A stretch of DNA of 43,784 bases from a virus. The DNA lies in the IMG/VR virus record IMGVR_UViG_3300044447_000008, positions 1 to 43,784 of that record. One strand, written 5' to 3'. Below are positions 1 through 43,784 of this stretch, one piece after another. A program made the translations under genes and the position numbers. Positions within the stretch are counted from its first letter, which is position 1, and every line of letters begins with the position of its first letter. Below the pieces are notes generated by a model. It did no database searches. It was given only the letters and a program-made list of their open reading frames with translations, and was not told the DNA's origin.

Positions 1-366
1 GCCGTCCACCAATTCGGACATTCCGTGCAACCCCCTCCCCCCCTCACGTTGAGTGACGGTTTTGGGGGTGGAGAGCGTGTGTAGGTAGGCGCGCTCGCAT
101 TCACGTGTGTCTGTGCATCTGTAGTGTGTGGTGCCGTTGTGGTCGAGGGCTATGCGTAGGTCACCTGGTGTGGTCTGTGGGGTGTTGCAGCGTGCGCATG
201 CGGCGGTGCCGACGCCTTGCCATGCGTAGCCGCAGATGCACAGGTGGGGGGCGGTGGGGTGAGGGATGGTGTCGGTGCATTGGTGGCGTGGGTGGGCCAC
301 ACCTGGCGACCAGACGGGGTTGTGCGTGACGCGGTACGCGATGCAGGTAGGGGGTAGCTGCGTCAT
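1..366 (-). CDS. Cys-rich hypothetical protein, open at window edge
   Basis: The ATG at 366 overlaps the stop of the upstream gene as ATGA. The frame then stays open for 122 codons to base 1 with no stop. The protein has two Cys clusters: CxCGY followed by CARC (a probable zinc knuckle near residues 43-60), and a later C-x5-C pair near residues 84-90. This suggests a small zinc-binding phage protein; the function is not recognised. If the window is circular, the frame continues without a stop into the ORF ending at 43179, giving 323 codons in all. A purine-rich site (GGGGGGGAGGGGG, 31-43) precedes an in-frame ATG at 21, so a second protein may begin there. A one-base slip in the G tract would instead end this protein at a nearby TGA. 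Confidence 0.6.
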   Translation of the reverse strand, partial: MTQLPPTCIAYRVTHNPVWSPGVAHPRHQCTDTIPHPTAPHLCICGYAWQGVGTAACARCNTPQTTPGDLRIALDHNGTTHYRCTDTRECERAYLHTLSTPKTVTQREGGRGLHGMSELVDG

Positions 367-617
367 AGCCCTGCCACCTCGGCCACGAGTAGGGCGGCGC
401 GCGCTTGTACCAGCGCAGTCAGGGCGTCCAGCAGGATGTACCTGCCGTTCGTGTCCATCGCTCGCAGTGGGTGGATGTAGGCACCGTCCCGATCGGACTG
501 TTCGACGATCGCGGCGTGTGCTTCGCCGTACGCATCGCTCAGCTGCTGTATCAGTAGGCGCAGCTCGGCGGCGTGTTCAATGCTGTGGGTGGAGGGTACT
601 GGTTCTGTCACGGCCAT
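363..617 (-). CDS. Small alpha-helical hypothetical protein
   Basis: An 84-aa protein from ATG 617, overlapping the HNH gene end (608) and the next start (ATGA at 363-366). It has amphipathic helices (HSIEHAAELRLLIQQLSDAY, then LLDALTALVQARAALLVAEV) and no Cys. It looks like a small helical phage accessory protein; function unknown. The tight overlaps on both sides support it as a translated member of the early operon. Confidence 0.75.
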   Translation of the reverse strand: MAVTEPVPSTHSIEHAAELRLLIQQLSDAYGEAHAAIVEQSDRDGAYIHPLRAMDTNGRYILLDALTALVQARAALLVAEVAGL

Positions 618-916
618 TCCTCGCTCTTCGGGTCTGGTGTGGGTGTGGCCACTGTGGACATATCACGGTTGCCACGGGATGAGTTGCAGCCAAAGTGAGC
701 AGCGCCCCAGTTGGCTACGTCGTCTCGAGCGCCGCCTTTCGATCGTGCGATGAGGTGTTCGACGCTGAACGCTTTCGGGTGGGTGGGCCTGGGCGGGTCC
801 CACAGGAACGGTGTGTGGCACCACATGCACGGCCGTTCTGCCTCTCGGCACCGCGCCATGAACGAGGCCCGGTCCTTGCGGTATTGGCGTTCGTTGTGGC
901 CCACGTTGTTGTTCAT
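608..916 (-). CDS. HNH endonuclease
   Basis: A 102-aa protein. The ATG at 916 overlaps the methyltransferase stop as ATGA, so this start is preferred over longer upstream options. It has the full HNH signature: a CMWC zinc pair (about residues 30-33), a later EH as first metal/catalytic His (VEHLIARSKGG), and a C-terminal N..A.H..CN..RGNRD block carrying the Asn and last His. HNH nucleases of this type cut double-stranded DNA, and in many cos phages assist terminase. On a circular map this gene lies only about 3 kb from terminase, so a packaging role at cos is plausible (inference). A homing role is less likely because no interrupted gene is seen. Confidence 0.9.
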   Translation of the reverse strand: MNNNVGHNERQYRKDRASFMARCREAERPCMWCHTPFLWDPPRPTHPKAFSVEHLIARSKGGARDDVANWGAAHFGCNSSRGNRDMSTVATPTPDPKSEEWP

Positions 917-1623
917 GCGTCGAGCATCATCTGTGACAGGCGCAGGGCGGCTCGCTCGCAGTAGCGCTCCTCGAGCTCCACACCGATGGCGTGGCGGCCG
1001 TCCATGCGTGCGGCGATGAGGGTGGAGCCGCACCCTGCGAATGGGTCGGCGATCGTGCCGGGCGGGCAGCGTTGCACCAGGTCCACCATCACGTCTACGG
1101 GTTTGGCGTGCGGGTGGCCGTAGCGGGCGGCCAGGCCGACGGGGTTGCCGACGGTTCGGGCGCCGCTGCGCAGGACCGACGAGTCACCGTTGATGCCTGC
1201 CGGCCACGGCCCGACCAGATACACGGCCTCGACGTCTCGCCGGTAGCTGGCGTGGGTGCCCTTGGTGCCGGCGTCGGGGGGCTTCTGGTAGATGAGCACT
1301 TGCCTTGTCCCCTGTGGACATGCGACTAGCAGGTCACCGAACACCACAGCTGGCCGGTCGCCCCACAGTGCGAGGGCCCGATCCCGTGCCGCGGTGTCGG
1401 TGTCGCTAGCGATGCCCGCATAGCCGTTGCGGCTGCGTCTCGTCCCGGTGGTGGTGCGCCGCGCTGCGGATGGCCTCGAGGCGCCTTGCCGCCAGCCGCG
1501 CCCGTACGGCGGGTCCATGACCAACACGTCGCAGGACGCCCAGGGCCAGCCGGTCATGGTGAGGGCGTCGGCGTGGTACAGGGTCACGATGCCGTCGGTG
1601 TAGTAGGGCTCCATTGTGGTCAT
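913..1623 (-). CDS. DNA adenine/cytosine-N4 methyltransferase (beta class)
   Basis: A 236-aa SAM-dependent DNA methyltransferase. Catalytic motif IV is DPPY (residues 37-40), and the SAM-binding motif I DPFAGCG lies near the C-terminus (about 193-199). The order IV then I marks the beta class (N6-adenine or N4-cytosine; MT-A70/DNA_methylase N6/N4 family). The ATG at 1623 forms ATGA with the stop of the preceding gene; longer in-frame starts would overlap real genes. No cognate restriction enzyme is adjacent; the HNH gene directly downstream is not a typical partner. Likely an orphan methylase protecting phage DNA from host restriction. Confidence 0.9.
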   Translation of the reverse strand: MTTMEPYYTDGIVTLYHADALTMTGWPWASCDVLVMDPPYGRGWRQGASRPSAARRTTTGTRRSRNGYAGIASDTDTAARDRALALWGDRPAVVFGDLLVACPQGTRQVLIYQKPPDAGTKGTHASYRRDVEAVYLVGPWPAGINGDSSVLRSGARTVGNPVGLAARYGHPHAKPVDVMVDLVQRCPPGTIADPFAGCGSTLIAARMDGRHAIGVELEERYCERAALRLSQMMLDA

Positions 1624-1808
1624 CGGGCGAGCACCTGGCATTTGCAGTCGTCGCCGATACATTTCGGCCCGGCGGGGTGGTCGTCGCGGGCTCGGTAGTG
1701 CGCCCATCCGGGGTGGAGGCATTCGGGGCAGGCCTCGTCGGGAGCGAGTAGGGCTTTGCCGTGTGGGAGGTGGGGTGGTGGCACGGGCGGTGTGCGGCGG
1801 GGGTTCAT
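1620..1808 (-). CDS. Small Cys-rich hypothetical protein
   Basis: 62 aa, ATG 1808, ATGA overlaps on both sides. Cys pairs CPEC (27-30) and CIGDDCKC (50-57) with His residues between suggest a one-zinc knuckle. The N-terminal third is Pro/Arg-rich. It is probably a zinc-binding accessory protein of the early operon. No specific function is recognised. Confidence 0.7.
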   Translation of the reverse strand: MNPRRTPPVPPPHLPHGKALLAPDEACPECLHPGWAHYRARDDHPAGPKCIGDDCKCQVLAR

Positions 1809-2002
1809 CCTTGCCACCTCGGGCCTCGTCCGAGGATGTACGCCTTGACCACGGGGCGGCCCGCCGTTTCGAGCGCCACCACAGGCCATGCCCACGTGTA
1901 CTCGGGAGTGGTGTACCGGCCGTCGACGCACGGAGCTGTGCCGTTGCGCGGTGCGAATCCACGGTTTCCGATCGGGTGACCGCAGCACGGGCACGTGTTC
2001 AT
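1805..2002 (-). CDS. Small Cys-rich hypothetical protein
   Basis: 65 aa from ATG 2002, with a CPCC motif at residues 4-7 (MNTCPCCGHPIGNRG), a half zinc ribbon. The start overlaps the stop of the upstream gene and its own TGA overlaps the next ATG. Function not recognised. It belongs to a run of four short genes with translational coupling. Confidence 0.7.
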   Translation of the reverse strand: MNTCPCCGHPIGNRGFAPRNGTAPCVDGRYTTPEYTWAWPVVALETAGRPVVKAYILGRGPRWQG

Positions 2003-2280
2003 GGTTGCGTCGGGTTCGGGTCACCGGGGCATTTGCTACCGATGGTGGGCGTCCACGGCTGGTTACAGTGGAGGCACCCGGGGCCGTCGATCGCAAGCAT
2101 CGTTTCGTGGTCGAGCATGTGCTGATTCCGGGCCGGGTTGGTGACCCGGAACATGGCAATGACGATCCACTCGTGCCGGCCGTTGTACACCGGGACCGGG
2201 TTGCGCGCCTTGTGGCTGACGTCCTCGATGAAGCCCAGGTCGCGAACGTAGTGACCGGGCCGTACGTATGGCGTGTTCAC
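1999..2280 (-). CDS. Hypothetical protein with C-terminal zinc-type motif
   Basis: 93 aa. GTG 2280 is chosen because it forms a GTGA overlap with the stop of the upstream gene; a longer ORF from 2358 would overlap it deeply. A beta-rich middle (HEWIVIAMFRV) is followed by CLHC and a further Cys near the end. Function unknown. Typical small actinophage protein. Confidence 0.7.
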   Translation of the reverse strand: MNTPYVRPGHYVRDLGFIEDVSHKARNPVPVYNGRHEWIVIAMFRVTNPARNQHMLDHETMLAIDGPGCLHCNQPWTPTIGSKCPGDPNPTQP

Positions 2281-2567
2281 AGTGGACCTCCGGCACGGGC
2301 CGCAGAGATGTCGCGCCACGTCCAGGTGCCGCGCCTCAGCCGCATGCCCGTCTTCCATACGAGCGCTAGACAGCGATCACGGGCCGGGCCGCTGCGCATC
2401 CGGTGACCGCTGCGCATCGCGTCCAGGTACATGTCCATCTCGACATCCGCCATGGTGACGGCATTCTCTGCCGAGATGCGGTCGCGGTCGCGTTCGGCCT
2501 CGATGAACTCCTCGAGTTCGCGGTCGGCCGCATCCAGCTCGTTTTGGAATGTCCAGTAGTCGCTCAT
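2277..2567 (-). CDS. Hypothetical acidic/helical protein
   Basis: 96 aa from ATG 2567, which overlaps the stop of a 20-codon ORF (ATGA). The N-terminal half is strongly helical and charged (ELDAADRELEEFIEAERDRD), likely a short coiled coil. The C-terminal half is Arg-rich and could contact nucleic acid. No family recognised. Confidence 0.7.
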   Translation of the reverse strand: MSDYWTFQNELDAADRELEEFIEAERDRDRISAENAVTMADVEMDMYLDAMRSGHRMRSGPARDRCLALVWKTGMRLRRGTWTWRDISAARAGGPL

Positions 2568-2626
2568 CGGTCGTACCCGACGACTGCAGGATTTCCTGTC
2601 GGCAACAAATTCTGCAGTCGCGTCAT
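2564..2626 (-). CDS. 20-aa minigene coupled to both neighbours
   Basis: The ATG at 2626 overlaps the stop of the upstream gene as ATGA, and its own TGA overlaps the next ATG in the same way, so the ORF fills the gap in an otherwise unbroken chain of four-base overlaps. The product is 20 residues (MTRLQNLLPTGNPAVVGYDR). Most of its coding sequence forms a hairpin (2581-2620). Either it is a translated coupling peptide, or the spacer between two genes happens to be open in this frame. The double overlap favours translation. Confidence 0.45.
   Translation of the reverse strand: MTRLQNLLPTGNPAVVGYDR
2581..2620 (-). promoter_or_regulatory. Stem-loop inside the 20-codon ORF
   Basis: CGACTGCAG (2581-2589) pairs with CTGCAGTCG (2612-2620). 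Beyond one weak pair the stem continues with four A-T pairs, leaving a 12-base loop: about 14 positions in total. No U tract follows on the minus strand, so it is not a textbook terminator. It may control coupling, RNA stability or polymerase pausing within the early operon. Confidence 0.5.
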
Positions 2627-2946
2627 GACGCGCCGTCCTCGCCGACGTAGCGGGCGTACACCCGGACCAGGCCGGCGTCTGGACCCCGGGTCACCGACTC
2701 GAAACTGTTCGGCGGCGCGAAACCCAACGTGGCCCCGCGACGGATCGACCAGGCCAGGCTGCCGCAGCTGCCCTGGCTGCCCTCGTAAATGATCGCCCAG
2801 CGGCCGGGATTCAGCTGGAGTCGGGCCACGGTCTCCGCCCACCGGCTCTCCCGCTCGGCGTTGAGCCCGACCGGGCGGGTGGACTCGGGCGGATCTTCCC
2901 ACCTGAACACGCGGGTGTTGCGGCGGGTGCGGGTGCTGTTGTTCAC
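2623..2946 (-). CDS. Hypothetical phage protein
   Basis: 107 aa. GTG 2946 is in GTGA overlap with the upstream stop and sits behind AAAGGAG (about 2955-2961). The protein has a basic N-terminus (STRTRRNTRVFRW) and a beta-rich core (GRWAIIYEG, GLVRVYARYVGEDGA). Proteins of this size and look are common next to replication genes in actinophages, but I cannot assign a function. Its end overlaps the 20-codon ORF. Confidence 0.75.
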   Translation of the reverse strand: MNNSTRTRRNTRVFRWEDPPESTRPVGLNAERESRWAETVARLQLNPGRWAIIYEGSQGSCGSLAWSIRRGATLGFAPPNSFESVTRGPDAGLVRVYARYVGEDGAS

Positions 2947-3425
2947 GATGCTTCTCCTTTCACATCGGACGGTGCGACGGCTTTGGGGTAGCCGGCAAAG
3001 TCGGGGTTCGGTTGCGCCTCACGGCGGCGGCGTTCGTCGCGCTGCAACTCGCGCCAGTGCTTGTGACCCCAGCGGAGCTTGTCGGGATCGCCCTTGGGCA
3101 GGATGGCGCGTACGGCGTCGCGGACTTCTCGGCTCCGGTCGGTTGTCGTGGCTGGCCGCGCGTCGATGGCCCGCTGTTCGGCCTCCGTGGCTTCACGCAC
3201 GGCCCGGCGCCGCTCCCGGTCGATGTCGGCGGCCAGGTGCCGGACGTCGGACGGCATAATCCACTCTCGACGGTCACGGTAGTGGCGGGTCACCGCGTCC
3301 AACGCGTCGTACACCTCGAGGTCGTGGAGAGCTTCCCACCACGCCTCGACGTCGGTGACGCCCACCGTGCGCCGGTCGAATGCTTGGCATTTGGCGAGGA
3401 CCATCGCGGTTTCTTGGAGGTTCAT
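2943..3425 (-). CDS. Helicase-loader-like replication protein (G39P type)
   Basis: 160 aa, ATG 3425 in ATGA overlap with the replication organiser gene. The N-terminal 70 residues follow the pattern of phage helicase loaders related to SPP1 G39P: a short helix (LQETAMVLAKCQAFD), then DVEAWWEALHDL, then DALDAVTRHYRD and WIMPSDVRHLA. The C-terminal half is highly charged and Arg-rich, as expected for a DNA- or protein-binding tail. Its place directly after a replisome-organiser gene supports a job in loading the host DnaB helicase at the phage origin. The family call is from pattern memory and is moderately certain. Confidence 0.65.
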   Translation of the reverse strand: MNLQETAMVLAKCQAFDRRTVGVTDVEAWWEALHDLEVYDALDAVTRHYRDRREWIMPSDVRHLAADIDRERRRAVREATEAEQRAIDARPATTTDRSREVRDAVRAILPKGDPDKLRWGHKHWRELQRDERRRREAQPNPDFAGYPKAVAPSDVKGEAS

Positions 3426-4339
3426 CCGGCTATCGCCCTTCGCGGTGGTGTCCGGGTTGGGTCTAGGTCTTCGGCGAGTCGTAGCGTCTGGGCGACGGCT
3501 TCGTCTGTTGTGGATGGTCGCGGTCCGGGTGGGCGTCCGTTGCCGCGCCATCGGCTCTCTTCGGCTTTCCTCATCCAGTTGCGCCAGGTGGCGGGCCAGT
3601 CGAGTTTGACGCCCTTGGCGCCTGGTGCTGCCCGGAAGTAGTCCACGAACGCCTCGTGGTCGGTGACTCCGCATCGGGGTGCTTTGGCTCGGGCCCACTC
3701 GCGCATGTCGTCGGTGATGGCGAAGTCGTCGGGTAGTCGCGATCCCTTGGACGGCGAAATTTTCGCCGTGGTGCCTGACGAACGTAGTGAGTCGGTTTGT
3801 GGTTTGTGGTTTGTGGTGTGTGGTGTGAGGTACGCGCCGTTGCTCTGGCCCGTTTTTTGCGATTGCCTATCGGATAGGTCATCGGATGGGGTATCGAATA
3901 GGGTATTAGCCTGCGGTTTTGCGGCTCGCTCCACTCCGGAGGGGGTTGCGTCGAGCCGGGCGAGCTCCACGTCGATCGCGGCCCGTATGAGGGGGCTCTG
4001 CACCTGCGCGATGGCCTCCAGCAGAACCGGGCGCCGCTTGGGATTGCGGTAGCCTTTGTCCCATTTGATGAACGACCTGACCAACAGCTCATCAGTGTCG
4101 GCATCGACGACTAGATATCTCGCATCGACAAGGGCGCCAATGTCTGCCGTGATCGACTCCACGGTGGTGTCGGCGGCGTACCGCGCCCACCGGCTCAGCG
4201 TGACGGCCAGGACGCCGGCCGCGCTGATGTCCTGCTGGCTGAACAGCATCATGTACGTCCGCTGCATCGACCCCGGCAGCGCCCGAAAATCCGGATCCTT
4301 CCAGATGGCGCAGACGATGTTGGAGAAGTTACGTGCCAC
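3422..4339 (-). CDS. Replication initiation / replisome organiser protein
   Basis: 305 aa from GTG 4339, just inside the end of the upstream gene (stop 4329). Longer in-frame starts are rejected because they overlap that gene. The N-terminal 115 residues look like a winged-helix DNA-binding domain of phage replication initiators (RNFSNIVCAIWKDPDFRALP, then SQQDISAAGVLAVTLSRWA and LVVDADTDELLVRSFIKWD). A low-complexity linker (about 150-200) leads to a C-terminal domain with DYFRAAPGAKG and WPATWRNWMRKAEE, the DnaD/replisome-organiser-like end that contacts helicase loader. It should bind the phage origin; candidate DnaA-type boxes lie just upstream (4577-4609). Confidence 0.75.
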   Translation of the reverse strand: MARNFSNIVCAIWKDPDFRALPGSMQRTYMMLFSQQDISAAGVLAVTLSRWARYAADTTVESITADIGALVDARYLVVDADTDELLVRSFIKWDKGYRNPKRRPVLLEAIAQVQSPLIRAAIDVELARLDATPSGVERAAKPQANTLFDTPSDDLSDRQSQKTGQSNGAYLTPHTTNHKPQTDSLRSSGTTAKISPSKGSRLPDDFAITDDMREWARAKAPRCGVTDHEAFVDYFRAAPGAKGVKLDWPATWRNWMRKAEESRWRGNGRPPGPRPSTTDEAVAQTLRLAEDLDPTRTPPRRAIAG

Positions 4340-4655
4340 GTTTTGTCCCCCCGGTTCGTTCGCTTCTACGGGATGACCGAATGAACGACCGGCCGCCTGG
4401 CGCGTTGTAAGTCTGTCCGCATCGCACATTGCGACAGTTGTATTCGTAGTCGTAGCGGCCCGCCTGCACCTCATACGGGTGGAGCGGGACAAGATAGTCA
4501 CCACACATACGGCACGTGCCGACAAAGGACTTCTCGGCGCAGCAACGTAACCAAGCGCCATGGTTGATGGCGCCACCGTCCACAACCCTTTTCCACAGGC
4601 CGTGGATAAGCGCGTCATGCTCGCCGTGGCCATCGGCCAACGCCTCCTGGTCCAT
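4329..4655 (-). CDS. Zinc-ribbon-like hypothetical protein
   Basis: 108 aa from ATG 4655. Cys pairs CRMC (about 48-51) and CRNVRC (about 74-79) are spaced like a zinc ribbon. Helical N-terminus, basic C-terminus (FIRSSRRSERTGG). It precedes and overlaps the replication initiator gene by 11 bases, suggesting a regulatory or accessory role in replication. The coding DNA contains DnaA-box-like sequences. Confidence 0.7.
   Translation of the reverse strand: MDQEALADGHGEHDALIHGLWKRVVDGGAINHGAWLRCCAEKSFVGTCRMCGDYLVPLHPYEVQAGRYDYEYNCRNVRCGQTYNAPGGRSFIRSSRRSERTGGTKRGT
4577..4609. promoter_or_regulatory. Cluster of DnaA-box-like sequences (candidate origin)
   Basis: TTTTCCACA (4589-4597, plus) faces TTATCCACG (4601-4609, minus), with CGTCCACA just before them. 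These match the DnaA box TTATCCACA, or its actinobacterial form TTGTCCACA, at 7-8 of 9 positions. They lie inside the small gene just upstream of the replication initiator, a common site for phage origins. Suggestive only: no AT-rich unwinding element is evident. Confidence 0.35.
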
Positions 4656-4715
4656 CGCCCCTCGTTCTCAAATCGGCCACGGACGGTCCGAACTGGACCG
4701 TCCGTGGTGAACAGC

Positions 4716-5213
4716 TCAGCCGGCCCCCACCGCGGCCACCGCCCGGGCCGTGGCACGGCTGAGGGTCGAGACCGTCAGTGCCCACAAATTGGCGTCGTCC
4801 GTCCCGGCCGGCACCGTCGGAATGGCGCCGTCGACCGCGGATCGCATGAGGTGCCGCATCACCATCCGGGCGTGGTCGTGGTCGTCGACGAGCATCGGTG
4901 CCATGACGGCCACGGTCGCGGCGAGCGCGGCCGGTAGCCGGTGTAGCCGGGCCGTCCGCCATAGCTGCCGGTCGACGCGGCACACGATGACCACCACGTC
5001 GATCGCGGCGAGCTCGTAGCCCACCTGCGGGTCGATGACGGACACGTAGATGGGGCCCTCACCGGCGGCGGCGAGGGGCCCGATCCGGCCCAGGCCGTTG
5101 CTTGGGGACAGTTCCCACTCGTCGATAACGAGGCCGCCGAGGGTGACCCGCTCGAGGGCGGCTGTCCGAGTTGCCATGCCCCACGCGCCGGCGACGACCA
5201 GATCAGGGTTCAC
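4716..5213 (-). CDS. Hypothetical protein
   Basis: 165 aa from GTG 5213, in GTGA overlap with the upstream stop. Hydrophobic beta-alpha pattern (ELAAIDVVVIVCRVDRQLW, then LPAALAATVAVMAPMLVDDH) but no clear membrane segment or known motif. It ends with an Ala-rich helix. No other gene is seen in the 60 bases between its stop and the next gene (4656-4715). Function unknown. Confidence 0.7.
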   Translation of the reverse strand: MNPDLVVAGAWGMATRTAALERVTLGGLVIDEWELSPSNGLGRIGPLAAAGEGPIYVSVIDPQVGYELAAIDVVVIVCRVDRQLWRTARLHRLPAALAATVAVMAPMLVDDHDHARMVMRHLMRSAVDGAIPTVPAGTDDANLWALTVSTLSRATARAVAAVGAG

Positions 5214-5647
5214 CGCTTGCGCCCCCGTTTCGCGGCTACCTCGTCCTGGGCGGCGTCGTCGGCGTCGTCGGGTGCCGCCTCGCCGTCGTCGCCCGGCCAC
5301 CGCTCAGCGCTCGGCGTGGGGTCATTCGGCGGTGCGTCCGGGTCCTGGCCGTCGTCGAACAGGCTCGGCGGCGGTGCGGTCTGCCCGGTCCGCTCGTGGT
5401 AGGCCGCGTCAAGCAGTTTGCGGGCGGTCAGGGCGTCGTCGCCGGAGAGTGCTTCCACACTGACCAGACGCACGGTCGGGGTCTGTACTCCGCCGTCTCG
5501 CACGTTCGTGGTAATCGCGGTGACCTCGATGGTGGCGACGATGGTGCGCCGCTCCAACGGTTTGCCGATCAGGTCGTCGCGGATCCCTTCGAGGCCGTTG
5601 TATTCACGCTCGTCCTTTTTAAATGTCGCGCTGACGTTGACCGCCAT
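5210..5647 (-). CDS. Hypothetical protein with acidic tail
   Basis: 145 aa from ATG 5647. The N-terminal 80 residues are conserved-looking (FKKDEREYNGLEGIRDDLIG, TIVATIEVTAITTNVRDGG, TVRLVSVEALSGDDA); similar ORFs sit near recombination/replication genes of actinophages. The C-terminus is a low-complexity acidic Pro/Asp linker ending in KRGRKR. Function unknown. Its start overlaps the end of the upstream gene by 29 bases. Confidence 0.75.
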   Translation of the reverse strand: MAVNVSATFKKDEREYNGLEGIRDDLIGKPLERRTIVATIEVTAITTNVRDGGVQTPTVRLVSVEALSGDDALTARKLLDAAYHERTGQTAPPPSLFDDGQDPDAPPNDPTPSAERWPGDDGEAAPDDADDAAQDEVAAKRGRKR

Positions 5648-6143
5648 CGGTCACTCCCTCATCGGTTACTACTACTGCGTCGGACCACGTGGGCTTGTGG
5701 CCCGTCTTGTCGATGTGCTCCTGCATCCACTTGGCCCGCTCAATCTGGGTGTCGAATGCGAGGTCGGACCTGCACCCTTCGCAGAGCGCCAGGTAGCCGA
5801 GCACTTGCGGTTCGGGTGACGCCTCGGCGCGGCCGTTCGTGTCCGGTGTGGACAGTGGCTTATGCGTACCGTGGGTTGTAAACCACCATCTCGTAACAGC
5901 GTCCTGCAGCGCCGCCATGCCCATGTTCGGGTCTTGGGTGAGGGCGGCGTGGAGATAGATGGTGTTCTCCCACTGCTGATCCGGTTGCCCGGTGAGCGGG
6001 TGTTGGGTCTGAAAGTTGACCGGCGCCAACACATACTGGTCGCCCGTCGCCATGTCCACATACGACGGTGGCGGCTTGACGTCGGGCATCACGTCGGAGC
6101 GATACCCGGTTCCGTGCTTGGACCCGCCTACGAAGATCGTCAT
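5619..6143 (-). CDS. Hypothetical protein
   Basis: 174 aa from ATG 6143, behind GAGAGGAAA. No recognised motif. One Cys pair (LCEGC) lies near residue 123 within a helical C-terminal half (AFDTQIERAKWMQEHIDK). The reading frame and ribosome site are convincing; the function is not known. Confidence 0.75.
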   Translation of the reverse strand: MTIFVGGSKHGTGYRSDVMPDVKPPPSYVDMATGDQYVLAPVNFQTQHPLTGQPDQQWENTIYLHAALTQDPNMGMAALQDAVTRWWFTTHGTHKPLSTPDTNGRAEASPEPQVLGYLALCEGCRSDLAFDTQIERAKWMQEHIDKTGHKPTWSDAVVVTDEGVTDGGQRQRDI

Positions 6144-6166
6144 GCACTCTTTCCTCTCACCCATCG

Positions 6167-6523
6167 TCAGTACGGTTGGTCGGCGTCGGGGAAGGACTGC
6201 GCGGCGGCGGGTAGCTCCCACTGCTGTATCGGCGGCGGCGGTTTGAGCGCCGTAGCCAGTTGCAGCACCGCGTCACGGGTGCTGGGGTGGATGCAGTACA
6301 CAGCCGACGGCGCGTAGATCTGCGTCACCTGGAGCACGCCCTCCGCGTCGTGTACGTCGACCCGGATGAAGCCGTGCCCTGCGACGCGTTGCTCTGTGGC
6401 GTAGCCGGCCACCCTGCGGTGCCCCATCAGCTCGATCACGGCCCATTCGCCGAACTGGTCGGCTTCGGGTTCGTTGACGGCCGCCTTGATGTCGACCCTG
6501 ATCTCACGCGGCATCTCAGCCAT
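6167..6523 (-). CDS. Hypothetical phage protein
   Basis: 118 aa from ATG 6523, overlapping the upstream stop by 8 bases. It carries a pattern I associate with a widespread actinophage/prophage family: AAVNEPEADQFGEWAVIELM, then GHRRVAGYATEQRVAG, FIRVDVHDAEG, and YAPSAVYCIHPSTRDA. A compact beta-rich protein with no known activity. The 23-base gap to the next gene holds its ribosome site. Confidence 0.8.
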   Translation of the reverse strand: MAEMPREIRVDIKAAVNEPEADQFGEWAVIELMGHRRVAGYATEQRVAGHGFIRVDVHDAEGVLQVTQIYAPSAVYCIHPSTRDAVLQLATALKPPPPIQQWELPAAAQSFPDADQPY

Positions 6524-6764
6524 CGGTGTCTACTCCTTCCAATGTGTTCGGTGGTGCCGGCTGGCGGGCCAGCTCGCACAGTGCCACCTGTAGCAGGACC
6601 TCGACGCCGTCCCTCTTCGACATGCTGATCGCGGAGGCCACTGCGTCGCCGGGGCAGTCGACACCGGTGCAGTGCGCCAGGTGGGCACGGACGAGGCTGA
6701 CGGTTTCGGCCAGGATGGCATGGTTCTGGTCGCGGGCGGCGACTACATGCGCCGGCAGGTTCAC
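6516..6764 (-). CDS. Small helical hypothetical protein
   Basis: 82 aa from GTG 6764 in GTGA overlap with the RuvC-like gene. Alpha-helical (VAARDQNHAILAETVSLVRA, VEVLLQVALCELARQ) with CTGVDC in the middle. Function unknown. A longer ORF from 6878 is rejected because it would overlap the resolvase. Confidence 0.7.
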   Translation of the reverse strand: MNLPAHVVAARDQNHAILAETVSLVRAHLAHCTGVDCPGDAVASAISMSKRDGVEVLLQVALCELARQPAPPNTLEGVDTDG

Positions 6765-7309
6765 GATTCCTCCAATGTGAACGGTGGCCACGGTGGTTTG
6801 ACCACTGCGGCGTGGTGCTTCTTGGGCAAGGCGCACAGCGGCAGCCCGTAGTGGTGCAGCGTGATCGCGACGAGCCATGCGGCGTCGGCTTCGTCGTCGT
6901 TGGCGCAGTGCAGGTGCCTACCGAGGCGGCCCCGTGCTGCGACTTCCATGTCTGCCTTGGACGCCCGCCCGTTGCCGGTCGCGTACACCTTGAGCGTGGA
7001 CGGGTGCACGTCGACCTTGGGCAGGCCGGCGACGTGGATGCCGTGGTTGAGCACGCCGCGCAGCTCGGCCAGGTCCATGGCCGTCTGTACGGCGTCTTCA
7101 CCGGGTGTGATCCGGCCCTCCATCGCGATGAGGGTTCGGCCGGGGGTCGGGTCGCGCATGGTGAGTATCCGCATGATGATGACGTGGTGGCGGTGCTCTG
7201 TCTTGTCGCGTGGACTGGTGGCCACTGTGGATGTGTAGAACCGGCCGTCCCGCCACGTGACCAGGCCCGTGGACGACAGCGACGGGTCGACCCCGATTAC
7301 CGTCGTCAT
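6761..7309 (-). CDS. RuvC-like Holliday junction resolvase
   Basis: 182 aa from ATG 7309 (ATGA overlap). RNase H-fold resolvase with acidic residues in the expected places: Asp8 in VIGVDPSLSSTGLV, Glu64 in IAMEGRIT, and a C-terminal acidic cluster NDDEADAAWLV (138-142). The LAELRGVLNHGI segment and PSTLKVYATGNGRASKADM match the RuvC nucleic-acid-binding region. It should cut branched DNA made during replication and recombination before packaging. Length is close to that of bacterial RuvC. Confidence 0.88.
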   Translation of the reverse strand: MTTVIGVDPSLSSTGLVTWRDGRFYTSTVATSPRDKTEHRHHVIIMRILTMRDPTPGRTLIAMEGRITPGEDAVQTAMDLAELRGVLNHGIHVAGLPKVDVHPSTLKVYATGNGRASKADMEVAARGRLGRHLHCANDDEADAAWLVAITLHHYGLPLCALPKKHHAAVVKPPWPPFTLEES

Positions 7310-7434
7310 GCCTTCACCCGCCAATAGCTCACGGTCGGCCACGGCCACGCATGCACCATCAGGTGCCGGTCGGCCGGCATCCGCAGCTCGACCAACCACC
7401 GGTTCCACCGGTAGAAGTGCGCGTACATCCTCAT
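7306..7434 (-). CDS. 42-aa hypothetical protein
   Basis: ATG 7434, ATGA overlaps at both ends. Trp/Tyr-rich (FYRWNRWLVELRMPAD, HAWPWPTVSYWRV). Too small for a family call, but the double overlap supports translation. The longer ORF in this frame is a shadow of the preceding gene. Confidence 0.6.
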   Translation of the reverse strand: MRMYAHFYRWNRWLVELRMPADRHLMVHAWPWPTVSYWRVKA

Positions 7435-7739
7435 CGCGCACCGGCCTGGATGCGTCGGGCGGTGCCGACGTCGATGAGGCCCAGGTGCGCGAGCGGGAAC
7501 AGTTCCCCGATGGGCCGGTCCTTGCCACCGGCCGCGCGGAATACGTGCACGCACGGCGGGCACAGCGGCTCGCGTATCGCGTCCGCGTCGCCGGGTTTGA
7601 GGGTGGTGCCGTCGGGTCGGATGGGGCACATGGTCGCGGGGTGTACCGAGGTGCTCGGTACGGTTTCGGGGTCGAATCCGAAGGCGTGTCCACATCGGAT
7701 GCATGCGCCGTACGCCTCCATGACCGCCTCGCCCATCAT
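7431..7739 (-). CDS. Zinc-binding hypothetical protein
   Basis: 102 aa from ATG 7739 (ATGATG, ATGA overlap). CIRCGHAFGFDPETVPS near the N-terminus and CPPCV later form a split zinc-binding site with REP before the second pair. Similar small proteins (CxxC, F.F.P..VPS, REP.C..C) are common in Streptomyces and related phages with no assigned role. Confidence 0.75.
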   Translation of the reverse strand: MMGEAVMEAYGACIRCGHAFGFDPETVPSTSVHPATMCPIRPDGTTLKPGDADAIREPLCPPCVHVFRAAGGKDRPIGELFPLAHLGLIDVGTARRIQAGAR

Positions 7740-7978
7740 GTCTTGTCCTTCGCGGTGGTGGCCGGTACAGACGGCAGCTCGTACATGATGGCCATGGCGT
7801 CGGCTACGTCCACGATGCACGGCGGGGCGACCTTGACTTTCGTGGTGCGGATTTTCGCGGTGATGTCCTGCAGCCGGCGCGCGGCATGCAGCAGGTCAAA
7901 CGCGGCCTGGCGGTAGGCATCCGCGAGGTACTTCCGCTCGTCCGGGTCGACGCGCGGCGCGGTCTTGCTGGTGGTCAT
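7736..7978 (-). CDS. Small hypothetical protein
   Basis: 80 aa from ATG 7978, ATGA overlaps on both sides. A helical N-terminal half (YLADAYRQAAFDLLHAARRL) is followed by a Lys/Val strand (IRTTKVKVAPP) and a hydrophobic helix. Function unknown. Confidence 0.7.
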   Translation of the reverse strand: MTTSKTAPRVDPDERKYLADAYRQAAFDLLHAARRLQDITAKIRTTKVKVAPPCIVDVADAMAIMYELPSVPATTAKDKT

Positions 7979-8499
7979 GGCGCGTGTACCTCCCCCCGGA
8001 AATGCGCGAGGGTCTTCGTGATGGACGCCAGCCAGCCCCGGCCCCAGTCGCTATCCGGGCCACCACTGAGCGCGGGTTCGGGTGAGTGGTGGCCTGCGCT
8101 GATTGACCAACACATGAGGGCGCACACGTGCCGCATTTCGTCGTCGGTGGCCGTGAACTGTAAGGCCAGGTTGGGCGGGAGCAGGTAGCGCATCCGCCAA
8201 TCCGGGCGGCCCATGTCTTCCGCCGTCACGCGGGTGTCAGGGTTCAGCGCGAGTAGTCCGACCTCGTGGGTCGCGCCCGGATATTGGAACGCTGGCGCGG
8301 ACACGCCCGGCACCTCGCGCAGGTGCACGGCGTACAGCGTCCATTGTGTCCACGCAGGATGAAACTTGGCCGACGTGATCAGCCATGACGAGACAGTTGC
8401 TGCCGCCCGGGTGCTGAGCGCTGACAATTGCACCTCCACGCAGTTCGCGTACGGCCCGCGGATCGGCGAGCGTGCCTCGGGTGGTAGGTCGGCCATCAC
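7975..8499 (-). CDS. Hypothetical protein
   Basis: 174 aa from GTG 8499 (an ATG follows at once at 8496). Mixed alpha/beta with a clear compact core (VEVQLSALSTRAAATVSSWL, MRYLLPPNLALQF). It has a Met/Cys-rich helix (MRHVCALMCWSIS) and no known motif. Operon context only. Confidence 0.7.
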   Translation of the reverse strand: MMADLPPEARSPIRGPYANCVEVQLSALSTRAAATVSSWLITSAKFHPAWTQWTLYAVHLREVPGVSAPAFQYPGATHEVGLLALNPDTRVTAEDMGRPDWRMRYLLPPNLALQFTATDDEMRHVCALMCWSISAGHHSPEPALSGGPDSDWGRGWLASITKTLAHFRGEVHAP

Positions 8500-8945
8500 G
8501 TGCCCACTTTCGGGTCTGCGACGTCGCCCCGGAACGAGGTACGCCGGTCCGTATTCGTGCCAACCTCCCGGACCAGGTACGGGTCATTGCCCGGCCCGTG
8601 CGACGGCGCGTACGGCTTGTCCCCGTCGATCGAGAAGAACTCGCAGGCTTCGTGCCGCTCCACCAACAGGATCTGCTCGAACAGCCACCTTTGCCACGAG
8701 CGCTCGTCATACGCGGCCGGGGGTACGGGCATCAGGTGGGCGACGCGGATCATCACCGGGGGGTGGTAGCTGTTCGGCGTGGTGATGGTGATGACCAACG
8801 TGAGGCCGGCACTGCCCTGCCCACGGTCCATATCAGACAGCCAAAACGTCCAGCCCTGCTTGTACTCCAGCCAGTTCAGCAGGGCGCGCAGGGCGTACGG
8901 GTACGGCGCCTCCTGGCTCATCGGCGGCATGATGGGTTCGGTCAT
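8496..8945 (-). CDS. Hypothetical protein
   Basis: 149 aa from ATG 8945 (ATGA overlap with the preceding gene). Features: an aromatic helix (LRALLNWLEYKQGWTFWLSD), a beta hairpin (GLTLVITITTPNSYHPP) and a helix (WQRWLFEQILLVERHEACEF). This looks like a family of actinophage proteins of about 140-150 aa with unknown function. Confidence 0.7.
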   Translation of the reverse strand: MTEPIMPPMSQEAPYPYALRALLNWLEYKQGWTFWLSDMDRGQGSAGLTLVITITTPNSYHPPVMIRVAHLMPVPPAAYDERSWQRWLFEQILLVERHEACEFFSIDGDKPYAPSHGPGNDPYLVREVGTNTDRRTSFRGDVADPKVGT

Positions 8946-9250
8946 CGCGGGCTGGCCTGATATGCGCGGCCCATCTGGGCGTTGTAGCAGCTGCAGCCGC
9001 ACGGCGGATCCGTATCGAACAGGCCACACCCGGCGTGCTGGCCGTGCTCGCACGTCAGGCAGATCTGGTACCCACCGACCGGCTTGCGCGCCGTGGTGAG
9101 GTGTTTGAACGCGGCGGCCATGTTCGCCCACGGGATCCGGGCCCAGTCGAACGCGGCCAGCAGCACGTCTGCCACCGTCACCCGCTCCAAGCGGCGCACG
9201 TAGCGGGCCTCGCGCCAGCCCATCCGGTGCTGGCCGATGTACGTGGTCAT
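8942..9250 (-). CDS. Cys-rich hypothetical protein
   Basis: 102 aa from ATG 9250. Helical N-terminal half (VTVADVLLAAFDWARIP), then a Cys-rich module in the C-terminal third (CLTCEHGQHAGC and CGCSCY) with enough ligands for two zinc ions. ATGA overlaps link it to the annealing-protein gene. Possibly a nucleic-acid- or protein-binding accessory. Confidence 0.72.
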   Translation of the reverse strand: MTTYIGQHRMGWREARYVRRLERVTVADVLLAAFDWARIPWANMAAAFKHLTTARKPVGGYQICLTCEHGQHAGCGLFDTDPPCGCSCYNAQMGRAYQASPR

Positions 9251-10281
9251 GACGTTTCTCCATTCTGGACCGGGGGCTTGGCCTCGAGCCGGGCGATGAG
9301 CAACCCCGCCTCTGCGGCGGTCAGCTCGTTGCGTGACGTGATCTCACGTTCGATGGTGATGGCGCAGAATGCGAGCGCCGCGTCCTTGTCGTCGTAGCCG
9401 CGGCTCTTGAGGAGCGGGAACAGCTTCCGCTGCTGCGCCAGGGTCATCCGGTCGGGCTCCGGCTCGTCCGGGGGCGCCGGTGCCGGGACCTCATCGGCCG
9501 GGGCGGGTTTCGGCTCTGGCTCGTCCGGACCTACAGGCCGCCGCACGTCCCAGTCCGCCTCGGTGGTGGCCAGACGAGGCTTGGAGGCCGTGCCGAGGAT
9601 CTCGGCCGCGGTGACTCGAGCGCCGACGGCGGCCGTGACCTCGATGGTGTCGGGGACGTCCTCCGTCGTGGGGATGCCCAACAGAATGTGGGCTCCGGTA
9701 CGGTCGCAGGCCCGGCCGGCGGCGCGGGCGTACAGCATGTCCTGCGGGGTTTTGCTGTAGTTTTCGTTCGAGGTCCAGCCGGCCTTCTTGGCTTGCTCCA
9801 TCGTGACGGAGAACTCTTCGATGCGGCCGCCGGTGTTTGGCCGCACCACGCAGATGACTGCCTTTTCGTCGGTGAGTTCCTTGGTCCAAATGTCGTAGCC
9901 GCGGGAGGTGAGGATCGCCACCTTGGCCTTGGCGTACATGCTGGGCCTGTTCGAGATCAGGATGATTTGTTGCAGCGCCGTGAGCGGGTCGAAGCCGAGG
10001 TTCAGTCCCAGCAGTACGGCCGATGTTCCGTTCGCGATCGCGACTTCGCGTGCGTGGAACTTCTCGTCGTCGCTGGCGTTCGGAGCTACGCGCGGCTTGA
10101 AATTGACCGGCACGAACGCGGAGTCGATGAGCGGCGCGACCAGCTTGTGCGCCTGTGATGCGGCGTTTACCCACTCGGCGAGCCGGGCCATGGCGTCGGT
10201 AGTGACCGATCCCATGGCGCCTATGGCGGGCGGCGCCAACCCGTTGGCGTTGTCGTCGACGCGCGCAATGTCGGTGGTCAT
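9247..10281 (-). CDS. Putative single-strand annealing recombinase (RecT-like)
   Basis: 344 aa from ATG 10281, which shares one base with the upstream stop (TGATG). The core (about residues 40-215) has a RecT/SSAP-like pattern: GLNLGFDPLTALQQI, then ISNRPSMYAKAKVAIL, then a beta stretch with FSVTMEQAKKAGW and TPQDMLYARAAGRACDR. A Pro/Glu linker (about 245-285) precedes a small C-terminal helical domain (LAQQRKLFPLLKSRG). It would anneal single strands made by the RecE-like nuclease encoded two genes upstream. Residue identity to RecT is low; the pairing with the nuclease is the main support. Confidence 0.72.
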   Translation of the reverse strand: MTTDIARVDDNANGLAPPAIGAMGSVTTDAMARLAEWVNAASQAHKLVAPLIDSAFVPVNFKPRVAPNASDDEKFHAREVAIANGTSAVLLGLNLGFDPLTALQQIILISNRPSMYAKAKVAILTSRGYDIWTKELTDEKAVICVVRPNTGGRIEEFSVTMEQAKKAGWTSNENYSKTPQDMLYARAAGRACDRTGAHILLGIPTTEDVPDTIEVTAAVGARVTAAEILGTASKPRLATTEADWDVRRPVGPDEPEPKPAPADEVPAPAPPDEPEPDRMTLAQQRKLFPLLKSRGYDDKDAALAFCAITIEREITSRNELTAAEAGLLIARLEAKPPVQNGETS

Positions 10282-10586
10282 CAGAACGGCACCTCTCCCT
10301 GTGGGTACATGATGATGTGGGTGAGCCCGACGAGGCGGGCGATCTCGCATCCGGTGCACTTGCAGCCATTCGGGTGTCCACTGAGGACTTTTACGATGGC
10401 CCTCCGGACCGCCCTGAACTCGCCGCGGTACTCGTCGATCTCCTCCGAGAGTTCGGCTTCGCGGCAGTCGCACGCCAGCTGGTGCTCTTTGCAGGCGGCG
10501 TAGCGGGGGTCCATTGTGTTGCGCGGCGGGTCGTAGTCGATCCGTGTGTCATCGCGGAACAGCACATACCCGCGTTGGCCTCTCAT
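10281..10586 (-). CDS. Hypothetical Cys-rich protein between nuclease and annealing protein
   Basis: 101 aa from ATG 10586, ATGA overlap with the nuclease stop. Contains CKEHQLACDC and CKCTGC, a likely zinc site, around a charged helix (AELSEEIDEYRGEFRAVRRA). Its place between the two recombination genes suggests a partner role, but this is unproven. Confidence 0.7.
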   Translation of the reverse strand: MRGQRGYVLFRDDTRIDYDPPRNTMDPRYAACKEHQLACDCREAELSEEIDEYRGEFRAVRRAIVKVLSGHPNGCKCTGCEIARLVGLTHIIMYPQGEVPF

Positions 10587-11467
10587 CCGGTCACGTCCTC
10601 ATGTTCGTGGAGGTACTCGGCCCAGCGGGGCAGAGCGATCGTTTCGACTTCGGGCGAGTAGGCGGGCCAGACACCGGATGCGGTGCAGTCGCGGTAGACC
10701 TCCAACGCCCGCCGGTTGCGTTCACGCCCGATCCGGATCGCATAGTCGTCGAGGTCGTACACGGCGACGAGAAATGGGGGCGTTTTCTCTTGGACCACGA
10801 ACACAAAGGCGGGTTCGTCGGCCAGGCCCAACGCGGTGACACCGTCGCGGTAGTACTGGTCCTGCTGGTGGTAGCCGTAGGAGGCCACCGACTTCCGCCA
10901 CACCTCCGGCGCGGCCGAGTCCGCCGTCTTGTAGTCGACGATGATTCTGCCCCGCCGCCAGTCGAGCATCGCCCGACGCCACACGCCCGTCGGGTCGTCA
11001 CGCCACACAAGCACCTGCTCGGGCACGCCGCCGGCCGGGTCGAACAGGACGCGGGCCAGGGGGTGGCGGCGTAGCGCCTCAGCCATGGCCATCACCCGCC
11101 CGTAGTCGATCGGTTTGAGCGGCACGCCGCCCGCGGCCCGGACGTCCGCCACTTCGGCCTTGACCTTGTTGGTGCGCCACTCGTCGGCGTCGATCCGGAC
11201 CAGCTCAGGCCCGGCACCTAACACGACCTTGTGCGCCGCATGGCCGAGGTCGAATGCCGCCTTGGGCGCCGCCGGGTGCTCCCGGTCGTACTGGAAGCGG
11301 GCCGGGCACGACGGCGCGAGTAGCTTGCGGGCACCGGATGAGGACAGTGACCCGCCCGCCACCGGGTCGGCGTGGTACACGTCGGCGGGCAGGTCGTACA
11401 CGCCCGGCTCGCTGATCTGCACGGGCACGGGCACGTCGGCGACGTCGGGGAGGGTGGGTGCGGACAT
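10583..11467 (-). CDS. RecE/YqaJ-like PD-(D/E)xK exonuclease
   Basis: 294 aa from ATG 11467. PD-(D/E)xK nuclease with MLDW (Asp169) and VDYK (Asp178, Lys180) forming the catalytic core, and an early motif DLGHAAHK (His76) typical of the RecE/Cas4-like group. The C-terminal QQDQYYRDG matches the QxxxY motif. It should degrade the 5' strand of linear DNA to give 3' overhangs for the annealing protein, completing a RecET/Red-type system. It follows the double winged-helix gene with a 3-base gap. Confidence 0.85.
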   Translation of the reverse strand: MSAPTLPDVADVPVPVQISEPGVYDLPADVYHADPVAGGSLSSSGARKLLAPSCPARFQYDREHPAAPKAAFDLGHAAHKVVLGAGPELVRIDADEWRTNKVKAEVADVRAAGGVPLKPIDYGRVMAMAEALRRHPLARVLFDPAGGVPEQVLVWRDDPTGVWRRAMLDWRRGRIIVDYKTADSAAPEVWRKSVASYGYHQQDQYYRDGVTALGLADEPAFVFVVQEKTPPFLVAVYDLDDYAIRIGRERNRRALEVYRDCTASGVWPAYSPEVETIALPRWAEYLHEHEDVTG

Positions 11468-11470
11468 GGA

Positions 11471-12490
11471 TCAGACCGCCGCGTAGCGGATCGGCTTGTC
11501 CGACGTCTTGGCCAGGTTGCCCTTGACCCGCAACCGATCCAGGCCGTACGCGACCGCGCCCGGGTAGGCGTTGAGCGCCGTCGCCACCTGGTACGGGGTG
11601 GTGTCGGTGCCCGCGGGTAGGGCCTGCACGTGGGCCAGGATCGCGGTCTGCAGCTCGCCCCGGCCGAACACCGCGTACGTCTTGGCGGGCCCCTTGTCCC
11701 GGCGGGCACGGCGGGGCTCCGCCGGCTCGGCCGGCGGTGCGGACACCGGGCGTGCAGCCTCCATGAATCCGACCACGGCCCCCAGGTCGCCACCGGCGGG
11801 CACGTTCGCGGCGGCCGGGGGTTGCGGCACCGCGACCGGTTCCGCGTCCTTCACGGGGGCGTACAGGTCGCGCACGTCGGCGGCGGTGAATGGGTAGCAC
11901 TCCCGGCATTTGGCCGATGTCTCGCGCACCTCGGCCAGGGGCACGGTCACACCGGTACGCATCGACCGGCCGCACACCGTCACGCCCGGGATGGCCCTTG
12001 CCACGCGGTGGTAGTTGAGTCCCTTGCGTTGGGTCGCCATCCACACCTGCTCGCCGTCAGGCGCGTCTGGTACCGGTTCGGGTTGCCTCTTGTGGGGCAC
12101 GACGTAGTCGCATCCGCCTGTGTCCTCGGCGAACCTAAGGTCGACGTCGGCGGCGGGAAGTTCCACAGTCTCCAGACCGCGCGTCACGGTCGGACGACGC
12201 CGTGGCCGCGCCGATTTCACCAACTCCGCGCGCGGTACGGGCACGTCCGACTTCTTGAGCTTCGGCGATGGGCCGTACTTGCGGAACACGTTGCTGCGGC
12301 CTTGCCTGTCCATGGCGACGGTGCCGGCGTCGACCATCGCGCGGAGGTGTTCCGTCACGGTCGAGTAGCCCTTGCCGACCGCGTCGGCGACGGCCTTAGC
12401 CGTCGTCCACTTGTCGCCCTTCGGCCCGGGCAACGCCCGGTGGATCGCGTCACGCGTGGCCTGGTCTACTGCCGTCTTCGTGGTGGCCAT
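11471..12490 (-). CDS. Double winged-helix DNA-binding protein
   Basis: 339 aa from ATG 12490 behind GAAGGGAA. The N-terminus (1-75) is a MarR/GntR-like winged helix (KWTTAKAVADAVGKGYSTVT, EHLRAMVDAGTVAMDRQGRS). The middle holds CGRSMRTG and CREC, a small Cys pair. The C-terminus (about 265-339) is a second helix-turn-helix (LQTAILAHVQALP, TPYQVATALNAYPGAVAYGL). Two DNA-binding ends around a Pro-rich linker suggest bridging of two sites, perhaps an early regulator or a recombination accessory. No named family recognised. Confidence 0.7.
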   Translation of the reverse strand: MATTKTAVDQATRDAIHRALPGPKGDKWTTAKAVADAVGKGYSTVTEHLRAMVDAGTVAMDRQGRSNVFRKYGPSPKLKKSDVPVPRAELVKSARPRRRPTVTRGLETVELPAADVDLRFAEDTGGCDYVVPHKRQPEPVPDAPDGEQVWMATQRKGLNYHRVARAIPGVTVCGRSMRTGVTVPLAEVRETSAKCRECYPFTAADVRDLYAPVKDAEPVAVPQPPAAANVPAGGDLGAVVGFMEAARPVSAPPAEPAEPRRARRDKGPAKTYAVFGRGELQTAILAHVQALPAGTDTTPYQVATALNAYPGAVAYGLDRLRVKGNLAKTSDKPIRYAAV

Positions 12491-12549
12491 GATCGGTTCC
12501 CTTCGGGTGTCGCATATGGACAGTGCGTGTGGAGGACGGTGGGTGGTGA

Positions 12550-12582
12550 GTGGTGGCGGGCCCGTCCAAAACCCGCCACCAC
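12550..12582 (-). terminator. Stem-loop in intergenic region 12491-12672
   Basis: GTGGTGGCGGG (12550-12560) pairs perfectly with CCCGCCACCAC (12572-12582), an 11-bp stem with an 11-base loop, within the 182-base gap after the gene ending at 12673. There is no U tract. Possibly an actinobacterial tail-less terminator or attenuator between the first and later parts of the early operon. No further gene is seen in this gap. Confidence 0.45.
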
Positions 12583-12672
12583 CCCAACCGCTACGGGGCC
12601 GGCCACCCCCTCAGAGGCCACTCCCGTAACGGGCGCCCAGCGCCGGCCCTCGACAACCGGCGGGGCGACATC

Positions 12673-13290
12673 TCAGACCCGCGCCACCGTGCCGCAGTGT
12701 GGGTCGTGCGGGCGCCGGTTCGAATGGGTCGCGCCGCAGTCGCACGACCTCCGGGCACGGCCGGCCGCAGGCCGCGGATCCATCGGGATGCCAGCGCTGT
12801 CGTCGCCGTCGCGAATCTCGTCCGGCGTAAGGTCGTCGTGGTGGACGGCGGCGCGCAGCTCGGCCACCTCGGCGCGCAGACGCTCCAGCTCGGACTCGCG
12901 CTCGCGCACCTTCGGGTCCGCGATTATTTCCCAGACCTTCACGTTTACCGGCCCGCGCTGCTCCATCGCGATGTGGTACATCCAGTCCTGCGACGTCGCC
13001 TCGGTCTGCGCAGCCCGACCGAGGACAGCCATGGCAACGGCGTCCACGGTGGCGATCTTGACCGCATCTACGGCCGGGATCCGCTCGTAAAGCCTCGTCG
13101 AAATCTTCAGTTCGACGACCGGCAAGGCCAGGTCGCCGACCGGCATGGCGTCGATGGCGTCGGCGACCCGGCGCAGCTCGGCCACCACCGCGCCGTACTC
13201 GGCCGCGGCCTTCCGGGCGGCGAGGACCTCGGCCGACTCGTCGGTCAGCTCGGCCTCGGTGGCGGTGGCGGGGGTTGTGGTGATGGACAT
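12673..13290 (-). CDS. Coiled-coil hypothetical protein with C-terminal Cys motif
   Basis: 205 aa from ATG 13290 behind AAGGAG. Helical N-terminus (AELTDESAEVLAARKAAAEY), alpha/beta middle, a short heptad-rich coiled coil near 128-150 (RERESELERLRAEVAELRAA) and a C-terminal SCDCGATH...HDPHC, a likely zinc site. It sits between the excisionase-like gene and the recombination genes. Function unknown. Confidence 0.75.
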   Translation of the reverse strand: MSITTTPATATEAELTDESAEVLAARKAAAEYGAVVAELRRVADAIDAMPVGDLALPVVELKISTRLYERIPAVDAVKIATVDAVAMAVLGRAAQTEATSQDWMYHIAMEQRGPVNVKVWEIIADPKVRERESELERLRAEVAELRAAVHHDDLTPDEIRDGDDSAGIPMDPRPAAGRARRSCDCGATHSNRRPHDPHCGTVARV

Positions 13291-13322
13291 GGTGGTCTCC
13301 TTGAGGGGGTTGGTGGGTGGGG

Positions 13323-13529
13323 CTAGGCCGCGTGTTCTGCGGGCTCCGTGGGGAGGTTGGCCACGTACTCGCGGAGGTCCGCCTCACGGATGAGCCGGGT
13401 GCCGCCGTGTTTCACGGACTTCAGCGCGCCCGACCGGACGATTTGGTCGATCTTCGTGGTGCCGCACTTCAACCGGAGCGCGGCTTCCTTCCTCGTCCAG
13501 ACGAGGCTGTCTAGGTCGGTGGGCTTCAC
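13323..13529 (-). CDS. Excisionase-like small HTH protein
   Basis: 68 aa from GTG 13529 (GTGA overlap with the Cro-like gene). MerR-like/HTH_17 winged helix: WTRKEAALRLKCGTTKIDQI, then VRSGALKSVKHGGTRLI and READLREYVANL. This is the standard pattern of phage recombination directionality factors and of AlpA-like regulators. Being the second gene of the early operon, opposite the integrase, it is the best candidate for the Xis that reverses integration. Confidence 0.8.
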   Translation of the reverse strand: MKPTDLDSLVWTRKEAALRLKCGTTKIDQIVRSGALKSVKHGGTRLIREADLREYVANLPTEPAEHAA

Positions 13530-13804
13530 GGGGCCACCTCGACGATTTCGAAGAGGTTGTCCCACGTGATCTCCGGGTCGCCGGGATGGCTGGCCAGGAC
13601 CGCGGCGATGAACTCCTCTCCCGGGTCGATCAGTCCGCGGACTACCCGGGAGTACGTCGTCGGTGTCGTGTTGAAGTACGCGGCCCGGTCCTTGATGTGC
13701 TCGAGGCCGCGTCGGTTTGTGATCTGCTCGGCCCGCTCGGCCCTGAACTTGACCCTGTGGGGTCCTCTGGTGCGGGGGCGGGTTTCTGGCCTGCCTGCGT
13801 GCAT
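13526..13804 (-). CDS. Cro-like HTH regulator, first early gene
   Basis: 92 aa from ATG 13804, which lies about 6-7 bases after the -10 of its promoter, so the mRNA may be leaderless. Basic N-terminus (MHAGRPETRPRTRGPHRVKF), then an HTH (ITNRRGLEHIKDRAAYFNTT, TYSRVVRGLIDPGEEFIAAV) and an end typical of small actinobacterial Cro/CI-type proteins (DPEITWDNLFEIVEVAP). Longer starts would cross the promoter. Likely the Cro-like opponent of the plus-strand repressor. Which of the two maintains lysogeny is inferred from position. Confidence 0.75.
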   Translation of the reverse strand: MHAGRPETRPRTRGPHRVKFRAERAEQITNRRGLEHIKDRAAYFNTTPTTYSRVVRGLIDPGEEFIAAVLASHPGDPEITWDNLFEIVEVAP

Positions 13805-13810
13805 GCCGGA

Positions 13811-13839
13811 ACAGTAGCCTTTTGCCTGCACGCGTGCAA
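13811..13839 (-). promoter_or_regulatory. Early promoter (minus strand)
   Basis: TTGCAC (-35, 13834-13839) and TACTGT (-10, 13811-13816) are separated by exactly 17 bases, read on the minus strand. Expected transcription start is about 13804-13805, at the ATG of the Cro-like gene. A 12-bp operator overlaps the -35 and another covers the start codon. Confidence 0.7.
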
Positions 13840-13888
13840 CCCCCTGTGTTGGGGGACATGAACATCTTGTTTCGTGCTCGGGATTCGC

Positions 13889-13917
13889 TTGCATGTATGC
13901 ATGCCATCAACTAATAC
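13889..13917 (+). promoter_or_regulatory. Repressor/integrase promoter (plus strand)
   Basis: TTGCAT (-35, 13889-13894) and TAATAC (-10, 13912-13917) with a 17-base spacer. Expected start is about 13924-13925, coinciding with an ATG in the repressor frame at 13925. One operator copy overlaps the -35 and one the start site, mirroring the minus-strand promoter. Confidence 0.7.
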
Positions 13918-13924
13918 TGATGGC

Positions 13925-14437
13925 ATGCGTGCACGTGTGCTGATCACGGGGGCTATGCCAGCCCGCCAACCTCGCCATAGCGTCTCTGGCGTGCCCAAAG
14001 ACCCCGCGACCTTCGGCCGCTACCTCGAACTGCTCATGGCCGAGCACGGATTTCAGACCAAAGCCGAACTCGCCCGCGCCTCAGGCGTCGACGCGACCAC
14101 CATCGGCCGCTGGGTGGCAGGCGAGAAGGAACCCGCCATCGCCGGCCTGCGAGCGATCGCACCCCACCTCGGCGTCCGCCTGGGCGACCTCATGATCAGG
14201 GCCGGGCTGGCGAGCGCGGCGGAGCTGGGGACGGTCGGCGCTCCGCCCGCCCCCCGGGCTCCCCTGCCGCCGGCGGTGCAGCGGGTGATGTCCAGGCTGT
14301 TGAGCCCGCGGTACACGGAGCGGCAGAAATCAGCGCTGCTGGCCGGCATCGACCGGACCACCGACAGCTGGGAGGACGTCGTGAGCGTGCCCAAGGAGCC
14401 TCAGATGCGGCGGAGGCTCCCCGATGCCAAGAGGTAA
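13925..14437 (+). CDS. Phage immunity repressor (HTH_3, no protease domain)
   Basis: 170 aa if started at ATG 13925, which is at the predicted transcription start (leaderless). ATG 13955 behind GGGGG and GTG 13990 are alternatives. The HTH of CI/XRE type covers FGRYLELLMAEHGFQTKAEL, ARASGVDATTIGRWVAGEKE and PAIAGLRAIAPHLGVRLGDL. The C-terminal third is Pro/Arg-rich with a short helix (TERQKSALLAGIDR) and lacks the Ser/Lys autocleavage domain of LexA-like repressors, so induction would not go through RecA-driven cleavage. It overlaps the integrase start by 14 bases, so the two are co-expressed. Confidence 0.8.
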   Translation: MRARVLITGAMPARQPRHSVSGVPKDPATFGRYLELLMAEHGFQTKAELARASGVDATTIGRWVAGEKEPAIAGLRAIAPHLGVRLGDLMIRAGLASAAELGTVGAPPAPRAPLPPAVQRVMSRLLSPRYTERQKSALLAGIDRTTDSWEDVVSVPKEPQMRRRLPDAKR

Positions 14438-16028
14438 GAACGCCCGCCCGGTGACCTACCCGCCCGCGGCCGGCGCCGACAGGCGTTGGCACAGCTTCGT
14501 GCCCATCGGCACCAAGGTCGACGGCAAACTGGACCGTTCCCACCGCACCGGGACGATGTGCAACAAGTGCAAGATCGTGCCCGACAAGGCCTGCGCCTGC
14601 TATCGAAAGGTGGAGGACAAGATCAGGCAGTTGGAGGACGAGCTCGCCAAAGGCGCAGTGGTCAAGAAGCCGACCAACCATGCCACCACGAGCGTCGAGA
14701 AGCTCTCCGCGATGTGGATGAAGGACTGCGAAGTGCGGGGCCTGCGGCACGGCACGCTGACGTCCTACCGGACGGTGACCACGCAGTACATCCACCCGAA
14801 ACGCGAGCCGACCCAACGCCTCGCCGGTGTCGGCGGGCTGCGTGTCCACCAGTTCAACGACGAGAAGCCGATCAAGGCATTCCTGGCCGACGTCAAGAAG
14901 GTCGTCAGCGCCCAGGCCGCCCGCAAGACCCTGCGCGTCCTCCGGGCGATGCTGAGCTACGCCGAGGCAGAGAAGATCGTCAGCCGTAACGCGGCGAAGT
15001 TCGTGGCGATGCCGGCCCTCGACAAGACAGAGGAGATCATCCCGCTGTCGCTGGCCGAGGTCCGCCAGGTCATGCCGGTGATCATGAAGCGGCGCAACTC
15101 GGCCCGGTGGCTGCTGGCCCTGGTGCACGGCCCCCGGCAGGGCGAGTGCCTCGGCCTGGCGTACCACCGCCCCGCCGAACCGCGGATGCCCAGCGACGTC
15201 GACACCGAGGCCGGCACCGTCCGCACCCGGAAGAAGATCGAGCGGCGCAGCTGGCAGCACGGCTGCGAGGATCCGCACGCCTGCGGCGGCGCGCCGCGGC
15301 CGAAGCGACCGCACGGCCACCACAAGCTGAAGCCGTGTCGGCAGCCGTGCAATCGGCACACCCGCGCGTGCCCGCCGCCGTGCGCGAAGGACTGCACCGG
15401 GCATGCGAGCGCCTGCCCGAAAAGGCGGGGCGGCGGACTGGTGGAAGGCGACCCGAAATCCAAGGCGTCCAACCACACGCACGTCTTGGACTCGGCGGTG
15501 CTGCAGGCGTTCATCGACCACGAGGCGCAGCGAGAAGCCGACAAGAAGGCAGCCGGCTCGAAGTGGTCATGGCAGCACGGATGCAAGGCGCCGGCGACCT
15601 GCGCAGACGAGCCCGTGTCCTGCCCGAAGCGGCTCGACAGCGGGTACGTGTTCACCGACGTGTGGGGACGGGCGATCGATCCCAAGCGCGATTGGGACGA
15701 GTGGCAGTCGATCCTGCTCGAGGCTGGCCTGCCGCCGGCGCGGGTCCACGACCTGCGCCACACGGCCGCCACGAACCTCGTCGCGGCCGGCGTCGACAGG
15801 CGCCTGCGCAAGGAACTCATGGGCTGGGCGCAGGACATGCCCGTCTACGAGCACGTAGCGACCGAGATGGCCCGGGACGCGGTGACGAAGCTCGGCGCCT
15901 ACCTGTGGCGGCCGGATCAGGCCGGATCAGATCAGCCCGAACCGGAGCCGACCGGAACGGATTCTGCTACCAATCTGCTACCAGAACCGAAGTCCAACGT
16001 ACTGCCGTTCCGGCGAAAGGCCGTCTGA
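14424..16028 (+). CDS. int: Tyrosine integrase with Cys/His-rich insertion
   Basis: 534 aa, longer than the usual 380-450. Arm-binding N-terminal part with CNKC...CAC (46-59), core-binding helices about 90-195, catalytic domain from about 205. Catalytic residues: Arg238 (HGPRQGECLGL), Lys345 (EGDPKSKASN, beta-hairpin Lys), HDLRH (His442, Arg445), Trp468 where many family members have His (MGWAQDM), and nucleophile Tyr475 (VYEHV). Between the first Arg and the Lys lies a Cys/His-rich block (277-333); a second WQHGC-type block follows at 383-401. The codons near the end (NLLP) contain arm-type DNA repeats. Acts on the attP just downstream. Confidence 0.93.
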   Translation: MPRGKNARPVTYPPAAGADRRWHSFVPIGTKVDGKLDRSHRTGTMCNKCKIVPDKACACYRKVEDKIRQLEDELAKGAVVKKPTNHATTSVEKLSAMWMKDCEVRGLRHGTLTSYRTVTTQYIHPKREPTQRLAGVGGLRVHQFNDEKPIKAFLADVKKVVSAQAARKTLRVLRAMLSYAEAEKIVSRNAAKFVAMPALDKTEEIIPLSLAEVRQVMPVIMKRRNSARWLLALVHGPRQGECLGLAYHRPAEPRMPSDVDTEAGTVRTRKKIERRSWQHGCEDPHACGGAPRPKRPHGHHKLKPCRQPCNRHTRACPPPCAKDCTGHASACPKRRGGGLVEGDPKSKASNHTHVLDSAVLQAFIDHEAQREADKKAAGSKWSWQHGCKAPATCADEPVSCPKRLDSGYVFTDVWGRAIDPKRDWDEWQSILLEAGLPPARVHDLRHTAATNLVAAGVDRRLRKELMGWAQDMPVYEHVATEMARDAVTKLGAYLWRPDQAGSDQPEPEPTGTDSATNLLPEPKSNVLPFRRKAV

Positions 16029-16040
16029 CCTGGCCTTTCT

Positions 16041-16095
16041 TGGTGGGGCGGGCGGGACTCGAACCCGCGACCGAGGGATTATGAGTCCCATGCTC
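16041..16095 (-). other. attP: attP core: 3' part of a tRNA-Met/Ile(CAT) gene
   Basis: On the minus strand this reads as a tRNA from the end of the D arm through an anticodon loop CTCATAA (anticodon CAT), variable loop and T arm (GCGGG-TTCGAGT-CCCGC) to CCA at 16041-16043. The 5' acceptor and D stems are absent, so it is not a working tRNA. A phage that carries the 3' part of a tRNA gene regenerates the host tRNA on integration. The position, 13 bases after int, marks it as the crossover region. Confidence 0.85.
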
Positions 16096-16103
16096 ATCAG
16101 ATT

Positions 16104-16179
16104 GGATCAGACCGGATCGGACCGGATCAGCCCTCCCACCTGGGCTTTTGAAGAGCCGCGGTCCGATCCGGTCCGATCC
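16104..16179. repeat. 21-bp inverted repeat beside attP
   Basis: The arm at 16104-16124 pairs with 16159-16179 at 20 of 21 positions; both are made of GGATCNG/ACCGGATC units. The 34-base spacer holds a weaker hairpin. It may be a bidirectional terminator between int and the convergent membrane-protein gene, a set of integrase or Xis sites, or both. Confidence 0.6.
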
Positions 16180-16214
16180 GATCCGATCCGTTTTGCTACC
16201 ACGCTGCTACCAAT

Positions 16215-16604
16215 TCACGCAGGCTCGTCGTCCGGCGGGTCCATCAGCTGCCGGGCAAGAAAGTCCCTGATCTCGTCGTCGCGTGCCACCCACTCGGGCT
16301 CAAGGGCTCCGGTCCCCGACCTGTAGGTAGCCGGTACGGCCACCGGTATCTGGCGGAGCGGTTGAGTCGGCCTCAGCATCGCGATATCCCGGCGGACGGC
16401 CGCGAGTATGCGCGCCTCGCGGCGGCGAATCAGCTCACCGATAGCGGGGATCAGGACGGCCAGTGAGAGTCCGTGGAGAATCGCCATGTTGACCTGTGGC
16501 GGGACGTTCGGCTGACCGTCCAGTGCTGTCGCTCCGGTGACGAGGATGTATGCGCCGGAGACTGTGACGGCGGCGACGAGCCACCGGTTCATTCCGCTGG
16601 TCAC
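16215..16604 (-). CDS. Small membrane protein
   Basis: 129 aa. GTG 16604 is preferred because GGAGGT (16611-16616) lies six bases upstream. Two hydrophobic helices, about residues 8-25 (WLVAAVTVSGAYILVTGATA) and 38-57 (ILHGLSLAVLIPAIGELI), are followed by a basic then acidic cytoplasmic tail (RRREARILAAVRRD; ...DDEPA). Located next to attP in the accessory segment, a place where phages carry lysogenic-conversion or exclusion genes. That role is only a suggestion. The 262-base region upstream (16605-16866) holds no other gene I can support. Confidence 0.6.
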   Translation of the reverse strand: MTSGMNRWLVAAVTVSGAYILVTGATALDGQPNVPPQVNMAILHGLSLAVLIPAIGELIRRREARILAAVRRDIAMLRPTQPLRQIPVAVPATYRSGTGALEPEWVARDDEIRDFLARQLMDPPDDEPA

Positions 16605-16866
16605 GTAGGTACCTCCAATTTGAGGGATCAGAGAAAGACGCTGGTCAGGACGGGGCAGGAATCTACACACGTCACTGACTGAGACGTATGTCATATTTCT
16701 ACGCCGGCACGGACGCCGGCGCATTCCCAGAGACTGGACGGGCACACCTCGCCACAGATTCATCCGAGTCGCTTAAATGTCTGACCAGGCGAAACACACG
16801 TGTCAAGCGACGATCATCCACGCGTATCTGACCGAAAGGACTAGCCGATCTCGCCGATCTTGGCGC

Positions 16867-17259
16867 TCACGTGGACGTGAAGTAGAACCGATCATCGGGG
16901 TAGGCGACGGCCTTCCCGCTGGTCGTGACCTCGACCATCCTCGCGCCGCGCGCCAGACCGTGATCCAGGCGCTCCTGCCGCGTCGGTAGGCGAACGATCA
17001 GCGTCGAGTAGCGCGTGATGCGTATCTCGGTCCGCTCCGGTGGCACCCTCACCCGGGAAGGGTAGCCGTGGCGGATATCCACCAAGCCCTCCTCGGCCAG
17101 CTCACGGTGAGCGCGGCGAGCCGTCTCGCGGCCGACGCCGTACTCGATCTGTAAATCCCGCTCGGTAGGGATCCGGTCTCCGGGCTGCAACTCGCCGGAC
17201 GTGATCCGGTCGCGCAACAGGTCCGCGACGTCGCGGTACCCAAAACGCCCATCGGTCAC
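16867..17259 (-). CDS. Short GntR-family regulator
   Basis: 130 aa from GTG 17259. GntR winged helix in residues 4-72 (YRDVADLLRDRITSGELQPG, TERDLQIEYGVGRETARRAH, RELAEEGLVDIRHGYPSRVR). The short C-terminal part is too small for a FCD or UTRA ligand domain, as in the KorSA-like regulators of actinobacterial integrative plasmids. Start codon and TAGCAT (17268-17273) are spaced for a leaderless transcript, and a 36-bp palindrome overlaps the -35 area. This points to autoregulation. Confidence 0.8.
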   Translation of the reverse strand: MTDGRFGYRDVADLLRDRITSGELQPGDRIPTERDLQIEYGVGRETARRAHRELAEEGLVDIRHGYPSRVRVPPERTEIRITRYSTLIVRLPTRQERLDHGLARGARMVEVTTSGKAVAYPDDRFYFTST

Positions 17260-17292
17260 GCAACGGCATGCTACGGGCGGTGATCCAAACGT

Positions 17293-17328
17293 CCGGACGC
17301 GTATACGTCCGGACGTATACGCGTCCGG
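17293..17328. promoter_or_regulatory. 36-bp perfect palindrome, likely GntR operator
   Basis: The two 18-bp halves are exact reverse complements, centred between 17310 and 17311. Inside are three CCGGAC/GTCCGG elements and two GTATAC palindromes, so it could hold two or three overlapping dimer sites. It lies 34 bases upstream of the GntR gene start at 17259 and near the end of the convergent neighbour at 17352. Confidence 0.75.
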
Positions 17329-17351
17329 GACGTCGTGCCTGGTCCGGTCGG

Positions 17352-17576
17352 TCAGCGCCACCGGCCCAGAAACCGGCCGTACAGCAGGCCGGCCGTGGTG
17401 CCTGCAGGCGTGTCCGCGACGGCCTGCACGTACAGCTCCGCCAGGAGCAGGGCCAGCGCGATCCGGTCCCCGCCATGCTCCGCGATGAGACGCGCCTGGG
17501 CTCCCGCGCACGGCCAGGGCTCGCCGTCGTCGACACAGATCCACTCCGGCCGGCGGTAATGGTGCGGGATGCTCAC
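17352..17576 (-). CDS. Small hypothetical protein of integrative-plasmid type
   Basis: 74 aa from GTG 17576 (GTGA overlap). Pattern HYRRPEWICVDDGEPWPCAG, then ARLIAEHGGDRIALALLLAE and a hydrophobic C-terminal helix. Similar short proteins (W.C..C..PWPC..AR..L) occur in many actinobacterial mobile elements, where they are often mislabelled flavin reductase. There is no sign of such activity here. Confidence 0.7.
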   Translation of the reverse strand: MSIPHHYRRPEWICVDDGEPWPCAGAQARLIAEHGGDRIALALLLAELYVQAVADTPAGTTAGLLYGRFLGRWR

Positions 17577-17803
17577 ACGCGCACCCGCCGCGCGCCGATC
17601 AGCTGGGGGCGGGTCGCACCGGGCCGCCGCCGGGGGAGCTGGTGCCAGGCCGCCAGCGCGCGGAGGGCGTCGTGCCGGGGCCAGCACGGTCCCTCGACCT
17701 CGCACACCACGCACCGCCCGTCAGCGCTCGAAATGGGGTGATGGTCCACCACGGCCTGGATCTGTTCGATGGTCCGCCGGGCTGTGCTGGTGTACGTGCT
17801 CAT
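17573..17803 (-). CDS. Small zinc-binding hypothetical protein
   Basis: 76 aa from ATG 17803 (ATGA overlap). GRCVVCEVEGPCWPRHDALR contains a C-x2-C...C..H zinc-type motif, followed by ALAAWHQLPRRRPG. Typical companion of the adjacent gene in actinobacterial integrative elements. Function unknown. Confidence 0.72.
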   Translation of the reverse strand: MSTYTSTARRTIEQIQAVVDHHPISSADGRCVVCEVEGPCWPRHDALRALAAWHQLPRRRPGATRPQLIGARRVRV

Positions 17804-17988
17804 CGCTCACCCGCGGCGGCGGCTGCTATGGCTGCTATGTATGCGGTGCCGAGGAGGTGCAGCAGCGTGGGGCAGACGTCGTCAGTGATCCGCGCACCGC
17901 AGGAGCACCGGTTGCTCCACCGGCTACGGCAATGGAGGCTCAGAACCCGCTGCAGTGCCTCGCGGCGCAGAATTCGGGGCTGTCCCAT
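17800..17988 (-). CDS. Small hypothetical protein, first gene of accessory mini-operon
   Basis: 62 aa from ATG 17988, preceded by AAGGGGGG about eight bases upstream. Cys residues CSCGARITDDVC suggest a zinc site. The C-terminus is a short Ala-rich helix (YIAAIAAAAAG). It heads the three-gene minus-strand set opposite the GntR/UTRA gene. Confidence 0.6.
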   Translation of the reverse strand: MGQPRILRREALQRVLSLHCRSRWSNRCSCGARITDDVCPTLLHLLGTAYIAAIAAAAAGER

Positions 17989-18084
17989 GTGCAGTACCCC
18001 CCTTGGGCGGGTTGGTAGGGCGCGGCGGCCAGGCCGTCGGGGGCATCCGACCGCCGCACCCGGTACATTGAGCTACCCTGTTGT

Positions 18085-18170
18085 CTGTACGTACAGGACG
18101 GCAGAACAGCTACGAGAACCGTAAACAGAGCGTGACGGGTTCACAACAGCCGATGCACCTATCTGTACAG
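18085..18170. promoter_or_regulatory. Palindromic operators in divergent promoter region
   Basis: The 213-base gap between the divergent genes (17989-18201) holds CTGTACGTACAG (18085-18096) and CTGTACAG (18163-18170). Both are perfect palindromes with TCTGTAC/GTACAGG flanks in common. They are good candidates for binding by the adjacent GntR/UTRA protein, which could control both directions. Clear -35/-10 pairs are not evident. Confidence 0.55.
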
Positions 18171-18201
18171 GTCAGAACTAAGCGAACAGGGAGGGTGACG
18201 C

Positions 18202-18972
18202 ATGGCAAGGCCGACGCACGGCCGGCAGCCCGCATACCTCGAAATCGCACACAAGATCCGCCGCGACATCACCAGCGGCGCTCTCCCCGCGGGCACGCGC
18301 CTCAACGAGCAACAGCTCATGGACGACTCGCACGTATCACGCGGCACCGTCCGCCAGGCCATCGGCGAACTCGTCTCGCTGGGCGTCGTGGCGTCGCAGA
18401 ACGGCAAGGGGCACTTCGTCCGCGCTCCCGTCCGGCTCACCTGGCGCGCATCCGACCCCGAACAGAACGATGGCGCCGCCATCCCGTCCGACGCATGGAG
18501 CCGCAGCGTCCGCACACAAGGGCACGAGCCATCCGAGCGGATCTCCTGCGAGGTGGCCTACGCGGATGAGCGGATAGCCGAGTTCCTCGACGTCCCGACC
18601 GGGGAACCCGTCTCAATACGGCGCCGGCTGCGGTACGTGGACGGCGACCCGTTCGCGATCGCGGACTCGTGGTACCCGCGGTCGATCGTGGCGGGCTCCG
18701 CGATTGAGCTACCGGCCGACATCTCACCCGGCATCTACGAGGTGTTCGCCCGGTTAGGGCGGCCATGGGTACGCACGGTGGACACGTGGGTTGCCCGGGC
18801 ACCGTCCTATGAGGAGGCCGCGCTGCTGATCATTCCGCGCGGCATCCCCGTCGCCGAGGTGGTACGCAGGTCCTTCGACAAGGACGACGTACCTGTGCGG
18901 CTAACGCTGTTCACCCTTCCGGGTGACAGGCACGAAATCCAGTACGAGCACGAGGAAGCGAGGACAACATGA
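18202..18972 (+). CDS. GntR-family regulator with UTRA domain
   Basis: 256 aa from ATG 18202, behind GGGAGG. The N-terminal winged helix (YLEIAHKIRRDITSGALPAG, QLMDDSHVSRGTVRQAIGEL, VSLGVVASQNGKGHFV) leads to a UTRA effector domain (about 95-250; EFLDVPTGEPVSIRRRLRYV, DGDPFAIADSWYPRSI, RGIPVAEVVRRS). HutC subfamily: binds small molecules to control transcription. Such regulators (KorSA/TraR/Pra type) govern excision and transfer in actinobacterial integrative plasmids. Its gene overlaps the next by ATGA. Confidence 0.88.
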   Translation: MARPTHGRQPAYLEIAHKIRRDITSGALPAGTRLNEQQLMDDSHVSRGTVRQAIGELVSLGVVASQNGKGHFVRAPVRLTWRASDPEQNDGAAIPSDAWSRSVRTQGHEPSERISCEVAYADERIAEFLDVPTGEPVSIRRRLRYVDGDPFAIADSWYPRSIVAGSAIELPADISPGIYEVFARLGRPWVRTVDTWVARAPSYEEAALLIIPRGIPVAEVVRRSFDKDDVPVRLTLFTLPGDRHEIQYEHEEARTT

Positions 18973-19361
18973 TCACGTCGACTGATCTCGGGCGGAAGCT
19001 CGGGACGCTTCGGATCGAAGGGCACCTGCACGAGGGCGCGGCGGGTCCCGGCACCCCGGCACACGCCGACTACCGCCCGGCCGGCATCGTCCTCGAAAAC
19101 GACGGGCGCTGGCACCACTGGATGCAGCCCGGCGAGGACTACTCCATCAACCACGACGGCACCGGGTGGCGGGTCACGTGCATCACGTGGCCGGCCGACA
19201 CCCACGTCTACCGCCTGGGCGCCGGCGACGGCACCCTGACCGACCGGCTACCCCTCATCGACACAGGCGCCGTGGCGTTCCTGGCCCCGGGGCATGCGTA
19301 CACCCTCCACAGCGACGGCCCCGGCACGTGGGCACTGTACGTGCGCCCGTCCGAGGCCTAG
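18969..19361 (+). CDS. Cupin-like hypothetical protein
   Basis: 130 aa from ATG 18969 (ATGA overlap with the regulator). Beta-rich with a central HHWMQPGEDYSINHDGTGWR, VTCITWPADTHVYRL and FLAPGHAYTLHSDGPGTWA, which resembles a small jelly-roll (cupin) fold. Metal-binding His residues are only partly present. It is probably co-regulated with the GntR/UTRA protein, perhaps sensing or modifying its ligand. Followed by a strong terminator. Confidence 0.6.
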   Translation: MITSTDLGRKLGTLRIEGHLHEGAAGPGTPAHADYRPAGIVLENDGRWHHWMQPGEDYSINHDGTGWRVTCITWPADTHVYRLGAGDGTLTDRLPLIDTGAVAFLAPGHAYTLHSDGPGTWALYVRPSEA

Positions 19362-19376
19362 GCACGCCCCAAACGA

Positions 19377-19410
19377 ACGGCCCGTCGTCCGATGTGGGAC
19401 GGCGGGCCGT
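19377..19410. terminator. Bidirectional terminator between convergent genes
   Basis: ACGGCCCGTCGTCC (19377-19390) pairs with GGACGGCGGGCCGT (19397-19410) with one G-T pair and a short loop. T-rich bases follow on both strands (TTTGC on plus, TTCGTTT on minus). It lies exactly between the plus-strand accessory genes (ending 19361) and the end of the late operon (19414). Confidence 0.85.
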
Positions 19411-19413
19411 TTG

Positions 19414-19818
19414 CTACCTGATGCCGAACCAGTCCTTGGCGTCGCGTTGCGACAGGCACCACACGATCGGGACCGCAACCACGAGCCCGACACAGGTCAA
19501 CGCCACCATGCCGGCGATGAGGTGGGCCACCGCGTGCGCGATCCGGGACCGCCGCCACAGCCCGACCGCCACCGCCCCCAACACGACACCGACGGGCAGC
19601 CACACGAGGGCCCCCGACCGGGTCGACGCGGCCGTCAATGCGTAGCAGCCCAGCAGGATCAGCCCCAGGGCCGGGACGGCGAGGAACACGACCGGCCCGA
19701 GCACGGTCGTCGGGATCTTGCCGGGCGCCTCGCCGTCGTACTCGTCCTCGGCCAGCTCGGCCAGGTCAGCGTCGCTCGTGTCGATGTCCACACGCGCAGG
19801 GTGACAGACCAGATCCAT
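19414..19818 (-). CDS. Membrane protein, last gene of late operon
   Basis: 134 aa from ATG 19818. An acidic N-terminal segment (IDTSDADLAELAEDEYDGEA) is followed by three hydrophobic helices (VVFLAVPALGLILLGCYAL; VWLPVGVVLGAVAVGLW; LIAGMVALTCVGLVVAVPIV). It is downstream of the lysis genes and just before the terminator, so it may assist lysis or act as a superinfection factor. No family recognised. Confidence 0.65.
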   Translation of the reverse strand: MDLVCHPARVDIDTSDADLAELAEDEYDGEAPGKIPTTVLGPVVFLAVPALGLILLGCYALTAASTRSGALVWLPVGVVLGAVAVGLWRRSRIAHAVAHLIAGMVALTCVGLVVAVPIVWCLSQRDAKDWFGIR

Positions 19819-19847
19819 GATCGCCGTCGTCCGAACGGCCGAACCCG

Positions 19848-20090
19848 CTACAGCGGCGGGCGGCCGGGCCGCAGCTGCGGGCTCACCGGGTCGGACCCGT
19901 TCACGGTGCCCGCGTTGCGGACCTTGTACGTAGCCCAGGCGACAAGCACACCCGCCCCGACCGCGCCCACGATCAGACCCACCCACCCGTCGCTCGTGGC
20001 CGGGGCACCGCCCTGCACACCCGCCACGACCGCGGTCAGCGCCGCGCCGGCGCCCGCAACGAGCGCCTTACGAATCCGCTTTACGTCCAT
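19848..20090 (-). CDS. Probable holin
   Basis: 80 aa from ATG 20090, immediately behind GGAGGAGAG. A basic N-terminus (MDVKRIRKAL) and two hydrophobic helices (VAGAGAALTAVVAGVQG; WVGLIVGAVGAGVLVAWATY) give the usual two-helix holin topology, with a hydrophilic tail. Location in the lysis cassette supports the call. It would make the membrane lesions that release or trigger the endolysin. Confidence 0.72.
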   Translation of the reverse strand: MDVKRIRKALVAGAGAALTAVVAGVQGGAPATSDGWVGLIVGAVGAGVLVAWATYKVRNAGTVNGSDPVSPQLRPGRPPL

Positions 20091-20385
20091 CTCTCCTCCG
20101 GTTCTGTGCATTGTGGAGTAACCGCATCGGCCACCACGTCTCGATGACGTACGCCGCGAACAGTACGAAGGTGATCGGCCTCTTACCTGGCCAGTCATCC
20201 CAGATCTGATTCATCAGCACCAACGCGAACAGCGCGGCGAGGTTGACGTACACCGCCATCAAAAAACGCCCGGCCTCCCTTGTGGACCACGCCCCGCCCG
20301 TGACAATCCAGTACCGGACAACGAACGTGATACACCCGAGCAAGCCGATTCCCGTGATGAATGCCATGACGCTCTGGTATGTCAC
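20068..20385 (-). CDS. Membrane protein in lysis cassette
   Basis: 105 aa from GTG 20385 (GTGA overlap). Three hydrophobic segments (VMAFITGIGLLGCITFVVRY; FLMAVYVNLAALFALVLMN; ITFVLFAAYVIETWW) and a basic, Arg/Asn-rich tail. Proteins like this neighbour holins in many actinophages and may be a second holin or a lysis regulator. Its end overlaps the holin gene by 23 bases. Confidence 0.7.
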   Translation of the reverse strand: MTYQSVMAFITGIGLLGCITFVVRYWIVTGGAWSTREAGRFLMAVYVNLAALFALVLMNQIWDDWPGKRPITFVLFAAYVIETWWPMRLLHNAQNRRRDGRKADS

Positions 20386-20582
20386 CGCCGCCTCACCCCC
20401 AGAGCGTTCATGATGGTCGGCGCCAGGTTGTCCTCACGCAGGATCTTGGCCGTACGCCGCTCGAGATGTTGGACCCGCTCATCATCACGGGTGACCGCCT
20501 CCAGCCGATCCCGCGCCTCGAGGACGTCTTGCGACGGCTCACGCTGTCGCCACGGCATCAGTCGCCTCCACCATGCGCTCAT
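20382..20582 (-). CDS. Small helical hypothetical protein in lysis cassette
   Basis: 66 aa from ATG 20582 (ATGA overlap). Trp/Arg-rich start (MSAWWRRLMPWRQRE) that may attach to the membrane, then a charged helix (RLEAVTRDDERVQHLERRTA) and LREDNLAPTIMNALGVRRR. This is a common actinophage lysis-region ORF of unknown role. Confidence 0.7.
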   Translation of the reverse strand: MSAWWRRLMPWRQREPSQDVLEARDRLEAVTRDDERVQHLERRTAKILREDNLAPTIMNALGVRRR

Positions 20583-20863
20583 CGGTGCTCCGATCCGGCG
20601 CCGCTCCTGCTGGCGCCGCTCCTGCTGGCGGCCTTCAAGTCTTCCAGCAGTCGGGTGTTCAGCTCGCCCTGCTTGAGTAGCTTGTCGAACTGCTCATCCC
20701 GCTTGGCCAGCGTGGCCTTGTAGTAGGTGATCTGGTCGTCTCGGTCCTTCAAACGCTCTCTGTGCATCCACCACGGCACTAGCCGGCCGAGGAACACGAG
20801 CATGAAGAACACGCTCACCAGTCCCCACGGCCCGTAGACGCCCAGGGGGATGCCGTCGATCAC
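20579..20863 (-). CDS. Membrane-anchored coiled-coil protein
   Basis: 94 aa from GTG 20863 (GTGA overlap with the endolysin). One N-terminal membrane helix (WGLVSVFFMLVFLGRLVPWW), then a long charged helix (HRERLKDRDDQITYYKATLA, KRDEQFDKLLKQGELNTRLL). It has the architecture of a small i-spanin or an anchored regulator, though the host envelope has no outer membrane of the E. coli kind. The C-terminus has a repeated ASRSGA. Confidence 0.7.
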   Translation of the reverse strand: MIDGIPLGVYGPWGLVSVFFMLVFLGRLVPWWMHRERLKDRDDQITYYKATLAKRDEQFDKLLKQGELNTRLLEDLKAASRSGASRSGAGSEHR

Positions 20864-21888
20864 GGCGTAGCGTCAGGCGCCAGGCCGCCGGCGAACGCAT
20901 CGCGCACAGCCGCCTCCACATCCTCGCGGGTCATCGCGTCGGCCGGCAGACGCGACACGATCGCGTCCACAATGGCCGGGACGATGGCCGGGACGGTGGC
21001 CGTCACGCCGGCGGCTGCGGCCTGCTTGATGGCCTCCAATTCGGCCGGGTCGATGTCCACCTTGGCCGCGATCGCCTTAACCGCCGTGGTGATAGCGGCC
21101 AGCTGATCGCGCATCAGCTGCAATCGGTAGTGAACGGACTGCTTTTCGCCGCCGTCAAGCAGCGTGTACGCAACATCGGTGCTGGTCGTATCGTCCCAGG
21201 CCATACCATCATCTCCTTTTGGTGTCGTCCCAGCGGGACGGGTGAGCGCAAGCAGCTGCTCGCGCGAGAGTCGGCTGACGTTGAGGTCCACCTTGTTCCC
21301 GAGGCCACCCGCATCGCCCCGCGAAGTGAACTGCAGGATCGTGGCCTCAGGCCACCCGCCATATACGGGCACCCACCACGAGGCCGGGATTCGCCCGGCG
21401 ACCGCGGCCGGGTCGTCCGGCACAGTGTCCGCGTCTGCGGTCAGGTAGTGGCTGTGCCACAGGTACGGGGTCAGGTCAGCACCGCGGAACCCGCCCGTAC
21501 GCGGCCACCACCACCCACCCGAGTAGATCAGGAACGGGTGACCACCGGTCAATCTTTGCCACTCGCTGGCCCAGGCGCGCATCTGTGGCCCGTAGCCGTC
21601 ATCCTCGCAGTCGAGCTGGATGAGCATGCCGGCCGGGCCACCTGCGGCCACCACGTGGCGGTGAAACCATCGCGCCTGCGCCGCGCCGTCGGCCGCGGTG
21701 AGCCAGTGGTACGCACCTGGTATCAGGCCGGCGGCGCGGGCGGCGCGGATCCAGTCGTCACCCAGGTCCCGCACGTAGCCGGTGCCCTGCGTCAGCTTGA
21801 TTGCAGCGAACGAGTAGCCCTGCGAACGCAGCAGCGGAAAAGACAAACCCGCCTGGTATCCATCGTGGACATCAACGCCGTACAGCAT
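20860..21888 (-). CDS. Endolysin, GH25 muramidase
   Basis: 342 aa from ATG 21888 behind GGAGG. GH25 lysozyme domain in residues 1-205: YGVDVHDGYQ with the first Asp, AAIKLTQGTGY, and LIQLDCEDDGYG with the catalytic Asp/Glu pair, then IYSGGWWW and ATILQFTSRG at the end of the fold. The tail is helical and Ala-rich (ITTAVKAIAAKVDID; TVPAIVPAIVDAIVSRL), without a known cell-wall-binding module. No signal peptide, so it needs the holin. It cleaves the MurNAc-GlcNAc bond of peptidoglycan. Confidence 0.92.
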   Translation of the reverse strand: MLYGVDVHDGYQAGLSFPLLRSQGYSFAAIKLTQGTGYVRDLGDDWIRAARAAGLIPGAYHWLTAADGAAQARWFHRHVVAAGGPAGMLIQLDCEDDGYGPQMRAWASEWQRLTGGHPFLIYSGGWWWPRTGGFRGADLTPYLWHSHYLTADADTVPDDPAAVAGRIPASWWVPVYGGWPEATILQFTSRGDAGGLGNKVDLNVSRLSREQLLALTRPAGTTPKGDDGMAWDDTTSTDVAYTLLDGGEKQSVHYRLQLMRDQLAAITTAVKAIAAKVDIDPAELEAIKQAAAAGVTATVPAIVPAIVDAIVSRLPADAMTREDVEAAVRDAFAGGLAPDATP

Positions 21889-21920
21889 CGGGACGCACCT
21901 CCTGTCGGTTGGTGATCACG

Positions 21921-24443
21921 CTACGTTGTCCACGGGCCGAACGTCGACGTGCCATTCACGGCGACGGTCAACACCCGATACTCGTACGGCACCCCCCCCA
22001 CCGCCTTCCAGTCGTTATGGGTGGCTCCCGCGGCCAGCCCGGTGGCCACCCGCACGCCGGCACTCGCGTTGGCGGGACGCAAGTACACATCGTCCACATA
22101 GGCCGCATCGGTGGCCGCCGGCGTCGATCCGACACCCATCGCCACCGCGACCTTGCCGGCCGTCCCTGGCGGTGTGCCTGTGACCTGCCCCCACAGCCAC
22201 ACGCCGGCCACCGCGGGTACGGCGGCGCTGGTGGAGCTGATGTAGACACCCGCCGCCGTGTACCAATGCAAGAAAATGCGGCCGGGCTTGAGTGCCGTGT
22301 CTAGCCGTATCCACCCGTCGGCCGTGTAATCAAGCAGCGGATCAATGATCTGAGATGCGAACTCTGCATATATGTCGCTCGATACGCCGTTGGGGACCAC
22401 ACGACAAGACCATGACCCGGTATGCGCCTGCGTGTTCACCCGCGTGAGGGCGGCGTTGACGCCATTCCAGCCAGTCAGGGCCGTTTCAAACGTCGGGTTC
22501 GGGTTCAGGCTGCCTACGGTGGACCCGCGCCGATACACGTCGTTGGACGCCACCGCGGGCCGGCCACCCGACGGGGCCGGGTTGGTGACCGCCACCGCGA
22601 TCCAGCCCGACGCAGGCACCGGCGTGGCAACAAGAGTCGCCGTGTCCGGGGCCAAAAACGACACCGTGACATTGCGGCTTTGGATCGCCGACGGCAGGCC
22701 CTCGTTGTTCGCGGTCTGCACTGTGACCGTGTACGCGCCACCATTGAGCAGGGTGTACGGCACAGTTTTAGTGAGCACCCCACCCGCGACCCAACCACTG
22801 TCGTACAGCTGCCCGCCGGCGGTGATGGACAACGTGACCCGGTATGCGGTCTGCTCCGCGGCCGTCCACGTGACGGTGACCGAGTCGCCGGTGAGGACCG
22901 CGGCCGGGGCCGGCGACGTGATCGCGGGGTTGACCAATGTGGACGCGATGACGACCAAGGCGTCACTGTAGCCGCTCGCCGTGGACGACTGGTCCCATAC
23001 CTTCACCTTGTACGTGTGCGGCGCATCGGTGCCGGCACCCCACGCGGCGGCCAGGGTCCGCGCCGTGGTACCCGACGTGTTCTGAACTTCCGCCGGCTGC
23101 CACGTCGCATCGCTGGCCCGGAAATACGACACTGCACCGGCGCCGATCTGCCGCGAAATGGCGTACGCCGATTGCGTGTCCCCCGGGTCGGAGTCCGCAA
23201 AATTCCAGTCCAGCAGCAGCGTCGCGGCGACGTCGTACGGCTGGCCCGAGGTCACCGCCCACGTGGGCGTGAACGGCGCGTACGTCAGGCTCTGCGCGGT
23301 GTGGACGATGGTGTTCGGAGCGCCGGCGTGAGCCGTGTACACGTCGTGTTTGGCGTCGGACCACGACCCGCGCCGCACGCCCCACTCCTGGCCTGTAGAG
23401 CCGAGCACAGCCGTGGCGACAACGGTGGCCCAGCTCGTCCACACGCCGGTCGCCCGCACATAGTCCGTGTAGTACAGCACCGTTGTTGAGGTGCCGATTG
23501 CATACACCCGAACATCGCGCGTCACCCAGTTGTAGCTCAGGCTCGTGTGCCGGATCACGCCGGTCGGGTGCAGCGGCGTTTGCCGGATCACGGTGCTCGA
23601 GTTGGCCCGGTCGCGTTCGACCAACAGCACCGTGTCGGTGGTGACCGCATTCGGAACCGCGACGCAGAACTCGTTGCCGGTCCACCGCGCCGCCGTGTAC
23701 TCCCGCGCCGCCATGCCCGGACCGATTAGCTCCTGCGCCTGCGTCGGACCTGACCAACCGCCGCCGTTCCATGCGCATTTGACGATCATCAGACGGTCCC
23801 GGCCGAACGCCACCCACAGATGCGGCGCCCCCGACGACTTGCCGTCACCCTGATGCTCTATGTCGATCGACGGCCCCACCCGCCCCGTGCCCGGGTATGA
23901 CCAGCCGTGAGTGCCGGACACCATGAGGTGGTTCACGCCCGGGACACCGGCGTTGTTGAAGTACACGCCAAGCACCTGCACGCCGCTGGTTGCGGTGGTG
24001 CCAATCGCGATGGCGGCGAACACCTGGCCGGCACTAACCACCACCTGGAGATCCATGCCGCCGTATATCGAACCGGCCACGCCACCATTGCCCACCACCG
24101 CGACAAGGATTTCAGCCGACCAGACCCCTGCCGGGAGGTACATCCTGCGGAGGTAGATACGGTCCTGTGATGCCTCGTTTGTGCGGTAGCACCAATAGAG
24201 ATAGTGGTCGTTGGTAACGAAGATGCTTCCGGCATCGACCACGTTGGCGCGCACATCGGAGGTGCGGGCCGTCCACGCCGCCCATGGTGAATCCGAGTAG
24301 AAAAGCTGAAACGTGTCCGCCGTCGACGTTTTCACCAACGCGTACAGACGCGCGACCCCAGCGCCGATCATCTCCGTGTCTACGCGGGTGTTGCCCGGAT
24401 AGGCCAACGGTGAGGCGTTGGTGGTGGTGGTGATCGTGGCCAT
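21921..24443 (-). CDS. Tail tip / receptor-binding protein with Ig/FN3-like domains
   Basis: 840 aa from ATG 24443 behind GGAGG. The first about 400 residues look like a beta-propeller: repeating strands with YLYWCYRTNEAS, HLWVAFGRDRLMIVK and DVYTAHAGAPN. Then come Ig/FN3-type modules (YDVAATLLLDWNFADSDPGD; PAPAAVLTGDSVTVTW), and last a carbohydrate-binding-like sandwich (FETALTGWNGVNAALTRV; AHTGSWSCRVVPNGVS). Likely binds the host surface. Last structural gene before lysis. Confidence 0.75.
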   Translation of the reverse strand: MATITTTTNASPLAYPGNTRVDTEMIGAGVARLYALVKTSTADTFQLFYSDSPWAAWTARTSDVRANVVDAGSIFVTNDHYLYWCYRTNEASQDRIYLRRMYLPAGVWSAEILVAVVGNGGVAGSIYGGMDLQVVVSAGQVFAAIAIGTTATSGVQVLGVYFNNAGVPGVNHLMVSGTHGWSYPGTGRVGPSIDIEHQGDGKSSGAPHLWVAFGRDRLMIVKCAWNGGGWSGPTQAQELIGPGMAAREYTAARWTGNEFCVAVPNAVTTDTVLLVERDRANSSTVIRQTPLHPTGVIRHTSLSYNWVTRDVRVYAIGTSTTVLYYTDYVRATGVWTSWATVVATAVLGSTGQEWGVRRGSWSDAKHDVYTAHAGAPNTIVHTAQSLTYAPFTPTWAVTSGQPYDVAATLLLDWNFADSDPGDTQSAYAISRQIGAGAVSYFRASDATWQPAEVQNTSGTTARTLAAAWGAGTDAPHTYKVKVWDQSSTASGYSDALVVIASTLVNPAITSPAPAAVLTGDSVTVTWTAAEQTAYRVTLSITAGGQLYDSGWVAGGVLTKTVPYTLLNGGAYTVTVQTANNEGLPSAIQSRNVTVSFLAPDTATLVATPVPASGWIAVAVTNPAPSGGRPAVASNDVYRRGSTVGSLNPNPTFETALTGWNGVNAALTRVNTQAHTGSWSCRVVPNGVSSDIYAEFASQIIDPLLDYTADGWIRLDTALKPGRIFLHWYTAAGVYISSTSAAVPAVAGVWLWGQVTGTPPGTAGKVAVAMGVGSTPAATDAAYVDDVYLRPANASAGVRVATGLAAGATHNDWKAVGGVPYEYRVLTVAVNGTSTFGPWTT

Positions 24444-24452
24444 CGTTGCCTC

Positions 24453-24611
24453 CTACTCTGTCTTTGCGGAATTCCGGGCCCAGTCAGGGATGGTGGGCGG
24501 CTTCGCTTGCTTCTCCTTGTCCTTCTCCTTCGGATCGTTTACGTCCTTATCATCGGGCCCGTAACATTCGGCCCCGTCCACGTGGTACGTCTTCACTCGG
24601 ACTCTCCTCAT
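24453..24611 (-). CDS. Small charged hypothetical protein
   Basis: 52 aa from ATG 24611 in ATGA overlap with the preceding tail gene, stop TAG at 24453. Highly charged and Lys-rich (DKDVNDPKEKDKEKQAKPPT), with a basic start (MRRVRVKTYHVDG). The end contains the GGAGG site of the next gene. Small ORFs of this kind sit between minor tail genes in actinophages; role unknown. Confidence 0.6.
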   Translation of the reverse strand: MRRVRVKTYHVDGAECYGPDDKDVNDPKEKDKEKQAKPPTIPDWARNSAKTE

Positions 24612-25891
24612 GTCACCGCGGTTGCGAACGCGAAGTCTCCCGCCGTGCCGACGTCACGCACGACCAGTCCACGCACGTGGCTCGCGTCCGCGTAATGGTT
24701 CCCGGACCCCGACGCGTTCGTAAGGAGCTGTATCGAAATGTCGGTGGTCAAGTTCCCGGCCGCCGTCCGCCGAAGGTAAGCCGGGCCGGGAGTTATGCCC
24801 CGCACCTCACCTTGTGCCTGCGGACCCCACCAATAGTCCCACCACACCGTGCCGGTGCCGGCAACGTTTCCCTTGTGGACGAAAAAGTTTCCTGAACATG
24901 CAGCTGTAGCAGACTGGAAGCCGCCGAAAAGTTCGAGGCTGTACGCCCGGCCGCTTTCAAACACCAAGCTATTGATTGTCAACGTGATGATTTTGGCGCT
25001 GAACGGCGCCCCCGCCACAGTGTTAGCTGACGCGCTGTTGCTGTAAGTCCAATGGACGATGCCCTTGCCAGGGTCACCGCCGACAGAAACGTTTCCACCA
25101 TTTAGCCGCTCAAACGTCGCTCCGTTCAGCGCACGGAACGTCGCACCACTGTCTATGCGTTCGGTGGTGCCACTTGAAAAGTAGGAAACCACGCCGTCAG
25201 TGTGCGCAACCCAGGTGCCCCGAAAGAATGTGTCGGCGTTGTCCAAGATGATCTGTGGGACCGTCGAATAGACATGGATGTGACTATCTTTGAAGATTGT
25301 CCATCCGACCCCAGGAGTATCGGTTCCAAAGAGATTCGTCTGAAAATTCGCCTTTACGTCAGCGACCCCCGCCGACGCGGGATTGTTGGGAACCGGGTAC
25401 TTCACGCTACCGAATAGCAGCGTCTTAGCCTGCGCGAGACCATCCAGGTTGTTTGAGGTGCCGATAAAGAAATAGCCGAGCTCGTCATACGGCGCATTTC
25501 TGTCCGTGACGTAGAACAGCAACGCCTCCAAAATGTTGTACGCCTGCAGCTCCGGCGGCGTGTCGGCGCCCGCTTCGATGCGGTGGTCCCCCACGTGGGC
25601 CTCGATCGGCCACACGAGGTTTCGGCGAGTGAACGTGCCGACGATCGTCCAATCCACACCGACCCGCACCAACCCAACCCGGTCGCCCTCATCGATGGTG
25701 ATGTCCCCGAACACCTTCACCGGCGACACCTGCGCCGACCCATCGAACACAACCAGCGCCGTTGTCGCCCCGGTCCGCGACGCGACAGTACCGGCCGCGG
25801 TGCCCGTCACATTCGGCCCCGGCCTCACCTCGGCGAGCCGCTCATTGATCCGCTCATCTATGAGGTCAACGAGACCCTGTGGCAGGCTCAT
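24608..25891 (-). CDS. Minor tail protein / baseplate fibre with beta-structure
   Basis: 427 aa from ATG 25891 (ATGA overlap). The N-terminus has a baseplate-attachment look (SLPQGLVDLIDERINERLAE) with an OB-like barrel (VSPVKVFGDITIDEGDRVGL, VRVGVDWTIVGTFTRR). The middle has short imperfect repeats (GATFRALNGATFERLNGGNV) suggesting a trimeric beta-helix. The C-terminus is a beta-sandwich (GIVHWTYSNSASANTVAGAP, YSLELFGGF). Common as a minor tail protein in actinophages. Confidence 0.7.
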   Translation of the reverse strand: MSLPQGLVDLIDERINERLAEVRPGPNVTGTAAGTVASRTGATTALVVFDGSAQVSPVKVFGDITIDEGDRVGLVRVGVDWTIVGTFTRRNLVWPIEAHVGDHRIEAGADTPPELQAYNILEALLFYVTDRNAPYDELGYFFIGTSNNLDGLAQAKTLLFGSVKYPVPNNPASAGVADVKANFQTNLFGTDTPGVGWTIFKDSHIHVYSTVPQIILDNADTFFRGTWVAHTDGVVSYFSSGTTERIDSGATFRALNGATFERLNGGNVSVGGDPGKGIVHWTYSNSASANTVAGAPFSAKIITLTINSLVFESGRAYSLELFGGFQSATAACSGNFFVHKGNVAGTGTVWWDYWWGPQAQGEVRGITPGPAYLRRTAAGNLTTDISIQLLTNASGSGNHYADASHVRGLVVRDVGTAGDFAFATAVT

Positions 25892-27015
25892 AGGAACGTC
25901 CAACTGTGGCTCATGTTGTCTCCATTCAACGGCAGCGTCCACTGTGTACCGAGCACCTCGACGGACGGGCCGACATCGGGATCGTCAACGGTCATCCGGT
26001 CAAAATGCCAATGCAGCGGATTCGGCGACGTCGGAACCGCGAGCGAGGTCTTGATCTGCGTGTCGGCGTCAATCGTCACCTGCGCCTGCGCCACGAGCGT
26101 GGCATGGTCGGCGGCCTCCAAATTCAGAATCCGGGTGATGACGCGCCCACCGCGGCCCTCCACGCTGGTGTCGCCTGCGAACTCGTTCACGAACGTGTAG
26201 ATGCCGTTGCCCTCCACCGGCGCCGCGCCGTCAATGTTGTTGGAGCGCACCGCAACCCACCGGTTCGGGGCCTCGAAAAAGTCCCGTTCCAACACGCGGG
26301 CCGGGTCCATCATCGCCGTATGCACATCGGCGTTGTACAACCACTCAGAGGTGCGTTGCATCGGCGACAGGTACGGCTGCACCCTCAGACGGCCATCCCA
26401 ATCCGACCAGATGCCCTGATAGCCAATCGCTGCCAACAGATCGTTGACGATCGTCAACCACCGGTTGTTGGGATCGATCGGCCAATTCCGCGGCGCCGGC
26501 AAGACACTCGACGCACGCGACTGGTCGATCACATAAGCGGTGTAGCCCTGCGCCGCCAGGATGTCCTCCACAGCCTCCAGATAGGACGCTCCGGTGTCGA
26601 CAGAGAACGACTCGCCGACCGGGGACCGCAGCCCGTGAAGGATGTCGTAGCCGGCCACCGCGTACGTCACAGGATCGTCGGCCAGGTCCCGTTTCGGGGT
26701 GCTTGTGAAGTAGGCGCCGAGGTTGAATCGGGCCGTGATAACGCCATCGGTGATAGTCATGTACGGGCGGATGATGGCCCGCCCCCACGCCAGCTCGCGG
26801 GAGAGGCCCACCGAACACGTGCCGTGCAGATCGGAGTACGCCGCCCGGGACACCGACCCGCCGGCGAAGTCGGCACTGATGTCGTCGAGAACCTGTAGCG
26901 ACTGGTCTAGCAGCTCACACCCGGCCCCGACTGTGATGCCGGCCGCGTCGCGGATCAGGCCCACCACCTGCGCCGCGGTGAGGCCGGCGCGGACAGGGTC
27001 GATCGGTGGTTGCAT
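25888..27015 (-). CDS. Minor tail protein (tail hub / Tal-like)
   Basis: 375 aa from ATG 27015. Beta-rich with features of tail-hub or tail-associated proteins: ISADFAGGSVSRAAYSDLHG, PVTYAVAGYDILHGLRSPVG, WLTIVNDLLAAIGYQGIWSD and DWDGRLRVQPYLSP. Family memory links this pattern to actinophage proteins directly after the distal tail protein, which build the cap of the tail tube. Confidence 0.75.
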   Translation of the reverse strand: MQPPIDPVRAGLTAAQVVGLIRDAAGITVGAGCELLDQSLQVLDDISADFAGGSVSRAAYSDLHGTCSVGLSRELAWGRAIIRPYMTITDGVITARFNLGAYFTSTPKRDLADDPVTYAVAGYDILHGLRSPVGESFSVDTGASYLEAVEDILAAQGYTAYVIDQSRASSVLPAPRNWPIDPNNRWLTIVNDLLAAIGYQGIWSDWDGRLRVQPYLSPMQRTSEWLYNADVHTAMMDPARVLERDFFEAPNRWVAVRSNNIDGAAPVEGNGIYTFVNEFAGDTSVEGRGGRVITRILNLEAADHATLVAQAQVTIDADTQIKTSLAVPTSPNPLHWHFDRMTVDDPDVGPSVEVLGTQWTLPLNGDNMSHSWTFL

Positions 27016-27018
27016 GCG

Positions 27019-27393
27019 CTACACACCCTCGTCCACGGACACGACCCGCAGTGTGATGCTGACGTCGTACAGGGCCGGGTCCTTCGCCTCTATCGGCGCC
27101 ACGGCGTAGTACACCCCGAAGAACCTCTGCCCACGATGGTCACGTGCCTGGATGGGCAGGTTCTTCCACGCGCGCAGCTGCGTGACCGTGGCCAGCGACA
27201 CATCCCGCAGCGTGAACGCGAACTGGCCCCGCTCGCCCTCGGTCGCCACCGACCGTTGCCGGCCGCCGCCATAGGTGCGAACCTTGCCGTCCATATCGTG
27301 CAGCTGCGGCCGGCCGTCACCGGTCCACGCGGAGATCGCCTCACCCGTGTCCAGACGGTTGAGCCAAAGCTTGTTAAGCGTGAGAGTGGCCAT
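27019..27393 (-). CDS. Distal tail-like protein
   Basis: 124 aa from ATG 27393, starting immediately after the tape-measure stop. An all-beta small protein (LTLNKLWLNRLDTGEAISAW, SVATEGERGQFAFTLRDVSL, DVSITLRVVSVDEGV). Position and fold pattern match Dit-type or adjacent minor tail proteins that connect the tube to the tip. Confidence 0.65.
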   Translation of the reverse strand: MATLTLNKLWLNRLDTGEAISAWTGDGRPQLHDMDGKVRTYGGGRQRSVATEGERGQFAFTLRDVSLATVTQLRAWKNLPIQARDHRGQRFFGVYYAVAPIEAKDPALYDVSITLRVVSVDEGV

Positions 27394-29682
27394 CTACCGT
27401 GCCCTTCCGAGCTGCCGTGCGAACCCCATCGAACCGTTGATTTCGGCACCCACACCCGGCGCGATGCGTTCCACCGCGCCGATCAGCTTCTCAAGCAGCT
27501 CCGCGATACGGCCGACGCCAGACGATCCACTACCGCCCGCGAAACCACCGGCCGCGGGCAAGTCGCCGGCGGCGTCCTGACGGATGAGCCCGAACCCGAA
27601 CCGGCGGGCAACATCCGCGAGGATGGCCGTGGACCGTGTGCGCTTCGTTGTCGCGAGGGGGATGTACGCCTCCCCGCCGGTCTCGTCCTCACCCCACACA
27701 CGCCACGTGCCGGCCTTGACCACCTGGGCCACGTGCTGCTCAATCCCGCCGCCGGCAAAGGATCGGGCGACGCCACCGTTAGCGAAGGACCGGAGCACGC
27801 CGCCGTCGGCCATGCCACGCTCCACCCGGTCGAGCTGTTTGAGCATGTTGGATAGCTGGTTGGACCCCGACACGCTCACAACGACATTGCTTTTAACATC
27901 CTCAGGGATGCGGAACAACGCATCGGCGAGCTTGATGATTTCATCCTTGTTCTTGCCCGTCGCCGACGTGTTTTTGATCGCCTCGTCTTTGAACTTCGCC
28001 AACAGCGTTGCCGCCTCGGCCGCCGAGTGACCATTCTCCTGATACTTCAAAGCAGCGTCGACGGACTTCTGTGCGCTGCGTTCCAATTCGACCCGGTTCT
28101 CAGACGACGCCAACGACATGCCGTCAATCGACTTGCCGCCCTCTTCGAACGTGTCCTTCAGCCGGTCGATGGCCTGCCGCGCCTCCAACACGGCCTCATC
28201 CGCGGTCAGCATCTTGCCGTTCAACTCGTCCCAAACGTCCATTAGGGACTTGCCCTTTTCGGCCGCGTCCTGCGATGCGTCACCGAGCTTGCCCGTCGCC
28301 CGCTCGGCCTCCGCCATAGCGTTGGCATACTTCGGCATCAGCTTTTCAGCCTCGTCCGCCGTCAGCTTGCCCGCCTGCATAAGCCGGAAGAACGCCGCCC
28401 GCGCGGCCTCCAAGTTGCCGTTGCGTACCAGGTCGGCAAGCTGGTTATCCACGCCCTGGATGCGTTCCTGCGCATCGCCAAAACTCCGCCCCGGCAATGC
28501 GTCGTTCAATTGGCGCAGCCCCGGAATGGCACCCTCTATGGCACGGGCTATCCCGTTGACACCGTCCCCGGCAAGGGCCGCGTCGTCTCTAAACCCTGCG
28601 AGGTCCTTGCCGAACAGTCGGGCCAGCTCGCCCGAAATTTCGTTCTCCTTGCCCAGGTGTTGGATCGAGTCGGCGAGGCCCTCAATGTCCGTGGCGTGGC
28701 CCGCAAACGAGTCAATGGCCTGCGCAGCGATGACCATGCCGGTGATCGCCAACCCGGCCCGGGTCGCGCGCTTGGTGGTGCCGTCGAGGCCGACACCCAG
28801 CACACCCTGTACCGCCGCCCATGCCTTGGTGACACCTATCACCGTGCCGATGACGAGGGCCATGGACGCGATCGAACCGACGAGCGGCACCAGCCATGCC
28901 TGATTTTTGATTCCAAATTGGAGGATGTCGTTCAGCATCGGCATGAGCTTCGCGCCGACCATTTCCTGAAAGTTTCCCCATGCCACCCGTGCCTTGTCCG
29001 CAGGGCTAGCGGCGGCTTCAGCGGCGCCGCCGAACTGCGTGGTCAGCTCGCCGAGGATGACCTTCTGAGCGCCCATGACGTCGCCGGTCTCCACCATGGT
29101 TTTGATGGATTCCTTCTGCTGATCGGTGAGCTGAATACCCGCCTTCTTGAGCGCGGTGAGCCCACCGATCGGATCATTCAAAGCCTTACCCACCAACAGG
29201 GTTGCGGCCTGCAAGTCGGTACCCAACGCGGCCGACAGGTTCAGGGCCGCCTCAGTCCCTTGGTTGAAAATGTCATTGCCCTTGCCCGCCTCGTTGCGGA
29301 CCTTCGTGAACGTGAGCAACACGTTCTCAGAACTCTGGATTACCTCATCGTCCACACCGGACAGATTGGAGAGGTCCCCGGCGAGGTCGCTAATCTGGCT
29401 CCCCGTGATTTTTGCCTGGTTGCCGGTCGACTTCAACGCCGCCTCAGTCAGGCGGGTAACCTTCGCCGCTTCCTGCGCCTCGGCGAATGCGCCCTTGAAA
29501 AAGTCGACCACGACGGTCGCAGCGATACCGAGACCGATGCCCGTCATGAGCCCTTCGCCGAACTTCTTGCCCACCTGTTTCCCGACGGGCCCGACACCCA
29601 TCTCTGCCTTGGCTTTCAGCTCTCGCGGAAAGCCATCCATGTCCGGCCTGATTCGCACAAAGGCGTCGGCGAGAGTGCCCAC
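27394..29682 (-). CDS. Tape measure protein
   Basis: 762 aa from GTG 29682. Largest tail-region helical protein: N-terminal basic/amphipathic region (VRIRPDMDGFPRELKAKAEM), the TMP core (AAATVVVD-type helices; TRLTEAALKSTGNQAKITGS, SENVLLTFTKVRNEAGKG), a hydrophobic middle (LVPLVGSIASMALVIGTVIG) and a Gly-rich basic C-terminus with VWGEDETGGEAYIPLA. The length suggests a tail of about 110 nm by the usual 0.15 nm per residue rule (inference). Confidence 0.93.
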   Translation of the reverse strand: MGTLADAFVRIRPDMDGFPRELKAKAEMGVGPVGKQVGKKFGEGLMTGIGLGIAATVVVDFFKGAFAEAQEAAKVTRLTEAALKSTGNQAKITGSQISDLAGDLSNLSGVDDEVIQSSENVLLTFTKVRNEAGKGNDIFNQGTEAALNLSAALGTDLQAATLLVGKALNDPIGGLTALKKAGIQLTDQQKESIKTMVETGDVMGAQKVILGELTTQFGGAAEAAASPADKARVAWGNFQEMVGAKLMPMLNDILQFGIKNQAWLVPLVGSIASMALVIGTVIGVTKAWAAVQGVLGVGLDGTTKRATRAGLAITGMVIAAQAIDSFAGHATDIEGLADSIQHLGKENEISGELARLFGKDLAGFRDDAALAGDGVNGIARAIEGAIPGLRQLNDALPGRSFGDAQERIQGVDNQLADLVRNGNLEAARAAFFRLMQAGKLTADEAEKLMPKYANAMAEAERATGKLGDASQDAAEKGKSLMDVWDELNGKMLTADEAVLEARQAIDRLKDTFEEGGKSIDGMSLASSENRVELERSAQKSVDAALKYQENGHSAAEAATLLAKFKDEAIKNTSATGKNKDEIIKLADALFRIPEDVKSNVVVSVSGSNQLSNMLKQLDRVERGMADGGVLRSFANGGVARSFAGGGIEQHVAQVVKAGTWRVWGEDETGGEAYIPLATTKRTRSTAILADVARRFGFGLIRQDAAGDLPAAGGFAGGSGSSGVGRIAELLEKLIGAVERIAPGVGAEINGSMGFARQLGRAR

Positions 29683-29689
29683 TACATCC

Positions 29690-29959
29690 TCACCCCCTTA
29701 GTCCAATCGCTTCCAACATGGCCGCGTCCTTGCTGTCGATCCGCTTGGGCGGCTCTGTGAGTGTCCGATCGAAGTCGGCCCGGATCTCAAACCAGTCCGG
29801 CACATCGGCCGACGATCCGAGCATCCGGGCCATCGCCGCCGCCTGTATGAGCGGTGTCATGAGCCGCTCCAGCTGGTCGAGGATGAGCACATAGGACACT
29901 GCGCAGATCTCGGCCACCGTCAGGCCGCGTCGGCCAGCTTCGCTTCCTGCGCCTGCCAA
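29690..29959 (-). CDS. Tail assembly chaperone, downstream frame (T part of GT)
   Basis: An open -1 frame of 89 codons (TTG 29959 is only a nominal start) overlapping the end of the G-type ORF by 40 bases. The coding part begins near GLTVAEICAVSYVLILDQL, then an amphipathic helix and DWFEIRADFDRTL. The geometry (-1 relative to the upstream frame) is that of the G/GT tail chaperones, where ribosomes slip to make a fusion. I find no canonical XXXYYYZ heptamer, so the slip site is unresolved. Confidence 0.75.
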   Translation of the reverse strand: MAGAGSEAGRRGLTVAEICAVSYVLILDQLERLMTPLIQAAAMARMLGSSADVPDWFEIRADFDRTLTEPPKRIDSKDAAMLEAIGLRG

Positions 29960-30402
29960 ATGATCATCTTGAGATCCGGTCGCCCCTTCGAATCGGCCAT
30001 AGCCTGCGCCACGGCTGAGGATGAGCCGGCCCTCGACCTCTGCTCGGTGCTCGGCCGCCCACCCGACGAGTCGGACGGCCGCCCAGTAGGGAACCGGGCA
30101 ACAGCCGCCACGATGTTGCCTGCCAGTTTGAAAAGGTCACGGAACTGTTGGTGCTGGGCCCTGTTCAGCTCCATGAACCGGGCCCAGTCCTCTGGGTGAA
30201 TCTGGTCTCTGAGGAACGCGAGGGTGGCGCGCATCGACGCCGTGTCGTCGCCGGCGTCGATGCGGGCCGCCTGATCGAGAAACTCGATGAACGCCAGATC
30301 GGAGTACTCCGGATTGACACGGATCCGCTCACCGTGCCATCCGAAATCCATGTCTACCGGCTCGCCGGGGGTGCCCAGCTCGCCGAGGTCGCGCGTCGCC
30401 AT
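29920..30402 (-). CDS. Tail assembly chaperone (G part)
   Basis: 160 aa from ATG 30402. Acidic N-terminal domain (GEPVDMDFGWHGERIRVNPE, FIEFLDQAARIDAGDDTASM) and a helical middle (ARFMELNRAQHQQFRDLFKL). The tail includes a Gly/Ser-rich linker before the stop at 29920. The -1 frame stays open far upstream of the overlap. It binds the tape measure to guide tube polymerisation. Confidence 0.8.
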   Translation of the reverse strand: MATRDLGELGTPGEPVDMDFGWHGERIRVNPEYSDLAFIEFLDQAARIDAGDDTASMRATLAFLRDQIHPEDWARFMELNRAQHQQFRDLFKLAGNIVAAVARFPTGRPSDSSGGRPSTEQRSRAGSSSAVAQAMADSKGRPDLKMIIWQAQEAKLADAA

Positions 30403-30408
30403 AGCGGA

Positions 30409-31005
30409 TCAGGTCCCGAGCCTGGCAACGCCTGCGGTGTAGACGCTGAACGGCTGCTGCGGGGCGCCGGTCGGCACCTCGAAATTAAACATGCACGGAA
30501 TCGTCGCGTAGGCGGGCGCCTTCTTATAGGCGTGCTTGATGGTCCCGCTGTTGATGGTCTGGTACATGACGACCCTGACGGTGTGGTCGAGCGATTCCCA
30601 CCCGAGCATGGCCCGAATCTCCGCACCTGCCGCCGGCGGCAGCAACCGGGACGAGAGGGTGGCAGCAGCACCAGACACGGTGGACACGGTGCCGCCGTTG
30701 TAGGCCCGCTTCAAATTCTGCAGCGTGTAGTTGGCCAGGTTGAATGCGAAGCTGCCGGACCGCTCCGTGGTGGAATACCGGATCGGGTCGAAAAACTCCG
30801 CCACCTTGACCGGCTCTACTTTGGACTCGTAACTGAACTCGGACCCGTCCTCGGTGGCACCCATCGGGATCCACGCCGCCGGCCACGGGTCGGCGTCATA
30901 CGTGGACGCCAACGCCGCATGGAGCGGCTCGGCGGTCAGCAGCGGCGCCCAGAACAGAAAGCCCGGATCCTGCAGAACCAGGGGTACAGCGGTAGACAAT
31001 GGCAT
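30409..31005 (-). CDS. Major tail (tube) protein
   Basis: 198 aa from ATG 31005 behind AAAGG. A beta-barrel tube-type pattern in the expected place, directly upstream of the tail chaperones: LVLQDPGFLFWAPLLTAEP, AAWIPMGATEDGSEFSYES, VEPVKVAEFFDPIRYSTTER and SFAFNLANYTLQNLKRA. It forms the stacked hexameric rings of the tail. Confidence 0.85.
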   Translation of the reverse strand: MPLSTAVPLVLQDPGFLFWAPLLTAEPLHAALASTYDADPWPAAWIPMGATEDGSEFSYESKVEPVKVAEFFDPIRYSTTERSGSFAFNLANYTLQNLKRAYNGGTVSTVSGAAATLSSRLLPPAAGAEIRAMLGWESLDHTVRVVMYQTINSGTIKHAYKKAPAYATIPCMFNFEVPTGAPQQPFSVYTAGVARLGT

Positions 31006-31335
31006 CTACTCAGACCTTTCTTCCTCATCGGCGACCGGCTCGTCGCCGGTCGTTGCCGCGGCCGGGGCCGGGACCGGGGTCGGGGCGAGGGTTTCGGCGA
31101 TCTCCGGAGCGTGGTCGGCACCGTCGACCAGGGCCACCTGCCCGTTGTGCCAGTAGCCGTGAGCGACCACGTTGGAGATCGGCACCGGGTGCCCGACGTC
31201 GTACGCCAGGGCGTTGCCGGCGTAGATCCGCGACGTGGCCACATAGGTGCCATACTCGCGTTCCTGTTCTGCGATCCGCGCGGCCAGCTCCCCCGTGGGG
31301 TCCAACTCGTTCGGGTCGACCATTGGGTGGGTCAT
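31006..31335 (-). CDS. Hypothetical structural protein between tail tube and connectors
   Basis: 109 aa. ATG 31335 is chosen because TAGGAGAT lies upstream at suitable distance; a TTG at 31341 is possible. The first half is helical (ELAARIAEQEREYGTYVATS), then PVPISNVVAHGYWHNGQVA, then an Ala/Pro-rich acidic tail. Function unknown. Ends one base before the tail tube start. Confidence 0.7.
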   Translation of the reverse strand: MTHPMVDPNELDPTGELAARIAEQEREYGTYVATSRIYAGNALAYDVGHPVPISNVVAHGYWHNGQVALVDGADHAPEIAETLAPTPVPAPAAATTGDEPVADEEERSE

Positions 31336-31345
31336 TAACAATCTC

Positions 31346-31657
31346 CTATTCGATGGCGGGCTTCAGGTACGGCTGCAGCTGCTCCTGCCGACGCCCGTAC
31401 GGGTAACCCTTGGGTGTGCGTGCCGCGGTGATGACGTCGGCGTAGACGCTGGTCTGGTCGCGGGCCCATTTGGTGCGGATGTTGGCCCGCAGGTAGCCGG
31501 CCCGCCGGCCGTGTGACCCGGCCTTGCTGACCGGTGCGTTGCCTTTCGCCGTGGTGGCAACCTCGTTGGCCCGGTCAACCATCACCTGGGCCATGTCGGA
31601 TGTCTTGGCGAGTTCCTCGATCTCCTTCTTGCGGAGGATCACTCTTCCTTTCGCCAC
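31346..31657 (-). CDS. Head-tail connector / neck protein (HK97 gp10-like)
   Basis: 103 aa from GTG 31657. Basic protein with the pattern of the HK97 gp10/tail completion group: EELAKTSDMAQVMVDRANEV, TTAKGNAPVSKAGSHGRRAG, YLRANIRTKWARD. In this family APV.S..G.LR.SI is typical. It joins the head completion ring to the tail. Confidence 0.75.
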   Translation of the reverse strand: MAKGRVILRKKEIEELAKTSDMAQVMVDRANEVATTAKGNAPVSKAGSHGRRAGYLRANIRTKWARDQTSVYADVITAARTPKGYPYGRRQEQLQPYLKPAIE

Positions 31658-31658
31658 G

Positions 31659-32120
31659 TCACATCACCCATCCCGCGTCCACGTCGACCTGGAAATATAC
31701 GGTGGCGACCTGGCCGCCCTCTTCGATCGTCCACTGGAATGAGCCGACGTCGGCCATGCCGGGCGGGGTAAGCGCACCCATCAACGTCCGGTTCCCCCGC
31801 AGCGCCGCCACCAACGCCTGGAAGATGGCGTCGGTGCGGGCGATGCGAGCCGCGGCCAGCTCGTCACCAGACGATGTGGACACCGAGCACCACACCACAT
31901 ACGACTCGGCGGCGACCTGGCCAGGGTTGCCCAACTCGGTCGGGCGGCTGCGCCCGTCCACCGACGGCAGGTCATCACCGGCCCAACCAACGGTCACATA
32001 GTCGGCCGGGATGTCGCCGCCGGGCGTCGAGCCGAGCGACACCGGCACCCCGGCCGGTGCGTTGGCCGTGAACAGGGTCACCAGGTTGGTGAGGACGGCG
32101 GGCACTGTGGACTGTGGCAT
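31659..32120 (-). CDS. Tail terminator-like protein
   Basis: 153 aa from ATG 32120. Beta-rich with PAVLTNLVTLFTANAPAGVP, VGWAGDDLPSVDGRSRPTEL, ESYVVWCSVSTSSGDELAAA and DAIFQALVAALRGNRTLMG, a pattern shared by actinophage tail terminator proteins. It caps the tube after assembly. The longer start at 32147 is rejected as it would overlap the connector end. Confidence 0.7.
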   Translation of the reverse strand: MPQSTVPAVLTNLVTLFTANAPAGVPVSLGSTPGGDIPADYVTVGWAGDDLPSVDGRSRPTELGNPGQVAAESYVVWCSVSTSSGDELAAARIARTDAIFQALVAALRGNRTLMGALTPPGMADVGSFQWTIEEGGQVATVYFQVDVDAGWVM

Positions 32121-32127
32121 GACGTCA

Positions 32128-32988
32128 TCATCCCAGCCTCGGGGCACGTTTGACCCCGAGTAGTTCCCGGACCCTGTTGGGCACGGCGTACCCGACAGCC
32201 ACCATGGACTCCGCGACCTCTTTCGCGCGGGTCTGCCCGGACGCGAGCTGGCTCGCCCGCCACACGTGCGCTATCAGTTCCCGCGCGGCCAGGCGCACAT
32301 TCTCCTGTGGCACCACGCTGCCGATCCGGTACGTCACCTTGATGTTCCGTGACCCGGCCGGGAACGGATAGTCGTAGCCGTTGTTGCGGCGCAGGATGCG
32401 CCGCGCGGGCACGTCCAAAAGGTAGTTGCCGTCGCCGGTGCCGATGCTCGAGTCCGGCTCGAGGGTGAGCACACGCTGATCACCGGGCGCCCACTGCTCC
32501 CGCAGCTCGAGCACCGCGATGACCGGGCCTTTGTTGAGGTGGATAGCCGTGCAGCCACCGTCGTGATACTCGACGATTGTCCGCGGTACGACGGCCACAC
32601 CTAGCCTGAACTCAATGACGAATTGCGCGGCGTCGATGAAATCCCGGATGTCCTCATCGTCGGTGGTGACGGCGAGGTCCTTGTTCAGGTGCCGCTTCGC
32701 CTCCACGAGAGACACGATCCGCGGCCCGGGCGTCCGGACGAAAAACTGTCCCGTGTAGACACCGACCACGGTGCCGCTCGCCGTGTACCGCCACAGCCAC
32801 GGCCCAGGCGTATCAACCACCACATCGGCGTAGTACTGCCCGATACCCGCGTTCACAACCGCAGGTGCAGGAAACACCGTGTCATCGGGCCTGGTCACCG
32901 TGCTAGCCATCGTCGCGGCCGCGAGCTGCCCCGCGTTGTCCCTCACCGTGACCGGTAGCCGCACCATCTGACCCACGTCATACGCCAT
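32128..32988 (-). CDS. Head-tail connector (gp6-like) with extra N-terminal domain
   Basis: 286 aa from ATG 32988. The C-terminal two-thirds is a gp6/DNA-packaging adaptor pattern (SLVEAKRHLNKDLAVTTDDE, DEDIRDFIDAAQFVIEFRLG, YPFPAGSRNIKVTYRIGSVV, RLAARELIAHVWRASQLASG). The N-terminal about 90 residues form an added beta-sandwich (PVTVRDNAGQLAAATMASTV; YYADVVVDTPGPWLWRYTAS). It sits on the portal. Its ATG shares a base with the stop of the next gene upstream (32988). Confidence 0.8.
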   Translation of the reverse strand: MAYDVGQMVRLPVTVRDNAGQLAAATMASTVTRPDDTVFPAPAVVNAGIGQYYADVVVDTPGPWLWRYTASGTVVGVYTGQFFVRTPGPRIVSLVEAKRHLNKDLAVTTDDEDIRDFIDAAQFVIEFRLGVAVVPRTIVEYHDGGCTAIHLNKGPVIAVLELREQWAPGDQRVLTLEPDSSIGTGDGNYLLDVPARRILRRNNGYDYPFPAGSRNIKVTYRIGSVVPQENVRLAARELIAHVWRASQLASGQTRAKEVAESMVAVGYAVPNRVRELLGVKRAPRLG

Positions 32989-34541
32989 TAGCCGATCATC
33001 TCCCCTGCTGCCCGGTCACCAGAACTTGTCAACACCGCGGCCGCGACAGCGACACCGGCGAGCACTGACTCGCCGACGTCGACGCCCGACATCCACGCCG
33101 GACCCGCGACGATCCCAGTGTCCCGGGTCGCCCCCGCCACCACACCCACCACCGCCCGGCCAGACTGGCCCACCGCGACCCGCCGGGCGCCGCCCCGGGC
33201 GTGTACACCAACCGCGCCCCGAACCGTCCCAGCGGCGATCCTGGCCGCCCCGACCCGGGCCACCGCACCGACCATGCCCCGACACGTCGCGACCCGCGAC
33301 GTCGTCGACGCGGCCCGCGACACCGCCGCCACCGACGCGACACCCGACGCGGCCGCCGACTTCGTCGTGGTGACCCGCGCGCCGACCGCCACCGCCGCGC
33401 GTCCTGTGCTGCCAGGCTGCGTAACCGCCGCCCTGGCCGTAACCCCGCCCGAGGCCTTCGCGGTGACCGCGGCCGTCTTCGTAGCGCCGGCGCGCGCCGC
33501 GAGTCCGGCACCGGCCCGCCCAGTGGCGGCCGCGCCCTTGGTGGTGGTGGTGACCCGGGCGCCGATCCCGACCCCGGCCCGCGCCGCCGACCCGGACGGC
33601 TGCGTGGCCGCAACCCGCGCCACCACACCGGCCGCCGACCTCCCGGACGCGGTCGCCGTCTTCGTCCCGCCCGCATACGCCGCCACCGCGACCGACGCCC
33701 GCGCCGTCGCGGTCGCCGTCCGCGAGGCACCCGCTCGTGCGGACACGCCCACCGATGCGGAACCCGACCGGGGCGACACGTGCACGGCCGCCGCCCGCGC
33801 CGTGGGCCCGGCCGGCGCGGTGCCGGTGGAGCTCGTAGTCTTCGTGGCGGTCGCACCGGACCGGACGCCCACATTGGCCGCAGCGGTCGACCCTGGCGCC
33901 GCCGCAGTCCCCAGCAGCTCCACGGCGACGATCGCGTAGTTTTGGCCGGCCGGCGCAGACAGGCCGAGCGTCTTCGCGCCGACCCCGCCCGCGTCTGAGT
34001 AGTAGGCGCCATAGACGGTGTAGTGGGCCGGGTCCGAAAAGTAGGTCACCTCGCCGGCGCCGGCGGAAGGTGTGATGCCGTTGACTGTCCGCCACGTACG
34101 GCTCGCACCGCTGACGGCATTCCAGTCGCCGTTCACGGCGATGATCGCGCTGTTGGGCCCCGTCGTTGTCAGCGCCAGACTAGGCGCACCGCCGGCCACG
34201 TTGGTCTTGGCGCTCGCACCGATCGCGCTGACGCCGGAGAATCGCAGGGCGTTGAAACCCCACCACACGCCGCCACCCGACGTCACCGACAACGTGAACG
34301 TCTGCGCCGTCGCCGCGGCCGCCGTCCAGACAAAGGTGGCGGTGAAGTTGGTGACCTGGACGGAATCTTTCAGCGTGTACGTCAGGCCGCCACCGGTCGG
34401 GGTGGAGATAACGGTGTTGACCTCGGCGACCCCAATAATGACCAGAGTGTCCCCAGCGGCGACGGTGACGGACACCGTTTTCGGCGTCGTGGAGGCGTTC
34501 CACACCGCCTCGTACTCGGCCACAAACACCGGCGCCGCCAT
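32988..34541 (-). CDS. Repeat-rich structural protein
   Basis: 517 aa from ATG 34541. The first 210 residues are a beta-sandwich (VAAGDTLVIIGVAEVNTVIS, GGGVWWGFNALRFSGVSAIG, GQNYAIVAVELLG). From about 215 to 480 it is built of about a dozen imperfect 20-residue repeats rich in Ala, Gly, Val, Thr, Arg (unit like GRAGVGVGARAGATKTATA), with almost no acidic residues. The end is a short hydrophobic helix region. It lies between connectors and head genes, so probably a head or neck fibre. No known family recognised. Confidence 0.7.
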   Translation of the reverse strand: MAAPVFVAEYEAVWNASTTPKTVSVTVAAGDTLVIIGVAEVNTVISTPTGGGLTYTLKDSVQVTNFTATFVWTAAAATAQTFTLSVTSGGGVWWGFNALRFSGVSAIGASAKTNVAGGAPSLALTTTGPNSAIIAVNGDWNAVSGASRTWRTVNGITPSAGAGEVTYFSDPAHYTVYGAYYSDAGGVGAKTLGLSAPAGQNYAIVAVELLGTAAAPGSTAAANVGVRSGATATKTTSSTGTAPAGPTARAAAVHVSPRSGSASVGVSARAGASRTATATARASVAVAAYAGGTKTATASGRSAAGVVARVAATQPSGSAARAGVGIGARVTTTTKGAAATGRAGAGLAARAGATKTAAVTAKASGGVTARAAVTQPGSTGRAAVAVGARVTTTKSAAASGVASVAAVSRAASTTSRVATCRGMVGAVARVGAARIAAGTVRGAVGVHARGGARRVAVGQSGRAVVGVVAGATRDTGIVAGPAWMSGVDVGESVLAGVAVAAAVLTSSGDRAAGEMIG

Positions 34542-34573
34542 AGCCCACCGTCCCTAGTGACCGATGTGGACAG

Positions 34574-35218
34574 TCACGACACCACAACGGCGTCAAGCAC
34601 CAGAGCGCCGATCGCGATGGACAAGGTTCCATCCACTGCGAAAGTCTCGGGGACGAGGTCGAAAAACACGCCCTCACCGATGCCGGTGATGTCGACCGCC
34701 GCGCCGCCCGAAGTCAGGCTCAGCTGGAAAGTGTCGGTCGTCGCGCCGACCACGAAATAGATGGTGCCCTCTGTCATTCCGGCGGGGAGCGCCTCGGCGA
34801 AAACGTTGTACACCATCACCCTGTTGGTATTGGCCAAACCGTGCGCGGCACTTGTGATGGTGTTCGCGGTGACGTCGGTGGCGTCACAAGTAAAAAAGCC
34901 ACGCCGCGTGTTGTTGAGATGCGCGTAGCCGAGGTATTGCGTCCCGGCGTTGCCGGTGAGCGCATTCCAAAAGGATACGAACCCGTAGCTGCCCGCCGGC
35001 GCGTTGAATGCCAGTGCCCCGGAGTTGGACCGCGCACCCGCAGCGGGCGCCGCCCACGCCACGGCCAGGCGCGCGTACGCCGGTGCGCCACCAGTCGCCT
35101 CGCCGACGGCGGTGAGGGTTGTTGTCGGGTCGACCAATGTCTGTAGTCCGACGTGGCTGATGAGGTTGCCCAGCCCGCCGGAAAGCGTGGCGTTGAGTCC
35201 TGTCGGATTGAACGGCAT
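34574..35218 (-). CDS. Beta-rich structural protein
   Basis: 214 aa from ATG 35218 behind AAAGGAA. N-terminal LSGGLGNLISHVGLQTLVDP, then an antiparallel beta core (YARLAVAWAAPAAGARSNSG, GSYGFVSFWNALTGNAGTQY). The C-terminal half has SAAHGLANTNRVMVYNVFAE and TDTFQLSLTSGGAAVDITGI, which resembles the small Ig/OB-like ends of phage fibres. The latter pattern is common in tail and head fibre proteins. A hairpin lies upstream. Confidence 0.7.
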   Translation of the reverse strand: MPFNPTGLNATLSGGLGNLISHVGLQTLVDPTTTLTAVGEATGGAPAYARLAVAWAAPAAGARSNSGALAFNAPAGSYGFVSFWNALTGNAGTQYLGYAHLNNTRRGFFTCDATDVTANTITSAAHGLANTNRVMVYNVFAEALPAGMTEGTIYFVVGATTDTFQLSLTSGGAAVDITGIGEGVFFDLVPETFAVDGTLSIAIGALVLDAVVVS

Positions 35219-35251
35219 GACGTTCCTTTCACTGGTCGCATGTGGAGCGTG

Positions 35252-35286
35252 GCGCGCCGACCCTGGTTAGGCCAGGGTCGGCGCGC
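35252..35286 (-). terminator. Perfect 15-bp stem-loop between head genes
   Basis: GCGCGCCGACCCTGG (35252-35266) and its exact complement (35272-35286) flank a 5-base loop, six bases after the stop of the gene ending at 35292. No U tract. A strong GC-only hairpin of this kind acts as an actinobacterial terminator or as a stabiliser for the upstream capsid mRNA. It would set capsid-block transcripts above later tail genes. Confidence 0.75.
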
Positions 35287-35291
35287 GGTTA

Positions 35292-35828
35292 CTAGCTCTG
35301 GCCCTCGCCCTTGCCCGAGTCCGTGCCGCCGGGCGTCTCAGTCGCGTTCTCGGCGGTGCCCGCGGTGGCCCGCGTCTGCGACCTCGGAGGTTTGGCGCCC
35401 TTGTTCGCCGCCGGCGTCCGCGCCTTGTTCGCCGCGTCTTCCTTCACGATCACCACCCCAGATCCCGGGTAGGATTCGGGCGCCTCACCCATCGCCTTGT
35501 ACTCGTCGATGTCGTCCGGGTCGACAACGTCACCAACTGCGTAGCGCACGGAGCGGGCCAAAGGGTCCCGCTCGTGCACCAGGTTCCCGTTCCCGTCCAT
35601 GAAGACCCGCCACTCGGCGAGCAACGGTTCCCCGCCCTCGGTGCCATGCTCCGCGTCCGGGTCGACGTCCAACGACATCAGAAAGTCGTCGTACGCCTCC
35701 ACGTCCCCGTCTTTGATCGGCTCACCCACCGGATACGCGATGACCCGCGCATCCTCATGGGTGTCCGGTACCAACTGGCTGCGGTCCTCATTCCAGGCGG
35801 CCCGCACCGTCGCCAAACGCTGTGCCAT
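35292..35828 (-). CDS. Hypothetical head protein with disordered tail
   Basis: 178 aa from ATG 35828 behind GGAGGGC. Alpha/beta first 130 residues (RLATVRAAWNEDRSQLVPDT, EAYDDFLMSLDVDPDAEHGT, WRVFMDGNGNLVHERDPL). The last 45 are low-complexity Ala/Thr/Gly/Lys. In actinophages this position often holds a head-associated protein of unknown job. Confidence 0.7.
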   Translation of the reverse strand: MAQRLATVRAAWNEDRSQLVPDTHEDARVIAYPVGEPIKDGDVEAYDDFLMSLDVDPDAEHGTEGGEPLLAEWRVFMDGNGNLVHERDPLARSVRYAVGDVVDPDDIDEYKAMGEAPESYPGSGVVIVKEDAANKARTPAANKGAKPPRSQTRATAGTAENATETPGGTDSGKGEGQS

Positions 35829-35837
35829 TACGCCCTC

Positions 35838-36221
35838 CTAGACGTAGAAGAGAACCACTCTGAACACGCCCGCCGTATAGGCGGCGGTCGCGATCACGGC
35901 CGAAATGTTCCGGGCCGCGGTGGTCTTGATTGCCGTGGCGCCGGTGAACGCGGGGATGACGCTCTTACGCCCCACCGTGTACCCGGCCTGTCCGACGGCG
36001 GCGACGATGTCGCCCGCCGACTCGACGGTGATGGCGATAGTGCCCGTGGCCGACAGCGCGGCCGAGGTCACGTCGACATAGCCGCCCATGATGACCGCAC
36101 CACTAGGGACGCCTGCCTCGCCGTCCAGCGCGATGGTGCCCACAGCGCCACCCTGGCGGGCGAAGCTGTAGACGCCGTATGCCACCTTGAGGACGCTGGT
36201 GCCCTCACCTCTGCCCGGCAT
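35838..36221 (-). CDS. Head decoration-like protein
   Basis: 127 aa from ATG 36221, starting 3 bases after the capsid stop. Small all-beta protein (VLKVAYGVYSFARQGGAVGT, IALDGEAGVPSGAVIMGGYV, GTIAITVESAGDIVAAVGQA) with many Gly/Val/Ala. The gene order capsid then small beta protein suits a decoration or head-fibre trimer that stabilises the shell. Family not certain. Confidence 0.7.
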   Translation of the reverse strand: MPGRGEGTSVLKVAYGVYSFARQGGAVGTIALDGEAGVPSGAVIMGGYVDVTSAALSATGTIAITVESAGDIVAAVGQAGYTVGRKSVIPAFTGATAIKTTAARNISAVIATAAYTAGVFRVVLFYV

Positions 36222-36224
36222 GGC

Positions 36225-37505
36225 TTACAGCCCCGTAACGGTGCCGAACGCGGCCGGGCGGAAGACCACCATGACCGCACGCACATCGGCCCTGACCGCC
36301 TGCAAGCCGTTGATGAAGAAGCTCGCATGCGCGTTCGTGATCTGCACGTCGATGCCCCGCTTGTAGAACAGCATGCAGTGGGTGGCGAAGTCGCCGACCA
36401 GCGCGGTACCCGCGGTGAGAACGTCGGTGATCGCCACCGGCAGACCCCACACCCGCTCCGGCCCCGCCTCAGTCGGCGAGCCCCAAATGTAGATGCCGTC
36501 CGCCGTACGCATGAGGCGAATGTTCTGCCAGTCGGTCGGGTGCATCGCGATCGCACCGGGGTTCGCTCGGCCGGTCACCCTGATCTGCGTCATGGCCTTG
36601 TAGATGGCGTCCGGGCCGGTGTCCGCACCCTTGGGCTGGGTGAGGATGCCCGCCGTCTGCGCGATACCACGCAAGTTCGGAGGGGTCCCGTTCCCGTTGA
36701 TGACCTGGCCGTCGAGGCGCAGTTTGAGGAACAGCGACAGCCGGCCGTCCACATAGGCCCGGATGCCGTTGACGTCCTCGAGCTGCTCATCGGTGATCGG
36801 CAGCCACGTGGCCACCTTCTGCACCGCCTGCGAGCGCTGCGTGAGGGCCAGCGCCGACTCTGCGTAGAGCCCAGCCTCGGCTGTTTCGACGGCCGCGTTG
36901 GTGAACGTGGTCTCTTCCATCCACGTGTACGCAACCTGGTCAATGGTGCCCTGCGGCAGGATGTCCAACACCTGCACCGGGCGGTACGCGAACTCGACGA
37001 GCTTGCCGGAGCGTGTCGTCTCCGGTGCCCAGCCCGCCGTGGTCGACATGGTGGTCTTGAGTTCGGCCCCCATGTCGATGTCCAAATGCGACTCAGGGCC
37101 GGCAGCCCCGCGCAGCCGTGACTTGAATGCTGCCGACTTCACGAACATCTCGCCCATGGACAGCGCCGCGCCGTCGCCCCCACGCTTCGGCCCGCTCTTC
37201 GCGCCGTCGCCGTCCTCGTCGGCCGGCGGCAACCCTTCCTGCGCGCGGCGCCGATCGTTGGCCGCCTTCGCCGCAGCCTCGAGCGGCAACAGTCGCTCGC
37301 GTTCCTTGCCCAGCTCGGTGCACTCGTTGTTTACAGCAACCACCCAATCGGCGATCGCCTTCGTGTCACCCGACGGGACACCGGACGGCACGGACTTGAC
37401 CTTCTTGAAGTCGAGGTCTTCTCCGGCTTCCTCAAAGATCTTGCCCAGCTCGTCTTGCTTCGCCTTCAGCTTCCCCTCAACCTCGAGGAGGGCAGGAAAT
37501 GGCAT
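36225..37505 (-). CDS. Major capsid protein (HK97 fold)
   Basis: 426 aa from ATG 37505, with AAGGGAG upstream. The N-terminal about 120 residues form a helical, charged scaffolding (delta) domain (LLEVEGKLKAKQDELGKIFE, ECTELGKERERLLPLEAAAK) expected to be cleaved by the protease. The HK97 core follows: TTMSTTAGWAPETTRSGKLV, ILPQGTIDQVAYTWMEETTF, AVQKVATWLPITDEQLEDVN, GAIAMHPTDWQNIRLMRTAD, GIDVQITNAHASFFINGLQA and VRADVRAVMVVFRPAAF. Main shell protein. Confidence 0.93.
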   Translation of the reverse strand: MPFPALLEVEGKLKAKQDELGKIFEEAGEDLDFKKVKSVPSGVPSGDTKAIADWVVAVNNECTELGKERERLLPLEAAAKAANDRRRAQEGLPPADEDGDGAKSGPKRGGDGAALSMGEMFVKSAAFKSRLRGAAGPESHLDIDMGAELKTTMSTTAGWAPETTRSGKLVEFAYRPVQVLDILPQGTIDQVAYTWMEETTFTNAAVETAEAGLYAESALALTQRSQAVQKVATWLPITDEQLEDVNGIRAYVDGRLSLFLKLRLDGQVINGNGTPPNLRGIAQTAGILTQPKGADTGPDAIYKAMTQIRVTGRANPGAIAMHPTDWQNIRLMRTADGIYIWGSPTEAGPERVWGLPVAITDVLTAGTALVGDFATHCMLFYKRGIDVQITNAHASFFINGLQAVRADVRAVMVVFRPAAFGTVTGL

Positions 37506-37518
37506 GGGTAAGCTCCCT

Positions 37519-38322
37519 TTACCTGTGGAGTGAACGGATGTAGCGCATGTGCTCGCGCCGCGCCATGTCGTCGTCCGTGTCGGCGGGGGCGTCCACGCCC
37601 ACCAGGTCGACGAGCCGCGACAGCTCGCCCTGCGCTCGCTTGAGTAGCTCCCGGTTCTTACCCGAGAGCGGTTTGCCTCGCTCCGCACGTAGGGCGACCA
37701 CCCTGACCGCGCCGTCGATCGCATCCGCCAGTGCGTCCACACCGGACTTGAGCGAATCGGCGAGTGTCTCCGATGATGACACATCCGACCCGATCACGTC
37801 GAGGATCTTCCGCACCTGCTCGTCGGTCATGCCCGCCGTCTTCATCGCCTTCGCGACGAGGGTACGGGTGCCAACACCCGCACCGACCAGAACCGGCGAC
37901 CCCTCGAAAACCTTGAGCTTCTCAAGGAACCGCACCTGGTCACCCTGCCAGTCCCCAAAGGACACCTTCAGCGCGTCGTACCCATACGACCAGTCGCCGA
38001 GGCCCTTCTCAGCCAAGTTGCGGACCGTCTTGAATGTGTCGGCGCCCGCCGTAGTGTCCAGATAGAACCGTCCGTGCGCCTCGGCCTGCTCATCGGTGGC
38101 CTTGATGACCGCGTCACCCACAGGCAGCTGGGCGGCGCTGAACCCACCCCACGACGAATGCCCGTACGCGCTCACCACGATGTTGGCCCCGTCGTCGAAC
38201 GCGCCCGGCAGGGTCACATCGTCGTCGGAGTCCTTCACATTCATCGTCGCGATGATGGCAACAAACTCGCCCTTGGCCGCATCCTTGATCTCCACGCGGG
38301 TGCGGATTGTCTTGACGTCCAT
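37519..38322 (-). CDS. Prohead protease (HK97 family, S78)
   Basis: 267 aa from ATG 38322, sharing one base with the portal stop. Herpesvirus-assemblin-like serine protease: His55 in AYGHSSW and Ser112 in LGDWSYGYDAL are the expected catalytic pair. An opening beta strand set (EFVAIIATMNVKDSDDDVTL, PGAFDDG) and EGSPVLVGAG are also typical. The C-terminal 100 residues are a helical tail that may act as scaffold. It removes the capsid delta domain during maturation. Confidence 0.9.
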   Translation of the reverse strand: MDVKTIRTRVEIKDAAKGEFVAIIATMNVKDSDDDVTLPGAFDDGANIVVSAYGHSSWGGFSAAQLPVGDAVIKATDEQAEAHGRFYLDTTAGADTFKTVRNLAEKGLGDWSYGYDALKVSFGDWQGDQVRFLEKLKVFEGSPVLVGAGVGTRTLVAKAMKTAGMTDEQVRKILDVIGSDVSSSETLADSLKSGVDALADAIDGAVRVVALRAERGKPLSGKNRELLKRAQGELSRLVDLVGVDAPADTDDDMARREHMRYIRSLHR

Positions 38323-39752
38323 CAGGCTCCTTCCCCTGGCGGTGGTGCGGGTGGCGGGTTGTTCGGATCGGGCGGTACGGGCGGGGCCGGCGGCACCGCC
38401 GGCGGGTCTGGTTTCTTGTTCGGGTCCTGCAACTGCACGCTCAGTAGGCCGGTGTGCTGGCCGCGCAGCTTGCCCCAGTCCCGGGTGACGATGACCTCGA
38501 GCGCGGCGTCCGGCTCGTACCCGGACTCCAGCAAGCCCTTGAGAGTGCGCGAGTCGGCCTCACGCACGGCCGCCTCCTTGTCCGCGTCGTCCTGCAAAAA
38601 CGCCACATCGCGATCGTCGGTGGTCAACCGCTCGCCGACGGCCGGAACCGTCACCAACGTCTCGAGGCTGGCCGCGGCCTTGTTCCACAGATCTCGAATG
38701 TTCGCGTCTACGAAGATCCGGCGCAGCGCGCCGAGGTTGCCGGCGTTCAGCGCAGACCCGCCGAGCCCTTCGGAGGAGCCGAGGATGGACGGGTGCACAC
38801 CGCCGGCCATCGCGATCCGCGTCTCCACCTTCGCCTGCATGTTGCCCAGGTCCAAATCCTTGAAATTAAAGGTCAGCGGGGTGATGTCCGCGCCGCCCGC
38901 AACAAAGATCGTCTTGTATGCGTTGTTGACACCCTCATACATGGCCTTGAATTTCGCGACGAACGCGGTGAACTCGTCATCATCCAGATCGTCACTCATC
39001 TTGACCACCATGGACGGTGACGCGCCCTGACGCAGAAATGTGGTCTTGTGCTGCGTCATCGCCCGGTCGGCGAGGACCTCCCGAATCACCGGCGTCAGCC
39101 ACGACATGCCCCGGTACCTGGCCTCCGGATCGGGGATCGGCGAATAGTGGCTGACCTCTTCCGGCAGGAAGAACCACGGATCGCCCGCCCGACCCGGGGA
39201 CGTGTACGAGAATCCGATGATCCGCGCGTCCGGCCCGTTCACGTCGCCCGATGGTGCGTCGATGAGGATCTTCACCCTGTCTGGCCGCAGCCGCGCCATA
39301 AACAGGCCATCGTTGGCGCGCGCGGCCTTTCCGAGTCGGCCCGTCTGGTCGCACAGGGTGTAGAAGTTGTTGCCGGCAAGACCGGTGTCCAGCTCCATAC
39401 GGCCCAGCATTTCGCCGCTGGTGCCGTTGGCCCAGGGCCGATCGAACAGCGCCAGGTCCGGGCTGGTGTGCAGCTCGCCGGGCCGGCCGTCGACGTAGCG
39501 GCGCCACGCAAACCGGGCCTGGCCGAACACCCGCATCCTGGCCAGAAAGACGGAGAACACGACCGAGTTGCCTTTGAAGTAGTCGCGGGCGAACGTGTCG
39601 AACGAGCCGCCGCCCAGCTCGTCCGGGCCAATGGGGCCGCCGCCCAGGGCGATGGCGGCACCGTCCGCCCAGAACGGCGGCATCGTGAAACCCTTCCGGC
39701 CGGTCGCCGGTGCGTGCGACGCCCGCGCTTCGATGCGATCCAGCCACCCCAT
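38322..39752 (-). CDS. Portal protein (HK97 family)
   Basis: 476 aa from ATG 39752. Recognisable portal pattern: DYFKGNSVVFSVFLARMRVF, RRYVDGRPGELHTSPDLALF, ELDTGLAGNNFYTLCDQTGR, PEEVSHYSPIPDPEARYRGM, FLRQGASPSMVVKMSDDLDD and RIAMAGGVHPSILGSSEGLG. The last 60 residues are a low-complexity Pro-rich tail (PPAVPPAPPVPPDPNNPPP). It forms the twelve-part ring through which DNA enters. Confidence 0.93.
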   Translation of the reverse strand: MGWLDRIEARASHAPATGRKGFTMPPFWADGAAIALGGGPIGPDELGGGSFDTFARDYFKGNSVVFSVFLARMRVFGQARFAWRRYVDGRPGELHTSPDLALFDRPWANGTSGEMLGRMELDTGLAGNNFYTLCDQTGRLGKAARANDGLFMARLRPDRVKILIDAPSGDVNGPDARIIGFSYTSPGRAGDPWFFLPEEVSHYSPIPDPEARYRGMSWLTPVIREVLADRAMTQHKTTFLRQGASPSMVVKMSDDLDDDEFTAFVAKFKAMYEGVNNAYKTIFVAGGADITPLTFNFKDLDLGNMQAKVETRIAMAGGVHPSILGSSEGLGGSALNAGNLGALRRIFVDANIRDLWNKAAASLETLVTVPAVGERLTTDDRDVAFLQDDADKEAAVREADSRTLKGLLESGYEPDAALEVIVTRDWGKLRGQHTGLLSVQLQDPNKKPDPPAVPPAPPVPPDPNNPPPAPPPGEGA

Positions 39753-39755
39753 CTG

Positions 39756-39992
39756 TTACCCGCCCGGTCGCTGCGCCGGTGCGGACCCGCGGCCCTTGTC
39801 GAATCCCTCGAGGAACGCCGCCCCGACGCGCACCGCGACCCACACAACGACGCCCACGGTGTAGCCGACAAGCATTGGCAGGAACGCGACGACCGCGAGC
39901 CGGACGCGCAGCCACACCCGCCGCCAGTCGACGGGCGCCCGGGTGGTGGTAGCGCGTGCCTCAATCGCGTCGATATGGTTCAGAGTGGTCAC
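39756..39992 (-). CDS. Small membrane protein before portal
   Basis: 78 aa from GTG 39992 behind GGAGG. One hydrophobic helix (LAVVAFLPMLVGYTVGVVVW, running on to VAVRVGAAF) between a basic N-terminal part (WRRVWLRVR) and a Gly/Arg-rich tail. Its role between terminase and portal is unclear. ORFs of this size with a single helix occur here in other actinophages. Confidence 0.65.
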   Translation of the reverse strand: MTTLNHIDAIEARATTTRAPVDWRRVWLRVRLAVVAFLPMLVGYTVGVVVWVAVRVGAAFLEGFDKGRGSAPAQRPGG

Positions 39993-40043
39993 ATGCCCCG
40001 CCCTCCTGCCGTGGTGGGTTTAGGGCGAACGGTATCATCACGC

Positions 40044-40062
40044 ACCGTCCAACCAGGACGGT
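40044..40062 (-). promoter_or_regulatory. Stem-loop directly after terminase stop
   Basis: ACCGTCC and GGACGGT form a 7-bp perfect stem with a 5-base loop (AACCA on plus), beginning one base after the terminase TAG (40063-40065). The 70-base gap to 39992 holds no convincing gene. Possible weak terminator, pause site or RNA end-protecting element. Confidence 0.5.
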
Positions 40063-41541
40063 CTACGCAGACGCCACCTGCGGCGCGCCCCGCCGGTTGC
40101 CATTGCGGATCAGCCCACCGAGCGCCATCGTCGCCCCGATCCACGGGGTTACGTCCGCGGTGGTGTCGGCCCGCTCCCACACATACCCGCCCTGACCGGT
40201 GTCGCGTTTGGTGGTGGCCTGCACCGCCGTGTTCATGGTGGGCTGGTCCAAGTGCCTGGCCGAATGCGTCTCGGTGACGAGCTGCGTCATCTTGCTACAC
40301 CAGGCAGTGAAGTCGGCAAGGGTCGGCTCCACCACCTTGATCTTGGCGTGGATCAGATCCGGGATGATGAGCGCCGCCGGGCCCTTCTTGTCGACCACGA
40401 ACGCGCACGGCCGCATCTTCTTCATCGCCCGCGCATGGTCGGGGATCCACGCCGTACCGGGCCGGTTCGCAATCATCTCCAGGTGCACCATGCCATCCGC
40501 GCGCCGCGACGCGATCGAGGCAGACGACACGCTGTGATCCCACGACGTCTCATACCCGACCGCGAACGCCCGGCCGCGGGATGACGTCGGATCCTTCAGG
40601 CTGCCCCACACGTCCTCGGCGAACAGCGCCCAACCCTCATCGTTCGGATACTCGCCCACGCCCAAGAACTCGCGGTCAAAATCCCACTTCGCCATGCCGC
40701 CGTTGGCCAGCTTGGACAGAAACGACTGCGTGATGCGCGTGCCCATGGCCGGGTTCGTCTTCGCCCACGTCCGCGGGTCGCCACGCACATCCAGTACACA
40801 ATCGTCGGGGCACGCTTTCGTGTGCGCCAGGTGGGCGGCGAACTCGAAGAACGCCACACCCGGCTCCTGCCGGTAGCCGCGCCGGCGGACACGGGCCAAC
40901 ACCACCGACTCGGAGCGCAGCTTGATGTCACCGGCCGAGCCGAGATACCACACCTGCCACCTCGGCTGTGTTGCCATAGTCGGGATCATCGCCGCGATCG
41001 GCTGATCGTCAAGGATCATCGACTCGTCGAGCATGACGGTGTTACAGCCGTCGAACCCACGCCCGGCGCCGCCGGTCCTCGCCATGTACAGCAGGCGCGC
41101 AGTCTTGCCGTTGATCCGGAACTCGAAACCCTCTTCGCCCTTGCTCTCCGACTTCTTCATGAGCCGGTTATCGAGGTCGGGGTTCGACTCCACGATGATC
41201 TTCATGCGGCGGAACGCATCCCGTGACGTCTTGAATTCGTGTGCACTGTGGAGGATCAGCGTCTCACCCCACGCGAACAGACCGGTCAGCTCGCGGGTCT
41301 CGATGATTCGGCCCTTGCCGTTCTGGCGCGGAATGATGACCCCGGCCTCATTGCACGTCCAGGTGTCGTCCTTCTCCTCGCCCATCGCGCCGTCAAGAAT
41401 GTGCACCTGGTACGGGTCGAGGTCGAGCCGGCACGCGGCCGCCATCTCCACCGCGTCCTGACCGGCCGATGTCCACGCCTGTGGCACCCACTCATAGGTA
41501 GGAGTCTGCGAGCCCAGAAGGACCGCACCGGCGCTGTCCAC
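40063..41541 (-). CDS. terL: Terminase large subunit
   Basis: 492 aa from GTG 41541. ATPase domain with Walker A PRQNGKG (71-77) and Walker B VMLDES (about 169-174), plus WETLILHSAHE-type motif and GGAGRGFDG. C-terminal nuclease domain: the first metal site, usually FD, reads YE here (RAFAVGYETSWDHSVSS). The second is CAFVVDKKGPA and the third DVTPWIGATMALGG. It cuts phage DNA and pumps it into the head. DNA around its start (41535-41542) contains TGTCCACA. Confidence 0.93.
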   Translation of the reverse strand: MDSAGAVLLGSQTPTYEWVPQAWTSAGQDAVEMAAACRLDLDPYQVHILDGAMGEEKDDTWTCNEAGVIIPRQNGKGRIIETRELTGLFAWGETLILHSAHEFKTSRDAFRRMKIIVESNPDLDNRLMKKSESKGEEGFEFRINGKTARLLYMARTGGAGRGFDGCNTVMLDESMILDDQPIAAMIPTMATQPRWQVWYLGSAGDIKLRSESVVLARVRRRGYRQEPGVAFFEFAAHLAHTKACPDDCVLDVRGDPRTWAKTNPAMGTRITQSFLSKLANGGMAKWDFDREFLGVGEYPNDEGWALFAEDVWGSLKDPTSSRGRAFAVGYETSWDHSVSSASIASRRADGMVHLEMIANRPGTAWIPDHARAMKKMRPCAFVVDKKGPAALIIPDLIHAKIKVVEPTLADFTAWCSKMTQLVTETHSARHLDQPTMNTAVQATTKRDTGQGGYVWERADTTADVTPWIGATMALGGLIRNGNRRGAPQVASA

Positions 41542-41550
41542 AATGGAAGC

Positions 41551-41862
41551 TTACCTCGCTAGTTTCGCACGGCGCGCGGCCCGCTTCGCCGCCACCTGAT
41601 CCACGCTGTCAGCAACCGGTACCGCCGCCGGCGGCGTCACCGTGGCCACGTCCCGCAGGTCCGCGGCCGCCACCCGCAGCTCCCGCGACAACGTGGCCAC
41701 CGCAGACAACGGCTGATCCTGCCCGCGCGCCGCGTCGAGCTGCTCCGCCAGGGCGTAGATCTGCGCCACCTGGGCCTTCTGCCGCGCGGACAGAAGGCCC
41801 AGCGTCGCCACATAGGCGCGGTATTCGCGCTCGACCGCGCCGATCCGTCTACGGCCAGGCAC
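41551..41862 (-). CDS. Probable terminase small subunit
   Basis: 103 aa from GTG 41862 (a TTG at 41868 is possible). Helical throughout: GAVEREYRAYVATLGLLSAR, AQVAQIYALAEQLDAARGQD, ATLSRELRVAAADLRDVATV, then a basic tail (AKRAARRAKLAR). This matches short proteins just upstream of terminase large in Streptomyces-type phages, where they serve as small subunit or DNA-recognition partner. No clear HTH, so the call rests mainly on position and size. Confidence 0.6.
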   Translation of the reverse strand: MPGRRRIGAVEREYRAYVATLGLLSARQKAQVAQIYALAEQLDAARGQDQPLSAVATLSRELRVAAADLRDVATVTPPAAVPVADSVDQVAAKRAARRAKLAR

Positions 41863-42049
41863 GGACAACCGCCGTCACGACCGCGCCGACCACGACCCAA
41901 CCGCCGCACGGGATGGCGAGTATCGCCAAACCGGTGAGCAACCAGCCATGTCGGAGCCACAACCGGTGCGCCCAGAACCGCACCTGCGCCCCCACCGGGA
42001 GCTGGCGCAAGATGATGCGCTGCTGCCGGGTAAGTCCGCGACCCCTCAC
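41849..42049 (-). CDS. Small membrane protein
   Basis: 66 aa from GTG 42049 (GTGA overlap). A basic start (RGRGLTRQQRIILRQLPVGA, RFWAHRLWLRHG) is followed by one long hydrophobic stretch (WLLTGLAILAIPCGGWVVVG; AVVTAVV) that may be two helices. Translationally coupled to the genes on both sides. Function unknown. Confidence 0.65.
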   Translation of the reverse strand: MRGRGLTRQQRIILRQLPVGAQVRFWAHRLWLRHGWLLTGLAILAIPCGGWVVVGAVVTAVVRAWP

Positions 42050-42357
42050 CGGGTCACCCCAGGATGCGGCATCACTGACGGGGTGACAGTAGGCACCACA
42101 CCCGGCGGCATCGCACCATCCACCGCGGCCCAGCCAAACAGGATCAGCCCAACCATAATGGCCATACTCGCGACCAGGTTGGCGACCACCATCCAGTCCC
42201 GAACGTCCGCCACGAACGACCGGGCCGGCGGCCCATACAGCGGCTCCCACTCAGGCCCATCATCAGGCAGCCAGATCGGACGCGCCGCGTGCGGTGGGAA
42301 CACCACCGTGTCGTCCGGGCCACCGCCCTTGCGCGGACGCCTATGCGCCGCCGTCAT
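42046..42357 (-). CDS. Single-helix membrane protein
   Basis: 103 aa from ATG 42357 (ATGA overlap). A Pro-rich, charged N-terminal half (RPRKGGGPDDTVVFPPHAAR), one membrane helix (MVVANLVASMAIMVGLILFG) and a Pro/Val tail. No family recognised. Together with the next gene it may form a small membrane pair near the packaging genes. Confidence 0.65.
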   Translation of the reverse strand: MTAAHRRPRKGGGPDDTVVFPPHAARPIWLPDDGPEWEPLYGPPARSFVADVRDWMVVANLVASMAIMVGLILFGWAAVDGAMPPGVVPTVTPSVMPHPGVTR

Positions 42358-42662
42358 CGCGGTCCCTCCGCATCCGCAGCATCAGCAGGCGCGCGGCGCC
42401 CCCCGATCGGCTGCGACGCGGGCAGCGGCGCCAACGGCCGCGGGTCCGGCTGCGCCGCGCGGACCACGGCCAGCTGACCATCGGCCACGATCACACCCAC
42501 CTGCACACCCGGCGGCATGCCGCGCTCAATGGCCGCCTTCACCTCCAGCGCCTCGTCGACGTCGACGCCTTCGTCCAACCGCAGCACCAACGTGTCACCG
42601 GGCCTGACCACCAAACCCTCCGCGATGTGCACGCGCACCGTGGGCGTTTCCTGATCGGTCAT
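42354..42662 (-). CDS. Hypothetical protein
   Basis: 102 aa from ATG 42662 (ATGA overlap). Beta/alpha N-terminal domain (TVRVHIAEGLVVRPGDTLVL, EALEVKAAIERGMPPGVQVG, VIVADGQLAVV) and a disordered Ala/Pro/Arg tail. The VRPGDTLVLRLD strand is typical of small phage proteins in this position. Function unknown. Confidence 0.7.
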   Translation of the reverse strand: MTDQETPTVRVHIAEGLVVRPGDTLVLRLDEGVDVDEALEVKAAIERGMPPGVQVGVIVADGQLAVVRAAQPDPRPLAPLPASQPIGGRRAPADAADAEGPR

Positions 42663-42856
42663 TTCTTGCTCCTGTCCTTCCACTCTGGAGTGGCGAGTAG
42701 GTCTTGCACGGATTGGTTTTGGACCCGCCACACCCCGGGCCGGATCTGCTCGGTGACGATGTCGCCGGCGTCGTGCAGCGGGCGGAGCTCGGCCCGCTTG
42801 ATGCCCAACGCGTTGGCGGCCTGGGCGAGGGTCAACCACTCGCCGAGGTAGATCAT
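42659..42856 (-). CDS. Small excisionase/MerR-like HTH protein
   Basis: 65 aa from ATG 42856 (ATGA overlap). HTH_17-like: WLTLAQAANALGIKRAELRP, LHDAGDIVTEQIRPGVWRV, QNQSVQDLLATPEW. It could be a second recombination factor or a late regulator. Given its place just before terminase, a small terminase-like DNA-recognition role is also possible. Confidence 0.75.
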   Translation of the reverse strand: MIYLGEWLTLAQAANALGIKRAELRPLHDAGDIVTEQIRPGVWRVQNQSVQDLLATPEWKDRSKK

Positions 42857-43182
42857 GGCTTGGTATCCGTGCGCGATGACGCTGGATGGGAGGAGTCGAG
42901 TTGGCCCCACTGAACGTCTTTGCAGTAGAGGCACTGCCGGTGCGCCTCGATCTCGCCCTCGGCCGCGCAGGCGTGCCAGTGGTGGACGCACGTCTCGTTG
43001 AGGTACTGGCGGAGATCGGAGCCCATCTGGCGATGGCCCGGGTTGGTGCCGCTGACGGCCAGGAAGCCCTCCAGCCGCCAGAGCCAGCGCCGGTCGATGG
43101 CGGTCGCGTCAGGCTCGCCTCGCGAACACAGCCCCTCCTCGCGGAGCATCGCTGAGGCGCGGTTGAGCCAGTGCGTCATCAC
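42853..43182 (-). CDS. Zinc-binding hypothetical protein
   Basis: 109 aa from GTG 43182 (an ATG follows at 43179). The C-terminal half carries CVHHWHAC then HRQCLYCKDVQWG, enough ligands for one or two zinc ions. N-terminal helix-rich part (WLNRASAMLREEGLCSRGEP, RWLWRLEGFLAVSGT). Coupled to the upstream gene by GTGA. Function unknown. Confidence 0.72.
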   Translation of the reverse strand: MMTHWLNRASAMLREEGLCSRGEPDATAIDRRWLWRLEGFLAVSGTNPGHRQMGSDLRQYLNETCVHHWHACAAEGEIEAHRQCLYCKDVQWGQLDSSHPASSRTDTKP

Positions 43183-43784
43183 GACAGGACACCGCCGTCC
43201 TGCAGCTCGCCGTGCCGCACCTGACCCGGCACGCGCCGCACCGGACGGCCATTCACCGCCGGCCCGGCCCCACGCTCACCCTCGACCCGGGCCAGAGCCA
43301 CCGCGACGCGGGTCAGGTAGTGCGTCATCAACGCACGCGACGGCGGCACGGCGGGTTCGGCCTGCCCCAGCATCGTCAGGAGGCTCGTCACGATACCCAA
43401 CGCGCCCGCCAGATCACCCGCGGCCGGCGCCGTGACGTCCACCGGGCCCACCGATACCACCGGATCGGCTACGACGCTCTCAACGGGCGCAAGAAGGACC
43501 CGCAACGGCGGCCACCCACTCATATCGGCGCGAACCTCGGCGGCCATGACGGCCTGATGCTCCGCGAGCGTCTTCGGACGGGCAGCGCCGTCACCCACAG
43601 TTACGACTACAGGGCGGGCGGGGTCGGCCACGGCGCCGGACTGCGGGGTGGCCGAGTCTGCCGCGTCACCCGTCCGATGTGGACCACCGCCAAGGTCACC
43701 CGCTAAGCCTCTGACCTGCGGAAACGCGGCGGCGGCGTGATCTTCCCGGGACACTCCGACCCCCGGGAGAGAGAAGAGATCGGC
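43179..43784 (-). CDS. Hypothetical phage protein, probable first gene of late operon, runs over the window edge
   Basis: The frame is open from base 43784 to its TGA at 43179. A GTG at 43754 could serve as start. More likely the gene starts at the ATG at position 21 of the left end (behind GGGAGGGGG) and crosses the junction, giving 208 aa. The sequence is Ala/Pro/Asp-rich in its first half. The middle has a predicted hydrophobic helix (AGALGIVTSLLTMLG), followed by an Arg-rich tail. The TGA overlaps the next start (GTGA). I do not recognise a family. Position upstream of terminase and near the HNH gene fits the start of the packaging region. Confidence 0.6.
   Translation of the reverse strand, partial: ADLFSLPGVGVSREDHAAAAFPQVRGLAGDLGGGPHRTGDAADSATPQSGAVADPARPVVVTVGDGAARPKTLAEHQAVMAAEVRADMSGWPPLRVLLAPVESVVADPVVSVGPVDVTAPAAGDLAGALGIVTSLLTMLGQAEPAVPPSRALMTHYLTRVAVALARVEGERGAGPAVNGRPVRRVPGQVRHGELQDGGVLS

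Follow-up and report, generated by a model that had tools for sequence, protein, structure and literature searches.

IMG/VR virus record IMGVR_UViG_3300044447_000008 (67% GC) is probably the complete linear genome of a cos-ended temperate siphophage, minus the overhang only. The record was analysed over its whole length of 43,784 nt and is referred to here as the window. Its ends look like natural sticky ends that are fixed in position, not like the product of a random cut through a circle. Its host is probably to be sought among soil bacteria, in Micromonospora and its kin. The main gene modules of a tailed phage are recognised (Table 1). The first-pass annotation had proposed a complete, circularly permuted genome of a free phage form, largely because open reading frames run in phase across the joined ends. 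Completeness and the free form are supported; an attP core lies inside the window, the main modules are recognised, and the halves of a cos-like site stand at the ends. Circular permutation is not: the cos-like site at which the ends fall is fixed, and the join lacks about 10 nt. Completeness is better evidenced by the cos halves at both ends than by the in-frame join, and the record is therefore read as a complete linear genome, not a permuted one.

We consider it very likely that the record comes from a temperate tailed phage with cohesive (cos) ends and covers its linear genome essentially in full. According to this model, the terminase would cut concatemers at a single cos site that lies between the HNH gene and the gene for the terminase large subunit (TerL), probably with the assistance of the phage HNH nuclease. 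The contig would span from cut end to cut end, with only a single-stranded overhang of about 10 nt absent. Once injected, the DNA would circularise by annealing and ligation of its ends, and the circle could integrate via attP into a tRNA-Met(CAT) gene of a Micromonosporaceae host.

Evidence for a fixed site at the right end came from comparison with the contig ends of related phages. Read towards the terminase, the window begins with 9 nt followed by TTCTCTCTCC. TTCTCTC occurs once in the window on both strands (87,568 nt), at the 10th base from the right end, and simulated 20-mers of equal composition contained the motif once in 200,000. The motif was originally spotted on the contig ends of relatives. 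Loci of relatives were taken from TerL alignments (the best 80 of at least 564). In 59 of these best 80 loci a contig end lies upstream of TerL, within 750 nt of it in 31 of the 59; among the downstream contig ends of the same loci, 3 of 46 are that close. Six upstream ends visibly open with a few bases and then TTCTCTCYCC. TTCTCTCYC lies within 20 nt of 7 of the 59 upstream ends, in five cases after 8–10 nt, compared with none of the 46 downstream ends and none of 44 ends of 22 other records used as controls. Across 966 kb of TerL loci, TTCTCTC[CT]C was matched 16 times, with 15 matches in TerL orientation. Six records have TerL near an end: one has the strict motif after 8 nt (G013), two have a shorter form (G019 and G004), and three are without it (G027, G014 and G008). 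These comparisons suggest that the window ends at a fixed site common to its relatives.

The left end carries a run of G in the same orientation as the motif, 30 nt from the end. This run had been interpreted as a ribosome site, but relatives and Rhodococcus phage Madraxi have a matching G-run, which precedes their intact cos motifs by about 48 nt. The G-run ends 46–53 nt ahead of the motif in 5/8 contiguous relatives (L202, L207, L229, L239 and L258); the three without that spacing are L223, where the G-run is at 27 nt, and L249 and L269, which have none. With the ends joined, the G-run is separated from the motif by 48 nt in Madraxi, 39 nt in the window and 35 nt in G013, and the joined window is about 10 nt short relative to intact sites. 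Twenty intact sites with TerL downstream are C-rich at positions −19 to −10 (C in 18/20 at −13 and in 16/20 at −17). This C-rich block, absent from the window join, is presumed to be the sticky overhang, and the join is estimated to lack about 10 nt (7–14). One related contig (L224) starts exactly after the C-rich block, and another that is 86% identical (L327) contains it. Neither a direct nor an inverted terminal repeat of at least 8 nt was found in the window, and the assembly itself therefore gives no sign of circular closure. Excerpts from PMC5000459 indicate that an absence of terminal repeats is expected for cos phages, with which the window agrees, and that 3′ overhangs are conventionally placed at the record end.

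Table 1. Features of the window, from the left end to the right end.
Feature	Position	Strand	Remarks
Other putative cos flank	1..30	-	30 nt between G-run and physical end; includes ATG (21-19)
Left-end ORF	1..366	-	Open to end; Cys-rich, zinc-ribbon-like by eye; coding signal weak; no relatives found
G-run GGGGGGGAGGGGG, putative cos element	31..43	-	No other tract of the window has at least 12 G in 13
HNH endonuclease	608..1033	-	Last recognisable early gene before cos; 0.6 kb from end
DNA methyltransferase	913..1962	-	
Replication initiation protein	3422..4756	-	
RuvC-like Holliday junction resolvase	6761..7693	-	
RecT-like annealing protein	9247..10473	-	
Exonuclease VIII (RecE-like)	10583..11467	-	
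Candidate repressor (Cro/C1-type HTH)	13874..14437	+	
Integrase (phrog_1)	14424..16028	+	
attP core, 49 nt	16041..16089	-	Identical to 3′ part of Micromonosporaceae tRNA-Met(CAT); 12 nt after integrase stop
Endolysin (glycosyl hydrolase family 25)	20860..21888	-	
Tape measure protein	27394..29682	-	
Head-tail adaptor	32128..32988	-	
Major head protein	36225..37784	-	5′ part of ORF overlaps protease gene
Head maturation protease	37519..38322	-	
Portal protein	38322..39752	-	
Terminase large subunit, TerL (phrog_9)	40063..41541	-	E 2.5e-55
Right-end ORF	43179..43784	-	5′ end open; likelier start GTG 43754 or later; no relatives found
Conserved cos-side motif core TTCTCTCTC, of TTCTCTCYC(C)	43767..43775	-	9 nt inside right end, pointing to TerL
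End segment GCCGATCTC, 9 nt, before motif	43776..43784	-	8-10 nt in related cos-ended contigs

The observation behind the first-pass proposal of closure is correct: the minus-strand frames open at base 1 and base 43784 share one phase, and no stop codon separates them. The purine-rich stretch (43-31, minus strand) and the ATG at 21-19 are also present, but the open frame does not start there; it is already open from ATG 366, which has a 4-nt overlap with the stop of the gene at 363-617. The joined ORF encodes 323 aa, and the 208-aa protein that had been predicted is its in-frame tail. The 208-aa protein is probably not a gene, and the reading across the join is probably accidental. When this genome was excised at random (left cut at 0–12 kb, right cut at 24–43.8 kb), 1614/3000 trials produced an ORF that spans the join on the minus strand with 50 aa or more on both sides, and in 851 of these 3000 trials a spanning ORF totalled 300 aa or more; in a second set of 3000 excisions, at least 100 aa on each side were obtained in 722. 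Likewise, 28 related IMG/VR records were joined end to end, and two with end repeats of at least 20 nt were set aside. Among the 26 repeat-free records, 15 have a spanning ORF on either strand, of at least 300 aa in 9. Because spanning ORFs are so frequent in random cuts and in related records, the in-frame join, at the 67% GC of the window, is no more than chance would give; it is real but weak evidence for closure, close to uninformative.

No homologue of either half-ORF was confirmed in viral_contigs, and a search with the 323-aa joined product among phages returned one match at E 0.9, which was disregarded. The junction itself (15+15 nt, with up to 30 nt between) had no match when viral_contigs was scanned. 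A change in the sign of GC skew between the ends was considered as a sign of non-contiguity and dropped, since 50-nt windows place the change near position 50, inside the left end.

The late genes (terminase to endolysin, including those for tail proteins) and the early genes (RecE-like exonuclease to HNH) are on the minus strand, with the integrase and candidate repressor genes on the plus strand between them. As originally claimed, early and late genes follow one circular order across the join. The HNH gene, said to lie about 3 kb before the terminase, ends 2850 nt before TerL across the join. Cos-type phages with an HK97-like terminase and HNH have a large terminase of the phrog_9 family and an HNH gene near the packaging site, ahead of the terminase genes; the window shows both features. 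The primary paper on HNH proteins in packaging is reportedly that of Kala et al. 2014. Excerpts from PMC9611059 and PMC5304195 describe HNH proteins as participating in packaging beside the terminase. Gene order was also compared in loci related through the methyltransferase (the best 80 of 138). TerL is present in 14 of these best 80, and in 12 of the 14 the methyltransferase gene lies 0.4–8.7 kb upstream on the same strand; the spacing across the window join, 3155 nt, is inside this range. One contig (L017) holds the methyltransferase, HNH and TerL genes in that order. The order differs in L014 and L016; at 334-2359 of L014, the methyltransferase match (1239-1904) separates two pieces of a TerL match (334-1215 and 2081-2359), which looks like an insertion into the terminase gene. 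A near-identity search with positions 1-12000 gave no match among phages, and a TerL search of genome_contigs gave none that was confirmed.

The ORFs upstream of TerL gave no family match to a small terminase. One small gene there (42853-43182, minus strand) resembles phrog_24916 as well as genes in the right arm of 13 Mycobacterium phage records; its search in viral_contigs confirmed no relative. Between cos and TerL, a diverged repeat (D4, 74%; 42097-42130 and 42504-42537) is common to two small neighbouring genes, which suggests a local duplication. The 11-mer CTGACCTGCGG, at 43711-43721 on the plus strand, is often continued by AAACG or TTTT. It has 42 copies in phage loci, compared with about 4.6 expected by composition, although some loci overlap and the copies are not all independent; some copies are near genome ends (Madraxi, Fishburne, G008) and others are inside TerL.

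Additional evidence for a free temperate phage came from the attachment site. One attP core is present inside the window, as the first-pass annotation stated, and it corresponds to the last 49 nt of tRNA-Met(CAT). Exact matches were found in 54 stretches of genome_contigs. Their titles include Micromonospora and further genera that we take to be Micromonosporaceae. ARAGORN called a tRNA in all five of the five loci tried, and several host loci hold integrase relatives (9 matches). A prophage junction (attL or attR) was rejected, as the integrase gene flanks the core; the core is read as attP because identity with the tRNA stops at the CCA end or at most 2 nt from there and the 5′ half of the tRNA is absent. 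The integrase and a core identical to part of a host tRNA fit a temperate phage that integrates in a tRNA gene. Inverted repeats of the GATCCGGTCCGATCC type (16096-16189; arms of 29–30 nt, 87–90%) directly adjoin the core and are possibly integrase arm sites. Between attP and the endolysin gene are two GntR-family regulators (16867-17544, minus strand, and 18202-18972, plus strand), one with a UTRA domain.

Other explanations of the ends were weighed against these data. It is very unlikely, and the least probable of the readings considered, that the genome is circularly permuted (headful, pac) and was cut arbitrarily, with ends abutting exactly inside one gene. In-phase, stop-free end frames, a gene order that closes into a single circle, and the best score for frame 0 among the three minus frames in nearly all windows up to both ends favour such a genome. 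However, spanning ORFs arise frequently by chance, the ends coincide with the cos signatures of relatives, and they share no k-mer overlap, which, as an excerpt of PMC8116208 states, assemblers usually leave on circular templates. A cos-ended genome with an overhang of 9 or 12 nt, in which one gene truly crosses cos after circularisation, is unlikely. In its favour, the spacing permits an overhang of 7–14 nt, the frames are in phase and ATG 21 has a G-rich stretch upstream. Against it, a role in cos already accounts for the G-run, ATG 21 sits in frame inside an upstream ORF, and no homologue was found of either half or of the join.

We also regard it as quite unlikely that the window is an incomplete fragment whose ends are assembly breaks with a stretch of some length missing between them. 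The methyltransferase-to-TerL spacing fits that of the 12 contiguous loci with the same order, and two chance breaks on both halves of a cos signature would be very unlikely. Points consistent with a fragment are the absence of a terminal repeat, the frequency with which related contigs end near TerL, the unrecognised small terminase, and a left end near a G-run that could hinder assembly. Some observations count against the preferred reading, that of a linear genome with cos ends. The strict motif is absent from 52/59 TerL-side ends of relatives, three of the eight contiguous relatives have no G-run at the expected spacing, a small terminase is not recognised, and the left ORF reaches the end without a stop, which is odd next to an intergenic cos. 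The distance from cos to TerL is 2.2 kb in the window versus 178–858 nt in 20 other loci, although larger distances are found in relatives too (about 1.9 kb in L249 and about 2.5 kb in L269).

Those 20 loci came from a scan of viral_contigs for a G-run with the motif, which found at least 120 stretches, 80 of which were examined. TerL of this family is present in 21 of the 80, downstream on the same strand at 178–858 nt in 20 and upstream in one; none of the 21 has it on the opposite strand. Because the other 59 of the 80 are without such a TerL (although 29 have room of 3 kb or more), G-run and motif alone are not specific, or are common to other terminases. We tentatively suggest that the composite of a G-run, a spacer of about 30 nt, a C-rich block of some 10 nt presumed to be the overhang, 9 nt and TTCTCTCYCC may be a conserved, possibly undescribed packaging site, shared by a wide range of phages that have this terminase and include many of Actinobacteria. 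A title-level literature search found no paper title describing such a motif, which does not establish its absence from print. The phage is of an ordinary kind; its cos signature may prove useful. Phage records from metagenomes are usually taken for fragments when they have no end repeats; with both cos halves at its ends, such a record can be whole and its true ends placed. If the composite signature holds, sequence alone could be enough to re-score, as complete genomes, many metagenome records that are classed as linear fragments, and recognised cos ends also warn against gene calls across an artificial join.

The closest relative found, IMG/VR contig L003 (IMGVR_UViG_3300011442_000098), has TerL 77%, portal 79% and head protein 79% identical to those of the window, but it is a 6.2-kb fragment that starts inside TerL, short of cos. 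Among the nearest isolate TerLs is that of Madraxi (PP978820), 36% identical to the window TerL. The Madraxi record carries TTTCCCTCTC after the first 11 nt and has GGGGGGTGGGGG 37 nt before an end that finishes TGACCCCGCC, in a C-rich block. Madraxi differs in its size of 64 kb, in the gene order around the terminase, and in that the terminal C-rich block is kept in the record. The circular order of the window is found in linear form in Rhodococcus phage Sleepyhead (NC_048782), whose ends fall after the last HNH gene and before the terminase genes, and the two share the order structural genes, lysis, integrase, repressor, exonuclease, RecT, RuvC and HNH; Sleepyhead has no TTCTCTC motif at its record start. 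HNH last and terminase genes first is an arrangement seen in seven isolates that have this terminase family: Sleepyhead, Adora, Pipsqueaks, Mbo4, PinkFriday, PHL037M02 and Fishburne. TerL of Sleepyhead and the other six cos phages is at most 32% identical to that of the window, and it lies about 0.7 kb or less from the left end, versus 2.2 kb in the window. In one of them, Mbo4, a 14-nt 3′ overhang is annotated at the HNH/terminase end.

Follow-up and report, generated by a model that had tools for sequence, protein, structure and literature searches.

The window, that is, the whole 43,784-nt stretch of DNA analyzed here, encodes a terminase, a major head protein, an endolysin, a RecT-like protein, and an integrase, and is a temperate actinophage in which a 36-bp palindrome (17293–17328) adjoins a short gntR gene (16867–17259, minus strand). 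As the preliminary description had placed it, the palindrome lies upstream of gntR, 33 bp from its GTG start codon at 17259; on its other side, 23 bp separate it from the stop (17352) of a small co-directional ORF (74 aa, 17352–17576, minus strand). This is the first of three small overlapping ORFs (74, 76, and 62 aa; 17352–17988, minus strand) that lie between gntR and a second GntR gene, encoding a GntR-UTRA protein (18202–18972). The 74-aa ORF has ten relatives in genome G199, one of them near a short gntR; this gntR is found near relatives of the window ORFs at 17352, 20068, and 20579, which suggests a related prophage. Upstream of the GntR-UTRA gene are CTGTACGTACAG (18085–18096), a 12-bp palindrome absent from shuffles, and CTGTACAG (18163–18170), which are probably that regulator's own operators. 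A further DNA-binding regulator of the phage, an HTH protein, is encoded at 13874–14437, and no transporter genes were recognized among the neighboring ORFs examined. By its family match the integrase is an ordinary Phage_integrase, and directly after it comes a stretch (about 16032–16096) that matches tRNA genes over their 3′ portion; from this match and this position, the segment is likely to be the attP core. The palindrome, also considered as a phage attachment site, was set aside in favor of this tRNA-like segment. Adjoining the likely attP core is a strong 29-bp inverted repeat (90%) of CGGTCCGATC repeats (16096–16187), which could represent integrase arm sites or a terminator.

The 130-residue gntR product (P0001) belongs to the GntR superfamily, with residues 8–70 matching the N-terminal GntR winged helix-turn-helix domain (PF00392, E 7.3e-20). 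A single-sequence structure model, whose confidence is low beyond the winged helix, places helices at residues 8–21, 33–40, and 44–56, the last of which contains the motif RETARRA. The C-terminal tail of about 60 residues is strand-rich in this model, in a region where confidence is low. No match to a UTRA domain was obtained for the protein even at E ≤ 5, and two relatives give weak partial UTRA matches (E 0.015 and 0.067). A candidate −10 box, TAGCAT (17268–17273, minus strand), is positioned 8 nt before the GTG, and the gntR promoter thus looks leaderless. The same signature is common in the family, with a TANNNT box 5–9 nt before the start in 28 of 46 and 25 of 27 short GntR genes, versus 1.2% of ATG/GTG codons.

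The palindrome, CCGGACGCGTATACGTCCGGACGTATACGCGTCCGG, is identical to its own reverse complement over all 36 bp, which bears out the perfect symmetry initially claimed for it. The further claim that such symmetry is rare by chance also holds: the runners-up in the window measure 16 bp, and in 180 windows simulated with Markov models of orders 1–3 at the composition of the window, the longest palindrome was 14–26 bp, with none exceeding 26 bp. Apart from a single additional G in its distal half, the symmetry continues into a 45-bp inverted repeat (17289–17333) that is 96% identical to its own reverse complement. Within the palindrome, three CCGG-centered boxes (dyads at 17294.5, 17310.5, and 17326.5; spacing 16 bp) alternate with two GTATAC elements, the element counts being those given in the preliminary description; GTATAC occurs nowhere else in the window. 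In their longer form these boxes are ACGTCCGGACGT-type sites centered at −35, −51, and about −67 relative to the gntR start, with two CGTATACG boxes between them. The central site, ACGTCCGGACGT itself (17305–17316, center −51), is the one that aligns with the sites of relatives. The start-proximal site, ACGTCCGGACGC (17289–17300, center −35), overlaps the −35 region expected from the position of TAGCAT, while the distal site, GCGTCCGGGACGT (17321–17333, center −67.5), carries a 1-base insertion. The CGTATACG boxes (17300–17307 and 17314–17321) flank the central dyad on opposite sides, each 7 bp away. The GT-N4-AC sequence GTCCGGAC is present at 17291 and 17307, and the complete ACGTCYRGACGT is found in the window at 17305 only.

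Searches of IMG/VR and of the genome collection gave no close protein relatives, or only distant generic GntR matches, and in the collections searched no relative exceeds about 60% identity. Distant homologs, full-length and of matching size, make up a recognizable family, with short GntR genes, at the cut-offs used, in two actinomycete groups (51 of 250 genomes of one order and 107 of 301 genomes of a second family, to which G199 belongs). Beside the gntR genes of relatives, the core of the element, GTC[CT][AG]GAC, recurs where the helix motif is the same as that in the window. No copy of the complete palindrome was obtained: exact and degenerate searches of IMG/VR returned only one chance match, inside unrelated sequence, the element was absent from 395 genomes at up to 3 mismatches, and a DNA-level search with the neighborhood gave no match in plasmids.

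Within the family, the sequences of the upstream palindromes vary from subgroup to subgroup in step with the recognition helix. The helix SRDSVRRA is accompanied by ATGTAGCTACAT or GCTACGTAGC, GKATVRQA by CGCTATTACGTAATAGCG and GCGCTATAGCGC, and GRTTVRRA by CACGTGGACACGTGTCCACGTG. Within 100 bp upstream, GTC[CT][AG]GAC is present in all five relatives with RET[AV]RR, versus none of 68 with other helices, and the window itself fits this rule in addition to the five; the same motif is found in 13 of 2079 control windows. In the discovery set, from whose two RET[AV]RR relatives the pattern was chosen, the counts were 2/2 versus 0/44. In the validation set, a separate family searched once the helix rule had been fixed, they were 3/3 RETxRR genes, two of which are closely alike, versus 0/24 others (Fisher p = 3.4e-4). 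The dyads fall between −48 and −58 relative to the start, a range that includes the central site of the window. Relatives have one or two sites; L051 (RET[AV]RR) has TACGTCTAGACGTA and CGTCCGGACG upstream, with one extra site at −26, and so, like the window, has further sites closer to the start. The genome G452 homolog (L063) is 84% identical to L051, with similarity beginning at the start codon; its upstream region is unrelated and contains no palindrome. In L087, where the helix differs at one position (RETVRSA), the GTC[CT][AG]GAC site is absent upstream.

Relatives at about 40% identity keep the core and position of the site but not the full 36-bp symmetry, with the exception of one that has an independent 44-bp perfect palindrome. 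Among RETxRR relatives only this one (L066, helix RETARRA as in the window) shares the long perfect symmetry; its palindrome is centered at −48 on GTCTAGAC, and its outer sequence differs. Perfect palindromes are enriched in the family as a whole, those of at least 12 bp occurring within 100 bp before the start in 21 of 73 short GntR regions versus 96 of 2079 control windows (6-fold), and those of at least 18 bp in 6 of 73 versus 17 of 2079; in most relatives the symmetry is much shorter than that in the window. The longest palindrome is centered between −53 and −46 in 17 of 42 regions of the discovery set, and such clustering was not significant in the validation set (5/27, p = 0.18). Longer GntR genes on plasmids, which were excluded from these statistics, also have upstream palindromes.

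The core of the site is of a known kind, since its GT-N4-AC arrangement matches that of HutC-type operators, for which a spacing of 4 nt between GT and AC has been reported (PMC4494728); both GTCCGGAC in the window and the GTC[CT][AG]GAC of the five relatives have this spacing. HutC proteins are defined by a C-terminal UTRA effector domain, and since none is detectable in the window protein, we do not assign it to this subfamily, although it is HutC-like at the DNA end. The palindromic GT-N4-AC core is likewise shared with the dre operators of the GntR/HutC regulators NagR (YvoA) and DasR. The NagR operator crystallized with its protein is GTGGTCTAGACCAC, with the core GTCTAGAC (PMC4333415), and the identical core occurs in relatives of the window protein; in contrast, the window core is GTCCGGAC, is embedded in a 36-bp perfect palindrome, and is paired with a protein that has no recognizable full UTRA domain. 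Extended symmetry also has precedents: the SdhR operator is a 26-bp palindrome with additional symmetry, and extra half-sites 7–12 nt from the dyad are reported in the GntR superfamily (PMC4494728), comparable with the CGTATACG boxes at 7 bp. Compared with SdhR and other HutC/FadR operators, the perfect symmetry in the window is longer, and the gene is that of a phage and encodes a short protein. NanR, three dimers of which bind cooperatively to adjacent sites in (GGTATA)3 (PMC8012715), provides a model for three dimers of a GntR-type regulator; however, NanR recognizes direct repeats, and its cooperative binding depends on a 32-residue N-terminal extension that is absent from the window protein. 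In YtrA-type operators, both GT and AC are remote from the palindrome center, and most YtrA genes are in ABC transporter operons (PMC4494728), whereas in the window GT is at −4,−3 from the dyad and no transporter is among the neighboring ORFs examined. YtrA proteins have a C-terminal part of about 50 residues with two helices; the tail of the window protein measures about 60 residues and is strand-rich in the model, which is of low confidence in this region. The Micromonospora phage pMLP1 (CP058906.1), too, encodes a 136-residue short GntR protein (38% identity) with a palindrome, AACGTTCGAACGTT, centered at −50; both its palindrome sequence and its helix (RGTVRRA) differ from those in the window. 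The open-access papers searched contain nothing on the short GntR family or on an operator near −50 of a leaderless promoter, and within them both the long perfect symmetry and the family appear to be undescribed.

Since a shared helix goes, even in distant relatives, with a shared core at a similar distance from the relative's own gene, we consider it very probable that the palindrome is an autoregulatory operator on which the adjacent 130-residue GntR protein lands. The preliminary description had proposed a cooperative operator for two or three GntR dimers or, alternatively, a cruciform-forming site. Its operator reading gains support from the recurrence of GTC[CT][AG]GAC at −48 to −58 with the same helix and not with others, while no positive evidence emerged for the cruciform. 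A GntR dimer would bind ACGTC-CG-GACGT with GT-N4-AC geometry, chiefly at the central site, and the flanking copies at −35 and −67, together with the CGTATACG boxes, may offer contacts for further dimers. The 16-bp spacing of the three sites is compatible with up to three dimers, but relatives have one or two sites; multi-dimer binding is plausible. Because the proximal copy would cover the −35 region of the apparently leaderless promoter TAGCAT-8-GTG, occupancy most likely represses gntR rather than activating it, and a signal may release GntR from the operator.

Other readings of the palindrome appear improbable. It might act mainly at the RNA level, as a hairpin that terminates or attenuates transcription between the 74-aa ORF and gntR, both of which are transcribed leftward; its position 23 bp past the stop of the co-directional ORF and the strong predicted RNA stem (−53 kcal/mol for 106 nt, z = −3.9) agree with such a role, but the association of the GTCYRGAC core with the DNA-reading helix is not predicted by a hairpin, a candidate promoter lies downstream of the palindrome, no T run follows it, and a terminator scan finds no intrinsic terminator there. 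We therefore judge this reading unlikely, and as a candidate intrinsic terminator, for which a T run after a G+C-rich stem would be expected, the palindrome was rejected. Marginally less likely still is binding by another regulator, either a host protein or one of the two additional DNA-binding regulators that the phage encodes (the HTH and GntR-UTRA proteins): a different palindrome, at 18085–18096, accompanies the GntR-UTRA gene, the one full ACGTCYRGACGT of the window is at the gntR palindrome, and the core recurs elsewhere beside short GntR genes with RETxRR. Perfect inverted repeats of about 36 bp can extrude as cruciforms, and protelomerases use long palindromes, so a site of cruciform formation, replication, or recombination (resembling those of telomere resolution, or used for attachment) is conceivable. 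We regard it as very improbable, however, given that the probable attachment site is elsewhere, beside an integrase of an ordinary family, and that relatives retain the core and not the extended symmetry.

The operator reading ties an isolated palindrome to the protein that reads it through a rule that anticipated sites in previously unexamined genes. How many dimers so small a protein loads is a testable question posed by the unusual length of the perfect symmetry. More tentatively, at slightly below even odds in our estimation, the short GntR proteins of actinomycete chromosomes, prophages, and phages may constitute a large family with leaderless promoters and a self-operator near −50 that is rewritten together with the helix and sometimes becomes a 36–44-bp perfect palindrome carrying several dimers. 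If so, the family would be a natural catalog of orthogonal repressor-operator pairs. Its many naturally diverged regulator-operator pairs are useful for the GntR recognition code, and the family is useful for studies of phage lysogeny control in actinomycetes. The G908 relative, located 24 kb from a relative of phage terminases, has a different helix and is without a perfect palindrome. In genome G612, a 44-bp perfect palindrome (L092:7017–7060) upstream of a short gntR exceeds the 36 bp of that in the window.
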